Positions 1-64,000 of a stretch of DNA of 64,000 bases are shown here, in pieces (the first letter of the stretch is position 1; every line of letters starts with the position of its first letter). This DNA comes from an uncultured Flavobacteriaceae bacterium (GTDB taxonomy: Bacteria > Bacteroidota > Bacteroidia > Flavobacteriales > Flavobacteriaceae). The notes beneath the pieces were generated by a model. It worked only from the letters and a program-made list of their open reading frames with translations. It ran no database searches and had not been told where the DNA came from. Position numbers and translations under genes: made by a program. The stretch lies in NCBI GenBank assembly GCA_947494695.1, contig CANLWB010000003.1, forward strand, positions 1 to 64,000, in the 5' to 3' direction.

Positions 1-14
1 ACAAGTAACTCCCG

Positions 15-44
15 TTTTAGCGGCTGCAAACATACAACCCTTTT
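15..44 (-). promoter_or_regulatory. Stable-RNA-type promoter, copy 1 of a tandem pair
   Basis: A 30-bp segment repeated perfectly at 154-183. On the minus strand it holds TATGTTTG (27-34), a perfect Bacteroidota -7 box (TAnnTTTG), followed by the GC-rich stretch CAGCCGCTAAA. A TTG lies 16 bp upstream of the box. The tRNA-Lys promoter in this window has almost the same box and downstream stretch. It is inferred to drive an RNA operon lying to the left of the window. Confidence 0.6.
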
Positions 45-153
45 TTTAATCAAGCACAATATTTTTTTAGTTTTTTTAAAGCTTTTTTAAACTTCGCGTC
101 TCTAACTAATAGATACCGTTTCAATGAGCATCGCCTCAACAAATAATCCTCGT

Positions 154-183
154 TTTTAGCGGCTGCAAACATACAACCCTTTT
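154..183 (-). promoter_or_regulatory. Stable-RNA-type promoter, copy 2 of a tandem pair
   Basis: Perfect second copy of the 30-bp element at 15-44, 139 bp further upstream for minus-strand transcription. The -7 box TATGTTTG is at 166-173, with TTG motifs 16 and 19 bp upstream. Tandem promoters at this distance recall the P1/P2 layout of rRNA operons; that assignment is inference. Confidence 0.6.
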
Positions 184-404
184 CCCATTCAACAACACCT
201 TTTTTAACCTTTTTTTATTCTAAACCTAACACCATAACTCCAATCCCTTAAAATCAATTACTTATACTGAAATGTTTTTACTATTTCTGTTTCAGATAAC
301 GTATTGCCTCCTAAAACGGCGTCTAAAGATATCATAAATTGACCTTTATAAGGTGTGGATAAACACCAAAATCAGCAGTACAAAAAATTATACACATATA
401 TATA

Positions 405-435
405 TTGTGTGAGTATGTATATACTATTATCTTTG
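405..435 (+). promoter_or_regulatory. thrS promoter
   Basis: TATCTTTG at 428-435 matches the Bacteroidota -7 consensus TAnnTTTG. TTG at 405-407 lies 20 bp upstream, in the -33 position. The box ends 21 bp before the thrS ATG, giving a short leader as is common in this phylum. Confidence 0.65.
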
Positions 436-456
436 CATCTGATTTTTAATTAATTT

Positions 457-2391
457 ATGATACAAATAACATTACCCGATGGAAGTGTAAAGCAGTTCGA
501 AAAGAATGCTACACCCATGGATGTCGCTAAAAGCATCAGTGAAGGATTAGCCAGAAATGTAATTTCTGCAAGTTTTAATGGCACAAACGTTGAAACCGTT
601 ACACCTTTAACCACTGACGGTTCTTTAGTTTTATACACCTGGAATGATGATGCGGGTAAAACAGCGTTTTGGCATTCTTCTGCTCACGTACTTGCTCAAG
701 CTATTGAGGAATTATATCCAGATACTAAACTTACTATTGGGCCAGCGATTGAAAGCGGATTTTATTACGATGTAGATTTTGGATCACATACGGTTTCTGA
801 GAAAGACTTTAAGGCTATAGAAACTAAGATGCTTGAGATCGCTCGTGGAAAGCATGATTTTAAAATGCGTTCTGCAACTAAAGCGGAAGCTTTAGAGCTT
901 TATAAAAACAATGTGTATAAAACAGAGCTCATTGAAAATCTCGAGGATGGTACAATTACTTTCTGTGACCATTCTACCTTTACAGATTTATGTCGAGGAG
1001 GTCACATACCAAATACGGGCATTATTAAAGCTGTAAAAGTCTTATCTGTTGCTGGAGCATATTGGAGGGGAGATGAAAATAAACCACAATTAACACGGAT
1101 ATATGGCATCTCGTTTCCTAAACAAAAGGAGCTTACTCAATATTTAGAATTATTAGAAGAAGCTAAAAAGCGTGATCATAGAAAATTAGGTAAAGAGTTA
1201 GAGCTATTTACATTTTCCAGAAAAGTTGGACAGGGACTTCCTTTATGGCTTCCTAAAGGTGCAGCACTACGTGAGCGTCTAGAGAACTTTTTGAAAGTAG
1301 CCCAGAAAAAAGCGGGTTATGAAATGGTGATTTCTCCACATATTGGACAGAAAGAATTGTATGTGACTTCTGGACATTATGCTAAGTATGGTGAAGATAG
1401 TTTTCAACCTATACATACACCTAAAGCAGATGAGGAATTCTTGCTTAAACCCATGAATTGTCCACATCACTGTGAAATATATAACAGCTTTCAATGGAGT
1501 TATAAAGATCTTCCAAAACGTTATGCTGAGTTTGGTACTGTATACCGATATGAACAAAGTGGTGAACTCCACGGTTTAACACGAGTAAGAGGGTTTACTC
1601 AGGATGATGCTCACATTTTTTGTACGCCAGATCAACTGGATCAAGAGTTTAAAAATGTCATCGACCTCGTTCTTTATGTCTTTGGTTCTTTAGGGTTCGA
1701 GAATTTTACAGCTCAGGTTTCTGTAAGGGATCCCAAAAATCCAGACAAATACATAGGAGATGTTGAAAATTGGGAAAAAGCTGAAAAAGCCATCATTGAT
1801 GCTGCCTCCGATAAGGGTCTAGATTTTGTTATTGAAGAAGGTGAAGCGGCGTTCTATGGACCTAAGTTGGACTTTATGGTAAAGGATGCCTTGGGAAGGC
1901 GTTGGCAACTTGGGACTATTCAGGTTGATTATAATTTACCCGAACGTTTTGATCTAACATATAAAGGTAGTGATAACGAATTGCACAGACCTATAATGAT
2001 ACATCGTGCTCCTTTTGGAAGTATGGAACGTTTTATCGCTATATTATTAGAGCATACTGCTGGAAATTTCCCGATCTGGCTCGTGCCTTCACAGGCTATA
2101 ATACTGTCAATTAGCGAGAAATACGAAAAATACTCCGAAAAAGTTTTAAATTTGCTAGAAAATGACGAAATTCGCGCCCTTGTGGATCATAGAAATGAGA
2201 CCATCGGTAAGAAGATTAGGGAAGCTGAAATGAAGAAATACCCCTTCATGATTATCATTGGAGAGCAAGAAGAAAAGGAAAACAAAATTACTGTGCGTAG
2301 GCATGGTGGAGAAGATTTAGGAATGATTTCCATTGAAACATTCTCTGAAATAATAAAAGAAGAAATAAATAAAACGTTAAAATCGTTTTAG
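457..2391 (+). CDS. thrS: Threonine--tRNA ligase
   Basis: Charges tRNA-Thr with threonine in the cytoplasm. The 644-aa protein has the normal full length. An N-terminal TGS domain (about residues 1-62) is followed by the editing domain, with HSSAH and CRGGH motifs. The class II catalytic core carries the zinc-binding Cys in MNCPHHC and motif 3 around [11 protein letters not shown]. The C-terminal anticodon-binding domain ends at about 640. The ATG at 457 fits because the protein begins directly with the TGS domain and a -7 box lies just upstream. thrS-infC-rpmI-rplT is a classic bacterial gene order, and the genes here are probably co-transcribed. Confidence 0.98.
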
Positions 2392-2426
2392 ATATAAAGC
2401 AAAGTTTAATTTAAAACCTTAGTGCC

Positions 2427-2975
2427 ATAGCAATTAGAAGAAGACACCAACCCAATAGAAGGGTTAAAAAAGAGGATAAACACAAAATAAATTCTAAGAT
2501 CACAGCGTCTAGCGTGCGTTTGGTTGGAGACAACGTAGACGTGGGCGTGTATCCTACAAAACAAGCTTTAAAAATAGCTGATGAGTTAGAGTTAGATCTT
2601 GTAGAGATTTCTCCTAATGCAGATCCTCCGGTTTGCAAAGTTATGGATTATAAAAAGTTTCTTTACGAGCAAAAGAAACGTGACAAGGCTTTAAAATCTA
2701 AAGCGAGTAAAGTTGTTGTCAAAGAAATTCGTTTTGGTCCTCAAACTGATGATCATGATTACCAGTTTAAAAAGAAGCATGCTGAAAAATTCTTAAAAGA
2801 AGGGGCGAAACTTAAAGCTTTCGTGTTTTTTAAAGGACGATCAATAATATTTAAAGAACAAGGTCAAATCTTATTATTACGATTGGCTCAGGATTTGGAA
2901 GAACTAGGAAAAGTGGAGCAAATGCCTCGCTTAGAAGGTAAGCGTATGACCATGTTTATTGCTCCTAAAAAGTAA
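2427..2975 (+). CDS. infC: Translation initiation factor IF-3 (non-AUG start)
   Basis: Binds the 30S subunit and policies start-codon choice. The sequence from LVGDNV through the [15 protein letters not shown] block to the C-terminal [12 protein letters not shown] is canonical IF-3. The first conventional start in frame is GTG at 2514, but the frame stays open upstream and encodes RRRHQPNRR and KKEDKHKIN, the basic N-terminus typical of flavobacterial IF-3. An in-frame stop lies at 2412-2414. Between it and 2514 there is no ATG, GTG or TTG, so translation must start at a rare codon: ATA at 2427 (giving 182 aa, aligned with the usual MAIR start) or ATT at 2433. E. coli infC uses AUU and is autoregulated through it. 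The gene is certain; the exact start is not. Confidence 0.9.
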
Positions 2976-2977
2976 TA

Positions 2978-3056
2978 CTTCGACTGCGCTTAGCAATCGA
3001 AGCAACTTACTAATAAATAAGTAAAAACGACATAAGATGCTGAAATACATTCAGCA
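2978..3056 (+). promoter_or_regulatory. Two hairpins in the infC-rpmI spacer
   Basis: CTTCGA (2978-2983) pairs with TCGAAG (2997-3002). TGCTGAA (3038-3044) pairs with TTCAGCA (3050-3056) around a 5-nt loop. Neither is followed by a T run, so they are not classic terminators. Their place ahead of rpmI-rplT suggests a possible ribosomal-protein leader, but this is inferred from position only. Confidence 0.35.
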
Positions 3057-3099
3057 CTTTATATTAATTAAGCGAAATAATTAAAAACTAGGAGAGAAA

Positions 3100-3297
3100 A
3101 TGCCTAAAATGAAAACAAAATCTAGCGCCAAAAAACGTTTTAAGTTGACGGGTACTGGAAAAATTAAAAGAAAGCACGCTTTTAAGAGTCACATCTTAAC
3201 AAAGAAGTCTAAAAAGCGTAAGCTTGCTCTGACTCATGATACATTAGTACATAAGGCAGACGAAGATAATGTTAAAACTATGTTACGTTTAAAGTAA
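3100..3297 (+). CDS. rpmI: 50S ribosomal protein bL35
   Basis: A 65-aa, very basic protein of the large ribosomal subunit. It begins [14 protein letters not shown] and has the conserved [15 protein letters not shown] core of bL35 at normal length. AGGAG ten bases before the ATG is a clearer Shine-Dalgarno than most genes here have. It sits between infC and rplT as in most bacteria. Confidence 0.97.
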
Positions 3298-3377
3298 CAT
3301 CATTTTAACTGGTTAAATAAATTATAAACCCTGGAGTTAGGCCAATGGATTAACAATTGTGGATTTTAGATCTATGA

Positions 3378-3406
3378 GTTAAAACATTAAAAAGTACCGT
3401 TTTAAC
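3378..3406 (+). promoter_or_regulatory. Hairpin in the rpmI-rplT spacer
   Basis: GTTAAAAC (3378-3385) and GTTTTAAC (3399-3406) form a perfect 8-bp stem with a 13-nt loop, ending 29 nt before the rplT start. The spacer is 138 nt, long for two ribosomal genes that are normally adjacent. It could be an L20 autoregulatory site, but only position and pairing support that. Confidence 0.3.
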
Positions 3407-3435
3407 GGACGCCTACTACAAAAACAATTAAAATT

Positions 3436-3780
3436 ATGCCAAGATCAGTAAACTCTGTAGCAAAAAGAGCCAGAAGAAAAAAGGTTCTAAAACAAGCAAA
3501 AGGTTATTTTGGAAGACGTAAAAACGTTTGGACAGTAGCCAAAAATGCGGTTGATAAAGCGATGCAATATTCGTATAGAGACCGTAGAAATAAGAAAAGA
3601 ACATTCCGCGCTTTATGGATTACGCGTATTAACGCTGGAGCCAGAGAGCATGGTTTATCTTATTCTCAATTTATGGGGAAATTAAAAGCTAATAACATCG
3701 AATTAAACCGTAAGGTTTTAGCCGATTTAGCCATGAATAACCCTGAAGCTTTTAAAGCTGTTATAAACAAAGTAAAATAA
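3436..3780 (+). CDS. rplT: 50S ribosomal protein bL20
   Basis: A 114-aa large-subunit assembly protein. It starts [16 protein letters not shown] and shows the family blocks [20 protein letters not shown] and LWITRINA, at normal length. In other bacteria L20 also represses its own operon by binding mRNA, which makes the structured spacers around rpmI worth noting. It is the last gene of the operon, and a strong terminator follows. Confidence 0.98.
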
Positions 3781-3822
3781 GAGGCGTTTTCGCCCATTGT
3801 ATAACAATATTATTCGCTTAAT

Positions 3823-3857
3823 AAAAAAATCCGATTCTTGATTGAATCGGATTTTTT
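3823..3857 (+). terminator. Rho-independent terminator of the thrS-rplT operon
   Basis: CCGATTC (3831-3837) and GAATCGG (3844-3850) form a stem with a 6-nt loop, extended by pairing of the flanking A run (3823-3829) with the T run (3852-3857). It lies 43 bp after the rplT stop. Confidence 0.9.
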
Positions 3858-4175
3858 GTTTTCTTATAACACCCTTTGTTCCTTTAGAGTTTAATTTTGA
3901 ACGTTTCGACAACGCAACATATAGAAACTAAAATTAACATTCCTTATAATTCTAATGAGTATAATCGAAATAGCAACTTCAGTTATTTTAATTATAAAAT
4001 TCTCAACAGATCTCTTATAATGAAATGGTTTAAACTTTTAGGATTGAAGCGAAAATCTATGATTTTTTTAACCTTTTGAAGCCTTTTTTGAGTTGCATAG
4101 CAGAGCTACGGAAAGAGAAAAAGTGGAAAAAAGGGTGAAAAAACATTATTTTTTAGCCAATTAAAAAAGTTTAAA
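3858..4175. other. Intergenic region without a supported gene
   Basis: About 320 bp between the rplT terminator and the convergent barrel-like gene. A 60-codon frame at 3897-4079 has no recognisable sequence, weak composition and no promoter. I see no other structure. Confidence 0.5.
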
Positions 4176-5381
4176 TCACTTCAATATATTATAACCAATA
4201 ATAATGGAGTAATAGCTAAATTTTGTTCCCCAGCCTATCCAACGCTTTAAAACATCTCGGTCTAAACTGGTTCGTAATTCCAGGCTTATTTTTTTGTAAT
4301 TAGCTCCCAAACCAAACCCAAAACTGTTTCTAGTTTGGTATTCGAAATCATAAGTATTTAAAGGATATATTACCGACAGTTTTGAACTCGATGACACAAT
4401 GTCCTGTTCATAAGCCGCATTCACAAATAGTTTTAGATCATCATTCAAAAACATATAATGTCTGGCTCCTAATGATAAAAATATAGATTGAAACTTACTC
4501 GTCAAATTAGCGACGTTTCTTAATGGGCGTTCTGCCGTGTGTTCTGAATTATAAACGGTTTCAAATAAAAATGCCCACTTATTATTGTTTAAACCCAGTA
4601 CATATTCTGCCTCCACTCCTATTCTAAACCCAGTTTGATTTCCCAGGTTCGTAAATTCATTAAAATCTACAACGCGCTCCAAAGACAAAGAAGAGAATGT
4701 TACGCCGGGTTTTAAGTGCAAATTAAACTTACCTTTTTTGCCTTTGATCTTGTTTGAGTCTATTTTAAAGTCCGGGTTTTTACATGAATTATATCTTATA
4801 AAGAAATCGACCAAATCGTCCCTTTGGTACTTCACTCTCTTAATATCATTGAACGTTATGCCTTCACATTTTAACGCTTCCAATAATTGCATTTTATAAT
4901 AATCATTAATATTGACTTTATCTGCGGATACCGAATATTCTTTGTAAACCAACGGTTCCAGATCATCACTATGTATTCCAAAGAAAAAAAGCTTCAGGTT
5001 CTTTCCAGAATAACTATACAAACTGGCATTTCCTTTTATGAGCTCTTTTAAAAACACAGTTTCCCGAACAAATTCGGGTTCTCTTTTAGAACTTAAATGC
5101 CGGATATTTCCCCCAGACCTATCAATATCTACTGAGTATCTCTTAAATACATAAGAAGATACACTAAATTCTAATACACTTGTAATTGTATGTAAGTTTG
5201 ACTTTGAAAATTCGTTTAATTTATATTCGAATTCCGTCGGGGTATTTGCCCAGTCCAGATCCTTTATCAGGCAGATAGTTTTGGCTCCTAGATTATCAAT
5301 AAAGTATCCCTTTTTAAAATTGTTTTGAGCGTAACACACCATACTGCAAACCAGTAAGGCTAGTAAAATAGTTTTTTTCAT
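4176..5381 (-). CDS. Secreted protein with a probable outer-membrane beta-barrel C-terminus
   Basis: Function unknown. The start at 5381 gives a clean signal peptide (MKKTILLALLVCSMVCYAQ); an upstream in-frame ATG at 5435 would add 18 residues ahead of it and spoil it. Residues about 20-200 form an unrecognised periplasmic domain. From about 215 the chain alternates polar and hydrophobic residues in the manner of a small beta-barrel (for example RIGVEAEYVLG, FGFGLGANYKK) and ends YSIIIGYNILK, consistent with an outer-membrane strand. Proteins of this general type are common in Bacteroidota and usually annotated only as outer membrane beta-barrel protein. It is monocistronic, with no informative neighbours. 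Confidence 0.65.
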   Translation of the reverse strand: MKKTILLALLVCSMVCYAQNNFKKGYFIDNLGAKTICLIKDLDWANTPTEFEYKLNEFSKSNLHTITSVLEFSVSSYVFKRYSVDIDRSGGNIRHLSSKREPEFVRETVFLKELIKGNASLYSYSGKNLKLFFFGIHSDDLEPLVYKEYSVSADKVNINDYYKMQLLEALKCEGITFNDIKRVKYQRDDLVDFFIRYNSCKNPDFKIDSNKIKGKKGKFNLHLKPGVTFSSLSLERVVDFNEFTNLGNQTGFRIGVEAEYVLGLNNNKWAFLFETVYNSEHTAERPLRNVANLTSKFQSIFLSLGARHYMFLNDDLKLFVNAAYEQDIVSSSSKLSVIYPLNTYDFEYQTRNSFGFGLGANYKKISLELRTSLDRDVLKRWIGWGTKFSYYSIIIGYNILK

Positions 5382-5691
5382 GAATTGATTAAGTTGAATA
5401 AATAAAATTGAGGTAACAAAAAATTCGTTCTCCAATTGGCCTTTAGGTTAAAACACCTCATGACCTAACAAGACCTCAAAATAAGAAAATATTGTGGTTG
5501 AGCATGTTAATCCCCCTTTAAACTTATCGTTGGAATAGAATTCTCCACTTAAAGCGTAACTTGAAATTTTTTAAAAACCTGTGATTCAGATATTTAAAAG
5601 CCTATTTAAGATTTAACATATTTGCCTTTAATAATCAATTTCCGAAAGCATATATCTGATTCTAAAAAACTTAAGAATCGATGTCCATCAC
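5382..5691. other. Intergenic region, no feature seen
   Basis: About 310 bp between two minus-strand genes. I see no convincing ORF, hairpin with T run or -7 box here. It should hold the promoter of the barrel-like gene, but I cannot place it. Confidence 0.4.
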
Positions 5692-6132
5692 CTAAACACC
5701 AAATGCCGTTACAACAATAGACCTAGAACCTCCGTAATCTCGATGTTCACATAAATAAATTCCCTGCCAAATTCCCAGGTTTAACCTACCCTTCGTGATG
5801 GGGATATTTACCGATGCTCCCAGTAACGAAGCCTTAATGTGAGCTGGCATATCATCTGCCCCTTCATAAGTGTGTTTATAATACGCTGCATGTTCTGGAA
5901 CCATGACATTAAAATGTGATTCAAAATCGGTTCTCACCGTAGAATCTGCGTTCTCATTTATCGTTACACTAGCCGAAGTATGTTTAATAAATACTTGAAG
6001 TTGACCAACGTTTATCCCATCAATATCCGGAATGGCATTTAGTATTGAATTTGTAATTAAATGAAAGCCTCTTGGGTAAGGTTTTAGTTTTATTTCTTTC
6101 TGAATAAACTTCATAATATCATGATTTCTCAT
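5692..6132 (-). CDS. YjbQ family protein (UPF0047)
   Basis: A 146-aa cytoplasmic protein of the YjbQ family, some members of which show secondary thiamine-phosphate synthase activity; the real role is unsettled. It matches the family over its whole length: IKHTSASVTINENAD (about 48-62), the middle segment HAAYYKHTYEG, and the C-terminal LGIWQGIYLCEHRD and GGSRSIVV blocks holding the conserved His, Cys and Arg residues. A second ATG at 6114 (MKFIQKEI) is an equally possible start, because the first six residues are not typical of the family. Confidence 0.88.
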   Translation of the reverse strand: MRNHDIMKFIQKEIKLKPYPRGFHLITNSILNAIPDIDGINVGQLQVFIKHTSASVTINENADSTVRTDFESHFNVMVPEHAAYYKHTYEGADDMPAHIKASLLGASVNIPITKGRLNLGIWQGIYLCEHRDYGGSRSIVVTAFGV

Positions 6133-6230
6133 ACGTCTACCAAAGTATATATTATCTCACTTTTATTAAAATTATAACGCAACCATTTTCATTTTCACCC
6201 ATCTTTAAAATAAAAACAACATTTTGAATT

Positions 6231-6677
6231 ATGAAAAGATATTTTTACCCAATAGTTCTATCGTGTCTATTCGTTTTAGCTGGTTGTTCAACAAACAGTA
6301 CGGTAGACGTACCAACTCAGAGTTTTGAAATCATTAGATGGAATCTAATCAAAACTACCGGTGGAATTGCAGGTGTAAATTATGAATTTTCTTTAAAAAC
6401 AGTGGTTTGGACTTTCGATATAAACAAACAACAAGTTAATGTTGTAAACAGCAATACCGATACGACCAAGCAGGATGCTTTAGCCACTGGTACTTATCCG
6501 TACGAAGAGATCGAATCTAAAGGGAATAAATTTCTAAATATTGATGGAAATACGTTTGGGAAATTCACTTTCACATCTAATGATCAACTCATTATAGATC
6601 AAAATGAACGACCTGAGGGTACTGGGGCCGATGGCTTTGTATTTACCTTTCAAAAAGTTGTGGAAATTGTGAATTAA
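6231..6677 (+). CDS. Small lipoprotein of unknown function
   Basis: A 148-aa protein with a clear lipobox (LFVLAGCS, Cys19), so it should be lipid-anchored in the envelope. The mature part is predicted beta-rich, with repeated aromatic and hydroxyl residues (FEIIRWNLIKTTGG, FTFTSNDQLIID). This resembles the short lipocalin-like lipoproteins common in Flavobacteriia, but I cannot name a family. It ends next to the convergent gene at 6678 with no space for a terminator between them. Confidence 0.7.
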   Translation: MKRYFYPIVLSCLFVLAGCSTNSTVDVPTQSFEIIRWNLIKTTGGIAGVNYEFSLKTVVWTFDINKQQVNVVNSNTDTTKQDALATGTYPYEEIESKGNKFLNIDGNTFGKFTFTSNDQLIIDQNERPEGTGADGFVFTFQKVVEIVN

Positions 6678-7946
6678 TTAGGTCTTCTGCTTCTTTTTTC
6701 TTGCAGCAGGAAATAATACATTATTTAAAATGAGTCGATATCCTGGAGATGTTGGATGTAAATCTAATTCTGTCTTGGCATCTCCTACCCTATGCTGATA
6801 ATCTTCAGGGTCATGACCGCCATAGAACGTAAAAAACCCTTTCCCTTTTATACCATGGATATATTTGGCTTCTCCATTCAATTTGGTCTCCCCCATAACC
6901 AATACATTCGATTTTATTTCATCTCTTGAAAAAGAAGTGGTTTGCCCCATAAACCCTTTTACCAAAGCTGTATGGTTTTGGCATAACATGGTTGGTATGG
7001 GGTCCCATTTTGCTGAAAACTCCATAAGCGAAAAATAATCGGTTGTTTTTGGCACTCTCCGCTTGCGCGTCATATCAATAGAGGAAAATTCATAAACAAT
7101 CGGACTTCGTTCTAAAGTAAAGTTGGTAAAGGCAAAGGTTTTACCGTAATCAATTTTATTTTGGTAGGCGGGGTCGCTCCCATCGCCATCAAACATAGGT
7201 TCACATATATCTAAACCTTCTGCCGACAAGGCGATATCGAAACTATCGGTTGCACTGCACATAGCAAACATAAACCCTCCTCCTATAACATAGTCTCTAA
7301 TCTTTAAAGCTACATCCGATTTCTCTTGAGATACCTTACTATAACCTAATTTAGCAGCCAGAGCTTCTGCTTCCTTCTTTTCATTTATATACCATGATGC
7401 CGCTCTATAGGCGCCATAAAATTTGCCATATTGACCTGTAAAATCTTCGTGGTGTAAGTGCAGCCAGTCGAAAAGTAAAAGTGCATCGTTCAACACTTCT
7501 TCATCGTAAACGGTTTCATAAGGAATTTCTGCATACTTCAAAACCATGGTTACGGCATCATCCCAGGGTAATTTCCCTTTAGGTGTATAAACTGCAATTT
7601 TAGGTGCCTTTTCTAAAACAACGGCTTCCATATTTTTGCTGGGACTGCTAATTTCTTCTAAAATACCTTCAACTTTCGCATTTGAAAGCACCTCGAAAGA
7701 CACCCCCCGTATTTGGCACTCTCGCTGGATATCTTGTGTGTCTGGTAATAAGAAAGATCCCCCTCTATAATTCAAAAGCCATTTGACTTTTAACTGTTTA
7801 TTGAGCGTCCAATAGGTTATTCCATAGGCCTTTAAGTGATTTTTTTGACTTTTTGAATCCATAGGTAAAAGAATATAAGATGCATGAGCACTTATACCTA
7901 AAAACACTAATAAACAAGCAAATACGATCTTTTTCAATTGAAGCAA
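6678..7946 (-). CDS. Conserved secreted protein, often labelled asparagine synthetase B
   Basis: A 422-aa protein with an N-terminal signal peptide (VFACLLVFLGISAHA). Flavobacterial genomes carry close relatives labelled asparagine synthetase B. I see neither the N-terminal nucleophilic Cys of a class II glutamine amidotransferase nor the SGGxDS ATP-binding loop of asparagine synthetases, so the label looks unfounded. Visible landmarks are YILLPMDSKSQKNHLKAYG near the N-terminus, a Cys-containing GGGFMFAMCSATDSFD segment at about 225-240, and GKGFFTFYGGHDPED near the C-terminus, which together recall ThuA or GATase1-like folds. True function unknown; envelope location inferred from the signal peptide. 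Confidence 0.7.
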   Translation of the reverse strand: MLQLKKIVFACLLVFLGISAHASYILLPMDSKSQKNHLKAYGITYWTLNKQLKVKWLLNYRGGSFLLPDTQDIQRECQIRGVSFEVLSNAKVEGILEEISSPSKNMEAVVLEKAPKIAVYTPKGKLPWDDAVTMVLKYAEIPYETVYDEEVLNDALLLFDWLHLHHEDFTGQYGKFYGAYRAASWYINEKKEAEALAAKLGYSKVSQEKSDVALKIRDYVIGGGFMFAMCSATDSFDIALSAEGLDICEPMFDGDGSDPAYQNKIDYGKTFAFTNFTLERSPIVYEFSSIDMTRKRRVPKTTDYFSLMEFSAKWDPIPTMLCQNHTALVKGFMGQTTSFSRDEIKSNVLVMGETKLNGEAKYIHGIKGKGFFTFYGGHDPEDYQHRVGDAKTELDLHPTSPGYRLILNNVLFPAARKKKQKT

Positions 7947-8083
7947 CTATTTATATGGTATCCAACCGTTCTATTATAGGAATGATAGAATTTATAATTT
8001 ATACTGAAATATACTTAAATTTTATTCCGATTGAAACGATTTAACATTTCATTTAAAATTCATTTGACATTAGCTAGTGTTTT

Positions 8084-9760
8084 TTAACTCTTTGAATCTA
8101 CCGTAACGACCTTTCCTCTTTCGTATTTCAAAACATCTACTTTATTTCCTTTAATTCCTAAATAATACTTACTGGTTTTGGTAATCAAATCATAAGAATA
8201 ATCAATTAGAAACTTATTTTCAAACAAAGCAAACAAGCCATATTTGTTATTTTTCTTTACTATAAAAACGTTTTTGAATTCGGAGGTTATATCATCAAAG
8301 GTACGATCTCCTATTATTTTACCTACTTTATCCATTATTTGAAACTTATCCTTTTTCTTAACTTTAAGAAACGTAAAATATTCATAATAAGAATTTTTGG
8401 CTTCATCCAGAATAATGTCGATTTCTTCAAACTTTTCAGTAGTGGTTTTTTGCCCTTGCTCATTTAAAATCAAATATTTTCCTTTAAGTTTCGCAATAAT
8501 AATTTTATCTCTCAAAACTTTCAGATCTTCATAAATAGGTTCTACCATAATCTTTCCGTTACCATCCAGAACCCCATACTTATCTCCTTTTTTTATGATT
8601 AATATTCTCTCCAGATTCGTAATATCGTCATAATCGCATGAAATAATTTCTTGCGGTGATCCTGAATTTATTCTAACGATTCCACATTTACTATTTTGTG
8701 AAGAAATCATATTATTGCTCCCATATTTCTTTTCTAATTTGTCATATTCAAAGGGTAACGTAACTTTTCCTTCTATAGTCATAAAACCATATTTGCCTTC
8801 TCCATTTCTAGATAAGTGCGACCCATCGGAATATGAATTCTTAGAAATTAAGAGATAGTTTATTGGCACTATTATTTTCTCGTCGCTATCTACAATTCCA
8901 AAATTACTACCCTGTTTAACAATAAACCTGTTACTTATATTATTTGGAGTTATTACTTCATCATACCAATCCTTAAAAAGCAGTTGATTATTTATGTTGA
9001 TTAAATTATACTTGGAAGTAATAGCGTTCTTTACTTTAAAAATATTTGTGTTATAATAAAGCTTACGAAAATCGAGGTAACTACATGGTATAACTAACTT
9101 TCTTTCCATTAAACTAAAAATACCATAGTACGTGGTTTCATTTCTCTTCTCTGATACTATGACATAATTTTCTAACGATGAAATTGTATCTACAGAGTAC
9201 CACTCCTTATTTGTAATTGGTTTATTATTAAAATCTACAATGGTATATGTGTTATTCTTTTTTGCTGCATAAAAATTAGGATTTAATGTAAGGATATTTT
9301 TATGATCTATAGGGATAATCCATCTCTTTTCAGTTAGGTTGAATACACCATATTTATTATCAATGTATAATATCTTATTATAATTGTCTCCTCCATAAGC
9401 ATACTTAAAAACATTAGGTAAAATAACCTCACCATTCATGTTTACAATACCATACTTTCTGTCACTGTAACTGGTATTTTTATCGTAAAACCAATCGTAT
9501 TCATCGTTGATTCTTTCTGTGTCATATTTCTGTTTAAAACTATAATATTCTTGCGATAATACTCGGTTAGAAGATCGCTCCTGGTGGTATTCAGTAGATT
9601 CTATTATTGTTTCTTCAACTTCTTCGACTTCCTCAATAGTTTCAACAACTTCAACAGCCTCTTTTTTCTTATTTTTCTTCTTCTTTGTCCGCTGCGCAAG
9701 GGCATCGGAAGTTGAAAGAATAAAAACTAATGATGATAATAAAATAAGTAAATGTTTCAT
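8084..9760 (-). CDS. WG-repeat protein, secreted
   Basis: A 558-aa protein with a signal peptide (LLILLSSLVFILSTSDALAQ), then a lysine-rich patch (TKKKKNKKK) and a glutamate-rich patch (about 35-55). The remainder is built from repeats of the form KYGI-x-N/D-x-xGxxxxP with loose spacing, for example KYGIVNMNGEVILP, KYGFMTIEGKVTLP and KYGVLDGNGKIMVEP. This is the WG (KWG) repeat, thought to form a beta-propeller-like scaffold; its ligand is not known. The charged linker after the signal is unusual. It stands alone, with no operon partner. Confidence 0.85.
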   Translation of the reverse strand: MKHLLILLSSLVFILSTSDALAQRTKKKKNKKKEAVEVVETIEEVEEVEETIIESTEYHQERSSNRVLSQEYYSFKQKYDTERINDEYDWFYDKNTSYSDRKYGIVNMNGEVILPNVFKYAYGGDNYNKILYIDNKYGVFNLTEKRWIIPIDHKNILTLNPNFYAAKKNNTYTIVDFNNKPITNKEWYSVDTISSLENYVIVSEKRNETTYYGIFSLMERKLVIPCSYLDFRKLYYNTNIFKVKNAITSKYNLININNQLLFKDWYDEVITPNNISNRFIVKQGSNFGIVDSDEKIIVPINYLLISKNSYSDGSHLSRNGEGKYGFMTIEGKVTLPFEYDKLEKKYGSNNMISSQNSKCGIVRINSGSPQEIISCDYDDITNLERILIIKKGDKYGVLDGNGKIMVEPIYEDLKVLRDKIIIAKLKGKYLILNEQGQKTTTEKFEEIDIILDEAKNSYYEYFTFLKVKKKDKFQIMDKVGKIIGDRTFDDITSEFKNVFIVKKNNKYGLFALFENKFLIDYSYDLITKTSKYYLGIKGNKVDVLKYERGKVVTVDSKS

Positions 9761-10027
9761 AATAGCAGATTAAATTAAATGTATTTGAATAATGTTCTGG
9801 GTAGACTTGATGCTTCACATCTCTATAAGTATTTTAGGACATCGAACGTGTGAGAGTTCATATTCATTAATGGAAGAAACAAAATTGTGACCATTTTTCT
9901 TAAAATTACAACTTACTTTGAGAGTTTTCTACGTGCTTTTTCCTAAAGAAAAGACATGAAGCTCTTTTTCAGCATGTAAGATAATAAAATTTCTGTTTTT
10001 CAGATAGATTTAATAGGAGATTACCTT

Positions 10028-11569
10028 TTAAAATGGCACATCATCATCGTTATCGTCATTAAAAGAACTACCAAAGGCCTGATCTGGGCTTGCCTTAAAA
10101 TTGTCTGACTGGAAGGTATCATCATTTGCAGCAGCGTTCATCTTGGAGTGAAACTCGAAAGGTGAATCGAATTCATCTAAATTATCGAACTTACCTAAAT
10201 GCCCAAGGAACTTCAGTCGTATATTTTCTAAACCACCATTTCTGTGTTTCGCGATAATAAACTCGGCCTGTCCTTCTGTTGGAGAGCGTTCTTCATCATC
10301 CCACTCTTCAATCTTATAATATTCTGGTCTATAGATGAAAGATACAATATCGGCATCCTGCTCAATAGCTCCAGATTCACGTAAATCGGATAGTAGTGGT
10401 CGCTTACTTCCTCCACGAGTCTCCACGGCACGAGATAACTGAGATAATGCAATTACCGGAACATTTAATTCTTTAGCTAATGCCTTCAGGTTTCTCGAAA
10501 TCATAGAAATTTCTTGTTCACGGTTTCCGGCATGACTTCCCCCACCTGTCATGAGTTGTAAATAATCTATCATGATAAGTTTAATACCATGTTGAGAGGA
10601 CAGACGACGCGCTTTCGCTCTTAAATCAAAAATAGATAACGAGGGCGTATCATCTATAAAGAGTGGTGCTTTTTCTAAACCTTTCACCTTTACATTTAAC
10701 TGTTCCCATTCGTGCTTTTCAAGTTTTCCGGTACGTAGTTTTTCTGAAGACAAACCTGTTTCACTGGAAATTAAACGTGTGATCAATTGAACCGAGGCCA
10801 TCTCTAGTGAGAAAAACGCAACAGGCATATTTTGGTCTACGGCTATATTCCTTGCCATAGACAGTGTTAAAGCTGTTTTACCCATACCAGGACGCGCTGC
10901 CACAATAATTAAATCGGAAGGCTGCCAACCCGATGTTAATTTATCCAGTTTTGTAAAACCCGTAGGAATACCACTTAAACCTTCTTTATTCGAAATTTCT
11001 TCGATTTTCTTCTTGGCCTGAATTACTAATTCCTGAGCAGTTTCACTAGATTTTTTAATATTTCCCTGAGTAACTTCGTATAATTTTGATTCTGCCTTAT
11101 CTAATAAGTCGAAAACATCTTTCGTTTCATCATAGGATTCCTCAATAATTTCGTTGGAAATTTTTATTAAACTACGTTGAATAAACTTTTGCAGAATAAT
11201 ACGGGCATGAAATTCAATATGTGCTGAAGAGGATACTTTTTGTGTTAAAGAAATTAAGTAAAAATCTCCACCCGAAATTTCTAATTTCGAGTTCTTCTTC
11301 AATTGTGTTGAAACCGTTAATAAGTCAATAGGTTCACTATTTTCAAATAACTGAAAAATGGCTTCAAAAATGTACTGATGAGCTTCTTTATAGAATGACT
11401 CGGCACTTAAAATATCGATAACTTCATCGACACCTTTCTTATCTATCATCATAGCACCGAGAACAACCTCTTCTAAATCAATGGCTTGAGGCGGTATTTT
11501 TCCTTTTTCAAGACTAATAATAGTACTTTTGTCTACTTTGTATCCCTCAAGTCGATTAGGTTGTTTCAT
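10028..11569 (-). CDS. dnaB: Replicative DNA helicase
   Basis: The hexameric helicase that unwinds DNA ahead of the replisome. The 513-aa protein has the N-terminal DnaB domain (about 20-125), a linker, and a RecA-like C-terminal domain with Walker A ARPGMGKTAL (about 220-230), Walker B IMIDYLQLM and the RESGAIEQDAD motif. The acidic tail (FNDDNDDDVPF) resembles those of many flavobacterial DnaB proteins. There is no intein and no frameshift. Confidence 0.98.
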   Translation of the reverse strand: MKQPNRLEGYKVDKSTIISLEKGKIPPQAIDLEEVVLGAMMIDKKGVDEVIDILSAESFYKEAHQYIFEAIFQLFENSEPIDLLTVSTQLKKNSKLEISGGDFYLISLTQKVSSSAHIEFHARIILQKFIQRSLIKISNEIIEESYDETKDVFDLLDKAESKLYEVTQGNIKKSSETAQELVIQAKKKIEEISNKEGLSGIPTGFTKLDKLTSGWQPSDLIIVAARPGMGKTALTLSMARNIAVDQNMPVAFFSLEMASVQLITRLISSETGLSSEKLRTGKLEKHEWEQLNVKVKGLEKAPLFIDDTPSLSIFDLRAKARRLSSQHGIKLIMIDYLQLMTGGGSHAGNREQEISMISRNLKALAKELNVPVIALSQLSRAVETRGGSKRPLLSDLRESGAIEQDADIVSFIYRPEYYKIEEWDDEERSPTEGQAEFIIAKHRNGGLENIRLKFLGHLGKFDNLDEFDSPFEFHSKMNAAANDDTFQSDNFKASPDQAFGSSFNDDNDDDVPF

Positions 11570-11682
11570 ACTTACGAAAGTAATTAAAAAGAAATGGTTT
11601 TTAAATAAAAATTAGAATTCTATTGCTCACTGGTCGTTAACAATTTAACTGTTAACAACTAAAAAATATTGTTAATAAGCAC

Positions 11683-11716
11683 AAAAAAATCCAAAACTAC
11701 AGGTTTCAGATTTTTC
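11683..11716 (-). terminator. Terminator of accA
   Basis: On the minus strand, AAAAATCTGAAAC pairs with GTTTTGGATTTTT (two G-U pairs) around a 5-nt loop and runs into a T stretch. It lies 22 bp after the accA stop. Confidence 0.6.
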
Positions 11717-11738
11717 TTATAATACTGTTCTAAAAGGA

Positions 11739-12692
11739 TTACCCCTTATACACTCCCATATTTTCATATTTATCCATTCGCTTGGATATCAAATCTGTTG
11801 GTGATAAGTTTTTAAGTTCTTCATAAGATTTTAAAATAGCGCTACTTACAGCCGAAAATGTTTTTTCGCGATCTCTATGAGCGCCTCCCAGAGGTTCTTT
11901 TATTACTCCATCTACCACCTTTATCTTCATCGCATCTGTAGCTGTAAGCTTTAAGGCTTTAGCAGCCTGTTCTTTAAACTCCCAGCTTCTCCATAATATT
12001 GACGAACAGTTTTCTGGTGATATCACAGAATACCATGAGTTTTCTAACATTAAGACTTTATCACCTACTCCTATTCCTAAAGCTCCTCCAGACGCTCCTT
12101 CTCCAATCACAATGGCAATTATTGGAACTTTTAGGCGTGTCATTTCTAAAATATTTCTGGCAATGGCTTCTCCCTGTCCACGTTCTTCTGCTTCTAATCC
12201 TGGATAAGCTCCGGGAGTATCAATTAAGGTGACAACAGGAATTCCAAATTTCTCGGCAGATTTCATTAAACGTAAGGCTTTACGATATCCTTCTGGATTT
12301 GCCATTCCAAAGTTTCTATATTGTCTGGTCTTGGTGTTATAACCTTTTTGCTGGCCTATAAACATAAAACTCTGGTCGCCAATCTTTCCTAATCCTCCAA
12401 TCATGGCTTTATCATCTTTTATGTTACGATCTCCGTGCAATTCCAGAAACGTATCTCCACAAATGGCATTTATATGATCTAAGGTATAGGGTCTGTTAGG
12501 ATGACGCGATAGTTGCACGCGCTGCCATGGTGTTAAATTCTTATATATATCTTTTTGGGCATCTACTAACTTCTTTTCTATCTGAGAACAGGTTTCGGTA
12601 ACATCTACTTCACTTTCTTCTCCAATGATTCTACACTTCTGTAATTGATCTTCTAATTCCTTAATTGGGAGTTCAAATTCTAAGTATTCCAT
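11739..12692 (-). CDS. accA: Acetyl-CoA carboxylase carboxyltransferase subunit alpha
   Basis: Together with AccD it transfers CO2 from carboxybiotin to acetyl-CoA, the committed step of fatty-acid synthesis. The 317-aa length is normal. An N-terminal helix leads to the crotonase-like core with [45 protein letters not shown] and [13 protein letters not shown], all typical of AccA. A perfect minus-strand -7 box (TATATTTG) lies about 42 bp upstream of the start. It stands apart from accD, as is usual in Bacteroidota. Confidence 0.97.
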
Positions 12693-12733
12693 AAAAATTT
12701 TATTTAGGCTAAATAACTTTTTAGGTTAGCGTA

Positions 12734-12741
12734 CAAATATA
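12734..12741 (-). promoter_or_regulatory. accA -7 box
   Basis: TATATTTG on the minus strand matches TAnnTTTG exactly, 41 bp upstream of the accA ATG. No good -33 TTTG lies at the usual distance, so the call rests on the -7 box alone. Confidence 0.5.
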
Positions 12742-12764
12742 AAAACTTTAATCTTCAAAACCGT

Positions 12765-13661
12765 TCAAGTATGCTTTCTTTTTAACTTTCTTGAATTTTT
12801 TAAAATAGCGTTTAAAATCACTGTCGATATTATAATAATAGCTCCATAATAAAACGAAGGACTCATACGCTCTTTTTCGGGAAATAGTATAATGGCCATC
12901 ACAATACCATATATAGGTTCCAGATTATATGTTAATACTACGGTATAAGGGCTAATTACTTTCATCACATAAACTGCGGCAATGAATGCATATGCTGTAC
13001 ATATTGATGCCAATATAAAAATATACCCGTAATCGGAAGTACTTAAACTAAAAAACTCCAGAGAAAACCCTTGTCCGAAAAACAAAATATAAATAGTGAT
13101 AAATAATACGCCACTTAAAAACTCATAAAAAGAGATAACTGTAGCGGTATGTTGTTTTAAGAACTTTCCATTTAATACCGCAAATAATGATGATAAAAAT
13201 GCGGAGGAAATTCCTAATAGTATGCCTGTAATATATTTTATTTCACTACTGGTAATTATAAAAACCCCGATAATAACTATAATTCCGAATAGTATTTCAT
13301 ACCAAATAATTTTTCTTTTGTAAATAATTGGCTCTATAAACGATGCAAAAAAGGCTCCTGTAGAAAACATGGCCAATGCAATGGATATATTTGACTCGTC
13401 TATAGCACCAAAAAAGGTAATCCAATGCAGAGCTATTATAACACCGGCTATTGCCAGTCTTAGGAGTGCTTCTAAGGAGATTTTTAATCTAACCTTTACA
13501 ACTTTAATATAAATAAACATTAAAATGGAAGCCATTACCATTCTGAACCACACTAAAGGGATTGCTTTTATTGTAATGAGTTCTCCTAATATAGCGGTAA
13601 AGCCAGCTATAAAAACTAAAATATGGAGGTGTAAGTGGTTCTTGATTTTAGCGTTTGGCAT
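12765..13661 (-). CDS. DMT superfamily (EamA) permease
   Basis: A 298-aa inner-membrane protein with about ten hydrophobic segments and the internal two-fold EamA arrangement (about 5-140 and 150-290). Marker sequences are FTAILGELITIKAIPLVWFR in the first helix pair and YTVVLTYNLEPIYGIVMAIILF near the end, the typical EamA signature region. Substrate unknown; relatives export metabolites or amino acids. Its start overlaps the end of the LptF/LptG-type gene by 14 bp, so the two are co-transcribed and probably translationally coupled. Confidence 0.85.
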   Translation of the reverse strand: MPNAKIKNHLHLHILVFIAGFTAILGELITIKAIPLVWFRMVMASILMFIYIKVVKVRLKISLEALLRLAIAGVIIALHWITFFGAIDESNISIALAMFSTGAFFASFIEPIIYKRKIIWYEILFGIIVIIGVFIITSSEIKYITGILLGISSAFLSSLFAVLNGKFLKQHTATVISFYEFLSGVLFITIYILFFGQGFSLEFFSLSTSDYGYIFILASICTAYAFIAAVYVMKVISPYTVVLTYNLEPIYGIVMAIILFPEKERMSPSFYYGAIIIISTVILNAILKNSRKLKRKHT

Positions 13662-14724
13662 TATACAAGAGATAGGCGGCTAAAATACCAAAAATAACAT
13701 TAGGAAACCATACAGCTACAAGTGGAGGGAAGTCCGATTGTTGTGCCATAACACCGAAGATTTTATCAAAAAAGACAAAGACCATAGCAATACATATACC
13801 TACTGCTAAATTAACTCCCATTCCCCCTCGCCTTTTTATAGATGATACGGCAACGGCAATGATGGTTAGTATAAAAACAGAGACTGGTAAACTCCACTTT
13901 CTATACAGTACGAGTTTAAAACGCCCAACATTTGAAGAGCCACGAGCTTCCTCTTTTGCTATAAAGCGTTTTAGATCGCCATAGGTCTTCGTTTCGGCTG
14001 CATATATTACAGGAATAAGATCGTCTACATGAAAAGAAAACAAGGTATCTTTTCTTCTTGCTTTTTCAATGATGTCTTCGTTTTCTCCAATATCTCTTTT
14101 CACATAGTTGGTTAATTGGTAGATGGTATCTTTCTCAATAAACTTAATTCTACTGGCATTGATTTTATATTTGAGTTCGTTTCCCTCAAAGTGTTCTAAT
14201 GTAAAGTTTCTTCCTTCTTTATTTTTTGCATCAAAGTTACTGACATAGATAATCTCGTTATCATTTATCTGTCTAAATACATTCGTTTTTTTTACCGCAC
14301 TTTTATGTTTCTTCAAATACTTAAAGCTAAAGTCATTAAAGCCCTCACTGGCTTTAGGTGCTAAAAACAATCCTAAGATGATCGAAAATATAGCGACAAT
14401 AGTGGCCCCGATCATATAGGGTCGTAAAAAGCGTGTGAAAGAAACTCCAGAGCTTAAAAAAGCAACAACTTCGGTGTTATTCGCAAGTTTAGAAGTAAAC
14501 CAAATAACCGATAGAAACAAAAATAGCGGAAATAGTAAATGTGCAAAATAAATAGTAAAGTCTAAAAAGTAAAGCATAACTTCTCCAAAAGGTGCTTTGT
14601 TTTTTAATATTTTACCAATTTTTTCAGCCAGATGCACTGTTATTCCAATAGGAATGAATAGCAGTAACATCATTAAAAATGTAAACAAATAGCGTTTTAA
14701 AATGTACCAATCTAATATTTTCAT
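13648..14724 (-). CDS. LptF/LptG family permease
   Basis: An inner-membrane half of the LPS transport machine, which passes lipopolysaccharide from the inner membrane to the periplasmic bridge, powered by LptB. The 358-aa protein has the family layout: three N-terminal membrane helices starting ILDWYILKRYLFTFL, a periplasmic beta-jellyroll (about 125-250, including IIYVSNFDAKN), and three C-terminal helices with GGMGVNLAVGICIAMVFVFFDK. The N-terminus is closer to LptG-type proteins of Bacteroidota, but I do not separate F from G with certainty. It lies 5 bp downstream of tgt. Confidence 0.88.
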   Translation of the reverse strand: MKILDWYILKRYLFTFLMMLLLFIPIGITVHLAEKIGKILKNKAPFGEVMLYFLDFTIYFAHLLFPLFLFLSVIWFTSKLANNTEVVAFLSSGVSFTRFLRPYMIGATIVAIFSIILGLFLAPKASEGFNDFSFKYLKKHKSAVKKTNVFRQINDNEIIYVSNFDAKNKEGRNFTLEHFEGNELKYKINASRIKFIEKDTIYQLTNYVKRDIGENEDIIEKARRKDTLFSFHVDDLIPVIYAAETKTYGDLKRFIAKEEARGSSNVGRFKLVLYRKWSLPVSVFILTIIAVAVSSIKRRGGMGVNLAVGICIAMVFVFFDKIFGVMAQQSDFPPLVAVWFPNVIFGILAAYLLYNAKR

Positions 14725-14729
14725 AAATG

Positions 14730-15860
14730 CTATAAACGGTTATCCATTTGTTTCACCATTTTGTCTTTCCATGCACTAAAATCTCCTGCTAATATATGTT
14801 TTCTTGCTTCCCGAACCAACCATAAATAGAACCCTAAATTGTGAATGGTTGCTATCTGCTTCCCAAGCAGCTCATTAACTGTAAATAAATGTCTTAAATA
14901 AGCTTTACTATATTGCGTATCTACAAAAGTTATGCCCATCTCATCTATTGGTGAAAAATCGTCTGTCCATTTCAGATTTTTAATATTAATGGTTCCATAC
15001 GCAGTAAATAGCATACCATTTCTAGCATTTCTTGTTGGCATGACACAATCAAACATGTCTACTCCTAACGCTATATTTTCTAAAATATTGATTGGTGTCC
15101 CAACCCCCATTAAATAACGTGGTTTATCTTCTGGCAAAATGGCACAAACAACATCGGTCATGGCATACATTTCTTCTGCCGGCTCCCCTACCGATAATCC
15201 ACCAATGGCATTCCCTACTGCTCCAGAATTTGCAATATATTCTGCAGACTGTTGGCGTAAATCTTTATAGGTACTTCCTTGTACGATTGGAAAAAATGCC
15301 TGATCGTAACCATATTTTAACGGTGTTTTCTCTAAATGATTGATACATCTATCTAACCAGCGATGCGTCATATGCATAGAACGTTTGGCATAGTTATAAT
15401 CGCATGGATACGGTGTACATTCATCGAAAGCCATAATAATATCGGCACCTATACTTCGCTGAATCTCCATAACGTTCTCTGGTGTAAACGTATGGTAACT
15501 GCCATCAATATGTGACTTAAACTTTACACCTTCTTCTTTTATTTTTCTATTTGCCGATAATGAATATACCTGATACCCACCAGAATCTGTTAAAATATTT
15601 CTATCCCAGTTCATGAACTTATGAAGTCCGCCAGCTTTTTCAAGTATCTCGGTTTGCGGTCTAAGATATAAGTGATAGGTATTACCTAAAATAATGTCAG
15701 GATTTATATCCTCTTTTAGCTCACGTTGATGCACTCCTTTTACCGTGGCCACCGTACCCACAGGCATAAAAATAGGAGTTTCGATAACCCCGTGATCGGT
15801 TGTTATTTTACCAGCTCTCGCCTTACTTTGTACATCTTTAGCCTTTAATTCGAATGTCAT
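14730..15860 (-). CDS. tgt: Queuine tRNA-ribosyltransferase (zinc cysteines absent)
   Basis: Exchanges guanine 34 of GUN-anticodon tRNAs for a queuosine precursor. The 376-aa TIM barrel begins FELKAKDVQSKARAG and keeps FMPVGT, LGNTYHLYLRP, LTDSGGYQVYSL, AFDECTPYP, GGLSVGE and FDCVMPTRNARNG, with the catalytic aspartates in place. The zinc site is unusual: where E. coli has a CxCxxC cluster, this protein reads SPIDEMGITFVDTQYSKAY with no cysteine, although the distal IHN histidine remains. The same loss appears in other flavobacterial Tgt sequences I recall. A perfect -7 box lies just upstream, and the LptF/LptG-type gene follows after 5 bp. Confidence 0.95.
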   Translation of the reverse strand: MTFELKAKDVQSKARAGKITTDHGVIETPIFMPVGTVATVKGVHQRELKEDINPDIILGNTYHLYLRPQTEILEKAGGLHKFMNWDRNILTDSGGYQVYSLSANRKIKEEGVKFKSHIDGSYHTFTPENVMEIQRSIGADIIMAFDECTPYPCDYNYAKRSMHMTHRWLDRCINHLEKTPLKYGYDQAFFPIVQGSTYKDLRQQSAEYIANSGAVGNAIGGLSVGEPAEEMYAMTDVVCAILPEDKPRYLMGVGTPINILENIALGVDMFDCVMPTRNARNGMLFTAYGTINIKNLKWTDDFSPIDEMGITFVDTQYSKAYLRHLFTVNELLGKQIATIHNLGFYLWLVREARKHILAGDFSAWKDKMVKQMDNRL

Positions 15861-15878
15861 CTCTACACATTAAGTTGG

Positions 15879-15886
15879 CAAAGATA
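15879..15886 (-). promoter_or_regulatory. tgt -7 box
   Basis: TATCTTTG on the minus strand matches TAnnTTTG and ends 18 bp before the tgt ATG, implying a leader of roughly ten bases. A matching -33 element is not obvious. Confidence 0.5.
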
Positions 15887-16116
15887 AATAAAAAGGTATT
15901 AAACCCAGGAGAAATTACGTTCTCTAAAAATTGATCTGAAGATCAGGGTGCAAAACCTGAGGTTTACTTGGAATTAAAGCTATTTTAATCCTCTTTTTTT
16001 GAATGCATTAGGATATTTTTTTTTTAAAAAAGAGTTGTAATCATAAATATGGAAAGGAAATAATATACCTTTGGCAACGTTTTTGATAATATGAATCAAA
16101 TCTTAAAACGACTATT

Positions 16117-16713
16117 ATGAGACATCTATTTTTTATTTTATGTATTGCCTTAGTCCTTCCAATAACGGCTGTTGCTCAAAAAGCTACGATGGCGACCGGA
16201 ATGGGAATTAAAGCTGGGCTGAACTACAATGCTAATGGTAAGTATATTGAATCGATTAATACAAATGCTGATAACCCGGATAGAAATATAGGATATCACA
16301 TTGGATTATTTGGTAAAATTGGAGATCCAAGACTTTATTTTAAACCTGAAATTGTTTATACGGCTACAAAAAGTGATTATACAGATGAGGACTTTAAGAT
16401 GCAAAAACTTGATGCACCTTTATTGGTAGGGACAAGAATACTTGGTCCTATTAGCGTTTTTGGAGGTCCATCGCTTCAATACATCTTAGATTCGGATTTT
16501 GGAGATACCTCAATTAATGACATTAAAAACGATTTCTCAGTTGGACTTAATTTTGGTGTAGGCTTCAACCTTGACAGGGTTGGTATAGACTTGCGTTATG
16601 AAAGAGGTTTTGGTAAGAATGAAGCGTCCTTTTTAAGAAACAATAGTGTTAACACCAGTAGACTGGACACAAGGCCTGATCAGCTTATTCTGAGTTTGTC
16701 TGTTATTTTGTAA
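16117..16713 (+). CDS. PorT-like outer-membrane beta-barrel protein
   Basis: A 198-aa protein with a cleavable signal peptide (LFFILCIALVLPITAVAQ). The mature part reads as an eight-stranded barrel, with GIKAGLNYNANGKY at the start, FKPEIVYTATKSDY, ISVFGGPSLQYIL, VGLNFGVGFNLDRVGIDLRYERGFG and a final strand LILSLSVIL. This matches the general outer-membrane barrel or PorT-like family of Bacteroidota. The ligand or role is unknown. A -7-like TACCTTTG lies at 16066-16073. Confidence 0.8.
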   Translation: MRHLFFILCIALVLPITAVAQKATMATGMGIKAGLNYNANGKYIESINTNADNPDRNIGYHIGLFGKIGDPRLYFKPEIVYTATKSDYTDEDFKMQKLDAPLLVGTRILGPISVFGGPSLQYILDSDFGDTSINDIKNDFSVGLNFGVGFNLDRVGIDLRYERGFGKNEASFLRNNSVNTSRLDTRPDQLILSLSVIL

Positions 16714-16732
16714 CATTGTATATGAATCAAAT

Positions 16733-16762
16733 AAAAAAACCTCGCAAATGCGAGGTTTTTTT
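16733..16762. terminator. Bidirectional terminator
   Basis: CCTCGCA (16740-16746) and TGCGAGG (16749-16755) form a stem, flanked by seven A on the left and seven T on the right, so it works in both directions between the convergent genes ending at 16713 and 16780. Confidence 0.92.
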
Positions 16763-16779
16763 ATGCTATGTTTTGACCA

Positions 16780-17817
16780 TTATTCGGCATCTAGGTAATC
16801 TGCGGTACCGTCACCGTCTGTATCGGGAAATGTTACTATAGTTCCTGTAAAGCTACCATCTTCTTCCTTAGTGATATGATTTAAAAGCTTTTGATTATTT
16901 TCTAAAACTATTGCTTTTAGTTCTTCAACAGTTGCTCGGTTTTCTGTTGTTACCATAATTTCATCTTTTGTTAAAATACCATCATTATCATCATCTGAAT
17001 CCAGATAGTCATATAATGGATTAACGGAGCCATTAGCTGCGCCAACAAAATCCTCATCTGTATTATCAAAAATTAGCCCGTCCCCATTTGTATCTTCCAG
17101 ATATGTAGGTATACCGTCGTTATCCTGGTCGTTTTGAGTCGTTTGTAGCAATTCAAATTTAAAAACCAAAGGAGCATATGCTGGAATCCCAGGTCGTGTG
17201 GCATTGAAATATGCTAACCCTGAAGGTAAAAACATAATCCCAATACCTTGATTGCTAAAATTAATAGTGCCGTCGCTGTTTTCAACAAAATTATCTGCCT
17301 CCTTAAAGTGAGGAAATACCTTTTGCCATCCGGTTATAGTCGCTGCTAAATCAAAACTTACAGGGTTTATACCACTATCAAAAACAGAATTATTCAAAGT
17401 AAACCCTTCATAAACGGCACTTACATTATCTGAAAATGTTGGAGAATTAACACCTCCTCCTTGTTGTAACTTAATGATATAGTATTCGTAATCGATGTCG
17501 GCAAATTTAACACCATCAATAACCTCATAGCCGGCCGCATCTTTAAGCAATGTATGCCCATCTGGTGCTGTAGTTGCGCCCTCTGCAAGTTCTTTAATTT
17601 TTAGTTCCCTAATTGTTGGATCAGTTAAAGCTTCAAATTCACTCGAATTATAATAGTGTGTTGCTAAATAATTTAATAAGTCGGTCTTATCTGTAGCCTG
17701 CTGTTCTGCTCTATCTCTAATTTCAACGGGTTCAATTCCACCGTCATCATCGTTATTACAAGACAAAAAACATATAGACAGACCTAATGTTAGTAAAACT
17801 ATTTTTCTCAATTTCAT
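16780..17817 (-). CDS. FKBP-type peptidyl-prolyl isomerase lipoprotein with calcium-binding-like repeats
   Basis: A 345-aa lipoprotein (LGLSICFLSCNNDDDG, Cys20). The middle (about 80-215) matches the FKBP-like domain of flavobacterial lipoproteins: NVSAVYEGFTLNN-x-VFDSG, a GWQKVFPHFKEAD segment and IMFLPSGLAYF. Downstream lie acidic repeats of the thrombospondin type 3 kind: DQDNDGIPTYLED, DSDDDNDGILTKDE and a final DTDGDGTADYLDAE. A calcium-binding tail on a peptidyl-prolyl isomerase is less usual. Probably a periplasmic or surface folding factor; related lipoproteins include the gliding protein GldI. It is not tied to its neighbours. Confidence 0.85.
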   Translation of the reverse strand: MKLRKIVLLTLGLSICFLSCNNDDDGGIEPVEIRDRAEQQATDKTDLLNYLATHYYNSSEFEALTDPTIRELKIKELAEGATTAPDGHTLLKDAAGYEVIDGVKFADIDYEYYIIKLQQGGGVNSPTFSDNVSAVYEGFTLNNSVFDSGINPVSFDLAATITGWQKVFPHFKEADNFVENSDGTINFSNQGIGIMFLPSGLAYFNATRPGIPAYAPLVFKFELLQTTQNDQDNDGIPTYLEDTNGDGLIFDNTDEDFVGAANGSVNPLYDYLDSDDDNDGILTKDEIMVTTENRATVEELKAIVLENNQKLLNHITKEEDGSFTGTIVTFPDTDGDGTADYLDAE

Positions 17818-18007
17818 ATAAATTTTTATTTGCTATTTCGAGGATCTATACTTCTATGATACTCTTTGTGGTTGAATATTCTTTAAAATTCGATCTCCTT
17901 TTGAATTTAAACTCTAAGAATGTACCTTTATTGTTTAATTTTGACGCGCAAGATACGATTTTAAAATAATTTTGTGCAAGAAGATTAACCTAGTTTATAA
18001 CAATTGT

Positions 18008-18379
18008 ATGCGAATTGACAAGTACTTATGGTGCATTAGATACTACAAAACAAGAAGTCTGGCTACGACTGCCTGTAAAAAAGGACAGGTGCGGGTAAAT
18101 GAGGATATTGTGAAACCGAGTAGAGACGTTTATCCACAAGACACCATAGAATTAAGAAAAAACCAAATAAACTATAAACTCGTTGTAAACGATATTCCTG
18201 AAAGCCGGGTTGGGGCTAAACTCGTTGATATTTATAGAACAGATATTACCCCTAAGGCACAATTCGAGGCACAGGAACTCTTAAAATACTCTAAAGATTA
18301 CTATAGAAAAAAGGGTATTGGCAGACCTACAAAAAAAGATAGAAGGGATATTGATAATTTTACTGAAGAAAATGAGTAA
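18008..18379 (+). CDS. S4-domain RNA-binding protein (Hsp15-like)
   Basis: A 123-aa cytoplasmic protein. The S4 domain occupies about residues 1-60 (RIDKYLWCIRYYKTRSLA, then KKGQVRVNEDIVKPSRDV), as in heat-shock protein Hsp15, which rescues stalled 50S subunits carrying peptidyl-tRNA. The C-terminal part is basic (KKGIGRPTKKDRRDID). The ATG at 18008 is chosen because it starts the S4 domain; an in-frame ATG at 17972 would add 12 residues that look like leader. The phosphoribosyltransferase follows 33 bp later, so the two are probably co-transcribed. Confidence 0.9.
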   Translation: MRIDKYLWCIRYYKTRSLATTACKKGQVRVNEDIVKPSRDVYPQDTIELRKNQINYKLVVNDIPESRVGAKLVDIYRTDITPKAQFEAQELLKYSKDYYRKKGIGRPTKKDRRDIDNFTEENE

Positions 18380-18412
18380 TTTTACGTTTTAATTTTTTTG
18401 AATTCAGCGTAT

Positions 18413-18916
18413 ATGACAGCTAAGAATAACGTAATCCTTAATCACGATGAAATTAATCATAAAATAAGACGTATTGCCTTTCAGATATATGAAAGCAATG
18501 TTAATGAAAAAGAGGTTATTCTAGCTGGTATTGATAGGAACGGCTACATCTTTGCGAAAAAGTTAAAAACGGCTTTACAAAAAATATCCGATATTGATCC
18601 CATACTTTGTAAGGTTTCGATGGATAAAAAGAATCCGTCTTCTGAGATTAAGACCTCCATTGCGCCCAATGATTATAAAAACAAGTCCTTAATACTCGTT
18701 GATGATGTTTTAAATTCGGGTACAACCTTAATTTATGGTGTAAAACATTTTCTGGATGTCCCTTTAAAACAATTTAAAACAGCTGTTTTAGTTAATAGAA
18801 ATCATAAAAAATATCCTATTAAAGCAGATTTTAAAGGGATCTCTTTGTCAACCTCATTACATGAGCATGTGAATGTGGTATTAGAAGGCAAATCTTTTGA
18901 AGCCGTTTTAGAATAG
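18413..18916 (+). CDS. Phosphoribosyltransferase (PyrR-like)
   Basis: A 167-aa type I phosphoribosyltransferase. The PRPP-binding signature LILVDDVLNSGTTL lies at about 105-118, with AGIDRNGYIFAKKL earlier in the usual place. Relatives are annotated as PyrR, a regulator or weak uracil phosphoribosyltransferase, but pyrimidine genes are not adjacent, so the role stays open. I start at the ATG at 18413; an upstream TTG at 18398 would add five residues. The 3' end overlaps the convergent shikimate kinase gene by 9 bp. Confidence 0.85.
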   Translation: MTAKNNVILNHDEINHKIRRIAFQIYESNVNEKEVILAGIDRNGYIFAKKLKTALQKISDIDPILCKVSMDKKNPSSEIKTSIAPNDYKNKSLILVDDVLNSGTTLIYGVKHFLDVPLKQFKTAVLVNRNHKKYPIKADFKGISLSTSLHEHVNVVLEGKSFEAVLE

Positions 18917-19429
18917 CTCTAAAACCAATGCCTCAATAACATCTTCTTTAGTTTTATTATCGGTTGTTATAGTAACTTCTGATAAATTATAAAATTGAGA
19001 GCGCTCAAAAAGGTGCTTTCCAATAAACTCTGCTAATAGCTCATCGGTTTCTATATGAGCAATTAGAGGACGTTTACTCTTCTCATTTTTTAACCTGGCT
19101 ACCAAACTTGGAATAGACGCTTTTAAATAAATACTCTTAACTTTATTGTTTTCTCTTAAAGTTTCCATGTTATTACTATAACATGGTGTTCCACCACCTA
19201 GCGATAAAACCAACTTGCTTTTCTTATCCAAAAGTTCCTTTAAATACATGGTTTCTATCCTTCTGAAGTATATTTCGCCTTTAGATTTAAAGATATCACT
19301 TACCTGCAATTGTTCTTTTTCTTCTATGTAATCGTCTAAATCTATAAAATCGTAGTTCATTTTCTTTGCTAAAACTCTACCTAATGTCGACTTTCCTGAA
19401 GCCATATACCCAATTAAAACTACAATCAT
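18908..19429 (-). CDS. aroK: Shikimate kinase
   Basis: Phosphorylates shikimate with ATP on the way to chorismate. The 173-aa length is normal. Walker A is IGYMASGKSTLG (6-17). The shikimate-binding DLDDYIEE and FRRIE segments and the SLGGGTPCY loop follow, and the lid region includes KSKRPLI. It is convergent with the phosphoribosyltransferase gene, with a 9-bp tail overlap. Confidence 0.95.
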   Translation of the reverse strand: MIVVLIGYMASGKSTLGRVLAKKMNYDFIDLDDYIEEKEQLQVSDIFKSKGEIYFRRIETMYLKELLDKKSKLVLSLGGGTPCYSNNMETLRENNKVKSIYLKASIPSLVARLKNEKSKRPLIAHIETDELLAEFIGKHLFERSQFYNLSEVTITTDNKTKEDVIEALVLELF

Positions 19430-19505
19430 TTTTTCGCTATAAATTGATAATTAAAAACATACGTTTATGCGATGCAAAAAAACAAAAATTTATTTAAAAA
19501 AAGTA

Positions 19506-19535
19506 TTGTTTAATTAATAAAACATTTTATATTTG
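19506..19535 (+). promoter_or_regulatory. tRNA-Lys promoter
   Basis: TATATTTG at 19528-19535 is a perfect -7 box, with TTG at 19506-19508 nineteen bases upstream. It continues CACCCGCTAACA, matching the minus-strand elements at 15-44 and 154-183 at 17 of 20 positions across box plus discriminator. Confidence 0.75.
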
Positions 19536-19569
19536 CACCCGCTAACAACAATGTAAGCATTGAAATAAT

Positions 19570-19642
19570 GACCGGGTAGCTCAGTTGGTAGAGCATCTCC
19601 CTTTTAAGGAGAGGGTCCTGGGTTCGAGCCCCAGCCCGGTCA
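19570..19642 (+). tRNA. tRNA-Lys (anticodon TTT)
   Basis: A 73-nt gene. The acceptor arm GACCGGG (19570-19576) pairs with CCCGGTC (19635-19641), and the discriminator is A. The D arm has AGCTCAGTTGGTAGAGC. The anticodon stem TCTCC/GGAGA encloses the loop CTTTTAA (anticodon TTT). The T arm carries GGTTCGAGCC. CCA is not encoded. The gene marks the boundary between housekeeping DNA and the minus-strand PUL. Confidence 0.97.
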
Positions 19643-19667
19643 CTAAATTAGGATGACATCCTAAATA

Positions 19668-19701
19668 AAAACCTTGTTAATTTTATAATTAACAAGGTTT
19701 T
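19668..19701 (+). terminator. Terminator after tRNA-Lys
   Basis: A 15-bp perfect stem, AAAACCTTGTTAATT (19668-19682) with its complement at 19687-19701, around a 4-nt loop. It is symmetric, so it could also stop transcription leaving the PUL from the right. Confidence 0.85.
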
Positions 19702-19831
19702 CTAGTTTTAGAACTATCTTTGATTTAATGTGATTTGGTTTTAAAAGTTCACAAATCTTCAATATGTTGACGATTTAGATGATCGCTTAGTATATATAAT
19801 AGGATATCGAACTATACCTAAACCAAATATA

Positions 19832-22312
19832 TTACCACAAAATTTTAATGGTTTTTGATTCTCCAGATTCAAAATTTACAGTAAAGGTACCTCCTTCAAA
19901 ATTGGTTTTTGCATCATTTACTTCTATTTCAGTGATTGCTTTTCTCAATTGAAAAGTAATAGCTTGTTTTTTTCCGCTTGATACTTTTGCCATCATACTT
20001 TTACCAACCATATCCCAGTTTAAAGTTTCTATTTTTGCCTGCGTTCTGCATAACACACCTGACACATTCCCTTTAGGAAACTTTTCTGAAAGGGCTGGTA
20101 AAAACTCGATAACTCCAGGTCTTGAATACACTAACATTTCTAAAATTACAGCAGGCACAGAAAGTAAGGCATCCGTATTGTAAATGGCATTGGGGTTATG
20201 AGATGTTACTAAGCTGCTGTATAAATAATTGTTTTTTAGGATATACAGTACATTATTATACACCAAATCAGCCTTTTTTAATCTCGCAGCTATAAGTCCT
20301 GTATGTGCTAACCCATGTGCACTACCATTTCCTTTGCCTCTTTTTTCAATGGCCATATTTGCAGCGGCAAAAAGTTCTTCTTTCTCTGGAGCTATTTCTA
20401 AGCCAGGCCATACCGAGTATAAATGTGAAACATGTTTATGGTCATAATTATCTCCTAAGTTTGGTAATGACCATTCCTTAATTGCCCCATCTTCATTAAT
20501 TAAATAAGGTGGTAATTTTGCCAACATATCTTTCCAAAGCGCTATTTTCTCTTCTTTTAAGTTCAATTCATTATTGATAAAAATTAAACTGTTTAATAGC
20601 TCTCTAATTACGGCAATATCCATTGATGCATTAGCCACAGCATCATACCTGCTTCCATCAGGCAATACAGCACCGTTTTCAGGAGAATACGAAGGCGCTA
20701 TAAAGAATTTACCATTATCATCATAAGTATCTAAAAAATCTTCATAGAATAAAGCTGTTTTTTTTAGCATTGGATACAGCCTGTTCAACATAAAATCTTT
20801 ATCACCTGTACACAAATAATATTCATAACAAGGAAAAAGCAACCAAGGTGCACCAGCTGTCCAATAATTCCCAGGCCAATTTCCAAAATGGGTTTGATAA
20901 TTATGCCTACCCGATGTTCTAACTCCAGATAGGTAACCTCTACAACCATATAAGTTTTTTGCATTTACTTCCCAATCTGGTGCAATACGTTCTAAAAGAT
21001 TCATATAACTATCCATAGCTTCTTTTTGGTTAGCCAGGTTTGCTGCTGAAATTTGAAGGTTTATATTGGCATCTAAGGTAAAATCTCCCGACCAACTTGG
21101 TCTCCATTGTCCATTCCAAATCCCCATAAGGTTAGGTGGGTTTTTACCACTACTCGAAATTAAACCGTAGATCCCCATATTAAATACTTTCTCTAGAAGA
21201 TATGGGTTGATTTTTCCCTTTTCTTTTTGCTCAGCAATCAATGTTTCATTCGTCCCATCGGCAAACCCTGTTTTATCAAGATTTAGAGTAACTCTGTTAA
21301 ACATTTCAGCATGAATAGGCGCATGTTTTTTCATCAATACATCATACGATGGTAAATTATTAATCGCCTTTTTTTCAAATGTAATAGCTGATTCTGAAAA
21401 GGGTTCAATAGGTATAACTTTTGTAAAAACTTCAACCTTATCGGCTTCTTTTACAAAGATCTTATTGTCTTTATTAGATACTACACCTCCTTGGTTTTTT
21501 ACATTTATAATAACTTCATATCCTCTATCTGCTAATTGATATTTTCTTCTAAGTGTTAACCAATGTCCTTCTGCTTTATTTTCTGTTTCTTCAATGAATG
21601 GTGTATTTAGGTTTTCCCATTTGTCTGGGAACAGCATCTTCACATTCTCTTCGATTGCAGATATTTTCTCTAAATCTTTTACTTTTTTAGGAGTAAACAG
21701 CTTGGTTAATTCAAGAGATATATTAATATTACTTTCTTTATCACTTTCAATTTTTGTTGCTATAATATTATCTGTACGGGAAACAAAAGAAGTTCTTGAA
21801 TATTGAGTATCTTCAGCATTCCAATGAACCGTGATTTCACCGTTTTCGTAATTCTGACTTCGCTCGTAATTTAAAACTTCACCTTGAAATTCTTGATGAA
21901 GGTCTAAAGCACAGGCTGGATGGTATGGGTCTGTCCATAAAATACCGTCGAGCCCTTTCTCTTTTGCATGTTTTTGTATTTCATTCTTAGCTTCTCGGTA
22001 TTTAGTTGCTTTAATTAGTTGTTTTGCTTTAGAAGCAATATCTGCTATTTCAGGCGGCTTAATACTTTCGGTACCTATATACTCGTATAAAAGTTCATGG
22101 TTAAGAATGATTTTTTCTTTTTTGGGGTTACCATGAACCATAATACCCATTTCACCATTACCACTTATCAAAGCATCTTCCCAACGTTTGGCCGGCGCTT
22201 CACTTGTATTTATTTTCACCTGTGCTATAGGTTCTGTTTTAGTAGTATCGCAGGCCAAAAACCATTGTCCAATTAATAAAACAGCTATAGCTTTGATTAC
22301 ATTTGTTTTCAT
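19832..22312 (-). CDS. GH95 family glycosidase, lipoprotein (alpha-L-fucosidase or alpha-L-galactosidase)
   Basis: An 826-aa lipoprotein (VLLIGQWFLACDTT, Cys21) acting at the periplasm or cell surface. The N-terminal beta-domain starts SGNGEMGIMVHGNPKKEKIILNHE; the (alpha/alpha)6 barrel follows. The family catalytic set is present: the NIN asparagines in DANINLQISAAN (about 415), the acidic Glu in AIKEW (about 611), and DHKHVSHLYSVWPG (about 625). GH95 inverting enzymes remove alpha-1,2-L-fucose or alpha-L-galactose; which one cannot be read from sequence. It is the last gene of the third block (start 36146), 30 bp after the GH2 gene. Confidence 0.88.
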   Translation of the reverse strand: MKTNVIKAIAVLLIGQWFLACDTTKTEPIAQVKINTSEAPAKRWEDALISGNGEMGIMVHGNPKKEKIILNHELLYEYIGTESIKPPEIADIASKAKQLIKATKYREAKNEIQKHAKEKGLDGILWTDPYHPACALDLHQEFQGEVLNYERSQNYENGEITVHWNAEDTQYSRTSFVSRTDNIIATKIESDKESNINISLELTKLFTPKKVKDLEKISAIEENVKMLFPDKWENLNTPFIEETENKAEGHWLTLRRKYQLADRGYEVIINVKNQGGVVSNKDNKIFVKEADKVEVFTKVIPIEPFSESAITFEKKAINNLPSYDVLMKKHAPIHAEMFNRVTLNLDKTGFADGTNETLIAEQKEKGKINPYLLEKVFNMGIYGLISSSGKNPPNLMGIWNGQWRPSWSGDFTLDANINLQISAANLANQKEAMDSYMNLLERIAPDWEVNAKNLYGCRGYLSGVRTSGRHNYQTHFGNWPGNYWTAGAPWLLFPCYEYYLCTGDKDFMLNRLYPMLKKTALFYEDFLDTYDDNGKFFIAPSYSPENGAVLPDGSRYDAVANASMDIAVIRELLNSLIFINNELNLKEEKIALWKDMLAKLPPYLINEDGAIKEWSLPNLGDNYDHKHVSHLYSVWPGLEIAPEKEELFAAANMAIEKRGKGNGSAHGLAHTGLIAARLKKADLVYNNVLYILKNNYLYSSLVTSHNPNAIYNTDALLSVPAVILEMLVYSRPGVIEFLPALSEKFPKGNVSGVLCRTQAKIETLNWDMVGKSMMAKVSSGKKQAITFQLRKAITEIEVNDAKTNFEGGTFTVNFESGESKTIKILW

Positions 22313-22342
22313 TCTTATAATTTTTAAAATCTAGTCTCTTAT

Positions 22343-25084
22343 TTACTTGAATACTTTACTTAAATCATGAAATTTTAATACTTGCGAAGGATTAAAATCA
22401 TCACTTCCCATATATGTAATGATGGCATTTCGCAATTGGTTAGCTGCCGGTCGCTTTGTTAGATCGGTTTCAATATCTATACTACACACTACCAATTTCC
22501 CTTTACCTACTTGGGCTTGAAATACGTTGGCTAAACGGTGATTCCTACTGTAATTATCAATAACCTGCACCAGTGGCTTAAAATCTTGCGATAATTCATC
22601 CAGAACCATAGAATTAGAATCATTTTGCAAATTCCACCATTGCCAGTTACTGTGATATTCTGTTGGAAAGGCTTTAAACAAAGCATGTTCCGGATCACAA
22701 AGTATACTCATGGAAACATTACCACCACGCGGACGTGTAAACCACCACGTTGGACTCCAAAATGCTGGTTTTGCACTTCCTGGTAAAGACACTTGAATGT
22801 TCTTTTCCTTTGGAAGTAATAATACCTTTTGTCCCTTTTTTAATGCTGTTTCTACCTTTCTATTATAGGTATGAGATACCAAAATATCTTCTGCAAAGTT
22901 GGTGTTCACCTTTGCTGGGTAACACCAAATATCCCAATCGTTTAAAATTTCTTTGTCTTCTGAAAAAATAGACACCGTAAGCTGTTCTGCTTCTTTTACA
23001 GTTGATAAATCTGCTTCTATTTTTCCTAATTGTATACGCTCTCCCTGTACTAAATTCTTTGCATCAAAACGTCCTTCGGCAAATACACCACCCGTTTTAG
23101 TTTTAATATGCCACTTAAGAGATGCATTAGCAATATCGTTTGACGCATAATTGCTAATTTCTGCCGTAGCCACAAAAGATTCATTATTGAAATAAGTTCT
23201 TTTAGGCATACGTAACAAGGGGGTTGTAGGTCCACAGAATTTGCGGAAATCTTCTGGAGTAATTCCGCCTTTATTATCCCAAAAAGCATCAAATAGACCT
23301 ACGTGAGCTGTACCTTGCCCTGGGTAATCATGCAATGAAAGCAATTGAAACCCTGCATTGTAATTACTTCGCATTAATATTTCAATCTCCTCTTTATAAA
23401 GAATAGCAGCATGATGGGTCGTGGCATCTGTAAATTTCTTCGCTTGATCTAACAACCCTTTTTTCTTTAAATCATCTCGAATTGCTTCAAGATTTACAGG
23501 TTTTAAAACACCTTTATATTTTTCAATTTCATATATATTAGGATACGATGTGTGTTGCCCAACTTCATGTGTTATCGATGCCCATTCACATTTTTCATAA
23601 TATCCGCTTTTATCTTCCTGAGTTCCTGGTGAATTAAAACCACGAGCCCCTCCAATTCTATATTGGTTCACATCTAAATTGGTCTCTTTATGCCCCATAC
23701 CCCAACCTCCTGAAGTTACCGTATATAGGTGTCTATTATCATCTGCAATGGCATCTCTAATCATCCCAGTGTTTTCTGGATCATGTTCATTTTCATGCCC
23801 CAATTCGTTTCCTCCGGTCATAAACGTAAAGGAAGGATGATTACCATACGCTCTGTTTATACGCATTAATTCGTTTCTTATAAATGCATCTCTTTCTTTA
23901 TCGGGCCCCACATTGGCGCGTGGTGCTTCTGCTTGTAAATACATTCCAACTTTATCGGCTGCTTTGAAAGCTGCTTTTGGAGGGCACCATGAATGGAAAC
24001 GCACATGATTCATCCCCAATTCCTTTTGGCGCTTTAAAATCCTCTCCCAACTTTCAACATCCATCGAAGGATAGCCTGTTAACGGAAAAATACAGCACTC
24101 TAAATTTCCTCGCATATATGTTTTTTTGCCATTAACCGTAAAGTTCTTATCCTTTACTCCTAGTTCTCTCATTCCAAAATTAACAGATGCGTTACCCTTA
24201 AATGTGCTGCCTGTTAAAGCGGCATCCATTTTATAAAAGGTTGGCGTAAACTCATTCCACAGTTTTACGTCGTCTCCCATAGCAACTATTGCTTCTAGTA
24301 CTTTCGAATCACCATCAATTTCAAAATTTAATTCTGTTTCTTTTATTTTGAGACTTCCATCTACCGAAGAAGGAGAAAATGTAATACTTCCGTTTTGTTT
24401 TTTTCCGGTTTTATTATAAACAGTCACTCTTATTTTGGCCGTATTATCTCCCACAGACGGGTACACCCTTAAATCGTCCATATAAACTGCATCTTTTACT
24501 TGTAATTCGATACGCCCCACAATACCATTCCAATTACTCTGGGTATGTTCTGATACTGATGATGCAAAACCTCCCAGATGGAAAGGGTATTTATTATTTA
24601 CACAGATGGTGACTCTGTTTTTACCGGGATGTAAATATTTGGTCAAATTATATTCTTGAGCTGTACACAAACTATTTTCACTACCTACATAGTCATTATT
24701 CACCCAAACCTGAGAAACCCAGTGTACGCGTTCTAAAAACAAGGTATAGTTTTTAGGGGCTTCATTTTCTGGTATTTCAATATCACGTTGATACCATACT
24801 TTACCCACATAATAGTGCGGTCTAATTAAAGCATTATATGGATCTTTATATTCCTCAGGTTTCCCCAAACCTGCTTCATCGGTGGTACCAGGTAAGTTTA
24901 TGGAATCTGACATTTTTTTTGAAAACCATTCTTGCTCCTCTCCAAGGCCTTGCGGATCTAATTGAACTGACCATGCGCCAGAAAGATCGATTGTTGCATT
25001 TTGTTCCTTATTTGCACAAGATTGTTGCGTAATAACAATAGTCATTAGTATTAATAATCTAAATGATATGTTAAGTATTCTCAT
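22343..25084 (-). CDS. GH2 family glycosidase, lipoprotein
   Basis: A large GH2 enzyme of 913 aa from the start at 25084, which gives a lipoprotein-like N-terminus ending at Cys23 (TQQSC). A longer start at 25195 (950 aa) overlaps the sulfatase stop as ATGA, which would allow translational coupling but puts 37 hydrophilic residues before the signal. The sugar-binding sandwich and immunoglobulin-like domains lead to the TIM barrel. The acid/base Glu is in TGGNELG (about 427) and the nucleophile in ITHEVGQ (about 507). A C-terminal region of about 350 residues resembles a GATase-like fold (KGQKVLLLP, GKGKLVVCSIDIETDL). It is a close paralogue of the gene at 54228. Substrate, beta-galactoside or beta-glucuronide, not resolved. 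Confidence 0.85.
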   Translation of the reverse strand: MRILNISFRLLILMTIVITQQSCANKEQNATIDLSGAWSVQLDPQGLGEEQEWFSKKMSDSINLPGTTDEAGLGKPEEYKDPYNALIRPHYYVGKVWYQRDIEIPENEAPKNYTLFLERVHWVSQVWVNNDYVGSENSLCTAQEYNLTKYLHPGKNRVTICVNNKYPFHLGGFASSVSEHTQSNWNGIVGRIELQVKDAVYMDDLRVYPSVGDNTAKIRVTVYNKTGKKQNGSITFSPSSVDGSLKIKETELNFEIDGDSKVLEAIVAMGDDVKLWNEFTPTFYKMDAALTGSTFKGNASVNFGMRELGVKDKNFTVNGKKTYMRGNLECCIFPLTGYPSMDVESWERILKRQKELGMNHVRFHSWCPPKAAFKAADKVGMYLQAEAPRANVGPDKERDAFIRNELMRINRAYGNHPSFTFMTGGNELGHENEHDPENTGMIRDAIADDNRHLYTVTSGGWGMGHKETNLDVNQYRIGGARGFNSPGTQEDKSGYYEKCEWASITHEVGQHTSYPNIYEIEKYKGVLKPVNLEAIRDDLKKKGLLDQAKKFTDATTHHAAILYKEEIEILMRSNYNAGFQLLSLHDYPGQGTAHVGLFDAFWDNKGGITPEDFRKFCGPTTPLLRMPKRTYFNNESFVATAEISNYASNDIANASLKWHIKTKTGGVFAEGRFDAKNLVQGERIQLGKIEADLSTVKEAEQLTVSIFSEDKEILNDWDIWCYPAKVNTNFAEDILVSHTYNRKVETALKKGQKVLLLPKEKNIQVSLPGSAKPAFWSPTWWFTRPRGGNVSMSILCDPEHALFKAFPTEYHSNWQWWNLQNDSNSMVLDELSQDFKPLVQVIDNYSRNHRLANVFQAQVGKGKLVVCSIDIETDLTKRPAANQLRNAIITYMGSDDFNPSQVLKFHDLSKVFK

Positions 25085-25191
25085 TTTCTTAAGTTTTTCT
25101 GTGTTTTTTAGCAAATAGTTTAATGGCCTATATGATTTACTCATTGCATGAGTCATTTTTTTATTGGTTAAAGAGTCATATCTTCTCTTTT

Positions 25192-26748
25192 TCATTTTAA
25201 CGTCCCTTCACTAGTTCTAGGAGCAGACATTTCACTACTCCATTTTTTGTAGATTTCTTTTAGTGCTTTCACCTTGTCTGGATATTTTTCAGAAAGGTCT
25301 TTGCTTTCTCCAATATCTTCTTTTAGATTAAACAATTTTATACCTTCAGGGTATATATAATCCTCTGCCTTTACACACAGACCATTTTCTAATCTAAAAT
25401 CTGAATGCACCCAACCTTTGCTACTTATCAGTTTCCAATCACCTTGCCTGACCACCCAGGTATCATCTTTTCCTTTAGACCAACAGATACTTTCATGTGT
25501 CTTTGAGCTTGGGTCGTTTATCGCATGAACCAAACTTTTACCATCCACATCAGGGGTATTACCTTCTACCAGTTCCATAATTGTTGGAAAAATATCCATT
25601 GTGGACACCAAATTCTCTCTTTGTTGTGATACGGGTAATTTTGAAGGCCATGACACAATAATTGGTATCCTTATCCCTCCCTCTCCGAACATATATTTAT
25701 AACCATTTAAAGGTGTATTGTTCGCATAAGTATTAATGGTTCCTCCATTATCTGATAAAAAGATTAGTAAAGTATTTTCTAGTATATTCTGAGCTTCTAA
25801 GGTTTTATATATTTTTCCTATGTTATCATCTAAGGCTTTTAATTGTGCTAAATATGCTTTTCTTCCATACGGATATGTTTTGCGCATATGTCCCCAATCT
25901 TGATGAAAATCCTGATGCGATTCTTTACTGGGTTCCCAATACGGGAATTCCCATTCCTCGGCTTCTCTATCAAAAGGCACATAAGGGATTCCAAATTGTT
26001 TAGCATAATGTTCAGGGACTACATAAGTAGGTTGGTGAACCGCATTAAATTCCAATTGTAAATAAAAAGGTTGATCACCTCGGTCTCGTTTTATGTACTC
26101 TATAGCTTCATCTGCAAAAACTTCCGTAGTAAAACTATTTTCGTAAGATATTTTCTTTTTTTCCTTATCTTTTAATAAGGGGCCAATAACTTGATTACCC
26201 AAGTAGTCAACACCTTTTCTCCTGTAGGCTTCCACATCCTTTTCGCTTAAACGAATGTAATCCCAGGTATGGTGCATAAAACCTAAAAACTCATCAAACC
26301 CATGATCCGTAGGGTATTCCACAGGTCCTCCATTTAAATGTGTTTTTCCTATTTTTTTTGTGGCATATCCCAATTCTTTTAATGCTTGCGGAATGGTCTT
26401 TTGGTCAGCAGGAAGCCCTCCCTCGTTATACCAATAATTACCCCATCGCTGTTGGTACTTACCTGTAATAAAGCCTGCTCTTGAGGGACTACAAATAGGA
26501 GCCGTAGCATAAGCATTTGTGAAATAGGTGCCTTTTTTAGCAATATTATCCATAAATGGAGTTCCAACTGTCTTAACGTCTGTTGGAGCATAAGGCAAAA
26601 AACCTAAATCGGCATAACCTAAGTCGTCCACCATAATAACCACTACATTGGGCTTTGCGGTTTCTTTTTTCGACTCTGTTTTTTTCTCTGACTTGCACGA
26701 TACCAGAATTGGTAAAATTAGCACCCCCAATATAATCCTTATACTCAT
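25192..26748 (-). CDS. Sulfatase, family S1, lipoprotein
   Basis: A 518-aa formylglycine-dependent sulfatase with lipobox LPILVSCKS (Cys18). The CxPSR motif (CSPSR, Cys86) is the residue converted to formylglycine by an anaerobic or FGE-type maturase. Metal ligands are visible in MVDDLGYADLG (Asp41, Asp42) and FLSDNGG, and GKTHLNG holds the conserved Lys and His. The sub-family cannot be assigned by eye. It is the only sulfatase in the window, so the glycan carries at least one accessible sulfate but is probably not heavily sulfated. It overlaps the longer reading of the next GH2 gene by 4 bp. Confidence 0.93.
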   Translation of the reverse strand: MSIRIILGVLILPILVSCKSEKKTESKKETAKPNVVVIMVDDLGYADLGFLPYAPTDVKTVGTPFMDNIAKKGTYFTNAYATAPICSPSRAGFITGKYQQRWGNYWYNEGGLPADQKTIPQALKELGYATKKIGKTHLNGGPVEYPTDHGFDEFLGFMHHTWDYIRLSEKDVEAYRRKGVDYLGNQVIGPLLKDKEKKKISYENSFTTEVFADEAIEYIKRDRGDQPFYLQLEFNAVHQPTYVVPEHYAKQFGIPYVPFDREAEEWEFPYWEPSKESHQDFHQDWGHMRKTYPYGRKAYLAQLKALDDNIGKIYKTLEAQNILENTLLIFLSDNGGTINTYANNTPLNGYKYMFGEGGIRIPIIVSWPSKLPVSQQRENLVSTMDIFPTIMELVEGNTPDVDGKSLVHAINDPSSKTHESICWSKGKDDTWVVRQGDWKLISSKGWVHSDFRLENGLCVKAEDYIYPEGIKLFNLKEDIGESKDLSEKYPDKVKALKEIYKKWSSEMSAPRTSEGTLK

Positions 26749-26795
26749 CCTTTTAATTATTTCTTTGCTTTCTCTATTAATCCAATTAAGAAACT

Positions 26796-28397
26796 TTAAT
26801 ACGTCATTGTATCTTTAAATTCAATTTTAATCGGAAAAGCCATTCCGTAGTTTGGTTTTTCGGGCATTTTTATCTCTAGACCTTCATTAGTCATCTTGTG
26901 TTTTAACCTTTTTGCCACACCTAAGAGTGTAATTTTTTTAATATTTTTCATGTCCAAATCTTTTAGAGACTTAATGAGCACTTTCTCTCCAGGCCAATCC
27001 AAAACTGTGGCGAAAAGAATATTATTTTTTTTGTTTCTAGTAAACCTGATGTCTTCACGACTCCCCACATGCTCAACATAACCTGTTTCATTGCGATTTG
27101 ATACTTTGTTAGGCTTTTCTCCAAATATCTTATAGGGCCTAGTTTTATAAACAGCCTCTCCACATATACTTAACCATTCACCTAATTCGTACATCATTGT
27201 TTTTTGTTCCTCTGGAAACGTACCATCTGGTTTTGGAGCAAACGATAACATTAAAACGCCTCGTTTACTTACAATATCCATTAATTGGTCTACTATATTA
27301 TTGGTTGGTTTAATAGGCGTTCCTTCTACATAACCCCAATTATGATCGGCATACACACAATCGTCTGTTTGCCATACATACTTTGCAATGTCATCATCGC
27401 CTCCTCTTTCATAATCCCTAACAGCGCCCCCTTCTATCCAAGTGTTTGTGCCTTTGTAATTAAGTACAACTTCGGGTTTTCCATAGCCCCCTTTTCCTGC
27501 TTCAATAGCATTGTTATAATAAAACGCGCCAAATTCTTTTCTTCTAGATTCCCATAGTTTAGAATTAAACCCCCAATCAAAATAGTATAAATCTGGTTTA
27601 TACATGTCTGCTAACTCCTTAGTTCTCGATAACCATCGATTCATATCTCTCTCACTAGGCTTAATGTAACTCTCATCCCATCGTGACTTTTTAAGCCATG
27701 AGTTTCTAGCTTCATTTTCTCCTATTCTAAGCGTATCAGCACATTTTTGAATAACCGGATTACCATACAAATCTTGATAGTCTTTATTAACCGCATCATA
27801 ACGATTAATATGATTCCATTGAAAAAAGATAGGATTCCATGCCGTATGGTTTGATACGCCAAACTTTAGCCCTTTTTTGCGAACTGCTTTAGCAACTTCT
27901 CCTACCAAATCTCGTTTTGGCCCCATGTTAACAGAGTTCCATTTACTTAATTTGGTATCCCATAAACAAAAAGCATCATGATGCGCGCCCATCATGGTAA
28001 AGAATTTTGCACCTCCTTTAACACACAAATCTGCCCATTCATCTGCATTAAAATTTTCAGCTTTAAACATGGGGATAAAATCTTTGTAACCGAATTTTTC
28101 TGGAGGCCCATATACTTTGTTATGATGGAGATGTGTTGCCAACGCTTGATTATTTCGGCTACTTTGTCCTTTTTGGCAGTACATCCATCTTCCATACCAT
28201 TCGGCTGCGTGATCTCCTTTATATGCCGGTACTGAATATACGCCCCAATGCACCCAGAAACCTATTTTTGCATCTTCATACCATTCCGGAACTTCATAAT
28301 TTTTAATGGATTCCCAATCTGCTTTATATGTTTCCTGGGACTCAGTATATTGAAATACTATAAAGCATAACATTAAAATTAATTTTGGAAATTTCAT
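26796..28397 (-). CDS. GH29 family glycosidase (alpha-L-fucosidase type)
   Basis: A 533-aa secreted enzyme with a signal peptide (LILMLCFIVFQYTES). The TIM barrel carries the family signatures GFWVHWGVYSVPAY, GAHHDAFCLWDTKLSKWNSVNMGPKRD, and the nucleophile Asp274 in LYYFDWGF. A beta-sandwich follows to the C-terminus. GH29 members remove alpha-L-fucose; some act on alpha-L-galactose in porphyran-like galactans, so both remain possible. A second GH29 lies at 58951, with different sequence in the loops, suggesting different linkages. It sits between the GH105-BNR fusion and the sulfatase. Confidence 0.93.
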   Translation of the reverse strand: MKFPKLILMLCFIVFQYTESQETYKADWESIKNYEVPEWYEDAKIGFWVHWGVYSVPAYKGDHAAEWYGRWMYCQKGQSSRNNQALATHLHHNKVYGPPEKFGYKDFIPMFKAENFNADEWADLCVKGGAKFFTMMGAHHDAFCLWDTKLSKWNSVNMGPKRDLVGEVAKAVRKKGLKFGVSNHTAWNPIFFQWNHINRYDAVNKDYQDLYGNPVIQKCADTLRIGENEARNSWLKKSRWDESYIKPSERDMNRWLSRTKELADMYKPDLYYFDWGFNSKLWESRRKEFGAFYYNNAIEAGKGGYGKPEVVLNYKGTNTWIEGGAVRDYERGGDDDIAKYVWQTDDCVYADHNWGYVEGTPIKPTNNIVDQLMDIVSKRGVLMLSFAPKPDGTFPEEQKTMMYELGEWLSICGEAVYKTRPYKIFGEKPNKVSNRNETGYVEHVGSREDIRFTRNKKNNILFATVLDWPGEKVLIKSLKDLDMKNIKKITLLGVAKRLKHKMTNEGLEIKMPEKPNYGMAFPIKIEFKDTMTY

Positions 28398-28428
28398 AAT
28401 TACTATTTAGTTTATTTTGACTTATCTT

Positions 28429-30879
28429 TTATTCTCGTATTGAATTCTGTAAAACAATGCCTTTTACATCAACATTGTAATTGAAAAATGAATTCCATTG
28501 TCCATTCAACCAGAGTAAAACTTTGTGTCCTTCGCCAGCAACGACTACGGGTCGGATGTTTCTATATGGAGAGTCCTTTGTAATGGGTTTCCATTTAATA
28601 GTTGAAATATTATCATCAATTTCTATTTTGGCAGTATAAATTTCATGAAGCCCTCCTATATCTTTCCCTGTTGAAGGGTCTACATCTGTTGAAATATAAA
28701 CTTGTGTTATATCGGTAGGATCAAAAGCCATTAAACCGGTGTAACTACTTTCTAATGTATATAAAGATTTACCAGCAAAGGCTATCTCTCTATCAATCCA
28801 TTTTTCTCCATTCCATGAAGCTATTCTAAATCTATGGTCTTCATTGTTTACATACAATGAATACCCAATATGAGGTTTATTATTTCTGTCTTTTTCAACT
28901 ACGCAAGGCCATGCACTATTGGGGACACTTTCATATCCTTTTGATTTTTTACTGGTTTCACTTCCAAGGTAAATTTTTTCAGATTCAGAGGTTTTTAAAG
29001 GTTCCTTTTCAAGAGCTTTAATTTTTGTACCATCTACATTGTAAAACACTCCATTTCTAAATTCTGAATAATACAGACTATTACCATAATTTCTAGGATG
29101 ACCATCTGTAAAAGCCATACCAATAGTATTTTCGTCTTTTTTCAGGTATTTAGCATAAGGTCTTTGACGCCCATGAACTTCATCGGCTATAAAATGTGTT
29201 CTATTGCCCCATGTTTCTCCATGATCGGGAGAAGTGATATAGCTGGGATTAAATGAGGGACCATCTCTAAAAAAATTATACAATAATCCTTCATCTTTCA
29301 TATGATACAGGTTCATGTAGGTTACTCCAACCTTATTATCATAATCATGTACAAACTCTTTTACTTCATCCCATTTCATATAGTTGTAGGGAGAAGATAT
29401 ACTGGTGTAATGCTTCTTATTATGGGCATGTTTAGCCCACATTGCTAAAATGCTATTATCTGGTCTTACATATAAAGCGGGTACATTATGATCATCTTTT
29501 TCAAATTTTTCATGAAGTACTACACTTCCCAAAATAGTATCGTTTTTAAGATCGTAAACACCTAGTTTTACATCTCCTGTTTGCCCACTCAAACCACCAA
29601 AAACTAATTTTCCGTTAGTAATAACAGCTCGTGGATCTTGATACCAACACCATCCGCCATCGTGCATAAATGTTTTAAACACTTGAGCGTTTTTAGGTTT
29701 TTCAGGATTTTGGGCTTCAACAAATTTGTATACTTCAGCGGCGGCGGCAAGAAAAGCTCCAACACCGTAAACCTCGGTAAAATCTTTAAAACTATTACCA
29801 GGAGCCGCGCCTATAGGTTGTATATAACCCACCAAGCCTTCTTCAGTAACACATTCTGTCAAGGCTTTCCAGCCTTTTAACATAATAGGCTCATAGGTTT
29901 CTCGATCTAATAATCCTTGATTAATACCCCAAGCCAAGCCATATACAAAAAATGCTGATCCACTAATTTCTTTTATTGGGTATGCTTCAACTCCTCCTAA
30001 AAGCCCCGAAGACCACGTTCCATCTGGTCTCTGATGTTTCTTAAGGCTTTCTGTCATTTGTTGAAATATATTTGTGTAAAATGCCTTTCCTTCCCAATCT
30101 TTTGGTAAATCCGGGATCATTAGTGCTAAGCCTCCAAAAACCCATCCGTTACCTCTTGCCCAAAAAAGCTTCTTACCATTTTTTTCTGTTTTGCTTAGAA
30201 ATGATTTATCTCTGAAAAAGAATTGCTCTTCTTTATCCCACAACAGGTCATAGGTTTGATGGTATTGACTATCCATATACTCCAAATACTTTTTATCGCC
30301 GGTAGCTTTCGAAAGCTCGGACCAAACTGGTGGTGCCATAAAAAGAGCATCTGCCCAATACCATTGTTTTCTTTTCCCTCTTTCGGTAGACATTATAGAA
30401 TCGAATTGTTTGGTCAATGGATTAATAAGCTTTCGATGTCCGTACAATTCATACAACTTAAGGTATAGCTGACCAACTGCATGATCATCCGCATGATACA
30501 TCCGGTCTAACAAGCTCCAATTATGTCTCATTCCTATACCTGTTAACCATTTTTCATAGGCATCATTGGGACTAATCTTAGCCCATTCATACATTCCTGT
30601 GTATAGAGCTCCACATGTCCAATCTAGTTCATGATGTTTTCGCCTATGATGGTAACTTTTCCTTTCTTCTTTAGGGGGAAGTGCGCGGTACTTACCCATA
30701 CTATCAAAAGTTTTGATTTGCCAATCTGCAACTTTGTTTCCAATAGTTTCTATTGAGCTTAAAGTAGGGGGTAAATCACTGTTTTGCCTTAATGAAGCAC
30801 AGCTCAATACAACGACCAGTATGATTACTAAACTCAGAATACTTTTTAACAAATTCAATCCTTCTAGGCGTGCTTTCAT
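28429..30879 (-). CDS. GH105 unsaturated uronyl hydrolase fused to a BNR-type beta-propeller
   Basis: An 816-aa lipoprotein (ILVVVLSCASL). Residues about 40-395 are a GH105 (alpha/alpha)6 barrel, with LDWTCGALYTGMYEWA, the catalytic Asp region WYWADALFMAPP (about 176) and WARGNGWVFGGLA (about 243). GH105 removes the unsaturated uronic acid left by polysaccharide lyases. Residues about 405-816 form a BNR_4-like propeller, with DGGWCWYQDPRAV, KDDHNVPALYVRPDNS (about 463) and SPDHGETW. Related propellers include ulvan-lyase families PL24, PL25 and PL40, so the second half may itself be a lyase; this is inference. The single reading frame is uninterrupted, so the fusion is not a sequencing join visible here. 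Confidence 0.85.
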   Translation of the reverse strand: MKARLEGLNLLKSILSLVIILVVVLSCASLRQNSDLPPTLSSIETIGNKVADWQIKTFDSMGKYRALPPKEERKSYHHRRKHHELDWTCGALYTGMYEWAKISPNDAYEKWLTGIGMRHNWSLLDRMYHADDHAVGQLYLKLYELYGHRKLINPLTKQFDSIMSTERGKRKQWYWADALFMAPPVWSELSKATGDKKYLEYMDSQYHQTYDLLWDKEEQFFFRDKSFLSKTEKNGKKLFWARGNGWVFGGLALMIPDLPKDWEGKAFYTNIFQQMTESLKKHQRPDGTWSSGLLGGVEAYPIKEISGSAFFVYGLAWGINQGLLDRETYEPIMLKGWKALTECVTEEGLVGYIQPIGAAPGNSFKDFTEVYGVGAFLAAAAEVYKFVEAQNPEKPKNAQVFKTFMHDGGWCWYQDPRAVITNGKLVFGGLSGQTGDVKLGVYDLKNDTILGSVVLHEKFEKDDHNVPALYVRPDNSILAMWAKHAHNKKHYTSISSPYNYMKWDEVKEFVHDYDNKVGVTYMNLYHMKDEGLLYNFFRDGPSFNPSYITSPDHGETWGNRTHFIADEVHGRQRPYAKYLKKDENTIGMAFTDGHPRNYGNSLYYSEFRNGVFYNVDGTKIKALEKEPLKTSESEKIYLGSETSKKSKGYESVPNSAWPCVVEKDRNNKPHIGYSLYVNNEDHRFRIASWNGEKWIDREIAFAGKSLYTLESSYTGLMAFDPTDITQVYISTDVDPSTGKDIGGLHEIYTAKIEIDDNISTIKWKPITKDSPYRNIRPVVVAGEGHKVLLWLNGQWNSFFNYNVDVKGIVLQNSIRE

Positions 30880-30939
30880 TTTACAATTCTTAATAACATT
30901 TACTAAATGGATTTTAGACCAAACTCAAAATAATTAGTA

Positions 30940-33609
30940 TTAATTCCCTTTTCCTTTTGGGTTACTTCTTAATTCCATTAAGGCTTGATTCTTACCTACC
31001 AGTTCTAACCTTAGAGATTTTACTTCTTCTTGAAGTTGTTTAACTTCTTTAGGTAATTCTTCCTGTTTTTCCTGCTCGATGACTATAACATCTTTGTTTA
31101 CTTTTTTAGATGCCGTAACATAGGTTTCATCATAAAGCATTTTTAATGTTGCTGATTTAGACTCAAAAATTATAGTATCTGATTCTAATCCATTTACATA
31201 GGCTTTTACTGTAATTTTTCCAGGTGTTGTTGTTGTTCGAATTAATGCTGTTGCCATACCAAATGAAGACTTTGCTGGATTTCCAAAATTCTTTATACCT
31301 CCAATAACCTCGGCAGGTCCTTCTACTTCAAAATACACATATTCTTCTGCAAGGACTTTTTTTGTATTATTTCGATCTACAATGGTGGCTCTAACTGGAA
31401 TGAAATCTGATCCATCTGCTATTAAATCCATATCTTCCTGATCAATAGACAATTTTAGTTTCTCGGATCGTTCTGCATATAATTTTGTTTCTTTTATTGC
31501 TACTTTGCCATTAATAATACCTTCAGCATGCATATATTTTATAGTTCCTTTCTGATCTCCTTTTCGATATCTTATGTTATCTAAAAAGAACACATCTTTA
31601 AATACAAATGGTGGGTGTGGCAATCCTGAAAACTTAGAATCTGTAGACGGCTTTTGTGTACCATAATCTTTCCCCATCCATGTTAAACGTACTTCATCGC
31701 AATTACTATAAATAATCACATCACTAGATGATAACTGGTTTAATTCATTAGTAATATAAACCATTGGACCAGTCTCAATGCCATCAATTTTATAATCTGG
31801 TGAATTTTGGCTTTTGTACAAGTAATACGTGTAGCGAGGTAATCGTAAAACGTTTAAGTGTCCTCCTAAAAATGGATCGGGATGATAGCCTCTTTGGTGG
31901 TCTATTCCTGCCCACATGGCACCTCCTAAACGTACCTTATCTGTTTTAAACCTTTGGGACAAATATCTTGCCTGCCTTAATGATTGGTCTAGCATAGCTT
32001 TTTCTCCCCATGCTCTTTTCACCCTAACAATAGAATTTTGAGAATACCAATCATCAACCTCTCCTCCATCACCAAACTCTCTATTAAATGAATTTATGTT
32101 TTTGTCATTGCCATGATAAAACACATCTAAACCTCCTTTTTTAGCCTCATCATGGTCTGTAACGGTAAACATTCCTGGAAACGGATACTCTGAGTGTGCC
32201 ACTTTATGCATCGTATTCATTGCATAATCTGGTTGAGATGGAGTTTCATTTAATGCCGTTTCCCATAATAAAATTGAAGGTCTGTTTCTATCTTTCCTGA
32301 CCAAATTTCTGGTATCTTCATATAAGCGTTCTTCAAAAATTTTGTTTTTAAAATTGAAAAAATGCCAGCCTGGGTTCGCTGTAGTAGTTAGCATTCCCAA
32401 CTCATCACAGGTGTCATAAAACGCATCATCCTGAGGATAATGACCTACTCGAATGATATGACTACCTCCCTCTCTAAGTAGTTGAACATCTCTGTAATGC
32501 GCAGAATTAGGCAATGCGTTACCAACATAAGCATAATCTTGATGACGATTTACGCCAACTAATTTCTTTCCTATATACTTCTTGTTCACAAATAGACCTT
32601 CCGCACCTTTCATCTCAAATAAGCGAATTCCAAAACGGGTTCTCATTTGATCTACTATAGTTCCATCAACAATAACATCTGTTCTTATAAAATGTAAATT
32701 GGGGCTATCTGGATGCCATAGTTTTACATTTTGAACATCAAACTCCTTAGTAAGTTGTTTTGTCTTATTAGCTGCTAACCTAATTGTTTGTTCAACAGAT
32801 TTGATTTCTTTAAAATTTATATCCTCTAAAACAGACCTCACTGTAATGCTTTGCTTCTTTTTAGAATGGTTTGAAACTTCTGTCCTAACTCCTAATCTGG
32901 CATTATTACCATTTACATCATGGGTTCCAACAAAAACACCACCCCCGGCTTCTGTTTTACTTAATTCAGGTAACGTAACGTGTATATCTTCCGTTTTAAT
33001 TAAATAAGTATCTCTGTAAATACCACCTAAATAACTAAAGTCTAAACCTGCCTGATGTTTTCCTGGTGGATACAATTTACTATCTCTGTTGTCTGCCATA
33101 ACAGCAACTACATGTTTCCCATCTTTGTTGAGTACTTCTGAAACATCTGCTGCAAAAGGCAAATAGCCTCCAAAATGTTCTTTTACTAAAGTTCCATTTA
33201 CCCACACTTTGGCATGCCCCATAATCGCTTCGAAATACAAGAATACTTTTCCTGTTTCTTGCTGTTTTAGATTGAAAACTTTTCTATACCAAGCTTTCCC
33301 TTGATAATTTCTTCCCCCGCTTGCATTTTCTGGCAAAATTTCTAAACCATGAGGTAGACTTGCAGCTTCCCAACCGGAATCATCAAAAGCGTATTTTTCT
33401 GCCCCTTCTACATCGCCTTTATGAAAACGCCAGCCCTGATTAAAATCATAAACGGAACGTTTGCTATTCTTCACTTCAAAAAAGCCTGCTGTTGAAAATT
33501 TTTGTTGGGCGATTACCGAATATGAAAATACGATAAGACCTAAAAAAGCTAACTTTTCAGTTATGGCTTTAAACTTGAAATAAGGTACTGGGGTTTTAAA
33601 GGTTTTCAT
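30940..33609 (-). CDS. GH2 beta-galactosidase-like enzyme with a C-terminal coiled coil
   Basis: An 889-aa secreted GH2 enzyme with a signal-like hydrophobic segment (LAFLGLIVFSYSVIAQ). Domains: sugar-binding sandwich (about 50-205, with WYRKVFNL and YLGGIYRD), immunoglobulin-like (about 210-330), TIM barrel (about 335-640, with GVNRHQDY, acid/base Glu455 in ALNETPSQ and nucleophile Glu511 in NREFGD), then further beta-domains. The last 45 residues are heptad-rich and charged (VKQLQEEVKSLRLELVGKN), a probable coiled coil that GH2 enzymes do not normally carry. It may mediate oligomerisation. It lies 53 bp after the GH2 at 33663 in the same operon. Confidence 0.87.
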   Translation of the reverse strand: MKTFKTPVPYFKFKAITEKLAFLGLIVFSYSVIAQQKFSTAGFFEVKNSKRSVYDFNQGWRFHKGDVEGAEKYAFDDSGWEAASLPHGLEILPENASGGRNYQGKAWYRKVFNLKQQETGKVFLYFEAIMGHAKVWVNGTLVKEHFGGYLPFAADVSEVLNKDGKHVVAVMADNRDSKLYPPGKHQAGLDFSYLGGIYRDTYLIKTEDIHVTLPELSKTEAGGGVFVGTHDVNGNNARLGVRTEVSNHSKKKQSITVRSVLEDINFKEIKSVEQTIRLAANKTKQLTKEFDVQNVKLWHPDSPNLHFIRTDVIVDGTIVDQMRTRFGIRLFEMKGAEGLFVNKKYIGKKLVGVNRHQDYAYVGNALPNSAHYRDVQLLREGGSHIIRVGHYPQDDAFYDTCDELGMLTTTANPGWHFFNFKNKIFEERLYEDTRNLVRKDRNRPSILLWETALNETPSQPDYAMNTMHKVAHSEYPFPGMFTVTDHDEAKKGGLDVFYHGNDKNINSFNREFGDGGEVDDWYSQNSIVRVKRAWGEKAMLDQSLRQARYLSQRFKTDKVRLGGAMWAGIDHQRGYHPDPFLGGHLNVLRLPRYTYYLYKSQNSPDYKIDGIETGPMVYITNELNQLSSSDVIIYSNCDEVRLTWMGKDYGTQKPSTDSKFSGLPHPPFVFKDVFFLDNIRYRKGDQKGTIKYMHAEGIINGKVAIKETKLYAERSEKLKLSIDQEDMDLIADGSDFIPVRATIVDRNNTKKVLAEEYVYFEVEGPAEVIGGIKNFGNPAKSSFGMATALIRTTTTPGKITVKAYVNGLESDTIIFESKSATLKMLYDETYVTASKKVNKDVIVIEQEKQEELPKEVKQLQEEVKSLRLELVGKNQALMELRSNPKGKGN

Positions 33610-33662
33610 TAATTCATTATTGATGTTAAATGTAATTATGTTAGATTATTATTTAGAACTCA

Positions 33663-36146
33663 TCATCTACCTCCAGCTCCAATAATCTCATATAAATTCT
33701 TTTTTTCTTTTTCTAGAGATGTTATTGGAATTATTTCTGAATAGGCATTTAGATTATCTTTTGAATTGCCTTTAGCTACAATCTTTATATATTGAATTTC
33801 TTGTTGCTTTTTAAACAGGAATGTGTTTACAGGCGCTCTTTTATTGCTTTTTCCAGAAAATAATGGCACCCAGGATTTAGCATCAACAGAACCTTCAATA
33901 TCCAAATTATAAATCTTTTCTTCATAGTTTTCAAAAACTACTCTAGTACCATTTACCAGACTTATTTTATTTAAATCGATAATAATTTCACTAGGATTTT
34001 TAGATTGCCATTTCGTTTCAAGATTTTCGTCTATGGCATATTTAGCTTCGTGATTTTCTTCTGCATCACGTGCACTTATACTGTATTTCGTTTTACTTTT
34101 ATCATAGTTAACAACAAATTGATGTTCTTTTTTAATGCCATTTGAAACTCCTATTGCCTTTAACTTATTTTTCCCTTCTTTTAAATCCACAGACCACAGA
34201 AACTTGCTACTCTGTTTACCTAACGACTTTTTATTATGAAAAAACTCAACCTCATTCATATTTGAAAACACCCGAATTTCTTTTTTTGAATTACCAAAAC
34301 GCTCTGTCCAAAATGGTGATTCTATATAAACAACTGGCTCTTTGGACCATTTGGATTTTAACAAAAAAAATGCATCCTTTTTCTTTCGATCGAAAGTAAC
34401 CAGTCCTTTTTGGTTAATATGAGGCTTTGTGTCTCCTCTATGAGCTGCTCCAAAATCGGCAAAGGCCCAATAATTTATGCCACATAACCAATTGAGTTTG
34501 TCTAATTGTTCTATATGAGACTCCAAATAATCATTATGATATTGAATACTAAAATCTTGTTTTTGAGGATTCTCTGTGTGCACTCTCTCATCTGAACCCA
34601 CTCCAAATTCTGAAAGTATTAGGGGTACATTTGGCGCCGATCGATGTATTTCATTCAGTCTTTCTGATACATCATCATAATGACCTTTGTACCAGCCCCT
34701 GTAAAGATTAAACCCAAAGACATCTGGTATATGAATTACCCCAAAATCAATTGGTTTGTTATTGTCTCCATTTACAAAGACTGTTTTTCTGGTAGGGTCT
34801 TCAGAATGAATTAGGGCATTCAAATTTTCGATAATATGATAATTAGAAGCCTTTCCATCTCCCCTATCACTCATCCATGTTTCATTACCCATGCCCCAAA
34901 GAATTATAGATGTATGATTATAGTGTTGCTCTATCAACTCCTTTAACATAGAGCGTAGATTACTTTCAAAACCCACATTTTTTGGAGTATTATTAACATA
35001 TGGTATTTCTTCCCATACCAAAACACCAAGCTCATCACATAATTGGAGTATGTAATCGTCTTGCTGATAATGTGCTAATCTAAGCCAATTAACCCCAAGT
35101 TTTTTCATTAGTTTTATATCGGTAAGATGCATTTCTGATGTTAATGCATTGCCTTTTGCAAAATAATCTTGATGTCTATTAACTCCTTTTAGTTTATAAG
35201 GCCTACCATTGAGAAAGAACCCTTTATTGGCAGTAAACTCATACCATCTAACTCCAAATTTTGTACTAACTTCATCTAGTTTAGCACCATCTTCATATAA
35301 CTCAATTTCTACATCATACAAATACGGTGTTTCTGGGCTCCACAATTTTGGATTCACAATGGAAGACATTGGAATATTTGCACTTAATATTTTATTCGGG
35401 TCCTGGTGCACCTTTAAATATCCTTTTGATACTATGTCTCCTTCCTTATTTTTCATGCTCGCTTTAACAGCAAGACTTCTGGCGGTATTTGAATAATTAT
35501 CTAATAATACTTCTAAATTAACCTTAGCCTTTTTTTCTGAAACATCTGTATTCCATATTCTAAAACCTGGACCTCCGTAATAATTTCTAGAAAATGATAC
35601 TTTAGGAGCAATAATTAATTCTACAGAACGGTATAAACCACCATAAAAATTAAAATCGCCGCTAATTGGCGCTAGGCTAGAATTGGGTGCATTAGAAACC
35701 CACACATCTATTTTATTTTTACCACTTTTAAGGTATTTTGTAAGTTCCACTGTGAATGCACTATACCCGCCTTGGTGATGTGTTAAAAAATTACCATTTA
35801 GATATACTTTCGCTTCTTGTCCAGCGGCATTAAAACGTAAAAAAAATCTCTTGTCTAATTCTTCTTTTTTAAAACTTATATATTTTCTATACCAAGCTCC
35901 TTCTCTTCTATAATCTTTTGTTTGCAAGACATCTTTAGCATTCCACGTATGAGGCAAGTCTATTTTCTTGTACGCCTCATCAGAATTATTAGGTATGCCA
36001 TTAGAATTTACTTCCAGGTATAACCAATTATTGTTTACTGTCTTTGAATTTGCCCAATGTTTTCCAGGTTTTAAGTCTGTAATATCTTGGCTAAATGCAA
36101 GTGAAGACAGAAGTGTCAAAAGCACAATAAGAAATCTTACTTTCAT
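33663..36146 (-). CDS. GH2 glycosidase with a C-terminal F5/8-type (discoidin-like) domain
   Basis: An 827-aa secreted enzyme (signal LIVLLTLLSSLAFSQ), and the first gene of the operon running down to GH95. The sandwich domain contains AWYRKYISF and YGGLYRSV. The TIM barrel contains GVNRHQDYFAKGNA, acid/base Glu422 in GMGNETW and nucleophile Glu513 in LSEFGVGS. The barrel ends INQKGLVTFDRKKKDAF, like many beta-galactosidases. From about 690 the chain reads as a discoidin or CBM32-like domain (ARDAEENHEAKYAIDENLETKWQS), a probable galactose-binding module. Candidate promoter C lies about 200-260 bp upstream. Confidence 0.9.
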   Translation of the reverse strand: MKVRFLIVLLTLLSSLAFSQDITDLKPGKHWANSKTVNNNWLYLEVNSNGIPNNSDEAYKKIDLPHTWNAKDVLQTKDYRREGAWYRKYISFKKEELDKRFFLRFNAAGQEAKVYLNGNFLTHHQGGYSAFTVELTKYLKSGKNKIDVWVSNAPNSSLAPISGDFNFYGGLYRSVELIIAPKVSFSRNYYGGPGFRIWNTDVSEKKAKVNLEVLLDNYSNTARSLAVKASMKNKEGDIVSKGYLKVHQDPNKILSANIPMSSIVNPKLWSPETPYLYDVEIELYEDGAKLDEVSTKFGVRWYEFTANKGFFLNGRPYKLKGVNRHQDYFAKGNALTSEMHLTDIKLMKKLGVNWLRLAHYQQDDYILQLCDELGVLVWEEIPYVNNTPKNVGFESNLRSMLKELIEQHYNHTSIILWGMGNETWMSDRGDGKASNYHIIENLNALIHSEDPTRKTVFVNGDNNKPIDFGVIHIPDVFGFNLYRGWYKGHYDDVSERLNEIHRSAPNVPLILSEFGVGSDERVHTENPQKQDFSIQYHNDYLESHIEQLDKLNWLCGINYWAFADFGAAHRGDTKPHINQKGLVTFDRKKKDAFFLLKSKWSKEPVVYIESPFWTERFGNSKKEIRVFSNMNEVEFFHNKKSLGKQSSKFLWSVDLKEGKNKLKAIGVSNGIKKEHQFVVNYDKSKTKYSISARDAEENHEAKYAIDENLETKWQSKNPSEIIIDLNKISLVNGTRVVFENYEEKIYNLDIEGSVDAKSWVPLFSGKSNKRAPVNTFLFKKQQEIQYIKIVAKGNSKDNLNAYSEIIPITSLEKEKKNLYEIIGAGGR

Positions 36147-36453
36147 GAAATTGATATTAAAACTTTTAATTAAAAAAACCTCCAGATTTCACAATTAGAA
36201 GGCTCTTTTTAACTAAATAAAAATCAAACAATTAACTTAAATAATACGTGTTATTTAAACGTCGAAGGTATTTTCACAGTTAAATTCTATAAACCACATT
36301 ATTGTTTTTTTATCATTCATCTGTAATCACCTCGTTACATTGTAAAACTCTTAAAAATAGAAGCAAAAGCTGTATCTGTAAGTAAACATAATGTCTGTAT
36401 TAATACATTTGTATTACAAAATCTCTTGAGTATCTTACTAATAAAACTGTCGA
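36147..36453. other. Intergenic region between the hybrid regulator and the GH2 operon
   Basis: About 307 bp with no supported gene. It contains candidate operator C (36371-36407) and an associated TGTAAA box at 36341-36346, read on the plus strand, pointing towards the GH2 operon. Confidence 0.6.
36341..36407 (-). promoter_or_regulatory. Promoter/operator C of the GH2-to-GH95 operon
   Basis: Plus-strand reading: TGTATCTGTAAGTAAA (36371-36386) and TGTCTGTATTAATACA (36392-36407), exactly 21 bp apart, with TGTAAA at 36341-36346, 30 bp from the near half-site. Each half-site matches the better copy of site A at 10 of 16 positions. It is weaker than A and B, but the spacing agrees with both. Confidence 0.5.
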
Positions 36454-39400
36454 TTACTTATCGTGAATATTTTTGTACATTTCTGAGGCATAAGTACTAG
36501 CTGTAACTCCATATTTATCCTTGAATATTTTTGCAAAATGCGTGCGGTTTTTTAGTCCTATTTTAGGGATAACCTCGTTTATAGATAATCTCTCATTAAC
36601 TAAAAGTTCAGCTGCTTTTTTCAATCTGTAGTTTCTTAATAATTCCAATGGAGTTTGATTGGTTAAGGTTTTTACCTTTTGATAAAAATGAGTACGGTTA
36701 AGATAAAGTTCTCTCGATAATTTATTCAGATCAAAGTCTTGATCTTCCATATTTTTTTCTATTAAACTATAAAGCTTTTCTAAAAAAGCATTGTCATTTC
36801 TATTATTCTTATTATTTTCTTTAGTAAGAGGAATCCCTATTTTATAACGTTCTCTTAGTTGTTTTCGATTATTCAATAAAGCTTCTACGTTAGTAACTAA
36901 ATGCTGAAAATTAAAAGGCTTTTTTATGTATGCGTCTGCACCATCTCTTATGCCTTTAATATGGTCTTTCAGATTCGCTAAAGCTGTTAAAAGGATAACT
37001 GGAATATGGCTAGTTTTTAAATCTGATTTTATTCGAACACATAAATCCAATCCATTTAATTCTGGCATTTGCACATCACTTATTATAATATCAGGCCACT
37101 CATCATCTAGTGCGTTATAGCATTCTTGACCATTTCTAAAAGACTTTACCTTGAAAAATTTAGATAAGACATCTGTAACAAAAGATCTCATATCTGGATT
37201 ATCTTCAGCATAAAAAATTAACGATTCGGAAAAATCATTTGAGGTTTTCAACTTATTAATTGAATCTTTATCAAAAAAATGATTATCAATCAACACCTCT
37301 TTTTCTTTAGGTAAATTAATATCCTTAATGATTTCTTTATCTAACAACTCTTTAACTATAGGCAATCGAACCGTAATTTTTGTACCTTCATTTATGATAC
37401 TTTCTGCATTAATAAATCCATAATGCATTTCAACCAACCTTTTAGAAAAAGCCAATCCAATACCAGAACCGCTAACATGTTTATTTTCTGATTTATGAGA
37501 CTGGTAAAAACGTTCAAAAATATGGTCAATATCAATAGCATCTATCCCTTTGCCATTGTCAATTACTTCAACTATTAGATCTTTATCATCTGTTTTAAAC
37601 TTAACATCTATGATATCATTAGTTCTGGTATACTTAAAAGCATTGTTTAAAAGGTTATTAAAAATTTTTTCTAGTTTATCTTTATCGGCCGATACAATAA
37701 TGACATTATCCTCACCATCTATCTTTATTTCTTTATTGTCATTACTTGCCAAAATTTTAAAATCTTGAGTAAGTTCTTGAATGAAGGCATTAAAACTAAA
37801 CCGCGTATAATCCATTTTAAGCGCCCCTACATCGGCTCGTCTAAAATCTTGAACTTGCTCGATGAGCTGATATATTTTTCTAGATTGACGTTGCATCAAA
37901 CTTAACTTACTGGAAATCTCAGGATTCCCTTTAAACCTTTCCAAAAGGATATTTGTGGGTCCTGCGAGTAGCGTTAATGGTGTTTTTATTTCATGTGAAA
38001 TATTGGAAAAAAAGCGCAATTTGGCTTCGTTTACTTTTTTAACATTATCAATTTCAAGTTGTTCTATTTCTACTTTATGACTAAGGGTTTTTATTTTTAT
38101 TATGGCACTACTTATTACATAAATTAATAACAAAAGCAAAATAACATAGATAACATAGGCCAGCGGCGTTTGCCAATACGGAGGAGTAATTGTAATTTTT
38201 AGTTTCTTGGGGGGCGTCCATTCATTCAATGCATTAGATGCCATCACATTTAACTCATATTCCCCTGGCTGCAATCCATTATAATTTATGGTATTATTAT
38301 TTGAACGAATCTGTAACCACTCCTTATCTAGAGGTAATAATTTATATTTTAAAAAATGGTTTTCCGAATTTAAAAAATGTAGACTCACAATATCTAATGA
38401 GAATACATTTTCATTATATTTTAGGGTAACTTCATTCTTATCACTTATTCGCTTATCAAGAATCACTCTATTATTTACGCTATTCTCGGGGGTTATGAGT
38501 TTGTTGAATAATTTAAAATTTTCAAACTCAAGATTAGGCAATTGCTCCTTTTCAATAATTCTATTAGAATTGAAATAACAAAAACCATAAAAACCAGAAA
38601 ACACCATTATACCATTGGCAAACCTTTGAGCTGGATACAAAAAATCTTCAAAGGGCAGCCCATCTGACTTATTAAATTTTCTGAAACTATTGCTTTTAGT
38701 ATTAAATTTATTTAATCCAATATTTGTACTTATCCAAAGGTTATGTTCATCATCATAAAGTATATTTTTCACCACATTGTTTGAAAGTCCATCTTTTTCG
38801 GATAAGGTAAAAAACTTGGGCTCTGCATAACTATCAATAACCTTACAAATACCCCCTCCTTCTGTTCCAACCCATAATTCATTATTAGGCAACCTTATTA
38901 TCGTTGAGACGAAATTACTTGAAATGGTATTTTGTATAGTTGCATCTTTGGAGTAATTTTTTATTTCCAAATCTTTAATTGATACACCTTCTTCAAGTTT
39001 TATTCTAAACAACCCCTTTGACCTGGAACCCATCCATATAAAGTCATATAGAGGGTCTGCATAAATAAATTCTATTCCTCCAAAATCTTTATCATCTAAA
39101 AAGGGGTTTTCGTTTAATCCTTCAATGTTTTCAATAGTATTATCTTCGTTTAATACTATTTTATAAGCATTTTGTCTACCTGTAAACCATATATTTCCAG
39201 ATTTATCTTCTGTTATATGCTCAAACCCTAAGAAATACTCATTTAATGGGTAGTTAACAATGGATACCCTCTCTAATTCGTTGCTTCCATTTTTTATACG
39301 AAATAGGTCTCTTGATGTTAGAAGACCAAGCCATAAATTCTTCTTGGAATCTACAAACACCGACCTAATTTGATGCTTCATTTCTCTTAAGACCTCAGGA

Positions 39401-40608
39401 CTTAACTCACCAAAACTTTGGTTTTCAACATTAAACAATGCTATACCTCCATATTGGCTAGTGATATAAAATTCTTTTTCATTTTTTATTGAAATAAAAT
39501 TTGATAAATTTAATGGTAAGGTGTTAGTCTTATTTAGTTTCATTGAAGTATTAAAAGTGTTGAATGCCGATTTTTTAATATCAAATCTATAAACACCTTC
39601 ATTGAATGTAGCCAACCAACAGTGGTTGGTTGATGTTGATAATAGAGCGCTTGAACGTAGCACCTCTAATCCATCATTAAACTGCTCTGCAACAAACTCA
39701 TTTTTTTCTATTAATTTTTTTACATTCTTAATTTTTATTAAGCCACTCTTTGCAGTGCCTAACCACAACGTTTCGTTTTTATCAACCATCATGCATATAA
39801 TATGATGGTTTCCATATACATTACTCTTTTCTAAATTAAATTTATACTCATCTTTAATTTTATTAAAACTTATTAGGGAAGCCCCTCTAGCCGTTGCAAC
39901 TAATAATTTTCCTTCGCCTAAACTTTCAATGCAATGGGTTCCTTTTATAGTATTTCCAAGAATTCTTTTTAATTGAAAATCGTCTGTATTGAAATGTAAT
40001 AGCCCTTCCGAGGAGCTAAACAAATGATTTGAAGCATCTAACGAAATTCCATTAGATAAAAGGGCACTTTCTGGGTTTGGGATGTTATTAGGCATATAGC
40101 TTCCCTTAAAAACGTAATTTTCATCAAATACCAATACACCTCTTCGATCTGTTGCGCATAAAACCAAACCTGTATTTGTAAAAATTATATTACGAATTAT
40201 CGTTTGCCCATCATCTTTTCTCTTAGGTAGATTTATATTTACATTTTTGAATTTCTGTGATTTATAATGATATATTGTAATACCATGATCAGTTCCTATC
40301 CAAATATTCCCCTTTTTATCTTCGGCAAGTGCTCTTACCCGATTGCTAGATAATACATTTTTATGCAACGTATTTTTAATGGTATTTACCCCATAACCGT
40401 TATAAATACTTATCCCGTCATAGCTTCCTAACCAAATATACCCTTTAGAATCCTCAAGAATTGAGGTAACCCCATTATGAGCTAACCCATCTGAAATGCT
40501 TAGGTTTAAATTTGAATCAAATTTCGCCCCTTGGGCTATTAAAACTAAACATGAAAGGAAATTAATTAAAAAAAACAGTCTGTTTTTATTTAACATTTTT
40601 TTTAGCAA
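36454..40608 (-). CDS. Hybrid two-component system regulator (HTCS)
   Basis: A 1384-aa one-protein signalling system that senses an oligosaccharide in the periplasm and activates PUL transcription. The N-terminal signal or anchor (LFFLINFLSCLVLIAQG) is followed by two Reg_prop propellers (repeats such as GYIWLGSYDGISIYNGYG and GNIWIGTDHGITIY) and a Y_Y_Y domain (ends about 790). A membrane helix lies at about 815-835. The kinase has HisKA SNISHEIKTPLTLL (His near 871) and an HATPase with DNGKGIDAID. The receiver has IISDVQMPELNG (Asp near 1177), and an AraC-type helix-turn-helix closes the protein (about 1280-1384). It lies in the middle of the PUL, downstream of the susCD operon, with its own promoter. 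Confidence 0.96.
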   Translation of the reverse strand: MLKKMLNKNRLFFLINFLSCLVLIAQGAKFDSNLNLSISDGLAHNGVTSILEDSKGYIWLGSYDGISIYNGYGVNTIKNTLHKNVLSSNRVRALAEDKKGNIWIGTDHGITIYHYKSQKFKNVNINLPKRKDDGQTIIRNIIFTNTGLVLCATDRRGVLVFDENYVFKGSYMPNNIPNPESALLSNGISLDASNHLFSSSEGLLHFNTDDFQLKRILGNTIKGTHCIESLGEGKLLVATARGASLISFNKIKDEYKFNLEKSNVYGNHHIICMMVDKNETLWLGTAKSGLIKIKNVKKLIEKNEFVAEQFNDGLEVLRSSALLSTSTNHCWLATFNEGVYRFDIKKSAFNTFNTSMKLNKTNTLPLNLSNFISIKNEKEFYITSQYGGIALFNVENQSFGELSPEVLREMKHQIRSVFVDSKKNLWLGLLTSRDLFRIKNGSNELERVSIVNYPLNEYFLGFEHITEDKSGNIWFTGRQNAYKIVLNEDNTIENIEGLNENPFLDDKDFGGIEFIYADPLYDFIWMGSRSKGLFRIKLEEGVSIKDLEIKNYSKDATIQNTISSNFVSTIIRLPNNELWVGTEGGGICKVIDSYAEPKFFTLSEKDGLSNNVVKNILYDDEHNLWISTNIGLNKFNTKSNSFRKFNKSDGLPFEDFLYPAQRFANGIMVFSGFYGFCYFNSNRIIEKEQLPNLEFENFKLFNKLITPENSVNNRVILDKRISDKNEVTLKYNENVFSLDIVSLHFLNSENHFLKYKLLPLDKEWLQIRSNNNTINYNGLQPGEYELNVMASNALNEWTPPKKLKITITPPYWQTPLAYVIYVILLLLLIYVISSAIIKIKTLSHKVEIEQLEIDNVKKVNEAKLRFFSNISHEIKTPLTLLAGPTNILLERFKGNPEISSKLSLMQRQSRKIYQLIEQVQDFRRADVGALKMDYTRFSFNAFIQELTQDFKILASNDNKEIKIDGEDNVIIVSADKDKLEKIFNNLLNNAFKYTRTNDIIDVKFKTDDKDLIVEVIDNGKGIDAIDIDHIFERFYQSHKSENKHVSGSGIGLAFSKRLVEMHYGFINAESIINEGTKITVRLPIVKELLDKEIIKDINLPKEKEVLIDNHFFDKDSINKLKTSNDFSESLIFYAEDNPDMRSFVTDVLSKFFKVKSFRNGQECYNALDDEWPDIIISDVQMPELNGLDLCVRIKSDLKTSHIPVILLTALANLKDHIKGIRDGADAYIKKPFNFQHLVTNVEALLNNRKQLRERYKIGIPLTKENNKNNRNDNAFLEKLYSLIEKNMEDQDFDLNKLSRELYLNRTHFYQKVKTLTNQTPLELLRNYRLKKAAELLVNERLSINEVIPKIGLKNRTHFAKIFKDKYGVTASTYASEMYKNIHDK

Positions 40609-40628
40609 TTAATGGTACACTAAAATAA

Positions 40629-40657
40629 CAAAAATATACCCCATGTATCTTTAACAA
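40629..40657 (-). promoter_or_regulatory. Promoter of the hybrid regulator
   Basis: On the minus strand TATTTTTG (plus 40629-40636) fits TAnnTTTG, with TTG (plus 40655-40657) 18 bp upstream. The box ends 20 bp before the ATG. No direct-repeat operator like A, B or C is seen here, so expression is probably constitutive. Confidence 0.55.
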
Positions 40658-40696
40658 CAGAAATAAAGATCGTAGTATATATCGTTATTTACTTAT

Positions 40697-40737
40697 TATA
40701 AAGAAAGGTTACTTATAATAAGCAACCTTTCTTTATA
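40697..40737 (-). terminator. Long hairpin between the SusE-like gene and the regulator
   Basis: A perfect 14-bp stem, TATAAAGAAAGGTT (40697-40710) with its complement at 40724-40737, and a 13-nt loop that holds a small palindrome (CTTATAATAAG). It starts 84 bp after the SusE-like stop. There is no long T run after it, so it may be a processing or partial termination signal at the end of the susCD operon. Confidence 0.55.
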
Positions 40738-40821
40738 AAACTATTAACTTAATAAATAAAACTAGTTAAAAACTCTTAACAAAAATTATTTAATAATTTT
40801 TTGTTCTTTAAAACAAGAATA

Positions 40822-42510
40822 TTAAGGTCGATAATTTATAGGCACCCATTTCATTTCATCTAAGTAAAAGGTTTGTTTTCCAGTAACTCCACTATTAAGA
40901 TCTGGACGTACATTTAGGTCAAAACGTTGATTTGTGACGTCATTCAACGTAATTTCAACACCTATTTTAACCCACTCTCCACGAGGTATATTTTCGATAT
41001 CCCAAGTCGTAAGAGTCCATGGTTGCGTTACGGCGGTTCTAAAACCTTTTAATGTGGTACCTGGCTCTATATAAATCATGTACGAGACATAGTATGAACC
41101 AGCAGGTACGGCCCCTTTAAATTCATTACCTGCAATACCCCATTGCTGCAAGTTTAAATCTACAGCTCCATCTGCGTAACTATATCGCATAGAGGCGTCT
41201 CCACTAAATGCCATGTCTGTTGTTCGAGTAAATATTGGATCATCTTCTGTATTGTTGTTATTTCCAACCCAGTATCCATCAGCATTGGCTCCTTTCCAAT
41301 CTCCACCAATTCCTTCAACACCAGCCCAAACAGGATCTACTATACTTTCTCCTGTCACTATTTTTACCACAGACTGCTGACTAAAAGTTCCTAAAACTCT
41401 AGTATCTACAGATTCTACGATATTACCAGAGTAGGATACTGTAATCTCATCGTCAAAATAAACAGCTTCTGACAATTTTAATTCTAATATCGTTTTATCA
41501 TTAGCATTTGCACTAACGGAAGATACTGGTATATTTTGATCAAAACCAGTGTTAGGGTTTTTAACATTTACAGTAAAATCGTTTTCTGAACCATTTGCGA
41601 CAGCAATTTCTCCACTTACGGTAAAACTAATAACACCATCTGAATCGATTTGAATTCCACCAATAGCCTCAAATGGCTGCGATGAAGGAATAACATTAAT
41701 TATCAATGGTATATGCTTATGCACTTCTTCGGCTGGTAATAAATCTTCTCTAATAGATTTCATCCCACCAGCTGTAAATCTACCTAATGAAAAATACTTA
41801 GCGGTAAGAACAGAGTCTGTAACGGTGGCTCCATCAGTAAGTTTTGAAAATGGCAAGTCCCAAGTTCTTCCATTAGGTCTATCCTCTGTTGTTAAGTCTA
41901 CAAATGTTAAAGCATTACCTGCCTCAACATCAATTTCTGGCCATGAGGCAGGAATTTCTCCATTAGGTCCCTCTACATTTTGGTCTCCAGTTACTTTTAA
42001 TATTTCATCTCCATTAGAGTCACGAACCAAAAATGCTGGCTTTAATTTCCCAAACACATCTACTTCCCATTCATTTTCAATAACCCAAACACCATTTTCC
42101 GGATATGCATAAATGGTATCTCTACCTCTATAGATAAGCGAATCTTTAAATGTATTTCTAAGTTTAACTATATTTTTACCGGGGTTTAAAAATAAAACAT
42201 GAGCATCTTTGTTAGTACTTACAAGATCAAGTTCATCATTTATAAATAATGGTAATGAGTCCGTTTTAAAATCAAAATCCGGGTGTAAATATTTATTACC
42301 TTCCTCAATAATAAACTCATGAGTTAACGGGTTTTGTGATAAATCTCTGAATGTAATATGTTCTCCTTCTTTTATACTGTATAAGAATCCTGGTCTAATA
42401 CTTGTAACCCAAGTTGCATCCTGAAAAGCAGGAGGCAAAGTATCATTATCCTCGCACCCAAATACAAAAATTAGGGTAAGAGCTACTAATAAAATTTTAA
42501 AATTTTTCAT
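40822..42510 (-). CDS. SusE-like surface glycan-binding lipoprotein
   Basis: A 562-aa lipoprotein (LTLIFVFGCEDND, Cys19) directly after susD, where PULs encode surface glycan-binding proteins. The sequence is beta-rich. The N-terminal region resembles PKD-like or SusE-type modules; a bacterial Ig-like segment follows at about 255-385 (DSDGVISFTVSGEIAV, DDEITVSYSGNIV); the C-terminal 160 residues form a probable carbohydrate-binding sandwich ending TFYLDEMKWVP. No catalytic motif is seen. It is inferred to help capture the glycan at the surface for SusCD. No family can be named exactly. Confidence 0.75.
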   Translation of the reverse strand: MKNFKILLVALTLIFVFGCEDNDTLPPAFQDATWVTSIRPGFLYSIKEGEHITFRDLSQNPLTHEFIIEEGNKYLHPDFDFKTDSLPLFINDELDLVSTNKDAHVLFLNPGKNIVKLRNTFKDSLIYRGRDTIYAYPENGVWVIENEWEVDVFGKLKPAFLVRDSNGDEILKVTGDQNVEGPNGEIPASWPEIDVEAGNALTFVDLTTEDRPNGRTWDLPFSKLTDGATVTDSVLTAKYFSLGRFTAGGMKSIREDLLPAEEVHKHIPLIINVIPSSQPFEAIGGIQIDSDGVISFTVSGEIAVANGSENDFTVNVKNPNTGFDQNIPVSSVSANANDKTILELKLSEAVYFDDEITVSYSGNIVESVDTRVLGTFSQQSVVKIVTGESIVDPVWAGVEGIGGDWKGANADGYWVGNNNNTEDDPIFTRTTDMAFSGDASMRYSYADGAVDLNLQQWGIAGNEFKGAVPAGSYYVSYMIYIEPGTTLKGFRTAVTQPWTLTTWDIENIPRGEWVKIGVEITLNDVTNQRFDLNVRPDLNSGVTGKQTFYLDEMKWVPINYRP

Positions 42511-42522
42511 CTTTATATTTTT

Positions 42523-44292
42523 TTATTCAGAAATTGAAGGGTTTGCTACTACTTCTGCCAATGGTAATGGTACATAATCATGACTTGCAGGATTGTAATT
42601 CTGAGCTTTTTGATCATACTCATAATCTATAATCTTCAACCCAGTTGCAGTAGGATCAACTTCGCTACCAACGGTTATTTGATTAACATCATCTCCATTA
42701 ACATTTTTTATTGATATAGTACTTACATAATACGTTTCACTTGCCAACCTGTCAAAATTAGACTTTATAACACCCCATCTTCTTAAATCAGTCCAACGTG
42801 TTTGGAAACCTTCAAGACACATCTCTAAAGGCTTTTCTTTAAACATTAAATGTTCCATTAAAGATTCTTCGGTATACGTAATATTATCAAAAGTAGAGGA
42901 AGACCACCTTGGGTTAACAGGTCCTAATAAAACAAGTGCCCATCTATGTCTTAATGCATTAATTAATTCTAGAGCTTCTGTAACATCTCCAGTTTTAATC
43001 ATACATTCTGCCTGCATTAAATATACATTTGCCAATCTATCTAATATAACATTTTTACCAGAAGCTCTAGATCCTCTTGGATTTGAAGCTCCTTCATCTT
43101 CATTTAAATCATAATTGGTATATTTCTTATACCTACCAAATCCCCATCCATCAGCAGCTGTGGCAACCCATGCTCCAGTAGTTTGTCCATAACTTAAAGA
43201 GACATCATCATCTGGTAAAAAAAGGAAAGACGATGCTCTTAAGTTTACTGGTCTCAATGTACGACCATCATCTGGGTCTTCATAGTAATTTCTATCATCT
43301 AAGGAATCCATTTCGTCTTTCTTAAATGTGTCAATTAACCACGCGGGTAATATTGGACCTTCTGAATTTACTGTTAGAAGTGCATATCGATTTGATATAG
43401 CTTCATCCCACCAAACACTAATATCTTCTCTATGATCTAAAGTATAATTAAGTTCGAAAATTGATTCTTTTGTAAAATCTCCTTTACTAGTAAACAGAAT
43501 ATCTAAGTCATAAACCAAACTATAGTTATAATCTGCAGTAACATTATTAATAATATCATTAAAATAAGTCATTGCATTTGCATAATCTTTATCAAACAAA
43601 TAACTTTTTCCTAAATTTACCGCCGCAGCTCCACGTGTTGCACGACCTGTTCCTGCTTTATCATAACTCGTTGGTAAATTATTGTAAGCATATTCTAAAT
43701 CTTTACGAAAAAAATCTTGAACTTCGTTAGCAGGTGACAAAGCGGTGTTAAACTCTTCTCTATTAGCAGGAACAAAATCTCTAATAATAACACTTCCATT
43801 ATTGTATGTGGTATGCAAATAAAAATGCATTAATCCCCTTATAAATCTTGCCTCTGCCATTTGATTAGTCCAAATAGCAATATCTTCTTCATCTGTATAG
43901 TTAGCTTCTATATTTTCTAAACCTTCTATGACTTGATTTGCTCTAAAAATTGCTCTATACATTGCCACCCATCTCTGTTCAACATAGCTATCTGCATTAC
44001 TATAATTAAGGTCATAATAAGGCAATCTCCAAACTACACCTAATGGCCTTCCCCAACCTGGCCAACCTTCATCTGTTTTCATAGCCTCGGCTTCTAGCTG
44101 TAATATATCGTGATCTAGTAAAGCTTGATAAGAAGCGGCTAAACCTTTTTGGGTATCTATTAAATTTTTCCAAAAAGATCCTGTAGAAAGTTCATTTGGA
44201 TTTGTTAAGTCTAATTTCTCCTCGCAAGAACACAGAAATACTGTTACGAGAGCTATCAAAATATAATTGATTTTTAAGTTTTTCATTTTCAT
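42523..44292 (-). CDS. SusD/RagB family glycan-binding lipoprotein
   Basis: A 589-aa outer-membrane lipoprotein (VTVFLCSCEEKLDLTNPNE, lipobox Cys near 23) that closes over its SusC partner as a lid and binds oligosaccharide. The family pattern is intact: NELSTGSFWKN near the N-terminus, TPR-like helices with RFIRGLMHFYLHTTYN and AAVNLGKSYLFDKDYANA, and the C-terminal LMFKEKPLEMCLEGFQTRWTDLRRWG and NPSISE end. An alternative ATG two codons in is equally good. It lies 5 bp after susC. Confidence 0.96.
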   Translation of the reverse strand: MKMKNLKINYILIALVTVFLCSCEEKLDLTNPNELSTGSFWKNLIDTQKGLAASYQALLDHDILQLEAEAMKTDEGWPGWGRPLGVVWRLPYYDLNYSNADSYVEQRWVAMYRAIFRANQVIEGLENIEANYTDEEDIAIWTNQMAEARFIRGLMHFYLHTTYNNGSVIIRDFVPANREEFNTALSPANEVQDFFRKDLEYAYNNLPTSYDKAGTGRATRGAAAVNLGKSYLFDKDYANAMTYFNDIINNVTADYNYSLVYDLDILFTSKGDFTKESIFELNYTLDHREDISVWWDEAISNRYALLTVNSEGPILPAWLIDTFKKDEMDSLDDRNYYEDPDDGRTLRPVNLRASSFLFLPDDDVSLSYGQTTGAWVATAADGWGFGRYKKYTNYDLNEDEGASNPRGSRASGKNVILDRLANVYLMQAECMIKTGDVTEALELINALRHRWALVLLGPVNPRWSSSTFDNITYTEESLMEHLMFKEKPLEMCLEGFQTRWTDLRRWGVIKSNFDRLASETYYVSTISIKNVNGDDVNQITVGSEVDPTATGLKIIDYEYDQKAQNYNPASHDYVPLPLAEVVANPSISE

Positions 44293-44297
44293 TTTTT

Positions 44298-47200
44298 TTA
44301 AAAGTTTAAATCTAAACCTACTAAGTAAAACGCAGCTCTTGGGTATTGGTTCCTATCAATTCCTCTACTAGCTGTACCACCTCCTATTTCTGGATCATAA
44401 CCCGTATAATCTGTAATAGTAATTGGGTTTTGTGCAGAAACATATAGTCTCAATTTATTTATTCCACCAATTTTCTTTAAAAAATTATCAGAAAAACTGT
44501 ATCCCAATGTTGCTTGCTTTAAACGTAAATAACTTCCATCTTCAATCCATAAGTCAGAAAACGCTGCATAATTAGAATGGTTATCATCCCTTGCTGTTGC
44601 GATATTAGAGGTTGGATTACTTTCAGACCATTGATACACCAAATCTTCATGACGCCCCCATCTGTAAGCTTCATATTTTGAAGAGTTAACAATTTCATGC
44701 CCTAGAGCAGCATACCAATTCATAGAAAAATCAAAGCGCTTATAATTAGCATTTAAATTAAAACCTACTTCGTATTCTGGCAAACCACTTCCTACATAAA
44801 CTCTATCTGCGTTGGTAATGGCTCCATCTCCATTATTATCTACATATTTTACATCCCCTAATTGAGGTTCGACATCAGTTTCCAATAACTTATACTCTTC
44901 CAATTCTTCTTCGTTATTTATAATTCCATCTCTGGTACGCATAAAAAATGCACCAGCTTCATAGTCTTCAGCTAAAACAGTTATTGCTGTGCCTCTCAAT
45001 CCATAATCATTAATGTATATAGGCTCTTTGTCTCCAACAATTCTCGTTATCTTATTCTCATTAGTTGCAAATGTACCGTTCATTGTCAAGTTTAATTTTC
45101 CAATTTCAGCCCTACATTTTGCAGACAACTCAACACCTCTATTAGTCATATTACCAATATTTAATGTTACTTTAGAATTATTCACACCAGATGCCGAACC
45201 TGGTATTGTTACAGGGAATAACATATCCCTATTAGTTTTTTCATAATACTCTGCGGTAAACGTTAATTTATTTTTGAATAGACCAATATCTACACCAAGA
45301 TTTGTTTGAATTGAAGTCTCCCATTTTACTAATGGGTTTGCAAAAGCTGTTTGTATTGCACCATTAGTTAAAATATCTGTTTCTGAACCAAACACATAGT
45401 CTATATTTGGTGTAATAGAAGCATCGAAAGTATAATCGCTGAAACTTTCATTACCAACTTCTCCATAACTCGCTCTTAATTTCAAGTTATTAATGGTCTT
45501 ATTATTTTTCAAAAAATTCTCTTCTGTAACATTCCAAGCAAAGGCTCCCGAAGGGAAGATATTCGATCTGTTACTAGCTCCGAATCTTGATGATGCGTCT
45601 CGCCTAACACTAGAACTAATTAGATACTTGCCTTTATATCCATATTGGACTCTAGCAATTATGCCCAAAATTGTATGATCTGCATTAAACCCAGATCCAA
45701 CTATTGGGACTCCACTAGCCCCATTAAGGACCTTAATATCATTACTAAGAACACCATTCCTACTGGCAAAAAAGCGTTCATTTCTAAAATCTTCCCATGT
45801 CATACCTCCTGTAAAGGTAAAATCATGAATATTTTTTATATTAAATTTATAGGTTCCATAAAGATTAAAACTTTGGTTTTTTCTCCTTAAAGCGTCATTC
45901 CTTACACTACTAGATGACGGAAAACTCCAATTTTCTCCATCAACAGTATATACTTGTCTAAATGGATTAAATCTACGTTCAAACATATTTGCAGTAGCTA
46001 AACCATAACTAGCTGTTAATGTCACTCCTTTAAAAATATCATACTTAATATTTAAATTTGTCATGGTTTTAATCCAATCCTGAGATCTTTCGTTTTCAAA
46101 AGAATCTAACACCCAGTTTGAGGCGGTTCCGAGAGCTCCTCCTTCATGTATTAACACCTCACCTGGTTCAAGTTTCGTTAAATCTGGTCTATATGGCTGA
46201 TACCTTATCAATTGATTTACAAGGCCTGGTGATAAATCTCTATGTTCAGAGTTTAAAGAAACATTAGCCTTAATATCCCATTTTCCATGTACATAGCTCG
46301 TATTTGCTCTTATATTAAACCTATCAAAACTAGCTCCAACTTGCGATCCTTTTTCCTGGAAAAAACCTGTACTTACACCATAAGTTATATCTTTTGAACC
46401 TCCAGATATATTAACAAAATGATTTTGCGTTGGCTGGTTATCTATAATTATATTATGAAACAAATTAGTATCTAGTTGTAATTTACTTGGTCCAGACTGA
46501 CCAATAATATCAATTTCATCATCTGGTAAACCATTAGTACCTCTTGCATTTCTTGCAAAAATAAGATCAAAATAGGTTTGCTGATGCGCATTCATTAATC
46601 TTGTTATATCATTATTTACAGATTTTATACCATAACTTGAATTTGCACGTACAGATAAGTTACCTGCTTTACCTTGCTTGGTGGTAATTATAATAACGCC
46701 TGGAGCTCCACGAGTACCATAAATAGCTGTAGATGCGGCATCTTTTAATATATCTATGGACTCAATTTCATTAGGACTTATATTAGGATTGCCTTCTTGT
46801 ATAAATCCATCTACAACATACAACGGTTCGCTGCTTCCAGCCACCGATGTTATACCTCTAATTAAAATTTGAGAGGGCTCACCAGGTTGTGCAGAGGATA
46901 TTACATTAACACCTGCCATTTGTCCTTGCAGCGCAATTCCCAAATCTGAAGTAACTACTTGTTCTATATCTTTAGATTTCACACTTGATACAGCGCCTGT
47001 AACTTCTTTTTTCGTTACCGTTCCATAACCAATAACGACAACTTCATCTAAGTCTTCTAGACTAGGAGATAATCTAATATCCATATTGGCTCCGGTTATT
47101 GTAACAGTTTTTCCCTCCATTCCCAAATAAGACACCGATAGTTCGTCTCCTACTTTTGCCTGAATAGAATAATAACCGTCAAAATCTGTAACTGTTCCTT

Positions 47201-47387
47201 TAGAGCTCTCTTTTATAATAATAGCAACGCCTGGTATAGGCAACCCATCTGCTGAATTAGTCACCGAACCACTAACGGTTATTTGTTGATTCTGAGCCTG
47301 GTTACTTAGACTTAGCGAAAAGATAAAAGCAAACAGCAATAGTTTGCCCCACATCTTCCTTATCTGGTTTTCTTTATTTAATTTCAT
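44298..47387 (-). CDS. SusC/RagA family TonB-dependent transporter
   Basis: A 1029-aa outer-membrane transporter that imports oligosaccharides with TonB energy. After the signal peptide (LLLFAFIFSLSLSNQAQ) comes a carboxypeptidase-D-like regulatory domain (VSGSVTNSADGLPIPGVAIIIK, DFDGYYSI), the TonB box region (EVVVIGYGTVTKKEVTGAVS), the plug (with LYVVDGFIQEG and AASTAIYGTRGAPGVIIITTK), and a 22-strand barrel ending AAFYLVGLDLNF. Domain order and length are normal for SusC. It lies 103 bp after GH110 in the same operon. Confidence 0.97.
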   Translation of the reverse strand: MKLNKENQIRKMWGKLLLFAFIFSLSLSNQAQNQQITVSGSVTNSADGLPIPGVAIIIKESSKGTVTDFDGYYSIQAKVGDELSVSYLGMEGKTVTITGANMDIRLSPSLEDLDEVVVIGYGTVTKKEVTGAVSSVKSKDIEQVVTSDLGIALQGQMAGVNVISSAQPGEPSQILIRGITSVAGSSEPLYVVDGFIQEGNPNISPNEIESIDILKDAASTAIYGTRGAPGVIIITTKQGKAGNLSVRANSSYGIKSVNNDITRLMNAHQQTYFDLIFARNARGTNGLPDDEIDIIGQSGPSKLQLDTNLFHNIIIDNQPTQNHFVNISGGSKDITYGVSTGFFQEKGSQVGASFDRFNIRANTSYVHGKWDIKANVSLNSEHRDLSPGLVNQLIRYQPYRPDLTKLEPGEVLIHEGGALGTASNWVLDSFENERSQDWIKTMTNLNIKYDIFKGVTLTASYGLATANMFERRFNPFRQVYTVDGENWSFPSSSSVRNDALRRKNQSFNLYGTYKFNIKNIHDFTFTGGMTWEDFRNERFFASRNGVLSNDIKVLNGASGVPIVGSGFNADHTILGIIARVQYGYKGKYLISSSVRRDASSRFGASNRSNIFPSGAFAWNVTEENFLKNNKTINNLKLRASYGEVGNESFSDYTFDASITPNIDYVFGSETDILTNGAIQTAFANPLVKWETSIQTNLGVDIGLFKNKLTFTAEYYEKTNRDMLFPVTIPGSASGVNNSKVTLNIGNMTNRGVELSAKCRAEIGKLNLTMNGTFATNENKITRIVGDKEPIYINDYGLRGTAITVLAEDYEAGAFFMRTRDGIINNEEELEEYKLLETDVEPQLGDVKYVDNNGDGAITNADRVYVGSGLPEYEVGFNLNANYKRFDFSMNWYAALGHEIVNSSKYEAYRWGRHEDLVYQWSESNPTSNIATARDDNHSNYAAFSDLWIEDGSYLRLKQATLGYSFSDNFLKKIGGINKLRLYVSAQNPITITDYTGYDPEIGGGTASRGIDRNQYPRAAFYLVGLDLNF

Positions 47388-47490
47388 TTAATTTAGTTTA
47401 GTTTTCTATGTTAGTAAATAGTTTAATTCCACTTTGCTTGAAATCGCTTTAAAATAGTCCTTCTCTCATATAAATCATTTTTAGTTTAAC

Positions 47491-49398
47491 TTATTTAAAT
47501 ACTACGCGGTTATCCGTATTACTTGTTTCCAAAATTTTTGAAGCTTTACCAGAATAGGTATTGTTTTCAAAAACTATATTTTTGGAAGATTTAATTCTTA
47601 CTGCGGGGTTTTCAGGATATAATTGAGGAAATGTTCCCGAGTTCGTTATCGTATTGTTTATAAATTTTAACCCATCTGTATTTGCAATTTCCAGAATTAA
47701 GTTATCAAACTGATTAAACGTATTATTAACAATTTCTATACTTCTAAACGCAATATTTTCGTTGTCATCATCTGTCACAAAACGTATAACACCTCTGTTA
47801 TACCCTCCATGTTGACTATCTTGAAATACATTGTTTCTTATTACAACATTTGCTGCATTTCCAGACTCAAACCAATGCCCGCTTTCTACGGGAATAAGTA
47901 TGGCTTCCATTTCAGTATTAAAGAAATTATTTTCTATAACTGTGTTTACTGGGTTTGAGATTAGCAAACCTCTAGCTCTGTTGTTACTAATTTTACAATT
48001 CTGTACCAATAAATCTGGATAACCACTTAAATTTTCAATTAAATCTCCAGATTCAACATCTTTGGGTAAATCTTTGTTGAATGTTATTATTTGATATCTG
48101 CTATTGAGGTATTCTATTTTTTTTACGGTGTTTTTTTCATAAGGAAAAAATGAGTTATCTAATCTCACAAAACCAATGGTATCATTGGGTTGAGCAACCA
48201 CAAAACCTTTTTGTTGATGGTGCATCATTCGTACCCCAATTTTGTTATGATCTAGTATATCTACTATTTTTTGATAGGTACCGTGAACATTGGTGGCATC
48301 ATCCAATTGATTATTGAACGTGCAATTCTTAAGTACCACTTTACCTCTGCACCCTACAAAATGAGTTGCATCTGCAGTAGTAGATACCATACGTCCATTG
48401 GAAGGAGTGATATTAAAATTATCCAATATCAAATCTGCCGAATTTTCAGCAATGATTCCCATACCACCTGCATGGTGTACATTTACATTTGTCCCTTTAA
48501 ATCCATTTGTGTGAGTAACCCTAAATGCTGGTGATACGCGATTAACCCCTTGTTCACCCTTCATGGTTAAAATCATCCCTACCGGAGGCAACTTCTTTTT
48601 GTGATTGTGAATACGTACTAAGCCTGGTTTTAACTGCTCAACACGTACTCTATCTTCCAATCCTATATCCTTGTATTCTGGAGCACGTTCGTCGTTAATA
48701 TATTTATACTTAATACTCTTTAATCCATTACGTGTTGTCGTTCGTTTTTTAACTGTAATCCCTGTATAGGCTTCTGTGTTAAACGCAATGGCTTCACGAT
48801 TTGGATCGTATAAAATAGATTGCCCTAAACTGTGTTCGTAATAAGGTTTAATAAAATGAATTTGGCCATTTCTAATTTCATAAGGGTACTCATCTGAAAT
48901 TTTCATATCAAATGTTTTGTTCTCGTCATCATGGGCAACAATAAGCCCCTCACTATGAAATGGCTCCTCCCAATCTATGGTTAGATTTTTTATTGATATG
49001 TTCTCACTTTCTTCTACCAAAAAAGGAATCATAACGCCATGAAAAATAAAAGTAGACCCTTGACCATCTATTGTAAGGTTTCTGAAGTTGTTAATAGGGA
49101 ATGGAGTGCTTACCATTAAATCACAATGATTTGATATGTACACAAATTTTTCAAGCCCTTTATCTGGATAAAAGTGGTAGATTCCCTTCTCAAACTTAAC
49201 TTCTGATATGGGATTGTCTTTATCAACTTTTAAAAAACGTTGTAAAACTTTTGGTGTTGCATCTTCCGATATACTTGAGTCAAATATTACCGTTTTACCT
49301 TTATTAGAAATTGAAAAGCAACTCACTGCAACAAAAACAAAAATGCATATGAGAATATTGGAGAGTTTAAAAAACTTACTATTGAGTCTAGAATTCAT
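47491..49398 (-). CDS. GH110 alpha-1,3-galactosidase, lipoprotein-like
   Basis: A 635-aa right-handed beta-helix enzyme that removes alpha-1,3-linked galactose. The catalytic signature of GH110 is clear: STTADATHFVGCRGKVVLKN gives Asp343, and NNQLDDATNVHGTYQ gives Asp366 and Asp367. Their 23- and 24-residue spacing equals that of the catalytic aspartates I recall for marine PdGH110B (321, 344, 345). The helix repeats contain the usual Asn ladders (VIENNFFN, VVIRNNVFQ). The N-terminus (FVAVSCFS, Cys27) suggests a lipoprotein. It is the first gene of the susCD operon behind promoter A. Confidence 0.9.
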   Translation of the reverse strand: MNSRLNSKFFKLSNILICIFVFVAVSCFSISNKGKTVIFDSSISEDATPKVLQRFLKVDKDNPISEVKFEKGIYHFYPDKGLEKFVYISNHCDLMVSTPFPINNFRNLTIDGQGSTFIFHGVMIPFLVEESENISIKNLTIDWEEPFHSEGLIVAHDDENKTFDMKISDEYPYEIRNGQIHFIKPYYEHSLGQSILYDPNREAIAFNTEAYTGITVKKRTTTRNGLKSIKYKYINDERAPEYKDIGLEDRVRVEQLKPGLVRIHNHKKKLPPVGMILTMKGEQGVNRVSPAFRVTHTNGFKGTNVNVHHAGGMGIIAENSADLILDNFNITPSNGRMVSTTADATHFVGCRGKVVLKNCTFNNQLDDATNVHGTYQKIVDILDHNKIGVRMMHHQQKGFVVAQPNDTIGFVRLDNSFFPYEKNTVKKIEYLNSRYQIITFNKDLPKDVESGDLIENLSGYPDLLVQNCKISNNRARGLLISNPVNTVIENNFFNTEMEAILIPVESGHWFESGNAANVVIRNNVFQDSQHGGYNRGVIRFVTDDDNENIAFRSIEIVNNTFNQFDNLILEIANTDGLKFINNTITNSGTFPQLYPENPAVRIKSSKNIVFENNTYSGKASKILETSNTDNRVVFK

Positions 49399-49416
49399 AA
49401 AATTGTATTAATCATT

Positions 49417-49487
49417 AGAATGTAAATTTTGTTTTTTTTTACACGCGTCCTGTCGATTTCTGTAAATTAAATGTCGTTTTTCGTAAA
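49417..49487 (-). promoter_or_regulatory. Promoter/operator A of the GH110-susCD operon
   Basis: Plus-strand reading: half-sites TGTCGATTTCTGTAAA (49451-49466) and TGTCGTTTTTCGTAAA (49472-49487) agree at 13 of 16 positions and lie exactly 21 bp apart. AGAATGTAAATTTT (49417-49430), identical to the element in B, lies 20 bp from the near half-site. On the minus strand this box reads TTTACATTCT, close to a -7 box. AraC-type proteins bind direct repeats at this spacing. Confidence 0.75.
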
Positions 49488-49946
49488 AACATATACCTAT
49501 AAATAACTGATTATCAGATAACAAATAAACAGCAACAAAGTTTTTCAAAAAAGAAAGAAATTTCACCTGTTTTTAGGTTTTCTAAAAAACAACTTAGGAA
49601 TGATATGATGCCATTGAATTAGTTGACACCAATTTTAATAGGAATAAAAAGATAATGATGGCATTTGAAAGATTGATATCATTGATGGTAAAAGGAATTA
49701 CTATTCACAACGTCCAACAATAATTTTAAACCTAGAATCATTTAGTTATTATCAAAAATGTAATTCGAATTCAATCAAAACCAGAAATAGTATGATCTAA
49801 AACTTAATGTTTTTTATTTCTTATCAGAATCAATTAAAGATTTTTAAAAAGTGCTAAAGTTCTTGAGTTGTTTTGTCTCCATATAAAAAACACCCGCCTT
49901 ACGCTCTAAGAACTCCAATTTGCAAAAAACGTTACTTTCTTTAAAT
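49488..49946. other. Long gap upstream of promoter A, no gene
   Basis: About 460 bp between operator A and the end of the preceding GH2 gene. It is AT-rich, without a convincing ORF or insertion-sequence remnant. It is the longest empty stretch of the PUL and should hold the terminator of the GH2 operon, which I cannot place. Confidence 0.5.
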
Positions 49947-51737
49947 TTAATTTATGCTACCATAATATTCTCTCATAACATACCATGCTTTTTTTCTATA
50001 ACCCTTTTCTGAAAGTAGGCCTTTTCTATTCCAATAATCTTGATATATTGGGTGTAAACGTAAAGGCGACCTAAAGTCAATAAGAGTCCAAGGGCACGTA
50101 CCACCTAAAAAAGGAATATTTTTTTGCATTGTTATTTGATCGCGATAGAATTTTTCTTGAAATTCTTCAGACCATGATGAAGCATCATTGTTTGTTCCAT
50201 GATGACCATATAAAGCTTCTGCACCAAACTCAGATATTATCAATGGTTTATTGTACTCGCTTTTCCAGACGATTTCTTCGGGAGCAACCGGCCATCCATC
50301 GTACCATCCAATATATTGATTCATGCCAATGACATCTAAAACATCGATTAAATCATCTTTAATAGTAAATACTTCTCCTTTTTTCTTGTATTTATTTATA
50401 GCACTACTTACAAGACGTGTATTGTCAATTACTCTGCAAGAGTCTACTAAAGATTTCAATACCGAAGTACGTGTATGGCTTGGGTATGTTTCGTTAGACA
50501 CACTCCAAATGATAATCGCACAACGGTTTTTATCTCTTCTTAACATTTCTGTTAATTGCCTATTTGCTAATTTTATCGTCTCTTTATTATTAAAATTTAT
50601 CCCTTGAAAAACGGGTATTTCTTCCCAAAGCATAAAGCCCATCGTTTCTGCTAAACGAACCACATATTCATTTTGAGGGTAATGTGCAGTCCTAATAAAG
50701 TTACAGCCTAATTCTTTTGCCATAGTGAGATGCTTTTTTGCATCTTCTTTAGTGTAAGCTCTAGATTTTCTCTCTGACGCCTCCTCATGAAAATTTACCC
50801 CTTTTAAAAACATAGGTTTGCCATTCAATATAATTTTGGTACCATGTGTACTAATAGTTCTAAAACCTATGTATTCCTCAATGCTATCTGTTTCAGATTG
50901 AATAACAACCTTATAAAGCTTTGGGTTAGAAGGACTCCACAATTTTAATTTTTTATCAAAACTAATTTTAGCATAACCAGTATTATCTGTAGTAATTGTA
51001 TGACTGATTTTAGCTTCTGGTATCTTAATACTAACTTTCTGCGAAAGTTTAGAACCGTTTAATTGAATATATCCTTCTATCTTTTTATTAGCTCCTTTCT
51101 TAAGCTGTATAAAATAATCTTCAATAAATGTTTCGTTCGTTTCAACAAGTCTTACGTCTCTTGTAATACCGCCATAGTTTACCCAGTCGTAACCTAAGGC
51201 AGGTACACCTTCCTTTTGCCTGCGATTATTAACTCTTAAGATGATTGAATTTTCACCATCTTTAACGCTATCTGTAATTTCAAATTGAAAAGGAGTAAAA
51301 CCGCCTTCGTGACTGCCTATTTTCTCTGAATTAAAAAAAACATCTGACAAGTAGTTCACTGCATCGAAGTATAAAAACAAACGTTTGCCTTTCTTTTTCT
51401 TAATGTTTATTACTTTTTTATACCAAACTGTAGATTCATAAAATTTTAATTCAGGTTTTTGTGAGTTAAAATCACCTGGCACATTTAGAGTAAGACTTGA
51501 AATAAAAGCATACTCAGATCTGTGCTCTTTATTATTTGGAACATCTTTGTATAAAGATTTCCATTTCTTAATTCCAACATCTACAGGGTCTATAATGTAT
51601 TCCCACTTCCCATTAAGGCTAGTTTGTACGCGCTCTGGTATATTAATCATAAAATCCTGAGCGTGTATGTATATACTCGTAGCAAAAAAGCATATAGCTA
51701 TGAGACTAAACTGCTTTAACATTTTAATTAATCTCAT
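49947..51737 (-). CDS. GH2 glycosidase, beta-glucuronidase-like
   Basis: A compact 596-aa secreted GH2 enzyme (signal FSLIAICFFATSIYIHAQ; a start at M6 is also possible). The length, three-domain layout and motifs resemble E. coli beta-glucuronidase. These include YGGITRDVRL in the sandwich, GVNFHEEASERKSRAYTKED, acid/base Glu416 in SVSNETYPS and nucleophile Glu503 in ISEFGAEALYG. An NxK motif (WNRKGLL) sits where the glucuronidase carboxylate clamp lies. The motif also occurs in some beta-galactosidases, so glucuronidase is likely but not proven. It is the last gene of the promoter B operon. Confidence 0.85.
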   Translation of the reverse strand: MRLIKMLKQFSLIAICFFATSIYIHAQDFMINIPERVQTSLNGKWEYIIDPVDVGIKKWKSLYKDVPNNKEHRSEYAFISSLTLNVPGDFNSQKPELKFYESTVWYKKVINIKKKKGKRLFLYFDAVNYLSDVFFNSEKIGSHEGGFTPFQFEITDSVKDGENSIILRVNNRRQKEGVPALGYDWVNYGGITRDVRLVETNETFIEDYFIQLKKGANKKIEGYIQLNGSKLSQKVSIKIPEAKISHTITTDNTGYAKISFDKKLKLWSPSNPKLYKVVIQSETDSIEEYIGFRTISTHGTKIILNGKPMFLKGVNFHEEASERKSRAYTKEDAKKHLTMAKELGCNFIRTAHYPQNEYVVRLAETMGFMLWEEIPVFQGINFNNKETIKLANRQLTEMLRRDKNRCAIIIWSVSNETYPSHTRTSVLKSLVDSCRVIDNTRLVSSAINKYKKKGEVFTIKDDLIDVLDVIGMNQYIGWYDGWPVAPEEIVWKSEYNKPLIISEFGAEALYGHHGTNNDASSWSEEFQEKFYRDQITMQKNIPFLGGTCPWTLIDFRSPLRLHPIYQDYWNRKGLLSEKGYRKKAWYVMREYYGSIN

Positions 51738-51772
51738 TACTTTCTTTTTTAGTTATATTTCTTATTAAAAAA

Positions 51773-54178
51773 CTAATTAATAATAACATCTTTCCTTCTT
51801 TCTTCTGGATAGACCTTAAGTTCTTTTAACTCGCCATGTCTTACTTCTCCAGTAATGGTAGTTTGTTTAGGAGCTATAACTTTAAAATTGCAATCCCAAT
51901 CTTTTGGCCACGTTGGAGTAAGTACAATTTTATCATCAAGGGTTTGCATAAGCATTTCCTGTAATCCTACAGCTCCAGTACCTCCCCAATTATGGTCTGG
52001 CACCCAATCGTTTCCTGGCCCCCAAAATGAAGGGAAACGAAACGGCCCATTGGCTAATGTTTTATAGGTTAAATCTGCTGCTTTATCCACAACGCCCATA
52101 CGTGCAAAGGCTACATTGGCATTGTTCCAACTATGCACAACTTCCCAGGCATCTGGGGTTTGCCATGTATCCCAATGTTTATACGTGTTGAAAATATAAT
52201 CCATTTCTTTGTCTCCTTTTTCAATTTGATTGAAAGGAAACATGGGGTAGTTTATATATAATTCTGTTTTTTTCCACCAAGAATAGGCCACACTGCGTCC
52301 TGGAGGCATTACCTTATCTCCATCAATGTCATCTAAATGAAAATCTGGTATGGTACTCTGGAATTTTTCAATCTTCTCTTTTCCTTCAAAAAAAGTATTT
52401 ACCCATTTTTCAGGGAGTTGTAAAACACCTTCTGCAACTGCTTTAAGTCCCGCGACATCAGGTACTGGGTTACTTACATAATAGTGAGACTCGCAAGCAC
52501 CTGCTGGAAAAATAATTAATTTTCCCTCTGGGTCATACTCCGCCCAATTGGCATTGTATTTTGCTTTATGTCGGTAATAATTATCAAAGAAATCTATAGT
52601 ACCTTTTACTATAGGCAACCATTTTGAAATATCACGTCCAGAATAGCGATAGTACTCTAAAATCATATATGAAAATTCCAACATTGCAGTATGATGGTGA
52701 ATTGTACACCAGTTTGTAGATAAACCAGGTTCCATCCAGTCTGGCCGTTTTCTTTTTTCATCATAAACTTTATCAAACCCGTAATGCATGGGCATGGGCA
52801 ATCCATAAACAGTTCCTACTTCCTCAAATAACCAACCCTCAAAGCCATAGTTTTTAGAGACTCTAAGTTTGCCCACCTCTAAGGTTCTCTCGAAAAAATC
52901 AAATTGAGATTCCATATGTTCAAAATCCCCCCATTTTAGCATGGGCCAGTAGACCCAGCGTTGATTTTGAAGCGTGTAATTCCCCCCACTCCAACAACGC
53001 CAATCTGGATGAAACGGAAACCTTTTGCTCACCAAACTCGGATCAAAACTTAACAGTCCACCATTAAACATAGTTGGGTTTTCGCCATAAGCATTAAGAG
53101 CTGTCATGTATCGAAACAGGTTGTAATTTCTTCCCATACTCCAAATATCATCGGTTTCGTTTTTATCTGGATTTAATACTATATAACTCTTCTCCCAAAA
53201 TGATTTCCACCATTTTAAATTTTTACTCCAGGCTTCTTTTGTTGAAACTTTTTCTGTTTTTACTGTTTCAATCTCACTCAACCATTCATTACCGTTACCA
53301 CAATGACTATTATGAAAAACAAGTTCTATCTGGTGTTTTTTTACCGGTGCTTTTGATTTATATCTCCAACCCATAAAATCGGTTAGTGTATACTTTCCCT
53401 GTACTTTTTGGTCAAAAACCAGGTTATCACCTCCCATCCAGCCTCCCCAGACTAAATCTTTTAGTGGATCATAATACTTCCCATAGTATTCGCCTAGACC
53501 AGTCATTTCATAGGCTAGCTTACTTGTGAGTTTTTCCTCAGGATTTATGTGATAAAAAGAAAAACCATTATCTTCTTGTTTAAAGTTATCTGGTTCCAAA
53601 ATAACTTCATTTGCCCAACCTCCAGTGTCCCACCAGCCCCAACGGTCTTTTATATTCTTATCCATATTCAATTTACGAGGTTGAGTACGCCAAGATTCAA
53701 ACTGGGAATAATATGTAATGGCTTTAGAAGATTTACATTCCACATGAATTTCTGGTCTATGAACTTCTGACCAAACTTTAAATTTCACATCGCCGTGCTC
53801 TGGATGTTTAGCGACTATTTCCATAGCACTTTCACGGAGTTTTAATTCTTGGCGAAACGTTGTTGCTCCATCAAAAATATTAGGCTCTGTCCAAATTCTT
53901 ACCCTACCAAGTTTAGGGAAACCATTGTATTCATCATGAACGCCACTTCGCTGCATGTAGAACAGCAGTTCATTCCCTTCTACCCATACATTCATTCCAA
54001 TATCGCCTCCTCCAACGGGCATAGAAGCAGAAACATCTTTACTCTGACTGTTCCACACGACATTATACATATCGGGATAATTCTCTTTGACTTGAGCATT
54101 TACATACGATAGTGCAGCCATAAAAAAAGTTAAGAAAACAGATACTCTTAAGGTCATTAATTTTATTTTAATCCTCAT
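51773..54178 (-). CDS. DUF5703-type protein with a GH95-like (alpha/alpha)6 barrel
   Basis: An 801-aa secreted protein (signal VSVFLTFFMAALSYVNAQ). The N-terminal beta-domain (about 30-290) has SMPVGGGDIGMNVWVEGNELLFYMQRSG, the DUF5703 pattern. The C-terminal half reads as an (alpha/alpha)6 barrel, with NLFRYMTALNAYG, FNGGLLSFDPS, STNWCTIHHHTAMLEFSYMILEYYRYSG and DHNWGGTGAVGLQEMLMQT. It recalls GH95 and related inverting enzymes but lacks the NIN, KEW and HVSHLY set, so the substrate and catalytic residues are unknown. The operon position between two GH2 genes supports a glycosidase role. Confidence 0.75.
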   Translation of the reverse strand: MRIKIKLMTLRVSVFLTFFMAALSYVNAQVKENYPDMYNVVWNSQSKDVSASMPVGGGDIGMNVWVEGNELLFYMQRSGVHDEYNGFPKLGRVRIWTEPNIFDGATTFRQELKLRESAMEIVAKHPEHGDVKFKVWSEVHRPEIHVECKSSKAITYYSQFESWRTQPRKLNMDKNIKDRWGWWDTGGWANEVILEPDNFKQEDNGFSFYHINPEEKLTSKLAYEMTGLGEYYGKYYDPLKDLVWGGWMGGDNLVFDQKVQGKYTLTDFMGWRYKSKAPVKKHQIELVFHNSHCGNGNEWLSEIETVKTEKVSTKEAWSKNLKWWKSFWEKSYIVLNPDKNETDDIWSMGRNYNLFRYMTALNAYGENPTMFNGGLLSFDPSLVSKRFPFHPDWRCWSGGNYTLQNQRWVYWPMLKWGDFEHMESQFDFFERTLEVGKLRVSKNYGFEGWLFEEVGTVYGLPMPMHYGFDKVYDEKRKRPDWMEPGLSTNWCTIHHHTAMLEFSYMILEYYRYSGRDISKWLPIVKGTIDFFDNYYRHKAKYNANWAEYDPEGKLIIFPAGACESHYYVSNPVPDVAGLKAVAEGVLQLPEKWVNTFFEGKEKIEKFQSTIPDFHLDDIDGDKVMPPGRSVAYSWWKKTELYINYPMFPFNQIEKGDKEMDYIFNTYKHWDTWQTPDAWEVVHSWNNANVAFARMGVVDKAADLTYKTLANGPFRFPSFWGPGNDWVPDHNWGGTGAVGLQEMLMQTLDDKIVLTPTWPKDWDCNFKVIAPKQTTITGEVRHGELKELKVYPEERRKDVIIN

Positions 54179-54227
54179 TTATGTGATGTTTTAAAATGAT
54201 ATCCTGCTATCAAAATTTAGAGCTTAT

Positions 54228-57200
54228 TTACCCTTCATCAGGTAAACCTTGCATACTTTCTTTGACCTCGGGATTTGATGTATCAAATAGTGACGTAATT
54301 TGAGATACTTCAATCTGAGTATCAGGATTAAATGTTTTTGAAGCCATATAATTAATCAGGGATTGTCTAAATTGTTTAGCAACCGGTCTGTTCTTTAAAT
54401 CATTCTTAATATCTATAGAACAAATTAAAAGTTTGCCTTTACCAACTTTGGCTTCAACTACTAATCCTAATTTTCTATTTAACTTCCATGAATCTATAGG
54501 CTGAATGATAGGTTTGTAATTTATGGGCCAAGGGTGTTTCTCTTCAAACTGGTCTAAAATCATCGGTTGGCATTCTGTTAATAGCTCCCACCAATTCCAA
54601 TTGGCATGAGAATCTGTCTTAAACCCCTTAAATAAGGCATGATCTGGATTCATAGTAATACCATTAGCCGAAGACTGCCCTCCTTTTTCACCAAAACTCG
54701 TCCAATAAAACGTCGTGAAACAACCTGGCAAGTTCCCTTTTAATGTTCCTTTTTTAGGTAATAACAACACTGTTTTTCCTTTTTTCAATAGCTTTAAGGT
54801 ATTATTATCCCATGTATTGGTGACTTTAATTGACTTTGGAAACTCGGTCACCTTACTGTCTGCATATACCCAAAAGTCCCAATTATTAGTTAATCCATTA
54901 GATTTTGATACCAACTGTAGATTATATTTTGAAGCATCTACATTTGATAAATCCATTTGAAACTCACCAATACTCTGCAAACCTTGATTTACTAAAGCCT
55001 TTGACGGTATCTTTTTTGAAACGATAACCTTTCCGGCTTCATTAGTTATTATCATTTCTAAATCTTTTAAGTCTAAATTTTTGTTTCCGTAATGGCTTAT
55101 TTCAAACTCAGCAGAAAAATGATCTGAATTGGTAAAAACTCTCTTAGGTAATCTAGCGAGCAATACAGATGTGCCACAGAATTTTTGCATGTCCGTAGCA
55201 TCCACATAACTCTTCTCTTCATAAAAAGCATCTGTAAACCCAACAGGAGCCGTATTTTGTCCTGTAAAATCATTTAATGATAACCATTGAAACCCTGCCA
55301 TTTCACCAGATCTGAATGCAGCTTCTATCTCTTCTTTAGTTAATTGCACTTGCCATTTACCAGAATCGTGTATAAAATTTGGTAATTGATCAACCAAACC
55401 TCTTTCTTTTAATTGATCGGCCGCTATTTCTAAATACGTTGGTCTTAAATAGCCCTTATACTTTTTTATTTCATTAAACACATCTGGATAGGCACAAAAT
55501 TGCGCCAATTCATGCGATATAATTGGATTGTTAAATTTTGAATTATACAGGTCTATTGATTCATCCCAATCTATAATTGTTTGGGGTTTTTCTGTGTAAA
55601 ACAATGAATTTTTGGGTATTGGAGGCCAAAATGCCTGATAACGTGTACGTCCTCTACCTCTTTCAAAAGCGTCATCTTTTATATGGCTTACAACCTCAAA
55701 ATCCATTTCATCTGGTATGCCTTGATTTTCAGCAATACTAGCTTTTACGGTATATAACCTTGTTGTATCTGTATGTTTCCATTGTTTTATTAAATCATTG
55801 GCTATTTCTTTATCTATACCGCTCTCATTTCCTAACCCCATCATTACAAACGATGGGTAGTTTGCGAAATAAGACAGCATTTTATCTGATTCTTCTTTAA
55901 AAAATTGATGCATTTCAGGATCCTTAACCCAAGACCATTCGTGCACTTCTGGAGCCAGGTATACGCCTAGTTCATCGGCAGCAATGAAAGCTTGTTTTGG
56001 CGGACACCAAGAATGGTATCTTACAAAATTCAACCCGAAATCTTTATGTTTTTGCAACACGCGTTTCCATTCGTTCACAGACATAGGCGCATATCCTGTT
56101 TTGGGATATACTGCACAATCTACATTACCTCGTAAAAAAGTCTTAATACCGTTAATATAAAAGTGCTTTCCATCGGTTTTAAATGCTCTCATCCCAAATG
56201 TAACGGATGCGGTATCTCGATAATTTTCACTTGTAGACTTAACCTCTAAATCAATCTTTAGTTTATACAGATTTGGATTAAATTCACTCCATAGTTTCGT
56301 ATCCTTCCCCAGAACATAGTTGAAAGTTAAACGCTGAATTTTATCGCCCGTTAAAACGCCTTTCTCGTCTTCTGCTAAAGGACTATGTTCATTACCATTA
56401 TACCCATGGGCTTCTAAATTGAGATTGAACGCACCTTTTAAGCCTAAAGTATTTTCTACATCAACTAAAACCTTGACTGTCTTTGTTTTTATATCTGGAA
56501 TGGTCTTTACATTGGTAATCGATATCTTGTCTTTGGCATTTATTTTAATAGCACCTACAATACCATTCCAAGTACCTTGAGTTTGGTCTGAAACGCTGTG
56601 AGGCATATTACCTATTTTATAGATTTCACTATTATCAATCCTAATTGTTAATCTATGTTTACCTGATTGTAATGCATTTAAAGCATATTGATGTGGTACT
56701 GCTAAGGAGGCATTAGAACCTATAAGTTTCCCATCTAGCCAAACTGTAGATTTCCAATGGCAGCGTTCTAGAAAAAGAACTTTATTTTTATTGCTAAAAC
56801 CTTTAGGGATCTCTATTTCTTTAGAAAACCAAGCAGCTCCAATATAATGATGCCTTGGCATTAAGAACTGTATGAGTTTAAAATTGGTGTTTGGCTTTGC
56901 GTACTTATCTAAAGACGGATGCCTTTCTGATACATCTAAAGGGGCCCACCACTTTGTATTGGGGCCTGGTTTTTCACCATAACCTTGCTCTTGTAAACAA
57001 CCTGGGAGATTCATTTTATCTTCAAAACCGATTTCATACCACTTCTCTGAAACCCCCTCATTTTTTGGATCTAATTTCACAGACCATTCTCCAGATAAAT
57101 CAATTTCGTTAAGTTCTTGAGCGTTTACGCCAAAAGCTATAACGAGTGTTAAAAAAGGGGATAATAAATATTTTAAATACTTGGAAACAAAGGACTTCAT
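54228..57200 (-). CDS. GH2 family glycosidase, paralogue of the gene at 22343
   Basis: A 990-aa secreted GH2 enzyme. I start at 57200 because MKSFVSKYLKYLLSPFLTLV leads into a clean signal peptide ending GVNAQ; an ATG at 57224 would overlap the preceding gene by 14 bp. The architecture matches the 913-aa GH2 at 22343: the same FLERCHW and GTWNGIVG sandwich motifs, RYHSWCPPKQAF in the barrel, acid/base Glu in GLGNESG (about 459), nucleophile in SHELAQF (about 564), and a GATase-like C-terminal region (KGKTVLLLP, GKGKLLICSIDIKNDL). That pair lies in two different operons. The substrate is a beta-glycoside, not resolved further. Confidence 0.88.
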   Translation of the reverse strand: MKSFVSKYLKYLLSPFLTLVIAFGVNAQELNEIDLSGEWSVKLDPKNEGVSEKWYEIGFEDKMNLPGCLQEQGYGEKPGPNTKWWAPLDVSERHPSLDKYAKPNTNFKLIQFLMPRHHYIGAAWFSKEIEIPKGFSNKNKVLFLERCHWKSTVWLDGKLIGSNASLAVPHQYALNALQSGKHRLTIRIDNSEIYKIGNMPHSVSDQTQGTWNGIVGAIKINAKDKISITNVKTIPDIKTKTVKVLVDVENTLGLKGAFNLNLEAHGYNGNEHSPLAEDEKGVLTGDKIQRLTFNYVLGKDTKLWSEFNPNLYKLKIDLEVKSTSENYRDTASVTFGMRAFKTDGKHFYINGIKTFLRGNVDCAVYPKTGYAPMSVNEWKRVLQKHKDFGLNFVRYHSWCPPKQAFIAADELGVYLAPEVHEWSWVKDPEMHQFFKEESDKMLSYFANYPSFVMMGLGNESGIDKEIANDLIKQWKHTDTTRLYTVKASIAENQGIPDEMDFEVVSHIKDDAFERGRGRTRYQAFWPPIPKNSLFYTEKPQTIIDWDESIDLYNSKFNNPIISHELAQFCAYPDVFNEIKKYKGYLRPTYLEIAADQLKERGLVDQLPNFIHDSGKWQVQLTKEEIEAAFRSGEMAGFQWLSLNDFTGQNTAPVGFTDAFYEEKSYVDATDMQKFCGTSVLLARLPKRVFTNSDHFSAEFEISHYGNKNLDLKDLEMIITNEAGKVIVSKKIPSKALVNQGLQSIGEFQMDLSNVDASKYNLQLVSKSNGLTNNWDFWVYADSKVTEFPKSIKVTNTWDNNTLKLLKKGKTVLLLPKKGTLKGNLPGCFTTFYWTSFGEKGGQSSANGITMNPDHALFKGFKTDSHANWNWWELLTECQPMILDQFEEKHPWPINYKPIIQPIDSWKLNRKLGLVVEAKVGKGKLLICSIDIKNDLKNRPVAKQFRQSLINYMASKTFNPDTQIEVSQITSLFDTSNPEVKESMQGLPDEG

Positions 57201-57210
57201 ATAATTTTTT

Positions 57211-58668
57211 CTATTGTATTGCATAAAAATTAGAAACTACTTTTTTATTACTTTTTTCATACTCCCAAAGATATTCACCTGTTTTATCAACACATTTTTG
57301 AGTATAATGATGCGGAAGCACAGATACTAAAGGGTAACCTATCTTTGTTTTATACATTGATAAATGCTTTAAATACTTTTCTTCAGTGATCACGCCGGTA
57401 TCATTACCACCTATGTGGTCCAGATTTATTAATCGTCCTGGAGAAGATTTCATACTTATTTCGTAATGCGTTTTAACCCTAGCCTGCCAATCAAATTTAT
57501 CATTCAACCATACATCATTGGTTCTTATCACATCTGTATATTTAGTAAAGAAAATGTCTGGCACATGGAATTCCATTTCAATATCAGAATCAATGGCTTT
57601 GGCTGCTTTATATAATTCTTTGTGGATATGTAACATATCTGATTTTGTATTGTAAGACATGTCTATTTTAAACTTTCTCACTCCTATCTTATGGAAACGA
57701 TTTATAGTTTCTGAAGCATAATCAAAAATATCAGCTTTTGGATTCAGCCACCTAATATCATTGGGGTTTCTATCTTTATTACTAGTTCGCCAACTTCCCA
57801 ATAAATCTGGATGTTTTTTTGCAGTATGGCTTTCTGGATGAATTTTAGGAAACCCAATCCATAAACCAGGTGTAAATCCTTTTTCTTGAATCATTCCCAT
57901 AGTTTTTTCAAAGTCTGGAAATTTTTTAGGGTCTGGCACCCATGAGCCAAAACCAGAATCTATACTTCCATCTGGGAATTGCCCCCAACCATGATCTAAA
58001 GTTAATTTCCCTTTTGGATAACCAAACGCTATAACTTTATTTAAATAATATTTTACAAAATCATGATTTAATAAATGAAATTGTTCAAAACGCTTTTTTG
58101 CAAAAAACTTTTGTTCAGACCATGTGCAATATTCAACATCACTCCAAAAATGAGGATGTATAGCTATTGGCTCAAAATTGAGGCGTTTCATCATGATAGA
58201 ATTATACGTTTTCCAAGCTTCATCACCTATACCGCTTTCGTCCAAGAATAATTCTTGCCCTTCAGGTACCGCAACGGTTAATGTTTCCTTTCCATCAAAA
58301 CTAAATATGGAATTTTCAAACCCCATTGTGGTCATAAATCCAACAAATTTGCCATTGGCATCCATTATCACTGGAGAACCTGACATTCCACTAGCTGCTG
58401 CAGTAAATGGATTATGGGTAAATGCATCGCTTCTATAATAATAACTGTTTCCTCCTTTTTCGTGCGGTTCATTGATACTGTAATATGGACAAAATAGGGG
58501 TTTAGCAACTTTTATTTCAACTTTATTCTTTATCGTCAATATATTTGATGCCCTATCTTGTCGTTTAGTTTCTAAAGCATTAGATGCATTAAGAACCATA
58601 CTTCCTGAAACTCCAGTAAGTATCATCCCTGCACCTGCTTTTTTTATAAAATCTCTTCTTTTAATCAT
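57211..58668 (-). CDS. Tat-exported alpha-galactosidase-like (GH36/GH31 fold) protein
   Basis: A 485-aa protein with a twin-arginine signal (MIKRRDFIKKAGAGMILTG), unlike the Sec or lipoprotein signals of every other PUL enzyme here. A beta-domain (about 45-160) precedes a TIM barrel resembling GH27/GH36/GH31: LTLDHGWGQFPDG, KGFTPGLWIGFPKIHPES, HPDLLGSW, then the likely nucleophile Asp336 in RKFKIDMSYN and the likely acid/base Asp385 in VIRTNDVWLND. It is shorter than GH36 and fits no family I can name with confidence. It is the first gene of the operon behind promoter B, followed by GH2. An alpha-galactoside or related alpha-glycoside is the likely target. Confidence 0.72.
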   Translation of the reverse strand: MIKRRDFIKKAGAGMILTGVSGSMVLNASNALETKRQDRASNILTIKNKVEIKVAKPLFCPYYSINEPHEKGGNSYYYRSDAFTHNPFTAAASGMSGSPVIMDANGKFVGFMTTMGFENSIFSFDGKETLTVAVPEGQELFLDESGIGDEAWKTYNSIMMKRLNFEPIAIHPHFWSDVEYCTWSEQKFFAKKRFEQFHLLNHDFVKYYLNKVIAFGYPKGKLTLDHGWGQFPDGSIDSGFGSWVPDPKKFPDFEKTMGMIQEKGFTPGLWIGFPKIHPESHTAKKHPDLLGSWRTSNKDRNPNDIRWLNPKADIFDYASETINRFHKIGVRKFKIDMSYNTKSDMLHIHKELYKAAKAIDSDIEMEFHVPDIFFTKYTDVIRTNDVWLNDKFDWQARVKTHYEISMKSSPGRLINLDHIGGNDTGVITEEKYLKHLSMYKTKIGYPLVSVLPHHYTQKCVDKTGEYLWEYEKSNKKVVSNFYAIQ

Positions 58669-58766
58669 TAATAATATTATTTAGATAGACAATTGTATCA
58701 AACAAATACAACGCTAGTATTTCTAAACTGCTTTTAAATTCTATGTTATCTTAATGAAGTAGTTTA

Positions 58767-58838
58767 AGAATGTAAATTTTTATATTATTTATGGTTTTCA
58801 AGTAGACATGCGTAAATAAAATGACGTTTATCGTAAAT
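58767..58838 (-). promoter_or_regulatory. Promoter/operator B of the Tat-protein operon
   Basis: Plus-strand reading: AGTAGACATGCGTAAA (58802-58817) and TGACGTTTATCGTAAA (58823-58838), exactly 21 bp apart; the second matches the better half-site of A at 14 of 16. The 14-bp element AGAATGTAAATTTT (58767-58780) is identical to that in A and lies 21 bp from the near half-site. The operon start follows 99 bp further downstream. Confidence 0.72.
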
Positions 58839-58950
58839 TATTTATTAAAAAACATGCATTATACAATAGAGACCAGGCTATTAAAAAAAATGGTAAGTAT
58901 TAGAGATAATTTTAATTAGCTATCCTGCTTTTTGATTTCAGGTGCTAAGG

Positions 58951-60480
58951 TTAATCAGTTTCAAATTCAATTTTAAAAACGTAGGCCGCTTTACATGGTT
59001 TTTTCCCCTTAGTATTTATAACCAATGCCTCATTTGTTTGTACCCAATTAATATTATTATTTCCACTTATAAATTCTACCGTTTTAATGGCTCTATTTTC
59101 TATTGTACTGCCTTTTGATAATGTTTTAATTATAAACTCATTATTTTTAGACCAATCGAGTACTGTTGCATATAAAATACCTTCCCTTTGCGTAAATCTA
59201 ACATCTTCAGCGGTAGATAATTTGTTTTTCTTTTCAGAATGGTGTCCTTTATTTACCTGTGTAGGCCCTTCTCCATAAATTTTCCATGGTCTTGTATCGT
59301 AAATAGCCTCTCCATTTACTTTTAACCAAGCACCTATTTCTGTTAGAATTTTTTGAGATTCCTCAGGAATAGTTCCATCTGCTTTTGGGCCAATATTTAA
59401 TAACAAACAGCCATTTTTACTCACAATATCAATAAGCTCGTCTATTAAATAGTTTGAGGTTTTATAATCTTCATCATCAATATATCCCCAAGATTTATAA
59501 CCTACCGAGGTATCTGTTTGCCATGGATATTTAAAAATATTATCCATTCTACCGCGTTCTATGTCCAAAACAATTAAATCTTCCGGGAAAGACTCATTTT
59601 TCATGTTTTTATTCTGAAATACGACACCTTTGTTCCATTCTTCTCCTTTATTGTAATAATAGGATAGGATTTTAGGGTGCACCGATTCAAAACCTGGTTT
59701 ATCCAACCCAAAATCAAACCATAACACGTCTGGTTGGTATTGATCAATAATATCTGTGGTACGGTTCCACCATAAATCTAAAAAGCCCTGAGATGGTTTT
59801 GGTTTGTTTTTAACTGGTTTCCAATACAAATCGGCATATTCTGGGTTTGAATTATCGTACTTTGGCTTTTTCCAATAATAATTTCGCCAATTAGCAAGGT
59901 GTGATGAGACTCCAAATTTCATCCCCCGATTTCTCACTGCTTTTGACAGTTCTCCCAAAATGTCTCTTTTTGGTCCCATATTTACTGAATTCCATTTCGT
60001 GAATTTGGAATTATACATAGCAAATGCATCATGATGTTCTGCTACTGGGACTACATATCTTGCTCCTGATTTTTTAAAGAGTTTAGCCCATTTTTTAGCA
60101 TTAAACCTTTCAGCTTTAAACATTGGAATGAAATCTTTATACCCAAATTCTTTATGGTTACCATATGTTTTTTGGTGATGCTCATAATTATTAAAACCAT
60201 CTTTTTTTATATGATTTTCATAATACATGTATTTAGGGTATTTTTCACTTCCTTTGGCTGGCACTGCATAAGGGCCCCAATGAATAAAAATTCCAAACTT
60301 GGCATCTCTAAACCAATTTGGTATTTTATACTGACCTCTTATAGACTCCCAATTAGGGTTGTATCTTTTATTTTGAGAATCAACAGACTGTATTTTACGA
60401 ACTCCACTGGTGTTAATCTGTGCAGAATGTCTGCTAAAAAAAAGCAGGAATAGTAGAACAAAGGAATACTTTATTTGCAT
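58951..60480 (-). CDS. GH29 family glycosidase (second copy)
   Basis: A 509-aa secreted enzyme (signal SFVLLFLLFFSRHSAQ). Family signatures: KFGIFIHWGPYAVPAKG, EHHDAFAMYNSKFTKWNSVNMGPKRD, and nucleophile Asp256 in VLWFDFGLD. The C-terminal beta-sandwich is complete. It shares the MGPKRD and FKAE blocks with the GH29 at 26796 but differs in the substrate loops, so the two probably remove different alpha-fucosyl (or alpha-L-galactosyl) groups. It lies 9 bp after the propeller gene and ends the operon that enters from beyond the right edge. Confidence 0.93.
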   Translation of the reverse strand: MQIKYSFVLLFLLFFSRHSAQINTSGVRKIQSVDSQNKRYNPNWESIRGQYKIPNWFRDAKFGIFIHWGPYAVPAKGSEKYPKYMYYENHIKKDGFNNYEHHQKTYGNHKEFGYKDFIPMFKAERFNAKKWAKLFKKSGARYVVPVAEHHDAFAMYNSKFTKWNSVNMGPKRDILGELSKAVRNRGMKFGVSSHLANWRNYYWKKPKYDNSNPEYADLYWKPVKNKPKPSQGFLDLWWNRTTDIIDQYQPDVLWFDFGLDKPGFESVHPKILSYYYNKGEEWNKGVVFQNKNMKNESFPEDLIVLDIERGRMDNIFKYPWQTDTSVGYKSWGYIDDEDYKTSNYLIDELIDIVSKNGCLLLNIGPKADGTIPEESQKILTEIGAWLKVNGEAIYDTRPWKIYGEGPTQVNKGHHSEKKNKLSTAEDVRFTQREGILYATVLDWSKNNEFIIKTLSKGSTIENRAIKTVEFISGNNNINWVQTNEALVINTKGKKPCKAAYVFKIEFETD

Positions 60481-60489
60481 TTATATATT

Positions 60490-62550
60490 TTATTTTTCTA
60501 CAAATACTTTTTTAAACGATGCTTGAACATGTTCACTATCATGAAAGTGCATAGGAACTGCTTTTATAGCAAACCAATATGTCGCATTAGGGTCTAGTTT
60601 TGAACCCGCATTGTAGGTCATTTTTTTTGTGCCGTTTTTCCAAAAACGCTCACGTAAAACTTTATGTTTTTCCAGGGTTTGTACATTTTCTAATTCAACC
60701 CATACGTCTAAGGTTTTCACAGATTCTAATTCTACTTCAAAATCTATAATCCCAGAAGCAGGAATGGTGTCTGGAAATGTATGCGACACTACCCCGTCAG
60801 AAAGTGGTTCTCCATAGTTATGCACATCTATATCTTTAAATCTAGCTAAACTAGCCGAAGATTCATTTTTAGAAGTTGAAGCCATGCCTGCATAAAATGT
60901 TTCATTTAAATCTAAGCTTAGTTCTCCAATTTTTGTCCAGTTTAATCTATTACTAGATGAGATATATGATGTAATAGTATTATTTCTTTTCTCTAACCTT
61001 AACCAGTAAGGTGCTTCAATTTTTAAGTGTTTTAAAACTTCTGAATTCGCACCTTCTTGAGAGCGTTGTTCTAATTTAATGCCTTCATTTTTATCAATAG
61101 AAATCATAATAAACGGAGCTCCTTCTTTAAGACTATTCCTAATCATCAATCCTGATTTTACCGGACCTCCCGAAATATCCTGAGATAGCACCATTACCTT
61201 TGCAGAAATATCTCCCGTCATTTTTTGATGCACATACCTAAAAGCATCATTTTTCTTATCTAAATTATTACCTAAACCCCTCACCCTGATTGTGTTAACA
61301 ATTTCATCAAAACCTGTGTTTCCGTTTTTCGCGATACTTCCAATATCAGTTGACTTCCAAGGTTTTGGTGGTAAAGTAGCATCTGATTGTTTATTTTCTT
61401 CATTAACAATAGATTTGATGTGCTTTCTGAAACCTTCTCCATCAAAGGGTACTACAAGAATTTTACTACCATTTTCATCATTAGCACCATCTTGTCCTTT
61501 TTGTACATCTATAACTGAAAAATTGAATGCTTTAACCATATTTTCTTCTGTGTAAACAGTCGGTCTCTGCACTGTAAACCAATCTTCTACAGTTCCGTCT
61601 TTATGCCTAAATACACCTAAACTTTTTTCGAAAGCTTTACCTCTATTCTTCCAATTATGGATACCATCTTCAGAAGTTAAATGATATGTATGATCTGTTT
61701 TACCTCCATAATGATTCACCACAATATGATATAAACTATCACTATACCAAACTGTTGGGTCTTCCATTTTAAATTGAGGTATACCTTCAACGCCTAGCCA
61801 TGCTTTATCCGATAACATTTTATAAGGTCCTAAAATACCATCATCACTTATCATTGCGACACAATGGCGTGCAATCATCATATAGCGTCCGTCTGGTCTC
61901 AAAATAATCATGACATTGGCTAGGTTTCCAACACCTCCTCCATTTAGTGCACCATCATCTAATTCATTGTAACGTCCCCAACCTGGATAGTATCCGTTAG
62001 GATCAATTTTGAAATCACCCAGTAGTTCAAAAGGACCATTTGGAGAATGAGACACAAATACTTGACCTGGCACAATTTCGCTTGTTACCAAAGCATATCT
62101 GCCATCGTGCATACGCAAGCCTATAACGTTATGTCCTTTTCCTTCTTTCCAATATGGCCATGTTAAACCTAAATCTTTATAAGGTCCATATAAATTATCA
62201 CTAACTGCATGTACACCTTTTGAACCTTTGGTCCATCCTACACCATGGTGAAATTCTTGCGACCATCTACTAGCATACATGTGATACTTACCTGCATCAT
62301 CCTTTACAATTTTTCCATCCCAGTAGCACCAATTCTTCATGCTAGCATCTTCCAATCCGTTTGCCGTATCTCTAGGAATAACTGCCGCATCTCCCCAAAT
62401 ACCTTCTGTTACTAAAGGTGCTTGTTTTTCAAAAGGCAAGAAAAAATCTATAAGTGTTTTTGATTTCTTTTGTTCAATTTCTTTTTCTGGTAATTTCTGG
62501 CACTGAAAAAATAATACAGTCAGAACTAAAACACTTATAATACGGCTCAT
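60490..62550 (-). CDS. Lipoprotein with a GH43-like five-bladed propeller and a DUF1349-like domain
   Basis: A 686-aa lipoprotein (VLTVLFFQCQKLP, Cys17). Residues about 35-370 read as a five-bladed beta-propeller like clans GH-F/GH-J. Examples are NWCYWDGKIVKDDAGKYHMYASRWS, GQVFVSHSPNGPFELLGD, FKMEDPTVWYSDSLYHIVVN and YHLTSEDGIHNW. A concanavalin-type domain follows (about 410-590, with SGLMIRNSLKEGAPFIMI and NRLNWTKIG), then a small C-terminal beta-domain. I cannot place the propeller in a named GH family. It may be a new exo- or endo-glycosidase of this PUL. Translation starts 27 bp after the T9SS gene. Confidence 0.72.
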   Translation of the reverse strand: MSRIISVLVLTVLFFQCQKLPEKEIEQKKSKTLIDFFLPFEKQAPLVTEGIWGDAAVIPRDTANGLEDASMKNWCYWDGKIVKDDAGKYHMYASRWSQEFHHGVGWTKGSKGVHAVSDNLYGPYKDLGLTWPYWKEGKGHNVIGLRMHDGRYALVTSEIVPGQVFVSHSPNGPFELLGDFKIDPNGYYPGWGRYNELDDGALNGGGVGNLANVMIILRPDGRYMMIARHCVAMISDDGILGPYKMLSDKAWLGVEGIPQFKMEDPTVWYSDSLYHIVVNHYGGKTDHTYHLTSEDGIHNWKNRGKAFEKSLGVFRHKDGTVEDWFTVQRPTVYTEENMVKAFNFSVIDVQKGQDGANDENGSKILVVPFDGEGFRKHIKSIVNEENKQSDATLPPKPWKSTDIGSIAKNGNTGFDEIVNTIRVRGLGNNLDKKNDAFRYVHQKMTGDISAKVMVLSQDISGGPVKSGLMIRNSLKEGAPFIMISIDKNEGIKLEQRSQEGANSEVLKHLKIEAPYWLRLEKRNNTITSYISSSNRLNWTKIGELSLDLNETFYAGMASTSKNESSASLARFKDIDVHNYGEPLSDGVVSHTFPDTIPASGIIDFEVELESVKTLDVWVELENVQTLEKHKVLRERFWKNGTKKMTYNAGSKLDPNATYWFAIKAVPMHFHDSEHVQASFKKVFVEK

Positions 62551-62576
62551 AAAAACAAATTAGGTTCTACTTTTTA

Positions 62577-64000
62577 TTAATTTTTTATTAATTTAAATTG
62601 TTTCACTTCATCATTCAAAGTAACATTCACAACATATACGCCTGTGGGTAACTTATCCATTTCACGAATATTTATTTCATAAAAGCTACCTCTTTTTGCA
62701 CTTGATATTTTTAAATCAAGGATACGCTTTCCTAAAATATTAAACATGCTTATTTCTGGTGACTTGTTATTTTCTATTGTATCTATTCTTAAAGTTACTT
62801 CACTTTTGAAAGGATTAGGATAAATATCATCTTTGAAAGCCATTCTTTTTGAAAAAGCACCTTCACATGTAACTCCAGATTTTACCTCTACAAGATCTCC
62901 ACCTTCAGCAGAAATTGTGAATGATTTATTTGTTGTTTCCAAAACCTCTTGTCCATTAACCAAAACCTGAAAAGGAGCTGTTCCTTCTGAAATATCTACT
63001 GCAACGACACTTGATTTAACTGAAGTCATTTTAGCTGTAAGTGTCTCCGCCTCTTCAATTCTTAAGTTAAAACATTGCTCGATACCACTATCTGTATTTG
63101 TAATACATAACTCATATGAATTAGGAGTTAAATTTTCTATAGTTATTGTTTCATTAAAATTATTATCGACACCATTAATACTAGCTGTATATGTCCCCAT
63201 ATCTTCAGCTGCAATTTCAACCATACCATTATCTACACCAGGACATGTTTGCCCTGTGACCTTTATGGTATATTTTTCATCTCCAACAGCCCGTTGGCTT
63301 ACATCTAGAAGTAGTACATCCTCTGGTTTCATAACAAATCCATTCTTCAATTCCAGACCGTTTACCATATTTTTAATAGTTAATCTTGAACTGCCAGATA
63401 AGGTCAAATCAATTGTTGCATCTGTGATACCTAAATTAATTAATGCCACAACATTTCTCCCATTATTCATTAATACAGAACGGTGCATTACGCCCTGAAA
63501 ATCGCCTCCTTGTGTATTGACTTCTTCCACTTTTACAACAGGACTAATTCCCATACTTTCAATTTCTGAAATGGCTCTAGTTGCTAAATCTGAGGTTGAA
63601 GCAGTTACTAACTTACCTCCTCCTGCAGTTAATTGCACACTTAGATTTCTTCCATATTCATCTTTAAGAATACTACCACTATCCATTATTATAGTGCCCC
63701 CATTATTCAGATAGGTTTGTAAAGCATTGAATTCCTCAGTCGTTACATGAGGCGTATTTCTAATTACAATGGTGTTCCAATCTCTATTATTTTGAGTATT
63801 AATAATGTTAGCTGTGGCGAATCCTACTTTATAATCATAGAAAAATAAATCTCCATATAACTGTTGAATTTCACCATCCATATAATCTGAATTATTTATA
63901 GCAGACGTTTCAGAATAAAATACTCTTATAGGTCTATCCATATCTTGAAGTCTTGATAGCTCTTCGCCATGTGCAGTCATTTCTAACATAGCTAAATGTG
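62577..64000 (-). CDS. C-terminal part of a large T9SS-sorted protein, GH42-like region (partial)
   Basis: The frame is still open at the window edge, so the N-terminus lies beyond 64000. The visible 474 residues begin with a GATase-like module of the kind that follows GH42-type barrels (RPIRVFYSETSAINN, YLNNGGTIIMDSG, NNGRNVVALINLG), then two beta-domains. The protein ends with a type IX secretion sorting domain (IYPNPFKSEVTLRID, FNILGKRI, LPTGVYVVNV). It is therefore secreted through T9SS to the surface or medium. The catalytic part, if any, is not visible, so this may be the missing endo-enzyme of the PUL. Confidence 0.75.
   Translation of the reverse strand, partial: HLAMLEMTAHGEELSRLQDMDRPIRVFYSETSAINNSDYMDGEIQQLYGDLFFYDYKVGFATANIINTQNNRDWNTIVIRNTPHVTTEEFNALQTYLNNGGTIIMDSGSILKDEYGRNLSVQLTAGGGKLVTASTSDLATRAISEIESMGISPVVKVEEVNTQGGDFQGVMHRSVLMNNGRNVVALINLGITDATIDLTLSGSSRLTIKNMVNGLELKNGFVMKPEDVLLLDVSQRAVGDEKYTIKVTGQTCPGVDNGMVEIAAEDMGTYTASINGVDNNFNETITIENLTPNSYELCITNTDSGIEQCFNLRIEEAETLTAKMTSVKSSVVAVDISEGTAPFQVLVNGQEVLETTNKSFTISAEGGDLVEVKSGVTCEGAFSKRMAFKDDIYPNPFKSEVTLRIDTIENNKSPEISMFNILGKRILDLKISSAKRGSFYEINIREMDKLPTGVYVVNVTLNDEVKQFKLIKN

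What the first reader, a model, noticed from the sequence alone, without database searches (positions are those of the whole stretch)
49417..58838. Shared operator-promoter module ahead of two PUL operons
Sites A (49417-49487) and B (58767-58838) have two 16-bp half-sites in direct repeat exactly 21 bp apart, the best halves agreeing at 14 of 16, plus an identical 14-bp element AGAATGTAAATTTT 20-21 bp from the near half-site. AraC-type dimers bind direct half-sites about 21 bp apart, and the PUL encodes one AraC-type HTCS. This looks like the operator of that regulator and gives a direct motif for finding its regulon.
Basis: partly seen in the sequence, partly recalled or inferred. Interest (0 to 1): 0.85.

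Follow-up and report, generated by a model that had tools for sequence, protein, structure and literature searches.

The report
Sugar-sensor operators ahead of PUL operons
Three gene clusters for digesting a seaweed-type sugar polymer in a marine bacterium each start with the same kind of control switch, a paired docking site for a sugar-sensing activator set at one fixed distance from the promoter; the kind of switch is already known from gut bacteria, but this version has a precise spacing rule that helps to predict its target genes.

Summary
Sites A and B are real, precede two PUL operons on the minus strand, and consist of 16-bp half-sites in direct repeat at 21 bp. A third copy, C (36371-36407), precedes a third operon. 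In the 5.49-Mb genome the composite at 2 mismatches or fewer occurs four times: A, B, C and a site 38 kb past the window; the reversed pattern, never. It precedes GH110 genes in 23 of 29 upstream regions examined, each with a -7-like box exactly 20 nt after the near half-site. In 65 further non-coding sites picked on half-sites alone the box is again at +20, in full in 35. The module co-occurs with one HTCS clade: 7 of 7 versus 0 of 5 genomes in the genus, 8 of 14 versus 1 of 235 in the family. Most likely it is an HTCS operator joined to an activator-dependent promoter. The 21-bp HTCS repeat is published (PMC3878776); my searches did not find the fixed distance to the -7 box in print. A paralogous HTCS 45 kb away may own C. 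Binding is untested.

The parts
49472..49487 (-). Site A, distal half-site TTTACGAAAAACGACA
   Evidence: conserved in G011
49451..49466 (-). Site A, near half-site TTTACAGAAATCGACA
49423..49430 (-).
58822..58837 (-). Site B, distal half-site TTTACGATAAACGTCA
58801..58816 (-). Site B, near half-site TTTACGCATGTCTACT (weak)
58773..58780 (-). Site B, -7-like box AAAATTTA
36392..36407 (-). Site C (new), distal half-site TGTATTAATACAGACA
   Evidence: over both half-sites 29 of 32 bases kept in G011 and 31 of 32 in G006
36371..36386 (-). Site C, near half-site TTTACTTACAGATACA
36343..36350 (-). Site C, -7-like box GAGTTTTA
36454..40608 (-). HTCS1: Reg_prop and Y_Y_Y sensor, HisKA, HATPase, receiver, AraC-type HTH_18
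   Evidence: TSHIP receiver motif visible
40822..49398 (-). Genes behind A, taken as one operon from their close spacing: GH110 (47491-49398), SusC (44298-47387), SusD (42523-44292), SWM_repeat protein (40822-42510)
49947..58668 (-). Genes behind B, taken as one operon: melibiase-like (57211-58668), GH2 (54228-57224), DUF5703 (51773-54178), GH2 (49947-51737)
19832..36146 (-). Genes behind C, taken as one operon: GH2 (33663-36146), GH2 (30940-33609), GH88-BNR_4, GH29, sulfatase, GH2 (22343-25195), GH95 (19832-22312)

Best explanation
Sites A, B and C are composite operator-promoters of HTCS activators. On sensing its oligosaccharide, the HTCS is phosphorylated on its receiver domain; two AraC-type output domains then bind two 16-bp half-sites (consensus TTTAC-N8-ACA) in head-to-tail order, 21 bp or two helical turns apart. 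The near half-site ends 20 nt before a -7 box (nAnnTTT[A/G]), so the bound activator covers the place where the -33 element would be and holds the sigma factor on the promoter (class II activation). A and B are most likely served by HTCS1 (36454-40608); C by its paralog HTCS2 (85449-89585) or by both. Shown: the sequences, their conservation, the fixed spacings, co-occurrence with the HTCS clade. Inferred: binding, activation, the covering of -33, which HTCS serves which site.
For: Spacing: in 29 GH110 upstream regions the half-site pair peaks at 21 bp (24 regions at the threshold, 23 after dropping L077; 20 rounds of shuffling: mean 1.55, largest 5), and all 23 have xAnnTTTR at exactly +20 nt. 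Further sites chosen on half-sites only: 65 non-coding, xAnnTTTR at +20 in 35, at any other offset in at most 3; the two T's at +24 and +25 in 63 and 62 of 65. Placement: of 74 matrix hits above 10 in 1.05 Mb, 63 lie ahead of a co-oriented ORF (within 500 nt), 7 in genes, 4 elsewhere; reversed control 5. 15 of the 74 are ahead of GH110 genes, the class the matrix was trained on (counted). Regulator link: genus 7 of 7 HTCS1-clade genomes have the module, 0 of 5 others (Fisher p 0.0013); family 8 of 14 clade genomes against 1 of 235 others (p 8e-11); reversed-pattern hits in 5 genomes, none in the clade. 13 of the 23 family matches lie within 45 kb of a clade HTCS gene (my count). Specificity: 1 matrix hit above 10 in 795 kb around 40 other HTCSs. 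Footprint: between this genome and G011 the 65-bp module of A is 52 of 65 identical while its upstream flank barely aligns. Geometry agrees with published HTCS motifs, e.g. two 16-bp sites and a 5-bp spacer (PMC3878776, passages).
Against: No binding, transcription start or expression data. 6 of 14 clade genomes in the family lack the module at 1 mismatch or fewer, although G002 has it at 2. In the GH110 loci an HTCS1-like ORF is seen within the fetched flanks (up to 10 kb each side) in only 5 of 29 (L067, L077, L085, L087, L089). Two GH110 upstreams with room for a promoter have no site, L080 and L077, although L077 has a 47% HTCS in the same cluster. The reverse strand of the same upstreams also gives 6 pairs at 21, though 6 as well at 17 and 44. 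G185 has a module match without the clade, inside a gene. Site C occurs in G006, which has no HTCS1 in its assembly, so C is not HTCS1-only there. Relatives are not independent samples, and the regions were fetched because of a clade HTCS or a module hit. B's near half-site is weak.
Confidence: 0.86

Rival explanations
1. A, B and C all belong to one shared regulon of two paralogous HTCSs (HTCS1 and HTCS2) that bind each other's sites, rather than being split between them.
For: HTCS1 and HTCS2 are about 52% identical over their length and share most of the helix-turn-helix sequence (NRT[H/L]F[Y/F]QKVK and [S/N]RTHF). Site C is kept at 31 of 32 half-site bases in G006, which has only HTCS2 of the clade. 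Ravcheev et al. propose joint regulons for close HTCS paralogs (PMC3878776, passages).
Against: The sites fall into partly different groups: A and B agree at 24 of 32 half-site bases, but A and the site ahead of the second GH110 (84856) at only 14 of 32. One residue of the first helix-turn-helix (H to L) differs.
Confidence: 0.35
2. Site of a soluble AraC-type or other regulator that happens to co-occur with the HTCS clade.
For: Any AraC-type dimer could use 21-bp direct repeats (recalled); in 24 of 29 GH110 loci no HTCS1-like ORF is seen within the fetched flanks (I did not look for other regulators there).
Against: Clade-specific co-occurrence; 13 of 23 family matches within 45 kb of a clade HTCS gene (my count); lag 21 is also the top repeat lag near other HTCSs (15 against a mean of 3.75 and a largest of 10 for other lags), though some of these 15 are near-copies or the same gap read from both sides.
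Confidence: 0.07
3. The module is the promoter of an alternative (ECF) sigma factor, with the direct repeats as sigma contacts.
For: PULs of this phylum can be ECF-controlled (recalled; ECF systems as possible PUL controllers are mentioned in PMC3878776, passage).
Against: The 65-bp extent with two 16-bp repeats two turns apart and a separate -7 box is far longer than an ECF promoter (recalled), and the module tracks an HTCS clade.
Confidence: 0.03
4. Chance similarity or recent duplication of promoter DNA without function.
For: The 14-bp element alone is only mildly unusual (4 of 100 shuffles reach two matches).
Against: Four hits in 5.49 Mb against none for the control, presence in other genera including two loci whose records are named Saccharicrinis and Marinilabilia, constant spacing across dissimilar spacer sequence.
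Confidence: 0.01

Closest known systems
HTCS operators of Bacteroides thetaiotaomicron (Ravcheev et al. 2013, PMC3878776; e.g. HTCS_Man: two 16-bp sites and a 5-bp spacer, average distance of sites 21 bp)
   Same: AraC-type HTCS regulators of PULs; direct repeat; same half-site length, spacer and 21-bp period; several operons of one PUL share the motif (passages).
   Different: Marine Flavobacteriaceae HTCS clade with its own half-site (TTTAC-N8-ACA); here the operator is also at a fixed 20 nt from a -7-like box. In that paper's main text the strings '7 box' and 'transcription start' do not occur. I did not see its supplements or figures.
BT4663 and BT4124 with their target promoters bt4662 and bt4114 (PMC11253607, passages)
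   Same: HTCS receiver plus DNA-binding domain shown there by gel shift to bind promoters of susCD homologs; the S/CHIP receiver motif is also present in HTCS1 (TSHIP).
   Different: No binding done here; other sequence. The closest solved receiver plus HTH chain by sequence is 12aw_A, a hybrid two-component system protein.
E. coli AraC at araI1-I2 (recalled, not tested)
   Same: Direct-repeat half-sites two turns apart with the near one at the -35 region.
   Different: Soluble sugar-binding regulator and other promoter type; here the phylum's -7 box (TAnnTTTG; stated in PMC7366714, passage).

Membership tests
HTCS-controlled PUL operator (Ravcheev type) | Two similar sites in direct repeat, about 21 bp apart | tested here: met
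   lag 21 is also the strongest lag in 286 clade and 206 non-clade upstream regions
HTCS-controlled PUL operator (Ravcheev type) | Upstream of PUL operons next to an HTCS gene | tested here: met
HTCS-controlled PUL operator (Ravcheev type) | Conserved ahead of orthologous operons in genomes with the orthologous HTCS | tested here: met
   G011, the one genome seen with a 77% HTCS1 ortholog: sites A and C kept; B not kept at the same place
HTCS-controlled PUL operator (Ravcheev type) | Bound by the HTCS output domain | not testable with these tools
   needs a gel shift or like assay
Hybrid two-component system (the regulator) | Propeller sensor, HisKA, HATPase, receiver and AraC-type HTH in one chain | tested here: met
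Bacteroidota -7 promoter box (TAnnTTTG) | TAnnTTTG at the -7 position | tested here: inconclusive
   xAnnTTTR at a fixed +20, but the first T is absent in all 23 GH110 sites and present in 14 of 35 other sites with the box; no transcription start known

The most novel reading that the evidence does not exclude
HTCS promoters follow one rigid grammar: half-site, 5 nt, half-site, 20 nt, -7 box, with the activator standing in for the -33 contact. At the GH110/SusC operons the -7 box lacks its first T, so the promoter would be silent without the activator. Paralogous HTCSs in one locus then diverge by changing inner half-site bases and few helix-turn-helix residues while this scaffold stays fixed. 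If general, HTCS regulons and transcription starts could be read directly from sequence across marine Bacteroidota.
Probability: 0.45. Interest if true: 0.62.

Novelty: new member of a known kind. Interest (0 to 1): 0.48.

Why it matters
Marine Flavobacteriaceae carry many HTCS genes, but the listings of my paper searches (of 48 and 56 only the top 15 were listed) show no paper that, by title or the passages I saw, defines an HTCS operator in them. This clade's operator, with its fixed distance to the -7 box, gives a search rule with few false hits (4 against 0 in the own genome at 2 mismatches), predicts which operons of a split PUL are switched on together, and sets up a clean test of how two paralogous sensors in one locus are kept apart.

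Tried and rejected
A separate meaning for the 14-bp element was rejected: across relatives it is the 8-base box that keeps a fixed place. A third half-site downstream was considered because TTTAC recurs 40 nt after the start of the near half-site; it lacks the ACA end and is not at 42, so rejected. My first reading of the -7 box as TACATTCT, 6 nt further on, was dropped after one search showed the +20 register. A general 'first T of the -7 box is lost' rule was dropped: true for 23 of 23 GH110 sites but only 21 of 35 others with the box. A +20 register near non-clade HTCSs could not be shown: the offsets at lag 21 scatter (20, 21, 21, 22 and five others), so this is open. HTCS1 as sole owner of site C was weakened by G006. 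Assignment of the further sites at 65704, 72072, 99071, 101840 and 108274 to HTCS1 or HTCS2 by half-site similarity was not clear-cut. Rows dropped: L075 (near copy of L074) before the GH110 count, so 29 of 30 regions were examined; L077 from 24 to 23 because its match lies at the end of the extracted stretch. L082, L083, L090 and L094 lack a site but follow the preceding gene within about 60 nt, as inside an operon (distances worked out by me). The 65 sites still include GH110 upstreams that were not in the training set, orthologous pairs and a few 21-bp-shifted readings of one site; only identical sequences were removed. The clade is defined by E = 0; the tool scored only the best 2 first-look candidates per genome there. 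The 40 non-clade neighbourhoods are a choice of mine from the capped listing.

Papers: PMC3878776, PMC11253607, PMC12125979, PMC5061871, PMC7366714 and PMC5698469 were seen as passages only; all others as search listings only.
Full report
What is there. All ORFs of 120 aa or more from 19832 to 63998 are on the minus strand and look like PUL operons: GH110-SusC-SusD-SWM protein behind site A; a melibiase-like protein, two GH2 and a DUF5703 protein behind site B; two GH2, GH88-BNR_4, GH29, sulfatase, a further GH2 and GH95 behind a third site, C; and an HTCS (HTCS1, 36454-40608) between. Read in gene direction, the module is: 16-bp half-site, 5 nt, 16-bp half-site, 20 nt, then an 8-bp box. In A these are TTTACGAAAAACGACA, TTTAA, TTTACAGAAATCGACA, 20 nt, AAAATTTA.

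Chance. In the own genome (5,486,722 bases in 77 contigs) the composite pattern TTTAC-N8-ACA, N5, TTTAC-N8-ACA, N21, AnnTTTR gives, at 2 mismatches or fewer, four places: A (0), 101776-101840 (1), C (2) and B (2); the pattern read backwards gives none.

Conservation. It keeps the gene order, site A (52 of 65 module bases identical, 28 of 32 in the half-sites; the upstream flank hardly aligns) and site C (29 of 32), but not B at the same place: an extra gene lies ahead of the melibiase gene there, and another site precedes that gene at 579784. With the GH110 protein as bait I obtained 29 loci; with the own one added and the near-duplicate L075 left out, 29 upstream regions were examined. In 24 a half-site pair lies at a spacing of 21 (20 rounds of shuffling: mean 1.55, largest 5). 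Other spacings give 0-5, except 10 at spacing 40, which I read as the near half-site pairing with the TTTAC of the box; the reverse strand gives 6 at 21, and also 6 at 17 and at 44. One of the 24 (L077) is spurious. All 23 remaining, the own one among them, have xAnnTTTR starting exactly 20 nt after the near half-site, although most of the 20 positions between carry little information.

Further sites. A 65-position matrix from the 23 sites finds 74 hits above 10 in 1.05 Mb of regions fetched for a clade HTCS gene or a module hit, against 5 on reversed sequence; 63 lie ahead of a co-oriented ORF within 500 nt, 7 inside genes, 4 elsewhere. In the window only A, B and C pass. Because 15 of the 74 are ahead of GH110 genes, I repeated the search with the 37-bp half-site part only: 83 hits above 12 against 5 reversed; after removing training sequences and identical copies 77, of which 65 are non-coding. 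In these 65, xAnnTTTR is at +20 in 35 and at any other offset in at most 3; A, T, T, T of the box are present in 48, 63, 62 and 50 of 65. The box was not used for choosing these sites, so the fixed register is a separate result, though some of the 65 are orthologs of one another or of training sites. Against my first idea, the missing first T of the box is a feature of GH110 sites (0 T of 23) and not of the others (14 T of 35).

Regulator. In the genus (12 genomes) the module at 2 mismatches or fewer is present in exactly the 7 genomes with a full-length HTCS1-clade protein (52% identity or more to HTCS1; 25 hits, control 0) and absent from the 5 without (Fisher p 0.0013). In 249 genomes of the family, 14 have the clade (E = 0), 9 have the module at 1 mismatch or fewer (23 matches; reversed control 5 matches in 5 genomes, none in the clade), and 8 have both; the ninth, G185, is a match inside a gene (p 8e-11). 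Six clade genomes lack the module at that stringency. By my count 13 of the 23 matches lie within 45 kb of a clade HTCS gene; the other 10 do not, some being on other contigs. Around 40 other HTCSs (39 regions of the same genus, one of a neighbouring genus; 795 kb) the matrix gives 1 hit above 10, so the half-site is the clade's own, while 21 is still the strongest repeat lag there (15 regions against a mean of 3.75 and a largest of 10 for other lags), with the caution that some of these are near-copies or one gap read from both sides. In the alignment of the C-terminal 300 residues most clade members share NRT[H/L]F[Y/F]QKVK and something close to SRTHF in the two helix-turn-helix units, where the four distant HTCSs differ; two clade proteins of G013, a genome without the module at 1 mismatch, depart from the first.

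Against a simple picture: an HTCS1-like ORF is seen within the fetched flanks in only 5 of the 29 GH110 loci, so in most of them the link rests on the whole-genome co-occurrence; and L077 and L080 have room for a site but none was found.

Two regulators. A paralogous HTCS (HTCS2, 85449-89585, about 52% identical) with a second GH110-SusC-SusD set lies 45 kb from HTCS1. G006 has an HTCS2 ortholog (78%) and no closer match to HTCS1 than that (94 of 94 candidates scored; next best 37%), yet carries the operon behind C with 31 of 32 half-site bases kept; next to it stand ORFs like another PUL gene, not HTCS1. The assembly is 99% complete in about 80 contigs, so a missing piece is possible but unlikely. 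So C can work without HTCS1, and in this genome may belong to HTCS2 or to both.

Mechanism. With a -7 box at about -12 to -5 (recalled placement of TAnnTTTG; the -7 and -33 elements are described in PMC7366714, passages), the near half-site covers about -48 to -33. That is the class II position: the activator takes the place of the -33 contact. The HTCS1 receiver carries TSHIP, matching the S/CHIP motif reported to go with holding the DNA-binding domain back until phosphorylation (PMC11253607, passages). Binding, activation and start sites are inferred.

Known or new. Ravcheev et al. 2013 predicted motifs for 16 HTCSs in Bacteroides as direct repeats with an average distance of 21 bp, some as two 16-bp sites with a 5-bp spacer (PMC3878776, passages). 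A, B and C are new members of that kind. The fixed 20 nt to the -7 box was not found in the passages of that paper or in the listings of my searches (two were capped at 15 rows); supplements, figures and subscription papers were not seen.

Noticed in passing
own contig C3 85449-89585 and 76240-84770, beyond the window (L047-L048): Second HTCS (about 52% identical to HTCS1) with a second GH110-SusC-SusD set: a paralogous PUL in the same super-locus; its GH110 has its own 21-bp repeat site at 84856.
   Followed up: partly
own contig C3 65704, 72072, 99071, 101840, 108274 (minus strand), beyond the window: Five further 21-bp half-site pairs ahead of genes of the same super-locus; which HTCS they serve is open.
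   Followed up: partly
window 19570-19643: tRNA-Lys gene about 190 bp past the end of the GH95 gene that closes the PUL: possible boundary of an inserted island.
   Followed up: no
G006:C18 77566-80041 and 93405-95542 (L170-L171): In G006 the GH95 and first GH2 genes of the C operon are split into several reading frames while the operator is nearly unchanged: the operon may be decaying or the assembly may have errors.
   Followed up: no
L202-L241 (other HTCS neighbourhoods): A different repeated half-site, about ACAAATGTTGCAT at 21 bp, recurs ahead of several genes near other HTCSs: perhaps the operator of another HTCS clade.
   Followed up: no
G001:C1 432607 and G009:C15 72142: Ahead of these GH110 genes a third half-site-like stretch lies a further 21 bp upstream of the pair: possible three-site operator.
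   Followed up: no
window 62577-63998: Open frame that continues to 65609 outside the window (1010 aa) and ends in a type IX secretion sorting domain.
   Followed up: no
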